A DNA stretch of 25,634 nucleotides from Chrysochromulina tobinii (Eukaryota > Haptophyta > Prymnesiales > Chrysochromulinaceae): positions 1 to 25,634 of the forward strand of contig JWZX01003362.1 in NCBI GenBank assembly GCA_001275005.1, written 5' to 3'. Shown in pieces: positions 1 to 25,634 of this stretch. The notes beneath the pieces were generated by a model. That model did not search any database. It was not told where the DNA came from and worked only from the letters and a program-made list of their open reading frames with translations. Position numbers and translations under genes: made by a program. How positions within the stretch are numbered: position 1 is the stretch's first letter; the number at the start of each line of letters is the position of its first letter.

Positions 1-195
1 TCGGAAAGTGATCCTCAACAGTAAAAGTTCAAGTCTATCCCACTTGAGACTCGGCCTTGAAGTTCTGAGGTCAGGTCGGACCGCTGAGAACAATACGGTT
101 TAGTTATGAAACCATTCCCTCGGTTCGCCTCGAACGAAACTCATCAAACGTCACGCAGACGTAAAACTTAGGCGAAGTCTTGCAATGCAGGAAGC

Positions 196-819
196 ATGGG
201 CACGTACATTCCGCCACAAAATTTTGGCATGATCGAGGAGAACCTGTACCGCTCGGCGCAGCCCAACGAGCTTAATTTTCCCTTCCTCGAAAAGCTCCGC
301 TTGCGCACGATCATCTACCTCGCGCCAGATGAGCTGCCACAATCACTGCTCGTGTGGCTCCAGGATCAGCACATTGACCTTGTGCACCTGGGTGAGGACG
401 GCAGCGGCGGCCAGCGGAGCCCGTTCAAGCCCGTCTCTGAAGAGACTGTTCTCGAGGGCTTGCGGCTGCTGCTCGACCCTGCGCGCTACCCGCTTCTCGT
501 CATGTGTAATCTCGGCCGCCATCGTACAGGCACGATGATTGGCTGCCTGCGCAAGCTGCAGGGCTGGAGCCTCACGCCGATCCTCGAGGAGTACCGACGG
601 CACGCAGGCCCCAAGTATCGGCTCCTCAACGAGCAGTTTATCGAGCTCTTCGACACCGACCTTGTGCATGTGCCGCTGCAACGGAGGCCGCCATGGCTGG
701 CTGCAGAGGTGCTTGCACCTGCGCGAGAGAAATCGTCATCTGGCGGCCTTCTGCAGCGTGCGCAAACGGCAGCCGCTCCCGATCGCGAGCCGAACGCAAG
801 TGCTGGTGGCGCCGGGTGA
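196..819 (+). CDS. OCA1/Siw14-type atypical tyrosine phosphatase
   Basis: The 207-residue protein carries the CX5R phosphatase signature at residues 104-110 (CNLGRHR), followed by TGT. C104 would be the catalytic nucleophile and R110 the phosphate-binding arginine. The N-terminal segment with NFGMIEENLYRSAQP (about residues 9-23) and the NFPFLEKL motif is typical of the fungal and plant OCA1/Siw14 (PFA-DSP) family. Members with this fold hydrolyse phosphotyrosine or inositol pyrophosphates; the substrate here cannot be told from sequence. The family core ends near residue 165. The last 40 residues are Ala/Ser-rich and not conserved. The start is the first in-frame ATG that includes the conserved N-terminal motif. 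No signal peptide or membrane segment is visible, so a cytosolic location is inferred. The family call is solid; the choice between OCA1 and Siw14 is from memory of motif wording. Confidence 0.88.
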   Translation: MGTYIPPQNFGMIEENLYRSAQPNELNFPFLEKLRLRTIIYLAPDELPQSLLVWLQDQHIDLVHLGEDGSGGQRSPFKPVSEETVLEGLRLLLDPARYPLLVMCNLGRHRTGTMIGCLRKLQGWSLTPILEEYRRHAGPKYRLLNEQFIELFDTDLVHVPLQRRPPWLAAEVLAPAREKSSSGGLLQRAQTAAAPDREPNASAGGAG

Positions 820-1396
820 CCTCACCGTTTTCTGATTGGCCGTTCGGCGGTCAATTGGACCTCGATGGATAGTTACACGTAAGGACGACGTCTGTCGGCA
901 CTCGGCAGGGGCACGTCGAAGTTGACAGCAAAGAGCGTTTTCTGATTTGTTACTGATATTGACCTTTTTAAGAGATCTTTCCGTTTGCAGCTTGATCCAA
1001 CGCGCTCAGACGCCTCGAGCGAGGGCGCTCCCACCGGGACGCGGGAGAGGCGAGAGCGGGCGAGCGCGTCCGGGTCTGAGGCGACGGCGGGCCGCGCTCA
1101 GTGAACAGACCCGAGACCGACGCAGGTCACGCGCGACCTGGCCCGTCCTGGCCGCGGTGCGCGCGGCGGGCGGGCCGCGTCGGGGCGATTTCCGTTACTC
1201 ACGCCTTCGCCCTTGTCGCTTGATCGGGAGAAGAGACAAGCCTCCCAGCCCCCACAGTGGAGCAGAGACACTGTTGTGGCAGGATCGAATGCGCCCAATC
1301 CCGGCGGATCACGGTACACGCGCATGTGTGAGTACGCTGGAGCTCGCTGCATACACTTGGGACCGCCAGCTCGACGGTTGACGGAGCGCACACCGC
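820..1396. other. Intergenic spacer between convergent genes
   Basis: These 577 bases separate the ends of the phosphatase gene and the hypothetical gene on the opposite strand. Short open frames exist but are Arg-rich, lack convincing ATG starts and show no domain. The segment around 1010-1180 is very GC-rich. I see no RNA gene or repeat. Confidence 0.5.
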
Positions 1397-2539
1397 TCAC
1401 CGGTCTCTCCATGCCGCGGCCGCCGATTTCGGGGAGACCGCGGAGGGTCGCTCCCAATCTGGCAACACGGTGTCCGGCCGCGGCGAGATGGGCATAAGTG
1501 GCGCGTACACGAGGGGCTTGCCGTGAGGTAGCAAAGGCATGGGATCCGCGCCCAGCGAGATCATGCGACGCCAGTCCCCTTGCGCCATGGTGGATAAGAC
1601 TTTCATATCGCTCGCGAGGCGGGGCGAGAGCTCACGCATGGGATGTGCGGGGGTGAGCGTAAGAGGCGTATTTTCTCCGGGTCCTGAGGCTACGCGCCAG
1701 GATCTTCGAAAGTGGCGACTGCCGCGGGCTGTTGCAGCGCCACTCGCTGGCGGCGCCGGCCGCATCGGCAATTGAGGGATCGCCAAAGCGACTGGAGCGG
1801 TGACTGCTCGGCTTGTGCTGACCTCACCGGTTCTCGGCTGTTGCCCAGTCACAGGAGACTGCCGTGGGGCTGGCCCCTGGCCTCTCGTCGACTCGAGTGG
1901 CGAATGCCGTACCGCATAGCCGCGCCTCACAGCCTTGCGTATCAATTCGAGCGTATCCGCGTGCAATGACGCCCGCACCTCGGCCGAGCGAGCATCGTAA
2001 TCTAACGAGCGAGCACGCCGCTTCCTCGAGCCGTATGCACTGCTCTTGGTGCTGCTGCCAACGTCACCCCTCCACACGCTGCCGGCGTCAAAGTTGCTGT
2101 CACCGCCTGAGCGAGGGGGGCGTGCGCGTGCGTAGGCGTCCCAAGGGAGTGAAGGTGTAGGGACGAAGCGTGTCGTGTATGAAATGGCTGACAACGCCAA
2201 GGGGTCCTCCGCAAAAGACGTCCGCGGTCGCGAGCGCTCCTCATATGTGTTCTTTTCGCCCTGGTGCGCACCGCCGATAACGGCGGGCAAGGGGGGCAGT
2301 GAGGGCAGTGGTGCCAATTGCGGTTGTGAGGGCACCAATGCTGTTCCTGTCGGGCTTAGGTGTAGGCTTTGCTTGTCTGCTTCCCTAACCCTAGTCTTGC
2401 GCTCACTTGCCATTGCCGTCCGCTGGCCCGTGAGCACGCGCGCCTCGGACTCATTATTGTGGACTCCGTTGGATACGTGCAGCACCTGCAGCCCAACCCA
2501 CCCGTCCGACGTAGCCTGAAAAGTCAGGCGTACATGCAT
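1397..2539 (-). CDS. Unrecognised Ser/Pro/Arg-rich protein
   Basis: A long minus-strand frame runs from 2806 to 1397. Its first in-frame ATG is at 2539, giving 380 residues. The frame above that ATG begins only at a TTG and could be 5' UTR, or part of an exon if splicing occurs. The protein is rich in Ser, Pro, Ala and Arg, with a short ordered-looking N-terminus (TFQATSDGWVGLQVLHV) and a basic stretch SRKRRARS in the middle that could act as a nuclear localisation signal. The C-terminal 60 residues contain several Trp, Pro and Met residues (QGDWRRMISLG, LPDWERP) and look less disordered. No domain is recognised. It is accepted because the frame is the longest in the region and both sides are bounded by oppositely oriented genes. 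It may still be a chance frame in GC-rich DNA. Confidence 0.42.
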   Translation of the reverse strand: MHVRLTFQATSDGWVGLQVLHVSNGVHNNESEARVLTGQRTAMASERKTRVREADKQSLHLSPTGTALVPSQPQLAPLPSLPPLPAVIGGAHQGEKNTYEERSRPRTSFAEDPLALSAISYTTRFVPTPSLPWDAYARARPPRSGGDSNFDAGSVWRGDVGSSTKSSAYGSRKRRARSLDYDARSAEVRASLHADTLELIRKAVRRGYAVRHSPLESTRGQGPAPRQSPVTGQQPRTGEVSTSRAVTAPVALAIPQLPMRPAPPASGAATARGSRHFRRSWRVASGPGENTPLTLTPAHPMRELSPRLASDMKVLSTMAQGDWRRMISLGADPMPLLPHGKPLVYAPLMPISPRPDTVLPDWERPSAVSPKSAAAAWRDR

Positions 2540-3188
2540 CGTGCCGCTGTCCGTATCGCTGAAAGATCGACCTGAGTGGATGGTTGATACTGCTCGCGCA
2601 CCCTCAGTGTCGCGCGTCAAAAGCACACCGCGTGTTTCAGAGGCCTTTTTCCGTGTGGCTTGTCTGTTGCTCGGCGGAAAGTTGACGAACAGGGCAAGTT
2701 TTTTGGCGGAGTGAGGGGGTCCCGTAACGATACCGCACTGCGAACTTACACACACGAGGGCCGCGCTTGTGGACGGTGTTCGTTTGACACGGAGGCTGTC
2801 CTTCAATAAGCACTGTGCGACGTCTCCGACTCGGTGCGCCCGCCACTGGGGTCTGGGGAGTCTTGTGGGGAGTGTGCCCCGTCCCCGCGCCGCTCAAGCG
2901 CCGCTCCCCACACCGGCGCGCGCGCGGCGGCGGCCCCGCACGCGGCGACGGACCGGGGAATTATGTCAGGGAGCTCTACAGTCAAATCCGTAGTTTCTGC
3001 CTTACAATGTATTTCGAGTACAAGTGCCTAGCGTCCCCGATTTGCTCGAGCTATTCCTTTACGATTCACTCCTATCCATTTCGGTTTGCATGGTTCAGCA
3101 CATCCGCTCTACCACCGCGGCGCGTCCGTCTTGTTCGCGCAAAACAAAACAAGACTCCACTCGTGGTTGGTGGTCCGTCGTGGCGTCG
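2540..3188. other. Spacer between divergent hypothetical gene and kinase gene
   Basis: About 650 bases lie between the ATG of the minus-strand hypothetical protein and the preferred ATG of the kinase, so both promoters should be here. The stretch 2815-2960 is strongly GC-rich and G/C-run rich, then gives way to AT-richer DNA (2965-3110) just before the kinase. I see no clear TATA box, repeat or RNA gene. Confidence 0.4.
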
Positions 3189-4511
3189 ATGGCAGACCGT
3201 GTGGGCGAGTACACTTTGAGCGAGACTCTGGGGGTCGGAAGCTTTGGCCGCGTCGTCCTTGGCATGCACCGCAGGACGGCGGCACGTGTGGCCATCAAAA
3301 TTCTTCCCAAGGATGCTGCTAACGAGTGCGCAATTAAGCGTGTGTCCACCGAGATTTCGACCATGGAGAAGACTGGACGAGAATGCCCCTTCGTCGTGCA
3401 GCTGCTTGAGGTTCTTATCGGGCGCAGCAACATCTACCTTGTCATGGAGTATGGCGGCAGTGAGCTCTTTCCAGCCGTGTTCAAGCTGGCGTCCGATGTC
3501 GAATCAGACGTGGGTTCACCACTCCGTGAAACACGTGCTCGTACGTACTTCCAGCAACTCGTCATGGGCGTGCAGTGGTGCCACAAGATGGGGGTAGCAC
3601 ATCGCGATCTGAAACCTGCGAATTTGCTGCTCGACGACAACGCCGTGCTCAAGATTGCCGACTTTGGCTTTGCCGCGATGCTGAACCTCGACTCTGGCCA
3701 GCCAGAGCGGCGTAGCATGAGGAAGACCATGTGCGGTTCACCGCTGTACATGGCCCCGGAGCTTCTCTCCCTCCGCGAAGGTTGCGCATACGACTCGCTG
3801 GCCACGGATGCGTGGGGCTGTGGAGCAGTTTTATACGCGATGGTGCTGGGCACGCCACCATTCCCTGCCGATTCCTTCTCTGAACTGGTGGAGCTTGCCT
3901 TGCACCCACGGGCAAACCTTAAGATTCCCGATCGCATGCATCGTGAGCTGGGCAAACTACTGCGAGCAATGCTGCGCCTCGATTCCAAGAAGCGCTTCAC
4001 GCTGCGACAGGTTGCACGCAGCTCCTGGTTTCAGACTGATCTCGCACGGACGCTATCGCGCACCCCGACTTTTCGCTCACCGTTTGAGCCCAAGCGCACA
4101 AACAAGCGCACGGCCAGCTCCGAATCATCTTTCGCCGAGGTTCGTGCGGACGCAGGTTTGCTCGCCTCGAGCGAGCGTACATCTCCATCGCAGGTGCTAT
4201 TATCGGTGGGTGACGCGGCTGCGTTGCGACAACGTGGATCATGGCTAAACATGCGTAACGGAGCCATGCCCATGCGGATTCAGACTCACACCGTCATGGT
4301 CAGCAGTCTAAGCCCACAGGCAATAAAACAGATTAGTGAACAAGATGAAGCGAAGGCAGCATGCCCAGCCTTGACAATGGAGACTCGGCGAGTTTCATCA
4401 GTGCAGATCGTCAGCGATGATTTGCGAGAAGCTGCAGCGGGTCTGGCGAATAGGCTTCGCCGGCTCGTGCGAGCCACCCGCTCAACTGGACTAGCAGAAA
4501 CATCGACATAA
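3189..4511 (+). CDS. CAMK/SnRK-like Ser/Thr protein kinase
   Basis: The 440-residue product has a complete kinase domain at residues 8-281: glycine loop GVGSFG (15-20), ATP lysine K37 in VAIKIL, catalytic loop HRDLKPAN (138-145), DFG (158-160), activation-segment end MAPE (188-191) and DAWGCGAVLY (207-216). The HRDLKPAN plus CGSPLYMAPE pattern places it among Ser/Thr kinases of the CAMK/AMPK/SnRK type. All catalytic residues are intact, so it should be active. The C-terminal 160 residues are Ser/Ala-rich with no recognised NAF, UBA or EF-hand motif, so it is not a clear CIPK or CDPK. The start at 3189 leaves seven residues before the domain; an in-frame ATG at 3090 would add 33 residues without conserved content. 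A strong foldback sits directly after the stop. Confidence 0.9.
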   Translation: MADRVGEYTLSETLGVGSFGRVVLGMHRRTAARVAIKILPKDAANECAIKRVSTEISTMEKTGRECPFVVQLLEVLIGRSNIYLVMEYGGSELFPAVFKLASDVESDVGSPLRETRARTYFQQLVMGVQWCHKMGVAHRDLKPANLLLDDNAVLKIADFGFAAMLNLDSGQPERRSMRKTMCGSPLYMAPELLSLREGCAYDSLATDAWGCGAVLYAMVLGTPPFPADSFSELVELALHPRANLKIPDRMHRELGKLLRAMLRLDSKKRFTLRQVARSSWFQTDLARTLSRTPTFRSPFEPKRTNKRTASSESSFAEVRADAGLLASSERTSPSQVLLSVGDAAALRQRGSWLNMRNGAMPMRIQTHTVMVSSLSPQAIKQISEQDEAKAACPALTMETRRVSSVQIVSDDLREAAAGLANRLRRLVRATRSTGLAETST

Positions 4512-4533
4512 ACATGACCCATGCGGACCCAGT

Positions 4534-4591
4534 AGAACTGTCGGCGTTTCTCGTCGGGGCCCAGTAACCGACTAGAAACGCCGACAGTTCT
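4534..4591 (+). repeat. Near-perfect inverted repeat (foldback) in kinase 3' region
   Basis: AGAACTGTCGGCGTTTCT at 4534-4551 is matched perfectly by its reverse complement at 4574-4591. After one mismatch (4552 against 4573) five more pairs form (4553-4557 with 4568-4572), leaving a 10-base loop. That is 23 of 24 positions paired. It begins 22 bases after the kinase stop codon and about 720 bases before the myosin stop, so it most likely lies in the kinase 3' UTR. It could be an mRNA-end or stability element, a small-RNA precursor-like hairpin, or a tiny remnant inverted-repeat element. No flanking direct repeat is obvious. Confidence 0.85.
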
Positions 4592-4805
4592 TAACCACCC
4601 GCGTGTACGACCGCCGACCCGTGCTCTAGCTTTACTCTAGCTTAAGCTCGCTTACACGCTTAGTGCTGGCTGCTGCTTCGGGGGACGAGCGGTCGGGCCG
4701 GTCCGCGATACCGCGAGGCGCGCGTTGCGAGAGCCGAGACCCTCCGCACCGGCGTGCGTGCCGTACGCGCGCCCCCGGTCGGTACGGTGTAGAAGCTACT
4801 GTGGG

Positions 4806-4829
4806 GACCGGACCGTGAGGGGTCCGGTC
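4806..4829. repeat. Short perfect hairpin, 9-bp arms
   Basis: GACCGGACC (4806-4814) and GGTCCGGTC (4821-4829) are perfect reverse complements with a 6-base loop. It lies in the spacer between the kinase and myosin genes, just before the TATAAAA string at 4842. In GC-rich DNA such short hairpins are not rare, so function is uncertain. Confidence 0.6.
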
Positions 4830-5310
4830 GATCGATTTCGATATAAAATCTCGATGCTATACGCACCGCCGCGGCCCGGTCACGCGTCGGGCGGTCGGGT
4901 GGTAACACGTTTATCTAAATACTCAAGCGCGAGCTTCGGAAGAGGATCCAGAGACGCGGAATTAAACCGGCACACCGGACAGTTTGGCTGGTTCAGCCCT
5001 GAGCGCGTCTCGGGCCGCGGCACGAGGTGGCACACACGCACACGCAATGCCACGGCACGTTTTGACCCGCCGGGGGCGAGCTCTGCGCACATTGTGCCAG
5101 CGGCGGATGATGCCGGTGCCTGAGTGCTGAGATCGAGCGGACCTCGCTCACCCCCGCCACGACCGCGCTCAACGTGGAGCAGGACCGGCCGCGGGTTCAA
5201 GGTTACGGCCCAAGGTGCATGGACCGACGCCACAACAGTAATCAATCTACACGGCACAAGCGTACACGAGAGCTGCATGCAGCATGCAAGCCCAATCAAA
5301 GTGCGCTCGC

Positions 5311-8300
5311 TCACCTCGATGCGCCAGTGACCCCGTTGTAGCCAACAAGGAAATCGTTGTAGTCGCGCGTCGCATCGTCAGGCGGTGCAGTCTCGTCCAT
5401 CTCGTCAAACATGACCTCGGTGATCCGATCGACCCACGCCTCCGAGGATGACTCCTTAGGGCGCAGGATGTACTTATGGCGGCTCGTCTGGATCTCGAAA
5501 CCATCGCTCAGGTCGTCGTCGACGAAGCCCTCTTTGAGCGCTGCGGGGATCTCGACCGCGACATCCTCCTCGTTGAGGGTCACCTGCGCCTGCATCAGGT
5601 CGATCGCCTTGCCGCGGATGCGCTTCTCGAAGGGGTCGACGAAGCCCGTGTTGGGCTGAAAGTGCACCACGTGCTTCGTGCGCAGGAGAATGAAGTACTC
5701 GAGCTGCCATTCAGCCTTCTTCGGTTTCTTGGGCGTCTTGCCAGGTGCCAACTTTGGCGGCACCATGTCGATCACCTTCATGAGCATGTGGCCCGAGTGC
5801 GCGATGTCGTCGTATTCGAACATCTGAGGCGCGTCCGTAATCTCGTCCATCAAGTGCTCACCGCCGCCGTCTGCCCCCGCGCCCGTGGGCGCCGTGCCGC
5901 CCGCCGCGCCACCCAAGGGCGCGTTCGGGTTGATTCCGAAGACAGTCGTGGGCGCGATCGCCTGCCCAAGGTTTGCCAGGAAGCGGTCGAGCAGTCCGAT
6001 CTCATCCTGCGCCATGTCGTTCGTCTGCTTGTACTCCTCGATGGCCTGCTTTATGATCGACTTGGCGCCCTGCGGGATGTTGATCGTGAAGGCGCTCTTG
6101 TCGTTCGGGTCGATGGGCGCGCGCTTGGAGACGACGCGCGGGCCGTATGCGAGCGAGGAAAGCTGTGGCAAACCCGCGCCGCCCCCGCCGCGCCGCGAAT
6201 CTGGCCCGCTCTGCTGCTGCGCCGCCTGCCGCTGCTGCACTGGAACCCCTTGGCCCATCGAATGGCGTGGGTTGGTCTTGGGTCTGGGCCCGCTCTCACC
6301 CCCGCCCCCGCCAGTGGCCGCCGCGCCGCCCCGCAGCTCCTGCCGTGTCACCGGCTGGGTCGCCTTGGTCTCCGGCTGCTTCGTGCACGTCGCCGCGAGG
6401 ATGTTATGAATCTCGGACGAGCTCAGCTTCTCAGCATTCTCCTTCTTCTCTTCCTCGATCTTCTGTTTACGGGCAAAGATTCCCTTTTTGAGCACACTCT
6501 GCGCGTGGATCTTCTTCTGGCGCTCAATCTCGGCCAGGCGCGCCCTCTCCCTGTCGCGAAATTGCTTCAGCTTCTTGATGCGCCGGCGCCAGATCCACTT
6601 GCGTACAGCGTTTTGCACTTTGACCCTCGCCTGTTTACGACCTTGGAACTCCTGGATCTTTTTGACGAGGATCGGTACCATCTCGTCCAGATTGGCGTCC
6701 TTGAGCTCCTCGAGAAAATTCGCCTTGCCACTGCGCATAAAGATCTTGTACATGCCTAGCTGGTAGTCTTCCTTCGTCAGGCCGTAGGCGAGCGCAATCG
6801 CCTCGACAAACTCCGACGGCGGCAGCGCCTGCACGAAGTCGGGCATAAACGACTTGTATCGCTCGTGGATGGATGCGTATGGGATGCGGGACGGGAAGCC
6901 GCGCTGCATGAGCTCGACCGCCTCCAGCGTGCCCGAGCACTTGAGCTGCGTGAGCACGAACGCGCCATATAGCAGGTTGGGTTTGAGCTCGTTGTTGGGC
7001 TTGATGCACCGGATGAAGTGCGCGTCAGTCGATTCGAGCGCGTCGAGCAGCTTCTTGAGCGAACCAAGGAAGCCCTTCGAGACCGTCTGCTGAACCTGGG
7101 GTTTATTCGCGGCGCCGGCGCCGGCCTTCGAGCCCTTGGCGTCCTCGTCCTTCTTGGCTATGAAATCCCTGATCAGCACCTTCTTCGATTTCGTAAGAAA
7201 CTTTTCGTAGTCCTCCGAGAGTTTGTCGTTGTTCTTGTCGAGCCAGCCGAGCACCGAGTAGGTCACGTCGCCTGCAAAGTGCTTGAGGACGAACGCCTCC
7301 TTGTCCGAGAGTCCCTTGGCGGCGCCCTTGCCACCACCGCCCGCCTTGGGTCGGCACAAAATCTTCGTGCGTGCGTGGTTCTCGTGCAGCGTGGTGGCGA
7401 GGGTCTCATCCGTCGCCTTGGGCGCCTTGCACACGGAGTCGAGCGCGGGGAAGATGCCCTTATCCTTGCCCTCGCAAACCTCGATAATTGCCGAGTTGTC
7501 CGTGTACGTGATCGCCTCCCACCTGATGCCGTCATTCTTGTATGCGAGCTCCTCCGCCTTGAAGACTGCACGCAGGAAAAAGTTTTGGAGCTTCTCGTTC
7601 GCAAAGTTGATGCACAGCTGCTCGAAGGAGATGACCTCGAAGATCTCGAAGCCGAAGACGTCGAGCAGGCCGATGAAGTCAAGCCCAGGTGCCAACGCGG
7701 TGCCGAGCGACTCGTTAATGCGCACCACCAGGTAGTCAAAGAGCCGCTGGTAAATCGTCTTGCAGAAAGCATCGCGGCCCAGGACCGCCTTCTTGGGGTC
7801 CTGTTCGATGGTGTAGCTCTCGGTCTTGCTCACTTTGAGCGTGGCCTTGAGGAGCGCCGCCTCCATGTCCGAAGCCGACGTACCAAGCAGCGACGCCGCG
7901 AGCGTACACACATCCGGCTCTGAGATGTAGGATGCAGCGTCGTTGTCCTCGTCACCAAACGTGAGGTTGCCGAGCGCGAGGATGGCCGCCACCAGCTCCT
8001 GGACCTCGCGGTTCTCCGTCACAGAGACGCCAATGTTGCGCAAGGCGTTGACAAGGCCGCCGTACTCCTCTTGGTCGTTCACATGCGGGATCGTCAGGCA
8101 GCCTGAGCGCTTAAGCAGCCGCGCCCACTCGGGTTCACTCGAGGGCAGCAAGCGTGCGCCACAGAGCACGTGGTAGAAGATATGATAGTTGCGCTCACCG
8201 CTTGCTGTGGTGGCGACGACGCGCGACTTCTCGAGCAAAAAGGTCTGCACTTCCGCGCCCACGAGCCTGTGGCGATCGTTGAATCGCATCGTCACGAACT

Positions 8301-8961
8301 TGCCGAAGCGCGAAGAGTTGTTGTTGCGCACCGTCTTCGCGTTGCCGAGGGCCTCGAGCACTGGGTTCGATTCGAGGATGCGCGTGGCGAGGTCGGAGCT
8401 CTCATCGCATGCGCGCCAGACCAGGTAGTTCATGCACTGCTTGTTCACCTCCGTCTTGCCGGCGCCAGACTCGCCCGACACCACCAGCGACTGCGGCTTC
8501 TTCTGCTTGATCAGCTGCATGTACGCGGCCTCTGCCATCGAGAACGTGTGCGCCGGCCGGTCCGGGTGGCCCACTGGGTATTTCTTGGCCTTCCCCATGA
8601 GATCCGGTGTGTACAGGCGCTCAATATATTTGAACGGGTTGATGGCCACCAGGATCGGTCCGACGAATGTGTAGATCTCGTCGAGGGCGTACCGCTCCTT
8701 GGAGTTGGCCAGTAGTGTCGCATCCGAGAGGTGCAACAGCGCGGTGTGGTCACTCTGGTGGTGCCCCACCGGGTTGGCTGGGAAGAAGAGATCCGTCTCA
8801 TATTTGTCGCCCGTCTCAGTCTCGATCTGCGCAAACTTTCCTGCGATACCCTTGAGCGTTGCGATCACGAAGACATCGGGGTTCTGCACATCCACGTCCC
8901 GCACCCACACCTTGCTTCCAAGCTTGAGGCCGCCTTTTTTCTTGGGCTCCGAGTCGCCCAT
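5311..8961 (-). CDS. Unconventional myosin heavy chain with C-terminal PH domain
   Basis: A single uninterrupted 1216-residue frame. The motor domain spans about residues 65-765: P-loop GESGAGKT (163-170), switch I NNSSRFGK (214-221), switch II DVFGFE (434-439) and the actin-binding region with FIRCIKPN (649-656). E381 lies 16 residues before the DAFCK motif, so the TEDS position appears acidic, which in the family removes the need for head phosphorylation. A basic neck follows (about 766-840), with at most one or two poor IQ motifs and a short charged helix. A Gly/Gln-rich linker (880-930) leads to a PH-like domain at about 1055-1188, with W1177 near its end fitting the usual C-terminal helix. 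It would move on actin and bind membrane phosphoinositides through the PH domain. No long coiled coil is seen, so it is probably monomeric. The start is the ATG at 8961. The class cannot be assigned by eye. Confidence 0.95.
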   Translation of the reverse strand: MGDSEPKKKGGLKLGSKVWVRDVDVQNPDVFVIATLKGIAGKFAQIETETGDKYETDLFFPANPVGHHQSDHTALLHLSDATLLANSKERYALDEIYTFVGPILVAINPFKYIERLYTPDLMGKAKKYPVGHPDRPAHTFSMAEAAYMQLIKQKKPQSLVVSGESGAGKTEVNKQCMNYLVWRACDESSDLATRILESNPVLEALGNAKTVRNNNSSRFGKFVTMRFNDRHRLVGAEVQTFLLEKSRVVATTASGERNYHIFYHVLCGARLLPSSEPEWARLLKRSGCLTIPHVNDQEEYGGLVNALRNIGVSVTENREVQELVAAILALGNLTFGDEDNDAASYISEPDVCTLAASLLGTSASDMEAALLKATLKVSKTESYTIEQDPKKAVLGRDAFCKTIYQRLFDYLVVRINESLGTALAPGLDFIGLLDVFGFEIFEVISFEQLCINFANEKLQNFFLRAVFKAEELAYKNDGIRWEAITYTDNSAIIEVCEGKDKGIFPALDSVCKAPKATDETLATTLHENHARTKILCRPKAGGGGKGAAKGLSDKEAFVLKHFAGDVTYSVLGWLDKNNDKLSEDYEKFLTKSKKVLIRDFIAKKDEDAKGSKAGAGAANKPQVQQTVSKGFLGSLKKLLDALESTDAHFIRCIKPNNELKPNLLYGAFVLTQLKCSGTLEAVELMQRGFPSRIPYASIHERYKSFMPDFVQALPPSEFVEAIALAYGLTKEDYQLGMYKIFMRSGKANFLEELKDANLDEMVPILVKKIQEFQGRKQARVKVQNAVRKWIWRRRIKKLKQFRDRERARLAEIERQKKIHAQSVLKKGIFARKQKIEEEKKENAEKLSSSEIHNILAATCTKQPETKATQPVTRQELRGGAAATGGGGGESGPRPKTNPRHSMGQGVPVQQRQAAQQQSGPDSRRGGGGAGLPQLSSLAYGPRVVSKRAPIDPNDKSAFTINIPQGAKSIIKQAIEEYKQTNDMAQDEIGLLDRFLANLGQAIAPTTVFGINPNAPLGGAAGGTAPTGAGADGGGEHLMDEITDAPQMFEYDDIAHSGHMLMKVIDMVPPKLAPGKTPKKPKKAEWQLEYFILLRTKHVVHFQPNTGFVDPFEKRIRGKAIDLMQAQVTLNEEDVAVEIPAALKEGFVDDDLSDGFEIQTSRHKYILRPKESSSEAWVDRITEVMFDEMDETAPPDDATRDYNDFLVGYNGVTGASR

Positions 8962-9246
8962 GCTGCGTCAACCGCTGTTTGGAGGGTGTCTGGACTGATT
9001 GGAAGCTAGCGCCCGCAGCACTCAGCAGGAGCCACAGCGCCAAGACAATTTTCGTGACATCCTGCAACCAAGCGGAAGTTATGTCCTGATGGCATTTTAA
9101 TTGGGTTTCGCCGTCAAGTTATAAGCAGCGAGTACCCATTCGTTACAAGCGTACAGCCGCGACGATGGGAGCGGCCACAATGAAAAGATTCGTTTCGCGC
9201 GAACGCAGGAAAACGTTACAAAACATCACACAAAATCAGCCAGACG
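8962..9246. promoter_or_regulatory. Divergent promoter region, myosin and EF-hand genes
   Basis: The two start codons are 285 bases apart and point away from each other, so both promoters should be here. An ATTGG (reverse of CCAAT) lies near 9099 and TTATAAG near 9119. These are weak motif matches only, and the bidirectional role is inferred from layout. Confidence 0.4.
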
Positions 9247-10542
9247 ATGGTCGTGCTCGCCTCAGTCGTCGCTCCTCAGTCGTCGCTCAAGGTCGGTAAA
9301 CCAGAGACCACAACCACGCTGCCCTCTGTGCCGATGCCGATGAGGGCAAGGATGCCAACCAAGTTTGCCTTTGGCGGTGACTACGGTGCCGGCGGCGGTA
9401 GCGCTGGTGGCGGTGACGAAGGTGGCATGTCTATCGTTCGACAAGAGATGCAGTCGCTCGTGTACAAGAATCAGGGACCCCGGAGCGGGCTCAGCGAGTG
9501 GGCAATGCCCATGAAAAAACCACGGAACTGGCGCAACCCTGGGCGCCGAGAAGAGCACCACTTTCGCGGTACATCGATTACGGTTAGGACTCCTCCACAC
9601 GCAGCGACTCGGGACGCACGCAACCCCGACGCACCGTACGTCATCTCACAAGTATTTCCACCGATAGCCCCGAGAACGGCTTCGCACAGCCATCAGCCGC
9701 GCAAGTCATCGGTCGAACCTGCCGAAGCCGCCGAGCCGGCCTACAAGAGCCAGCTGCGTGATGAAGAGCCAGTGACGGAGCATTCAGCCGCCTTCGACGC
9801 GGCGGAGGAAGTTGTGCCCGCTGCGCCCGCCGCCGCCCAAAAGAAGAGCAAGCCGTCCAGGTCAGTGTTTGACGACCAGGTCGCACACTACCATAAGCTG
9901 CTGCGCAGCAAGATGGCCACGCGCTTCTCGACGCTGCGGCGCGTCTTTCGCAAGATCGACGCGGATGCATCGGGCCAGTGCGACCGTGGCGAACTCAAGT
10001 ACATGCTCAACGCGATGTTCAACCTGAGGGTTCCGGACGCGGTCATGGAACGGATGATCGACCTTGCCGACCACGATGGCGATGGCAATATCAGGTTTGA
10101 TGAGTTCGCACGCGTCTTCACAGCCGACGACATCTTCAACATGAAAAACACGCTCTCGGCCGTCGACGTGGCTAAGTATGGGACGGCTGAGGTCGAAGAC
10201 GAGCGCGCGCCGCTCGACCCCCGCAGTCCGACCCACCAGGTGCGCCGGCACCACTCTCATTTCCCACCAGGCGAGTTCGTTGCCACCAACGACGCGGTCT
10301 TCCTCGCGCAAGAGGCGGCGCGCTTCATCCCACGCGTCCTCACTTCTTCGCACGGGCGCGGCTTCGACCACTCGTCGCCTCCTCGCACAACCTTCAAGCC
10401 GCCCAATTTACGAGATCGCGCCGCGAGCCACACGATGCTCGCGGCGGGCAGGTCGACCGGTTGCCGCGTGCCATTCACGCTCGAGTGGCCCCTTCACCTG
10501 GAGGATAACAAAGAGCACAAGGAGGCCTTCATGAAGGCTTGA
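9247..10542 (+). CDS. Two-EF-hand calcium-binding protein with long disordered arms
   Basis: The 431-residue protein has a paired EF-hand at about residues 225-290. The first loop is D238-E249, with D238, D240, S242, D246 and E249 in the liganding positions. The second is D275-E286 (DHDGDGNIRFDE), fully canonical. Both should bind calcium. The N-terminal 200 residues are Gly-, Pro- and Ala-rich with basic patches, and the C-terminal 130 are His/Arg/Pro-rich, with no other domain. The sequence just before the first hand (KMATRFSTLRRVFRKID) resembles EF-hand proteins common in flagellate algae, some of them axonemal; that link is only suggestive. The start is the only ATG near the frame's beginning. 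No signal peptide or membrane segment is visible. Confidence 0.85.
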   Translation: MVVLASVVAPQSSLKVGKPETTTTLPSVPMPMRARMPTKFAFGGDYGAGGGSAGGGDEGGMSIVRQEMQSLVYKNQGPRSGLSEWAMPMKKPRNWRNPGRREEHHFRGTSITVRTPPHAATRDARNPDAPYVISQVFPPIAPRTASHSHQPRKSSVEPAEAAEPAYKSQLRDEEPVTEHSAAFDAAEEVVPAAPAAAQKKSKPSRSVFDDQVAHYHKLLRSKMATRFSTLRRVFRKIDADASGQCDRGELKYMLNAMFNLRVPDAVMERMIDLADHDGDGNIRFDEFARVFTADDIFNMKNTLSAVDVAKYGTAEVEDERAPLDPRSPTHQVRRHHSHFPPGEFVATNDAVFLAQEAARFIPRVLTSSHGRGFDHSSPPRTTFKPPNLRDRAASHTMLAAGRSTGCRVPFTLEWPLHLEDNKEHKEAFMKA

Positions 10543-10999
10543 GGAATACATTGTAACCTCATAAGGGTTAGGGGAAATGTAACCTGCAGCCTTTGCCTGT
10601 TCGGCGCATGAGCTGCGCAATATTGCCATCGACGCCATCGACGAGAAGGTCCCTGAGGGGGCCACTGAGGAGCGCTGACTGAGCGCTGACACGTCGGGCT
10701 CTCGCGTCTCGGCGCGAAAGGAACAAAGGATGCCGCGGTGAAGGGGAGATCTCCGACAAGCAATGCTAATTGATCACTATAAACAATGAGTGTGGTGATC
10801 ATGGTTCGTTTTGGAGATTCTGTTGGCGACGCGCCGCCGCGCGCGAGACGCGAACGGTCGGGTCCCTCCCCTCCCAGAGAAGCGATTGTGTTCACGCACG
10901 ATTCAGCACATCACAAGTGAAAATCACATGTGCGTTGCTGTGATCAGTCATCAAAAGAGTTATCTTTGTCTTCACACCTCCAGTCCAGGCTTTACGTAA
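10543..10999. other. Intergenic spacer with an inverted repeat around TATAAAC
   Basis: This 457-base gap separates two same-strand genes. TGATCAC (10771-10777) and GTGATCA (10795-10801) are perfect inverted repeats flanking TATAAAC, and TGATCA recurs at 10941-10946. This could be part of the promoter of the gene starting at 11000. No coding potential is seen. Confidence 0.4.
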
Positions 11000-12130
11000 A
11001 TGGTGCTCATCAACGGAGCGGCACTCTCTCCAGTGGCGCACGACCTCAAGCGTAAGCAAGCGCTCGCGACCGGGCGCATAACCGACAACGCCACTCGGCT
11101 CACGGCGACGCTCGTCGACCAGTTCGACCTAAGCCGCACCATCTTCAAGACGCTGCCGCCCCGCTCTTTACCGGCACTCTTTGCACGCACTAAGATTGAC
11201 ATGCACTACACCTTTGATCCGAGGCTCGCCGCTGAGATAGAGAAGGCGTATTCGCGCGTGCCTAGGCCGGTAGCCGACGATTCGGCCATCCTCAAGTTCA
11301 TGCACGAGGAGTGCGACTTTTCCATCGAGCATGCTGACGGCTCGTTCCTTGACCACCTTCACTTTTGCCACGAGTACGCGGCACGGTACTACACCACCGC
11401 GTCCTCGTCACCGCGCGTGCTGCTCCTCCACTCCATCATGGGCGTGGGCACCAACTGCTTCCCGATGACGCTCGAGAAGGTGCCGATGCTCAAGTCACTC
11501 GTGAGCGAGAAGGACTTTGCGCAGCTTGAGGCCTTCCCGAGCATCCTCCGGCTACTTATCCATGGCTACTTGCTGAACGAGCTCGCCGCATGCGATGCCA
11601 CCAAGCTCGGGCGCCTGCGCTCCATCCGATTCTACAGTGCGTGCCCACGAACGCGCGCCGCGCTGCCAGCTCCTGATCGTTCCGACTCGCTCTCCCGGGC
11701 GCAACGCCATCCCTCCTCTTCACCCTTTTATGCAACGTGGTTCGCCTCGTCCGTGGTAGGGCTGTTGGACAACGGGCTACTGACACTCACCGCCGCGCAG
11801 CTCTTCGAGAACCTCAACTACCAGATGATCCACGCCATCGACTTTCTGCCGCCCGCTTCATGGAAGCGCACAAGTGGCACATACTTCTTCAACATCTTTG
11901 TGCAGCTGCAGTCGATCCTCGCCCGTGCCGGGCAGCTGCGCGCGCGCGTCGGGTACGACCCCGCTGAGCAGCAGCCACTCGTCGACGGCGCCATTCCGAA
12001 TACATGGCGCCACTACCTTATCGAGCTCCTGCCGACCACAATCGTTATCAACTTGGCCGCGAAAACCATCGCCAAGTATTCAGCCCAGGTGGGCCACTCG
12101 CTAGCATACACGCTTGAGTGGTCCGACTGA
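11000..12130 (+). CDS. Unrecognised protein, probable in-frame intron
   Basis: The frame encodes 376 residues if unspliced. I do not recognise the family, but the composition is that of a folded protein: a conserved-looking stretch HADGSFLDHLHFCHEY followed by VLLLHSIMGVGTNCFP (about residues 111-156), then a long helical region. Residues 213-253 (ACPRTRAAL onward) are suddenly Ser/Pro/Arg-rich. They coincide with a possible 123-base GT-AG intron (11637-11759) whose start GTGCGTGCCC resembles the two confident introns of this window. Removing it keeps the frame, gives Tyr-Arg-Leu-Leu-Asp at the junction and leaves 335 residues. No signal peptide or clear membrane segment is seen. The start is the ATG at 11000. 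That this is a real gene is likely; its function is unknown. Confidence 0.75.
   Translation: MVLINGAALSPVAHDLKRKQALATGRITDNATRLTATLVDQFDLSRTIFKTLPPRSLPALFARTKIDMHYTFDPRLAAEIEKAYSRVPRPVADDSAILKFMHEECDFSIEHADGSFLDHLHFCHEYAARYYTTASSSPRVLLLHSIMGVGTNCFPMTLEKVPMLKSLVSEKDFAQLEAFPSILRLLIHGYLLNELAACDATKLGRLRSIRFYSACPRTRAALPAPDRSDSLSRAQRHPSSSPFYATWFASSVVGLLDNGLLTLTAAQLFENLNYQMIHAIDFLPPASWKRTSGTYFFNIFVQLQSILARAGQLRARVGYDPAEQQPLVDGAIPNTWRHYLIELLPTTIVINLAAKTIAKYSAQVGHSLAYTLEWSD
11637..11759 (+). other. Candidate in-frame intron
   Basis: GTGCGTGCCC at the 5' end, a pyrimidine-rich run CCCTCCTCTTCACCC near 11710-11725 and a terminal AG at 11758-11759 fit an intron of 123 bases, a multiple of three. The residues it would encode look unlike the rest of the protein. 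cDNA is needed, because the frame stays open either way. Confidence 0.5.
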
Positions 12131-12449
12131 GCCGCCGAGGCGGTTGCCGCCGCCGACGAGTACATGCGTCTTCAGCGCTCAGCCAGCGACTCAGCAGGGG
12201 CCACAGTAGATCCTCAGAAGGAGATTTTCGCGAGGACTCCATTGTTTCTCTTGTGATTCGCTAGGTTGTTAAACATGAGACCGTGATTGTAACATGTGAA
12301 TGCCATGTGAATTGTTTACGTGACGATCATGGGATGAACTTATTAGTCATGAACTATGAAGTGCCGTGAATCGCCTTGCGGTCTCGGCTCGGCTCTCGCC
12401 GCAGGCCGCACGACCGCAGCGTTTACACGACGCAGGAACGCCGGCGTCG
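12131..12449. other. Intergenic spacer upstream of the carrier gene
   Basis: The 319-base gap lies between two same-strand genes. It becomes AT-richer after 12240 and holds a direct repeat CATGTGAAT at 12293-12301 and 12304-12312, which could be a binding-site pair. Two ATGs at 12349 and 12356 precede the carrier ATG in other frames. Confidence 0.35.
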
Positions 12450-13655
12450 ATGTTAGTACATGTTCTGGCGACGTCGCTCAGCATCGCGCCGTCGACGCTG
12501 CATCCAATTGTTGCGACGGGCCGCTCACATACACCCGTCTTGTGTGCTATCCAACGTGAGTCCGAGCTAAGCGAGGCAGCATGCCTCAGCGTGTGTTGGG
12601 CAACCCTGGGAACACTCGCAGTTGCTGCCACCGCCACACGATCATGTCTTGGTCCACCCTTAGCCGTTGGCCGCTCGATACTTGCCGGGGGTATTGCTGC
12701 AGCACTCGGGGAGGCGATGTTTTATCCTCTCGAGGTGGCTAAGATGCGGCTGCAGCAGACCGGTATGAATCGGCTCGGGTTGATGGGCGAGCTGAGAGCG
12801 ATACTTGTTGCCGAGAGCGGCCGCTCAATGCTGCTCACTTGGGCCTCCACGCCGGGTGTGGTCGCTGGCGTGCTCCGTGCCGTTGTCTATCATGGGCTTC
12901 GGCTTGGCCTCTTTCCGCCGATTCAGCATGCCCTCATCGCTCTGCTTGCCGGCGGTGGCACCGGTGGCGTTAGCCTGGGCGTGAAGATTCTCATCGGCGC
13001 AGTGTGCGGCGCCGTCGCTGCAGCCCTGACGACACCACTGGATCTCGTCAAGACGCGCCTTGCGGTACGCCCAGATGCATATCCCAACTCGATCGGGGCG
13101 CTTGTCGGCATAGCCAGAGACGGCGCCAGAGCCGCCACAAGCAGCGGTGCAACACGGGGTACCTCGTCCTCTGGTGGTACCTCGTCGACTGTCGGGACTC
13201 CATTCGCTGCTGCCAAGTGGGCGAGTGCATTGTGGCCTCGCGGCGCAATGGCCGCCACGATCGTCCGAGCGGCTCTTGGCTCCGGTGCTCAACTTGCCAG
13301 CTATGATCAGGCGAAACGCTCCCTTACCGCGTTACTCTCCAGTTGTCCGGGAGGCTCCGCGATGGCCATCACCCTGGCGACGGTGGTGTCGGCCGCCGCG
13401 TACGTGACGGCCTCCGCCCCGGCGGATCTCGTCAAGACGCGACTGATGATCCACAAACCAAACAACGGCAGTGCAGCAGGCGCTACCTTGTATGCTGGCC
13501 CACTCGACTGCCTCCGCCGCTCGATAGATGACGAGGGCCTGGCTGTGCTCTTCCGAGGCTGGGGAGCCTCATTCACGCGGCTTCTGCCCGTGCTGCTGCT
13601 CGTGATGCCAATCCTTGAACGACTACGTGCACTTTTCGGCGTTGGGGGCTTCTGA
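12450..13655 (+). CDS. Mitochondrial carrier family protein (SLC25 type)
   Basis: Three carrier repeats can be seen in 401 residues. Their signatures are PLEVAKMRL (93-101), PLDLVKTRL (196-204) and PADLVKTRL (324-332), each the Px[DE]xx[KR]x[KR] motif that closes the matrix gate. The third repeat starts with Ala-Pro-Ala-Asp and keeps the charged residues. Hydrophobic helices precede and follow each motif as expected for six transmembrane spans. The protein is about 100 residues longer than a typical carrier: the N-terminus before the first helix is about 70 residues (possibly targeting), and a Ser/Thr/Gly-rich insert (about 223-255) sits in the second matrix loop. The substrate cannot be told. 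The frame is open from a GTG at 12366, but 12450 is its first ATG. Inner mitochondrial membrane is the usual site; some algal members sit in plastids. Confidence 0.88.
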   Translation: MLVHVLATSLSIAPSTLHPIVATGRSHTPVLCAIQRESELSEAACLSVCWATLGTLAVAATATRSCLGPPLAVGRSILAGGIAAALGEAMFYPLEVAKMRLQQTGMNRLGLMGELRAILVAESGRSMLLTWASTPGVVAGVLRAVVYHGLRLGLFPPIQHALIALLAGGGTGGVSLGVKILIGAVCGAVAAALTTPLDLVKTRLAVRPDAYPNSIGALVGIARDGARAATSSGATRGTSSSGGTSSTVGTPFAAAKWASALWPRGAMAATIVRAALGSGAQLASYDQAKRSLTALLSSCPGGSAMAITLATVVSAAAYVTASAPADLVKTRLMIHKPNNGSAAGATLYAGPLDCLRRSIDDEGLAVLFRGWGASFTRLLPVLLLVMPILERLRALFGVGGF

Positions 13656-14168
13656 AAAAACCTGAGCTGGAGACTGCTTGGGACGATGCGACGTGGATCG
13701 TGGTATTTTTCGGTAATCGCGCTCGCCGGCCGGGGCGTCGTATCGTTGAAACAACACGTTACCGCGCGCTCTCGTTAGACTGGCCCGGAATGAGCAAACA
13801 GAAACAAACAGAAACCCACACACTGCTGTAGCAGACTCCTGCGGGCACGCCGAGCGATGCGCCGTTCCGGCCAAGCTCTCCAACTGCCCGTGCCCGAGGA
13901 GAGGCGCGCCGGACGCGGCGACCGGCGCGTGCCGTGATGACGGAAGGCACTCATCCGAGGACCAGGACGACTCTTTTTCCGGAGATGATTCCGGCGTTTC
14001 GCCGGAGCTGGTGCGAGATGCGCGCAATCCCGTGAAACCCGAACCCGGACTGGCGCGCGCCCACCGGATGTCCGGCGGGGGGTCGCCTGACTTTGCACAC
14101 CGCACCTGTTGCGGATGCGGTGCATGAGCCGTGCGTCTGAGAGCACAGTAGGTACCAAAAGCTTATGC
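13656..14168. other. Intergenic spacer between convergent genes, with a structured segment
   Basis: These 513 bases separate the stops of the carrier and lumenal-protein genes. At 13961-14012, ACCAG pairs with CTGGT around an inner hairpin, TCCGGCG-TTT-CGCCGGA at 13990-14006. It may belong to a 3' UTR. Minus-strand frames here lack domains and overlap the lumenal-protein stop, so I do not call them. Confidence 0.4.
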
Positions 14169-14849
14169 TCATGCACCCTTGTTGATAATATCCTTGTCGC
14201 TGACGCCATCACCAGCCTCGTACTCCTTCTCATTGAGCCTGTTCTCCTCAATGATCTGCGCCTTGGCCTGCTCGACCACCTCTTGAGGCATGTAGCCAAG
14301 GAAGCTATCGATCGACTTTGACACCGATTTAAGCGCGGCGAGCACAAATGTTGACTGCTCACGCGTCAGGTCGTTGGCGACGAGCTTGTCCGGGAAGTAC
14401 TCGAGAATCTGCGTGAGCCCTTCGACAGCGGTATTGCCATAAGAGAGCGCTTGCTGCTGCTGGCCAATCGGCGCGTACGCGGACGCGCGCACAAAGCGGT
14501 CGCGAAGGTCATAGTTGTCGACCATCATGTTGATCGCACGCTTGATGTTCAGCCGCTGAAGCTCTTTGTACTTGCCTGTTGATACGAGGCGCGTCTCCTG
14601 GCCGGTGGCCTCCTGCACTCGTAGGATAAGCACGACTTCGGGTTGTAACAGTTCGGGACTTTTGAACACCTTCGGCGAACCAGCCGCAACAGCGGCCAGC
14701 GGAGGCATGCTGCCCACGCACGCAGCTGCAACGGCGGTGACGGCCGCGGTAAGTGCATCGCGGCGGCTACAAGCAGACGGGCTCGTAGACGATGGGAGCT
14801 GCCAGCACGCCGCGCCCGCCAGCAATACAATTTGTAGAGTGTGCCGCAT
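14169..14849 (-). CDS. Putative thylakoid-lumen protein, conserved plastid family
   Basis: The 226-residue protein starts with a hydrophobic signal (MRHTLQIVLLAGAACW), then a Ser-rich transit-like stretch, then SRRDALTAAVTAVAAAC: a twin-arginine motif followed by a hydrophobic core, and an Ala-x-Ala type site near LAAVAAGS (about residue 57). This three-part leader is what a lumenal protein of a secondary (red-lineage) plastid would need, with Tat transport as the last step. The mature part (about 58-226) is helical, with KYKELQRLNIKRAINMMVD and a C-terminal EENRLNEKEY. It resembles a conserved plastid family I cannot name with certainty; a PsbQ-like helical bundle is possible but unproven. 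It is divergent from the insulysin gene 180 bases away. The plastid call is good; the function is unknown. Confidence 0.75.
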   Translation of the reverse strand: MRHTLQIVLLAGAACWQLPSSTSPSACSRRDALTAAVTAVAAACVGSMPPLAAVAAGSPKVFKSPELLQPEVVLILRVQEATGQETRLVSTGKYKELQRLNIKRAINMMVDNYDLRDRFVRASAYAPIGQQQQALSYGNTAVEGLTQILEYFPDKLVANDLTREQSTFVLAALKSVSKSIDSFLGYMPQEVVEQAKAQIIEENRLNEKEYEAGDGVSDKDIINKGA

Positions 14850-15029
14850 TTTGGATCTCCGATTCCGAGATCACAACGAGGCGCTGGGTTTTCAAACGCA
14901 CATCTCGGGTTCTGGTGAGTGTCGATCCTGTGATACATGGTTTGCGCGCTTGGAACGGCGCGCTATGATGAACGCGTCTCCTCGACATGCCAGCTGCTCG
15001 GGAGCTCGGCGTGCCATTTCGCCACGCGA
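14850..15029. promoter_or_regulatory. Short divergent promoter region
   Basis: Only 180 bases separate the ATG of the lumenal-protein gene (14849) from the preferred ATG of the insulysin gene (15030). If the in-frame ATG at 14937 is used instead, the gap is 87 bases. Shared regulation is inferred from distance alone. Confidence 0.35.
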
Positions 15030-18000
15030 ATGTCGGTGGACATATCGGCAGAAGGTTCCTCTGACGTCACGGTCGCCGCAACACCTGATGTCGTCGACCT
15101 CTCGGCCTTGATTGCCTTTTCGACAGAGGACATTGACAAGCCCGATCTGGATGATCGCAAGTACCGCTACCTTAAGCTCGCCAACAATCTGCAGCTCCTG
15201 CTGGTCTCCGACCCGGAATGCGACCACGCGGCCGCGTGCGCCGATGTCGCCGTTGGATCTGCGAGCGATCCCGAGGAACTTCCGGGTCTCGCGCACTTCC
15301 TTGAGCACATGCTATTCCTCGGTACTGCAAAGTACCCAGCCGAGAACGCGTACCAGAGCTTCCTCGAGCAGCATGGCGGATCGTCGAACGCCTTCACGCA
15401 ACACGAGAACACTACCTGTGCGCCCACTCGCGCACCTGCATGTGCACGCACATTCCTCTCTCCTGCGTGTTCGCCCTCATCTGAAACCTACTGGTATCCA
15501 TTTTGTCCGAACGCGCAGACTATTTCGACGTCCAGCACCCGTTCCTGCTCGGCGCACTCGACCGGTTTGCCCAATTTTTTCTGTGCCCGCTCTTCTCCGA
15601 GAGCGCCACCGAGCGCGAGATGAAGGCCGTTGACTCAGAGAATTCGAAGAACCTGCAGAGCGACGCGTGGAGGCTGCAGCAGCTGTTCAAGGGGGCGGCA
15701 GATCCGCGGCACCCGTGGTCACGCTTCAACGTGGGCTCCATCGAGACGCTCTCCGACAAGCTCGAGAGGTACGTGCGGCTCGAGCTCAGCACGGCGTCCG
15801 TGCCGGCAACCAGAGGCAGCGCCCAGCCGCAGCCTGGCGCGGAGGGGGGCGGCTCGGCCGCCAACGTGGCGACCGCGTCGGTGCACGCGTCGGTGCGCGC
15901 CAAGCACGTTCCCGCGCTCAAAGTGCGTCGCACGCTCATCGACTTCCACAGTCGCCACTACTCGGCCAACCTGATGACGGTCGCCATCCTTGGGCGCGAA
16001 TGCCTCGACACTCTCGCTCAGTGGGCGGTGCCCCTCTTCGCGACGGTGCCCGATCAGAAGCTGCCGCGGCCCAAGTTCGACGTGGAGCCATACCCTCTGA
16101 GCCGGCTGAACAACTACTATCGGATTGTGCCAGTCAAGAACTTCTCGTCGCTGACGGTGACGTGGGCGCTCCCGCCGATCACCGAGCAGGTCCACTCGAA
16201 GCCCTTCCGCTACGTCTCGCACCTGCTGGGACATGAGAGTGAGGGCTCGCTCCTCTCTCTCCTGAAGAACAAGGGGTGGGCAGACCAGCTGATGGCCGGC
16301 GAATCACGCTCGCATTCGGACTTCGCCTGCTTCGACGTGACCATCGAACTGACCGATGAGGCCGATGCTCACGTAGACGAGATTATCGGGCTAATCTTCG
16401 CTTACATACGCCTCATCGCCGCTGAGCCCGAGCCACAGCGATGGGTGTTCGACGAGATGCGAGACCTTGCGTCGGTCTCGTTCCGCTTTCGGGACGTTGT
16501 CGAGCCGTCGAGTCTGGTGATGGCCCTCGCCGCCTCGCTCCAGCTCCATCCGCCCAAGCTTGCGCACTCACACCCGTACCTCTACGACGAGTGGAGGCCC
16601 GACCTCATCAGCGACCTGCTCATGCTGATGACGCCGCAACGCGCGACGGTGAGCCACGTGTCGCGCGTGCACGAGAGCATCGCGACGAGCCGCGAGCGGT
16701 GGTACGGTACCATGTATCAACGCACACCCATCTCGGACGCGCTCCTCGCGCAATGGAGCGCGGTGCCGCTGCATCCGGAGCTCCATTTCCCCACACCCAA
16801 CCCATTCATCCCGACGGACTTTGCACTCGTGTGCGACTCTGAGGTGGGCAAGGCTGAGGAGGCCGCCGCCGCGCAAGCTGAAGCAGCGGCTACCGCGGCT
16901 GCAACGAGCGCGGCGCATACTGCTGGCAACGCCCCCAATGCAGCAGCGGTTGAACTCGACGTGTCGCGTGGTCTGCATCCGGGGGTCTGCTGCGATCGGT
17001 CGGGCACGGGCGTGCCGATCCTCGGGCTCCGATACCACCTGAAGGGGAAGGACTATGACCTGTGCCAGGCTGAGTACGACAAGCTCACTGACGCTGACAA
17101 GCAGCTGTACGAGGCGATCCCGCCGCCTCACATGCCGCCTCCGCCGCCGCCGTGTGCGCAGCTGCTCGAGCTGACGAAACCCAAGCCGGAGGATCGCCTG
17201 GGACTCTCGTTTGAGTCGTGGGCGTTGTATCCCTACCTCGGGCTCGTAGTCGACAAGGTACACAAGGGCTTCTTGATAGAGGCGTCGCAACTGCTTGCGC
17301 AGGGTGACGTGGTGCACGAAATCGACGGGCGTGCCGTCTCGCAGCCCAACGAGGGGGCGGCGGTGCTGCGCGTGGCTCACGGCACTATCCGGCTGAACGT
17401 CACACGCAAGGCAGACCTGCCCAAGGTCAAAGAGGCCGCTGCCGCCGCTGTCGCCGCCGCCAAGGCAGGCCCCACACCGCCACCCCCTTTGGTGGCCATC
17501 GCTGCTGCTAGCGATGGCAGTGGGGCGCCGTGCAAGGTCCCACGGTTGATTCGATCCGACGGGCTGGCACAGCTGTGGCACAAGACTGATCGCACCTTCC
17601 GGAGGCCAAAGACGTCGATCATGATGGACATCGCGTCGCCGCACTCGTACGTCTCACCCGAGGCTGCGTGCCTCACCCGCCTCTTTTTCCGCCTCCTGCA
17701 GGACGAGCTGACGGAGTTCGTGTACCCTGCCGAGTGTGCCGGGCTGCACTACTCGGTTTACAACTCGACCTCGGGCCTGCGACTCTCCGTGGGCGGGTAC
17801 AATCACAAGCTGCCCGCACTGCTCGAAAAGGTGCTTGGGCGGCTCGCCACGCCCACGCTCGACGCGAGCCGCTTCCAAGTGCAGAAGGACCTTCAGCTCA
17901 AGGAGTATAGCAACTTCTTCAAAGGGCAGCCGCACGCGCTCGCGCGCTACGCGGCCTCGCACCTGCTTGAGATGAGCCGATGGCACATGCTCGAGTATAT

Positions 18001-18958
18001 TGAGTACGTCGGCTCGGACGCTTGCAGCCACGCGAGCCTGGCCGCCTTCACGCCACGGCTGCTCGAGCGCATCCACATGAACGTGCTCTGCCACGGCAAC
18101 ACGAGTCAGGCCGAGGCCAAAGCGCTCGTCGAGCAGGCGGCCGAGGTGCTCAAGAGCGGTCCGCTGCGGACCTCGCAGCGCCCGATGCTGCGCCTGCTGC
18201 AGCTGCCCGCAGACGTCGAGGTGGTGCTGCGCCTCCACCCGAGTCTCTACAGCGATTCCGAGCGCTCGCTGCTCAACACGGCGGATACCAATTCGGCCGT
18301 TGAGTTCACGCTCCAAGCAGGTCTCGACAAGCGGCCCGACACGATCACGCTCGAGCTGCTCGTCCAGATCCTTGCGAACCCGTGCTACGAGCAGCTACGC
18401 ACCAAGGAGCAGCTCGGGTACATTGTCAACCTGGGCCTGCGCATCGACTTGGGCGTCACCGGGCTGCGTGTCATCGTACAGAGCGCCACGCACGACGCCG
18501 CCCACCTCGACGCGCGTATCGAGCTGTTCATGGCAGGTGTCCCCATGCTGCTCGATAAGTTGACGGCCGAGGAATTTGGCAACCACCGCTCGGCGCTGCT
18601 CACAGCCAAGCTCGAGCAGCCCAAGACCTTACGGCAGGAGAGCGGCATCTACTGGAACGAAATCGCACAGGGCACGTATGACTTTGAGCGCGACAGCAAG
18701 GACGCCGAGGTGCTGCGTACCCTCTCGAAGGACGAGGTCATCCAGTTTTGGGGACGCCACTTTGACGCGAGCACACCTGGCCGGCGCAAGCTCTCGGCGC
18801 AGTCCTTTGCGGCGCACCACGCACTGCCGTCCAAGCTCGCGGCTGGCGTGCAGCAGCGCCCGATCCACTACATCGACGGCCTCGAGGCGGTGCTCGAGTA
18901 CAAGCGCACGCTCGCGGCCTACCCGCCGCCACTGCGCTGCGACAAGGTGTGGAATTGA
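15030..18958 (+). CDS. M16 metallopeptidase (insulysin-like) with ZZ-like and PDZ-like insert
   Basis: Two exons, 15030-15417 and 15519-18958, encode 1275 residues. The splice is read from conserved sequence: the first exon ends in HGGSSNAFT...ENTT and the second resumes as YYFDV, as in insulysins. Zinc motif HFLEH is at 89-93 and the third ligand E170 lies in VDSE, so the N-terminal half should be active. Between the two halves (about 600-800) lies material absent from ordinary insulysins: an Ala-rich linker, a ZZ-like segment (about 614-672, with DYDLC) lacking most zinc cysteines, a polyproline run, a PDZ-like domain (about 686-762) and another Ala-rich linker. The C-terminal half (about 807-1275) has the family's [11 protein letters not shown]. 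Typical members have about 1000 residues. It would cut short peptides; the insert may recruit partners. An in-frame ATG at 14937 could add 31 residues. Confidence 0.92.
15418..15518 (+). other. Intron in the insulysin gene
   Basis: The 101-base intron starts GTGCGCCCAC and ends CGCGCAG. Removing it joins two frames (offset of two, as required) and restores the insulysin sequence Asn-Thr-Thr-Tyr-Tyr-Phe-Asp across the junction. GTGCGC at its start can pair with GCGCAC at 15430-15435. Confidence 0.93.
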
Positions 18959-19554
18959 GGAATTGAGGATGCGAGCCGGCATGGCTATATGACTATATGA
19001 GAAACGAGACGCGAAGACACACAGGCATGGTCGCACACGCTGCGTAGCGAGAGGGGGATTTCGGGGGGGGAGGGGGCCGGCCCCCAGCTCACACCAGCAC
19101 TGTATGAGCGCTACCGCACGCAATCCACACGGTAGTCGGTACCATCCGGACCCCGGGGAGACTATAGCATGAACCATTGGTGTTATTCACATTGGGACCG
19201 GACGCGGACGCCTCCCGGGAGGTTGCGAGGAGTGACCAGCTAATCCGTAAACCGAGAGCGCGTTCTTTACCGTTTGTGCGTCGGGGCTTTTAATGGTGTG
19301 GGCTACTTCCCAGGCGGCGTCCCGGGTCCGGTGTTTCGTGTTAAACTTAATTATCGCGTACTTGAACTTGTCGCATTCTTTAGTACATGGGTTGAAATGG
19401 GTCCGCGCCGCTCTCTTTTTTGGCTGTTTCTCAGGATTCAGCCTGCATGTGTCTCATTTCGAGAATCCTGATTTCTGTTCACAAACGTTTATATGTACGT
19501 GTTGTGTGAATTCATACTTTGTAATCGTATCAGTGTGATGGTTACCGCATCCGT
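18959..19554. other. Intergenic spacer with G-runs and a palindrome
   Basis: Nearly 600 bases follow the insulysin stop. G-runs at 19053-19057, 19063-19070 and 19072-19076 lead into the 14-base palindrome GGGGGCCGGCCCCC (19072-19085). The second half (19330-19550) is AT-richer and may be the promoter of the next gene. The small open frames at 19274-19538 show no domain. Confidence 0.45.
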
Positions 19555-20700
19555 ATGTACGCCGGTCCGGTGTCTTGGGTGCGAGTTATAAACATTGGCT
19601 GTGAACACGCCGCGCGTACTTTGCCGATCGGCATGGCGCTGGTGGGGCCTTCGTATACTCCCCTGCCGAGTACACTATCGGCTGAGCCACCGCCGGAGAT
19701 TGGCCTGCTGTCTTTGTTGGCAGTGGCGCCCAGTGGGAGTTCCCCGGCTGCCGCAAATTTGTTCATTCTTGTGCGGCTCAGCGCCATCGCCTTCGCTGTT
19801 TGGGCGATTGCTCGTTACATGCGCGGGAAGATGGCCCGAGCATTGACCTGGGGCATCGCTCGCAGCGTCAACGACCCACACGGCCATGCTCGCAGGCAGC
19901 TCGCAACATGGGAGACTGACGACCCCTCCCTCCACGAGATTCGCAACATACTGCGCAACATCACTGCCCGAGTACGACCACACAGCCTGAGCTGCTCGTC
20001 CGAGCCCGTGGATCCCGAGCCCGCGGATCCAGAGTTTGAGACTGCACGCAACATGCTCACGGAGAGCTTTGGGCGACGACGGCGAGCACCGCCAGCGCAC
20101 ACGGAGTCGACGCCGCCACGCGCTCCTCTCAGCATTCAGTTGCTCGGCGCGGTATGCCCGTGGTATCTGACGGACTGGTATCAGATGGCGAGCCGGCGAG
20201 ACAGCTCGCGACCTGACGGGGAATCATCCACCTCGACGCCGTCGGCGGCGCCTTCCACGCCACAGGTCAATTTGCTCGAGGGGGAGCGGCGCAAGTGGGC
20301 AGCCGCCGACGCCGCACGGCCGCAAGCCGACGTAGAGAAACCATCCATGCCGCCGCGTACGCCACCACCCGCCTTGCCGCCGCGCACGCAGGTGGACTGC
20401 AGCAAGAATCCCGGGCTGCCATTCTTCGAGCCTCCGGAGGAGCGCGGGTCGCCGAGCTTCCCACAGCGGCTCGAGGCACAGCAGGTCCTTGGGCCACGTG
20501 CCAAGCACGCGGGATTACCCAGTGCCGCGAGGCTGCCACCAGTGCGCACCAGCAGCGAGGCTGGCAGGCTGCCAGCAGCGAGGCTGCCACCACCCAGTCA
20601 GCTATCCAATCGGAATCCAAATCTCTCTCTAATTGTCGACCGAAATGGGACGCGGACACCTTTGCGAACCCCTCAAAAAGCGAAGGCCTTTGCCGAATAG
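19555..20700 (+). CDS. Unrecognised proline-rich protein with one possible membrane segment
   Basis: The 381-residue frame starts at an ATG; a second in-frame ATG at 19633 is possible. A hydrophobic stretch at about residues 66-88 (FILVRLSAIAFAVWAIARYM), with one internal Arg, could be a transmembrane helix. It is followed by a basic, helical region (about 89-160), a repeat-like EPVDPEPADPEFE and a short conserved-looking piece CPWYLTDWYQMA near 202. The C-terminal half is Pro/Ser/Arg-rich with PPRTPPPALPPRT (possible SH3- or profilin-binding) and three ARLPP-like repeats. I recognise no family. The low-complexity C-terminus weakens the call, but the frame is long and contains an ordered N-terminal part. 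Confidence 0.55.
   Translation: MYAGPVSWVRVINIGCEHAARTLPIGMALVGPSYTPLPSTLSAEPPPEIGLLSLLAVAPSGSSPAAANLFILVRLSAIAFAVWAIARYMRGKMARALTWGIARSVNDPHGHARRQLATWETDDPSLHEIRNILRNITARVRPHSLSCSSEPVDPEPADPEFETARNMLTESFGRRRRAPPAHTESTPPRAPLSIQLLGAVCPWYLTDWYQMASRRDSSRPDGESSTSTPSAAPSTPQVNLLEGERRKWAAADAARPQADVEKPSMPPRTPPPALPPRTQVDCSKNPGLPFFEPPEERGSPSFPQRLEAQQVLGPRAKHAGLPSAARLPPVRTSSEAGRLPAARLPPPSQLSNRNPNLSLIVDRNGTRTPLRTPQKAKAFAE
20527..20595. repeat. Short imperfect tandem repeat inside the proline-rich gene
   Basis: Copies of GAGGCTGCCACCA and GCAGCGAGGCTG recur three times in about 70 bases, encoding the repeated Ala-Arg-Leu-Pro-Pro motif. It is a local slippage-type repeat within coding sequence. Confidence 0.6.
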
Positions 20701-21056
20701 TGTTCGCGAGTGTTCCTGTGTCGCCCCGCGGGCGTGTTAGAGGGGCGTGTTTACTAGGATCTTACTATCATAGGCGTCGTGCCGTTCACACGATCACAGA
20801 GCTCGAATAAGCCCATAGGTTGAGGTTTTCACGTAATCGACCATCCATTACATGGTAAGCGAGCTTCTCTTGGCTTGATACTTGGGGATGCTACACCCCT
20901 TCGTCGCGAACAATTGCATCACGCCGGTTCGAGCAAAGGCGCCGTCCCGAGCTCCTGCCAGCTTGCTGTTGAGGCAAGGGTGCTCTCCCTTGCTCGCCCC
21001 GTCCCTCGCCTCGTCTCCCTCGCCCGCTAACCTTGGCGCGTGCGTTGCGCAGGACG
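20701..21056. other. Spacer with a possible 5' UTR intron end
   Basis: The 356-base gap ends with CGCTAAC (21025-21031) and then TTGCGCAG just before the ATG at 21057. That matches a branch-point-like string plus a 3' splice site, so the following gene may have a non-coding first exon in this gap. No donor can be chosen with confidence. Confidence 0.4.
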
Positions 21057-21749
21057 ATGGGCACGTCTGCCGGGTTCTTCGGCATCACCTACCAGGGTGC
21101 AACCAACGGCCTCGCCTCGGTGACGCTCTCCATCTTCAACTGCGACCATCCCGACGATGTCGCTTGGTGCAAGCATGTCTTCGATTACTCCACGAACAAT
21201 AGCGGTTTCCTCACCAAGGCGAAGGTGCCCGACTTCCTGAGGCTCTTCTACCGCAATCGCCCACAGGGTAACACCCTCTCGGGCACGTACCTATACTCCT
21301 ATCCGGAGAATGAAAAGGAGTTCATCGACGCCCTTTTTGGCAAGGACGGCCAGCTCACCTTCGCGACGCTGATTGAAGCGCTCAAGGAGGCGCAGGGGCG
21401 CTTTGCCGAGCCGGCGGCGCCACTCGAGTATGGCTCCGCCGCCGTGCTGCGCAACGACAAGACGAAGCATACGCGTTGCGTCCTGAACCCTCAGCAGCGC
21501 TTCCGCAAGCCGATAGCGACGTCGCAGGAGGTGGGCTGGGAGCTGTACAAGGAAGTGAAGCCGGAGTTGGTGGCCAGCTTCAATGATACCGGAGGCCCGG
21601 GCACGCCTTTCCGCCTGCGCACCTCGGCCACCACACAGTTTGCCGACGCGATCGAGAAGATAACGTGGGGTCGTTCCATCGGCGGCGAGTTCAGCGCGTA
21701 CGCGACGCGCAAGCTCGTGGCGTTTGGTGGCCAGGGCATGGGCGTCTAA
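21057..21749 (+). CDS. Small protein with degenerate EF-hand-like loops, possibly axonemal
   Basis: The 230-residue protein begins at the first in-frame ATG. Residues about 30-60 contain a helix-loop-helix with STNNSGFLTKAK, an EF-hand loop shape without acidic ligands, and a second half-loop with KDGQLTF near 97-103. The C-terminal half (RCVLNPQQRF, TSQEVGW, TQFADAIEK, then AYATRKLVAFGGQGMGV) resembles short repeats in ciliary microtubule-inner and tubulin-binding proteins, where TSQ-x-x-GW-like motifs are common. That resemblance is from memory and not tested. No signal or membrane segment is seen. It is certainly protein-like and probably conserved in flagellates; its exact family is unknown. 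Confidence 0.7.
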   Translation: MGTSAGFFGITYQGATNGLASVTLSIFNCDHPDDVAWCKHVFDYSTNNSGFLTKAKVPDFLRLFYRNRPQGNTLSGTYLYSYPENEKEFIDALFGKDGQLTFATLIEALKEAQGRFAEPAAPLEYGSAAVLRNDKTKHTRCVLNPQQRFRKPIATSQEVGWELYKEVKPELVASFNDTGGPGTPFRLRTSATTQFADAIEKITWGRSIGGEFSAYATRKLVAFGGQGMGV

Positions 21750-22089
21750 AGACGTAGTGCTGCGGTGCCCTTCATGCAGCCGTGCAGGGATAGCAACCAG
21801 CCCAGCGCGGTATCCCACGCGTAGAGGCGTTTCGTGTGCATGCCCATGCGAGATAACACGTAGGTGCGCACGCCGCAACGGCCAACGCCTGCTAGCCGGT
21901 CCCCGGGTGATTCAGCCTGCGGTGCCACGCGCGTTGTCCGCTTTTGGTTCGCTTTTGGTGAGGCGATTTTCTCCCTGTTCTTGACTGAATCGCTCTCAGG
22001 CGTTGCCGTTGGCGATTTTCGCGTATTATACAACCGGCCCTGCGTGTGTTGGCCGGTGTTGAAGAACACTGTACTGCGTACACAAAAGC
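21750..22089. other. Intergenic spacer between convergent genes
   Basis: These 340 bases separate two facing stop codons. GCTTTTGGTTCGCTTTTGG at 21940-21958 is a small tandem repeat. No RNA gene or coding frame is supported. Confidence 0.4.
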
Positions 22090-23256
22090 TTATTCCTCGG
22101 CCTCGCGGAGTCCCGAAACGAAAGTGGCGGAAATCGCGGAACGAACGGGTTCGAACCTGCTCCCGTGTTCTTCAGCAGGCTCGTTCGTGGGACCACCGCC
22201 CTGCTCCAGTGCAGTGGCTACGGGAGGCTCGTCGTCCATGGCTGGCGCCGTGACTGCCGGCTCGGCCACTGTCTGTTCGTCGCTTCGGCCGTCGATCGCC
22301 GTAGCTGAATCCGCCGGCGCCGGCGCTGAGGCCGAGTTGAACTCCATAGGCTGCCTACACTTGCGCTCGAGGCACGGCTTCTTGCGCACGCCTGCCGACA
22401 GGGCCATGGCAGGTGGGCCACACACCTATGTGAGTGTATGGGGGCTCAGGGGGTGGGGAGAGGCGGAGGGCGGCGCGGGGCAGGCGGCGGCAATCACGGC
22501 CCAGTTGCAGGGCCTTGTCCCTGAAATGGACCGTTAGGGCGGACAGTTAGCCTCCCGCCCCTGACGCGCGCGGCGACCATCGGCGGAGCGCGCACCACCG
22601 CCTCCAAACTTGGGCTTGTCCCGGCAGTTCAGGCACGTGCCGCAATCATCGCGACAGCACGCTTCACATTGGCCACAGGCCACCTGCCGACGCACGGAGC
22701 CCGAAGCGGGCGCCGGAGTTCGGCCCTCTCGATCGGCGGGTGGCAGTGCCAGAGCCTGCCCGCTGGGATTGCACGGGAAGGCTGCTCCATACGCCGCAGC
22801 GTCATCCTCCACCCGTTGCCGCTTGGGTGGCCGCTTGATGGCAGAGCCGCCATAGTGGAGTGTCATGTGCGCCTTGAGCGGCTCCTGGAATTGCTTGAAG
22901 CCGAGCGCATTGAGCGCCGTGGCGATGTCGGAGTAAGTTACGCTCGTGCGCCCCTCCTTAGCGACGCGCACACGCGCCTCGCTTACGACCAGGCTGACGA
23001 ACTCAGTCGTGCACCGCTGCACAACAGAGACGGATGGATCTGTGATAGCATCTTGCTCACCGCCCAACGCGCGCTTCATGATGTGCCGAATGGACGTGAC
23101 CGGGAGCAACGCTGGCTCGGGTACGATGGTCGACGCCGGCGGGGGCGTCGACTGCTCGTCTGGATGGGCCGCTTCGGCAGGGTCGGCCATCTTCGGCGCC
23201 GCACAGGCGGCGGCGCGCCTCATCGGCTTGAGCGCGGCTTGAGAGGCGACAAACAT
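22090..23256 (-). CDS. NF-YB-like histone fold + CXXC zinc finger protein
   Basis: Two exons (23256-22596 and 22391-22090) encode 320 residues. Residues 51-130 are a histone fold of the NF-YB/HAP3 type (LPVTSIRHIMKRAL through LGFKQFQEPLKAHM). A basic stretch KRPPKRQR (141-148) looks like a nuclear signal. Residues 189-232 form a CXXC zinc finger with all eight cysteines: C194, C197, C200, C205, C208, C211, C227 and C232, and KFGG at 216-219. The last two cysteines are in the second exon, so splicing is needed to finish the domain. CXXC fingers usually bind unmethylated CpG. The Pro/Ala/Glu-rich tail has no domain. A second possible start is the ATG at 23190. The gene lies 42 bases downstream of the YY1-like gene on the same strand and shares its histone-fold DNA. 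Confidence 0.87.
22392..22595 (-). other. Intron in the CXXC gene
   Basis: On the minus strand the 204-base intron starts GTGCGCGCTC at 22595 and ends TCGGCAG at 22392. Joining its flanks gives four Gly then Val-Arg-Lys-Lys-Pro-Cys, so the spacing from KFGG to the seventh cysteine is seven residues, as in CFP1-type CXXC fingers. Reading through would instead lose the last two cysteines. Confidence 0.88.
22836..23179. repeat. Histone-fold cassette, copy 1 of a 344-bp direct repeat
   Basis: This block repeats at 23805-24148 (offset 969) with a single difference: G at 22867 against A at 23836, a silent change in a His codon (CAC to CAT on the coding strand). It encodes the whole histone fold plus the preceding Pro-rich stretch. 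Confidence 0.98.
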
Positions 23257-23298
23257 AGACAAAGGCTGTGAACGGTCACACTTCAAAATACTCAGAAC

Positions 23299-24462
23299 TC
23301 ACCCCCATGATGGCCATGCCTGTCCTTGCTCGTATGCCCCTGCCGCGTCGACGCCAACAGTGTTGTTGAGGTGCGATTTGAGGTGCGTCTTCAGGTTGCT
23401 TTCCTGCGCGAACCGCTTATCGCACCCGGGGAACGAGCACACATGTGGTCGCTCGCCCGTGTGCGTGCGCATGTGCGAGCGAAGGTTGAAGTCGAGGGAG
23501 AAGCGCTTCCCGCAGCCCTCGAACGGGCACAGGTACGGGCGCTCGCCCGTGTGCGTGAGCATGTGCCGCTTGAGCTTTGACGAATCGAGGAAAAGCTTGC
23601 CACAATCCTGGCAAATCGTCTGTTTGTCGCCGTGCGTATGCATGTGCTTGCGCAGCGAAGCCGCATCTGCGAACACCTTGCCGCAGCCCTCGAGCCGGCA
23701 GAAATGCGTCTGGCCGCCGTCACCGAAGGAGTGGTCAACGGAGAAGGCGGGCGCCTCGTCAAAGCACTTGCGCACCAGCATCCCGCCACCGAGCGTCCTC
23801 TGCGTGATGGCAGAGCCGCCATAGTGGAGTGTCATATGCGCCTTGAGCGGCTCCTGGAATTGCTTGAAGCCGAGCGCATTGAGCGCCGTGGCGATGTCGG
23901 AGTAAGTTACGCTCGTGCGCCCCTCCTTAGCGACGCGCACACGCGCCTCGCTTACGACCAGGCTGACGAACTCAGTCGTGCACCGCTGCACAACAGAGAC
24001 GGATGGATCTGTGATAGCATCTTGCTCACCGCCCAACGCGCGCTTCATGATGTGCCGAATGGACGTGACCGGGAGCAACGCTGGCTCGGGTACGATGGTC
24101 GACGCCGGCGGGGGCGTCGACTGCTCGTCTGGATGGGCCGCTTCGGCACCCTTCTCCTGGCACATCAGCTGCGCGCCCTCCTCGTGGGCCTCGGCAGGCG
24201 CCGCCTCCTCGTGAGCAGCTTGCGACGGCGCGAAAGCCAGCCCTTCCGCGGGCAGCATCGTCTCGCCGGGCGCGGCAGTTGAACTGGCAGCCGACTTATC
24301 GTGCGATTCCTCTGACAGCGTGTCGAGGGCGCCTCCCTCGCAGGTTAGAATAGGATCGAGGCCCTTCTCGTCCGGGCGGGCGCGCTTGTATGGCGGTTCA
24401 GCCTCGCCACCGAAATGGGGCTGCCCGTAGACGGGCGCGAGAAGTCCCGCCTCGTTGTCCAT
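23299..24462 (-). CDS. NF-YB-like histone fold + four YY1-type C2H2 zinc fingers
   Basis: From the ATG at 24462 the protein has 387 residues. Residues 1-105 are acidic and disordered, with PPYKRARP as a basic patch. Residues 130-210 are the NF-YB-like histone fold, identical to that of the neighbouring CXXC gene. Residues 255-364 hold four C2H2 fingers with ligands C255/C260/H273/H277, C284/C287/H300/H304, C312/C317/H330/H334 and C342/C347/H360/H364. SSKLKRH, FEGCGKRFSLDFNLR and KRFAQESNLKTH match the YY1 finger pattern closely, so a YY1-like DNA site is expected. YY1 itself has no histone fold. The frame above the ATG starts at a GTG that reads AAG-GTGAGT, more like a splice donor than a start. 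The final TGA lies within GTGAGT, another donor-like string, so the 3' end may be spliced. Confidence 0.9.
   Translation of the reverse strand: MDNEAGLLAPVYGQPHFGGEAEPPYKRARPDEKGLDPILTCEGGALDTLSEESHDKSAASSTAAPGETMLPAEGLAFAPSQAAHEEAAPAEAHEEGAQLMCQEKGAEAAHPDEQSTPPPASTIVPEPALLPVTSIRHIMKRALGGEQDAITDPSVSVVQRCTTEFVSLVVSEARVRVAKEGRTSVTYSDIATALNALGFKQFQEPLKAHMTLHYGGSAITQRTLGGGMLVRKCFDEAPAFSVDHSFGDGGQTHFCRLEGCGKVFADAASLRKHMHTHGDKQTICQDCGKLFLDSSKLKRHMLTHTGERPYLCPFEGCGKRFSLDFNLRSHMRTHTGERPHVCSFPGCDKRFAQESNLKTHLKSHLNNTVGVDAAGAYEQGQAWPSWG
23805..24148. repeat. Histone-fold cassette, copy 2 of a 344-bp direct repeat
   Basis: Partner of 22836-23179, 343 of 344 bases identical. The identity stops abruptly inside coding sequence on both sides: at the second base after the Ala-Ile codons that end the histone fold, and just before the shared Ala-Glu-Ala-Ala-His stretch. 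Confidence 0.98.
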
Positions 24463-24623
24463 GATGTAGACCAGAGCCGCGCAGACTTCGCGCAGACTAT
24501 GAGGGGCAGTTTCGCAGCGAGGCTGCTGTTGAACCGCACTCACCTTGTTTTGAAGAAATACCTCCTTCTTCTACGCAACCAACTCGTGTCGAAAATTCGC
24601 TGCGAAATGATCTGCATAATCAG
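24463..24623. promoter_or_regulatory. Short divergent promoter region
   Basis: Only 161 bases separate the ATGs of the YY1-like gene (-) and the aminotransferase gene (+). TTTCGCAGCGA at 24509 and its reverse complement TCGCTGCGAAA near 24598 form an 11-bp inverted pair about 80 bases apart. An AAG-GTGAGT string on the minus strand at 24546-24538 suggests a 5' UTR intron of the YY1-like gene. Confidence 0.4.
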
Positions 24624-25634
24624 ATGCGGCGACGCTCGCTCGCTCCCGCAGCGCGACGCTTCTCGGGCCTTGTGGCGTTGCGCAAGGAGCACGGTCCTAT
24701 AGGAAACGTGCCACCAATAGCGTTAGAGCGAGCTGGCATCTATGTGAGGTGCGACGATAACGTCGAAGGTGTTTCTGTGCTGCTGGGCAACGCATGCTCC
24801 GAGATCTTTGCGGGGCCTGCGCTGGCCAAGGTGCTGCGCGCGGGTCACGCTTACGAAGCTCGCGTGCTAGCGGCTCTTGATGCCGGCACGGCCGCACAGC
24901 CGCTCGTGCAGCACACAGCCGCCGCCATTACAGACGCGTGGTGGCCGTTCCTCGAGAGCCTCACAGCGCACGTGCCACAGCGTGCACGCGCAGAAGCGGA
25001 CTGGTGCGTGAATCTACAAGTGGAGGGTGCATCCGCCGTGCACGCAGGCGTCGAAATGCTGTTGCAGCTCCAGGCGGCGCGAGGCCAGTCAGAGCGCGTG
25101 GGCGTCGCAGTGGCGGCCGCCTCTTACCATGGCCCAGCCACCACATCACTCGGCGTGCCATTCGCGCCTATGAGCGCGCTTACGTCGGCGACCAAGCCGC
25201 CGCAGCTCGTCTACCCCGCCCCGACGCCGTGGCGGCCGCTGGACAGCGCCGCGGACGTCCAGCTTCTGCATGGCGAGTGGCGTTCCTTCTTCGCTGCGCA
25301 TGGGCCGCGGCTGGGCGTCGTGGTGCTGGAGCCGCAGTGGGGCTCGTCTTGTGCTGGCGCGTGCTGGCCGCCGGAGCTGCTACGCAAGTTCATCGGCATG
25401 GCGCACGATCATGGCGCGCTCGTCCTGTGCGATGAGGTCATGTGCGGTTTGGGACGGCACGCGCTGCCACGCGGTGGCGTGGCAGCGCACCCCATGGATG
25501 GCGCTCGAGACGGCGCCGCACCTCTGAGCGCCGCCGCAGCTGGGGGCGTGTGCCCTCGCGCAGTCTCTCGGGCAATAGCATACACACCAGCAGCTTTGTG
25601 AGGAGCACCTCACCCGCCGCCGCTGCGGCCGCTG
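24624..25634 (+). CDS. Class III (PLP-dependent) aminotransferase, 5' part
   Basis: The frame opens at an ATG and reads 325 residues to a stop at 25601, but family similarity ends near residue 279, so the true gene very likely continues past the window. Residues 1-25 are Arg/Ala-rich and look like a mitochondrial presequence. Family features follow: EGASAVHAGVEMLL (the substrate-side Glu-Gly-Ala segment), AAASYHGPATTSLG, VVLEPQWGS and LVLCDEVMCGLGRH, whose Asp contacts the pyridine nitrogen of PLP. The Schiff-base lysine lies further on and is not in this frame. After GLGRH the reading becomes Ala/Gly/Pro-rich and unlike the family, which suggests an intron starting at about 25461 (GCGCTGCCAC, a GC-type donor). 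Class III enzymes transfer amino groups from omega-amino acids or ornithine; the substrate here is not clear. Confidence 0.8.
25461..25488. repeat. Perfect 12-bp inverted repeat at the break in aminotransferase similarity
   Basis: GCGCTGCCACGC (25461-25472) and GCGTGGCAGCGC (25477-25488) are exact reverse complements around a 4-base loop. The left arm starts exactly on the codon boundary after Gly-Arg-His, where the aminotransferase-like reading stops. Confidence 0.85.

Follow-up and report, generated by a model that had tools for sequence, protein, structure and literature searches.

Two adjacent mosaic genes of Chrysochromulina tobinii share an NF-YB-type histone fold whose variation favours repeated gene conversion

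Two minus-strand genes of Chrysochromulina tobinii, here called A and B, carry the same histone fold joined to different DNA-reading fingers. Gene A consists of three DNA segments common to three loci (C1829, the fold of its neighbour B, and C1625), joined within open reading frames. The way in which the fold varies among relatives favours repeated gene conversion over a single recent duplication. We consider it fairly probable that A and B are mosaic regulators as proposed below, with joining, later conversion and a function with two DNA readers. The window, i.e. the whole stretch of DNA analysed, comprises 25,634 nucleotides, and it is from the window alone that A and B are known to adjoin each other.

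The two genes share a direct repeat on the minus strand (22836-23179 and 23805-24148), which aligned without gaps over 344 positions with one difference, bearing out the block with a single silent change that had been read from the sequence alone. On the coding strand, this difference is a T at 23836 in copy A (cassette 23805-24148, with PF00808 at 23881-24078) and a C at 22867 in copy B (cassette 22836-23179, with PF00808 at 22912-23109); CAT and CAC both encode His, and the change is synonymous. The two folds are in direct orientation, 969 bp from start to start, and of the three coding-strand frames only theirs is free of stops. The longest exact repeat of the window measured 312 bp; in 20 simulated windows matched for dinucleotide composition it measured 13-18 bp. 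A search of the assembly from which the window comes (53 Mb, 2253 contigs) for further copies of the cassette retrieved only these two at the DNA level, and at the protein level nothing above about 30% identity, which was that of the next-best match. Sharing of segments of the A/B type was not seen in a control DNA search with 1950-21900, in which 39 of 232 candidates were scored and which took in 19,951 of the 22,943 bases elsewhere in the window (1-1949 and 24641-25634 were outside it). Its 44 rows comprised 17 in 6817-8552, read as myosin paralogues (68-88%), 26 from one short repeat, and one from another. In the genome, 55 PF00504 matches speak for a photosynthetic alga.

The shared block is a divergent NF-YB-type fold and probably not the genome's NF-YB orthologue, because of its matches to solved structures and because a canonical-looking NF-YB-like gene scores higher. 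A single-sequence search of PDB chains with the cassette gave 13 matches, twelve of them to NF-YB, OsGhd8 or HapC and one to Oocyst rupture protein 1. A profile built from seven relatives gave 18 matches at E up to 1, with NF-YB, HapC and OsGhd8 chains at 56.2-63.9 bits, Oocyst rupture protein 1 at 50.4, NC2 beta at 31.7, TATA-binding protein-associated phosphoprotein at 24.4, CHRAC-14 at 24.1, and Pol epsilon D at 16.5 and 15.3; none of the 18 was a chain named NF-YC. In this search NF-YB, whose matches cover roughly residues 7-89 of the fold, was therefore closer than NC2 beta, CHRAC/POLE3-type or NF-YC folds. The NF-YB-like fold proposed earlier for the block is thus supported by PF00808 in both genes and by NF-YB chains as the best PDB matches. 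The canonical-looking gene, C1354/C1759 (judged by eye), shares about 30% identity with the cassette and scored 66-67 bits with PF00808 as compared to 39.9 for the cassette. As candidate partners, the genome also encodes five NF-YA domains above the cut-off and, by eye, NF-YC-like folds (L036, L038, L040 and L045). NF-YC-like proteins are encoded at C2234, C1317, C1892 and C2113.

Gene A (23299-24462, minus strand) is one open frame of 387 aa in which an N-terminal region is followed by the NF-YB-like fold and YY1-type fingers; its start at ATG 24462 corrects an earlier reading. Pfam recognised PF00808 and C2H2 fingers, and the four C-C-H-H units at residues 255-364, together with proteins named YY1 among the 120 listed matches (57-66% identity over 28-33% of A), agree with the YY1-type fingers first suggested. 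A DNA search with 24640-21950 returned the query itself, many weaker finger matches and four long related segments. The N-terminal segment (24145-24462) shows 87% identity to C1829:39061-39399, where a 573-aa open frame matches gene A from its own ATG on; a search for this module located it only in A and at C1829. The segment with the four C2H2 fingers (23358-23807) is 90% identical to C1625:11154-11612, within an uninterrupted YY1-like frame of 288 aa that has no PF00808 match. It is also related to C1070 (85% over 23348-23761), in a frame that contains SET, a borderline Myb-like match, a partial CXXC (under the cut-off in one domain scan and over it in another) and YY1-type fingers. The claim that the two proteins are unrelated outside the block left out that this block is only one piece of a larger mosaic, in which the N-terminus and the fingers of A, too, are common to other genes.

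Homology to the other loci of the genome halts at the edges of the cassette, with the C1829 match ending at 24145 and the C1625 match beginning at 23807. The junctions show overlaps of TGCC (C1829/B) and TCA (B/C1625), for which the chance probabilities are about 0.02 (at least 4 bp) and about 0.06 (at least 3 bp); as evidence of how the segments were joined, overlaps this short (3-4 bp) are weak. C1829, C1625 and B are all open across the junction points. At both junctions the frames of A and of its relatives at C1829 and C1625 run on without interruption, and A thus points to joining at the DNA level rather than to exon shuffling. Synonymous divergence (Nei-Gojobori) in the cassette was 0.012 over 114 codons. 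The N-terminal segment, compared with C1829, gave 0.083 over 104 codons (dN 0.076); the finger segment gave 0.22 with C1625 over 166 codons, a loosely aligned tail among them (dN 0.10), and 0.28 with C1070 over 153 codons. For the CXXC exon of B against C733 the value was 0.058, over 28 codons only. The contrast between the inside and the outside of the block that the sequence-only reading had proposed to measure holds, the outside values being comparisons with other loci.

ATG 23190 is the most likely start of gene B, since the database proteins P0050 and P0024 agree from MA(D/E)PAEAA on and differ further upstream. From there, a predicted first exon (22596-23190, minus strand) encodes the fold, a basic tail (KRPPKRQR) and the first part of a CXXC finger. 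The open frame ends at 22534 with the finger still incomplete. A putative GT-AG intron of 204 bp within the finger (22595-22392) would be followed by a second exon (22391-22090) that encodes the end of the finger and a C-terminal tail, its frame ending at 22090, to give a protein of 298 aa. Two observations argue for this intron: its removal completes PF02008 (42.4 bits, profile 3-48 of 48, cut-off 26.5, versus 36.9 bits, profile 3-40 of 48, for the unspliced frame), and the C733 relative has the same layout, with an intron of 263 bp. The record of protein P0127 fits splicing of a C733-type intron 1, yet reads into intron 2, so that it is the domain rather than a transcript that speaks for intron use in B. 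With the splice so placed, B has the full CXXC finger that had been predicted; the sequence-only reading had missed the intron and the second exon.

The CXXC segment of B (22344-22697) is common to C733:18337-18749 (78%, with gaps). The match starts 14 bp into intron 1 of the C733 gene, crosses intron 2 and ends shortly after the CXXC domain, which places the 5-prime breakpoint in an intron and the 3-prime one in an exon. Cassette copying at the DNA level, as opposed to shuffling through introns, accordingly stands for A, with its open-frame junctions, but fits the CXXC piece of B less well.

Relatives were collected in three protein searches, which gave 1651 matches (of which the best 120 were listed), 12 and 20, the third having scored 8000 candidates. 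Queries for gene A began two residues ahead of the ATG, and those for gene B consisted of the unspliced frame with six residues ahead of the ATG. Seven of the listed database proteins carry the cassette. P0001, P0002 and P0003 have the arrangement of A (28, 5 and 22 member sequences, 55 in total), P0050 and P0024 that of B (35 and 13, 48 in total), and P0004 and P0005 combine an A-like N-terminus with the fold and a CXXC end (11 and 2); the database clusters at 90% identity, and member sequences need not be independent.

Among the nine cassettes (seven from the database, two from the window), 12 positions varied at the protein level, a two-residue insertion in P0003 having been removed before counting. 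Seven of these 12 track lineage and not gene: at positions 5, 6, 7, 9, 12, 18 and 114, P0003 (A), P0024 (B) and P0005 agree in one state, whereas all six other cassettes show the alternative. Positions 48-49 read PS in the four A cassettes, ET in P0050, P0024, P0004 and P0005, and PS in window B. L38 is common to window B, window A and P0001, and positions 50 and 86 each vary in one protein. P0005 is identical to P0003 over 115/115 N-terminal residues and to P0024 over 114/114 cassette residues. In a tree of 18 rows (13 different), which included nine of 13 distant relatives (all but P0122, P0130, P0132 and P0134), the cassettes of P0003, P0024 and P0005 formed a branch with support 95/96. A label-shuffle test of the tree gave clustering no greater than in the shuffles, and only this branch counts as evidence.

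Because both arrangements occur in two lineages, yet 7 of the 12 variable positions sort by lineage, these data favour repeated conversion over recent duplication. At the protein level, copies are more alike within a lineage than between lineages, over a limited tract, the assignment to lineages being partly circular. Conversion that acts between A and B inside each lineage would produce such a pattern, which would include a recent tract from A to B in the lineage of the window. P0003 and P0024 are grouped on account of the cassette that they have in common and of P0005, itself perhaps an assembly chimera. Homogenisation is incomplete in that lineage, since the insertion of P0003 (HYGYGG) is absent from P0024. 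The PS of window B could have been retained rather than converted, because PS is also found in the distant relatives P0121-P0123; against this stands P0050, which matches window B at 99/100 aligned residues past the cassette and yet has M38 and ET. The identity of window B to window A could also be a consensus error of the assembly. The sequence-only reading had left recent duplication and ongoing conversion side by side as causes of the near-identity; the seven sites and the 95/96 branch now tip this towards conversion and away from duplication.

Of the 20 matches in the third search, 13 are distant relatives that lack this cassette. By eye, nine of these 13 (P0121-P0126 and P0128-P0130) have a basic, KR-rich tail after the fold, like the KRPPKRQR of B, and for this reason B seems to keep the older 3-prime side, that of A being derived. 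Pfam listed neither CXXC nor C2H2 for any of the 13, eight of which were scanned twice. P0133 shows a C2H2-like string by eye. DNA of the relatives was not found among viral contigs.

We propose the following course of events. On the 3-prime side of the fold, B would have retained the older state, and it would have gained a CXXC piece related to that of C733. A may then have formed beside B through illegitimate joining or template switching at the 3-4 bp overlaps, and the two folds would later have been homogenised by gene conversion, the latest tract presumably running from A to B in the lineage of the window. YY1-type fingers recognise a YY1-type element, and CXXC fingers unmethylated CpG. 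Both proteins would pair with NF-YC-type partners via the same NF-YB-type surface, A docking on the former and B on the latter, so that one pool of partners may be split between two sets of targets.

We considered the possibility that the fold is a recombination hub, at which exchange between the copies in natural populations builds and breaks up at least three regulators again and again (N-terminus, fold and YY1 fingers; fold and CXXC; N-terminus, fold and CXXC), the partner-binding module thereby being rewired between two readers while conversion keeps it common. We regard this as rather unlikely. P0004 and P0005 could have arisen as deletion alleles when the direct copies exchanged sequence, or could represent isoforms or chimeras of the assembly. 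The N-terminus of P0004 matches C1829 at 107/111 residues; P0004 is therefore not simply the N-terminus of A placed on B, and a further exchange would be needed. Either exchange reaches C1829 as well, or P0004 is a chimera of the database.

A single recent duplication of the fold, copied from one gene to the other shortly before the strain arose and with no conversion, would account for one silent difference in 114 codons and for the mere two copies in the strain's own assembly. Yet both arrangements, with the same junctions, also occur in the lineage of P0003, which has diverged from window A at 16/103 aligned N-terminal and 21/156 aligned C-terminal residues; both must for that reason be older than the near-identity. 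Recent duplication would moreover require parallel changes at the seven sites that A and B have in common within each lineage, and we find it improbable.

Could one cassette sequence have been used for both loci by the assembler, or A and B been falsely joined? The draft or metagenome-derived assembly consists of 2253 contigs, window B lacks the ET residues of the other B cassettes, and the proteins that combine the N-terminus, fold and CXXC end come from short contigs (1072 and 1635 bp) which resemble paths through a shared repeat. An artefact nevertheless seems quite improbable to us, as the contig spans the 312-bp exact repeat and still has the difference close to the repeat's end, and as each arrangement is present in other assemblies (55 member sequences for A and 48 for B, their independence not being assured). 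Least probable is a single gene whose alternative splicing joins the N-terminus of A to either finger end, with P0004 and P0005 (A-like N-termini, B cassette, CXXC end) as its isoforms. In its favour are these two proteins and the putative GT-AG intron of B; against it, a stop separates the open frame of A from that of B. A splice from one cassette to the matching point of the other that keeps the cassette intact would moreover call for AG/GT or AG/GC ahead of the PS/ET codons (position 140); in the DNA of the window, the cassette offers these at 201 and 306 alone, downstream of the codons, and no AG lies directly ahead of the cassette in B. Since the DNA of the window offers no suitable site, such splicing was rejected as the source of P0004 and P0005.

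The zebrafish NLR-B30.2 genes already provide a known case of conversion confined to certain domains in a family of fusion genes (PMC4852459), and domain gain through gene fusion after duplication has likewise been described (PMC2926785). As in the zebrafish family, part of each gene is homogenised and the rest diverges, fusion and conversion together shaping the genes; that family comprises nearly 400 immune genes, whereas here there are two adjacent regulators with unrelated unshared parts. With the fusions described in the second source, gene A has in common that new domain combinations arise from duplicated coding DNA, and differs in that its junctions lie inside open frames at short overlaps, with related loci on other contigs. 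Fusion and domain-limited conversion are thus known processes, whereas fusions of a histone fold with YY1 fingers or CXXC were not met in the titles and abstract openings of a limited search of the open-licence literature.

By sequence, the nearest solved relatives are NF-YB, a subunit of the CCAAT-binding NF-Y trimer. The cassette fold differs from NF-YB in being fused to DNA-binding fingers, and a separate canonical-looking NF-YB-like gene exists. Gene A resembles the YY1 family in its four C2H2 fingers and has a histone fold in addition. According to a survey of microalgal factors, NF-YB dimerises with NF-YC and recruits NF-YA to CCAAT, and NF-YB and NF-YC also act with other partners (PMC4827209). 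In the Chlamydomonas CONSTANS/NF-YB/NF-YC complex, an algal NF-YB/NF-YC pair likewise works with another DNA-binding protein (PMC6736836); there, the DNA reader CONSTANS is a separate subunit, whereas here the reader is fused to the NF-YB-like fold.

A fold fused to a YY1-type or a CXXC finger would allow an NF-YC-type partner to reach two sets of targets. Chimeric genes are expected to diverge after their formation. Here, a chimera lies beside the gene from which its middle part seems to derive, and seemingly still exchanges sequence with it, so that the dimerisation surface would evolve in concert and the DNA-reading ends would not. The pair would thus offer a testable case of a regulatory network that gains targets without a new partner surface.

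Gene A is transcribed divergently from a plus-strand frame (24624-25601) that looks aminotransferase-like by eye, and the two start codons lie 161 bp apart (window 24463-24623). Elsewhere in the window, positions 19538-19605 hold a 68-bp interspersed repeat, near-identical copies of which are found on other contigs of the assembly. This repeat accounted for 26 of the 44 rows returned when window 1950-21900 was used in a DNA search of the same assembly (39 of 232 candidates scored).

In the database protein P0024, which has the arrangement of gene B, the sequence of the gene B second exon is followed downstream by one YY1-type finger, whose score of 20.2 bits falls short of the 25.2-bit Pfam cut-off. 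This single finger after the second-exon sequence is absent from the window. In P0005, a protein of the same proposed lineage, a stretch matching the finger region of P0024 seems, by eye, to be read in a different frame.

Other histone folds were found in the assembly. Two contigs (C1354 and C1759) carry near-identical 246-aa frames whose fold resembles canonical NF-YB, and this pair perhaps represents haplotypes or a duplication. On contig C1860, NF-YA and NF-YB-type histone-fold domains share one 600-aa open frame (L081:866-2668; contig positions about 33365-35167), and each of the two scores above the Pfam cut-off. Immediately upstream there is an NF-YC-like fold; this fold and the frame together could possibly constitute a single-chain NF-Y.

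A string that looks C2H2-like by eye comes after the fold in P0133, a distant histone-fold relative, and this protein is possibly an independent fold-finger fusion. YY1-type fingers also occur with other modules: with SET, a borderline Myb-like domain and a partial CXXC in a single open frame of contig C1070 (L048:2-2590), with SET in the database protein P0061, and with a CXXC-like fragment (by eye) in P0046. These architectures suggest that several chromatin modules have been fused to the YY1-type finger block in these algae.
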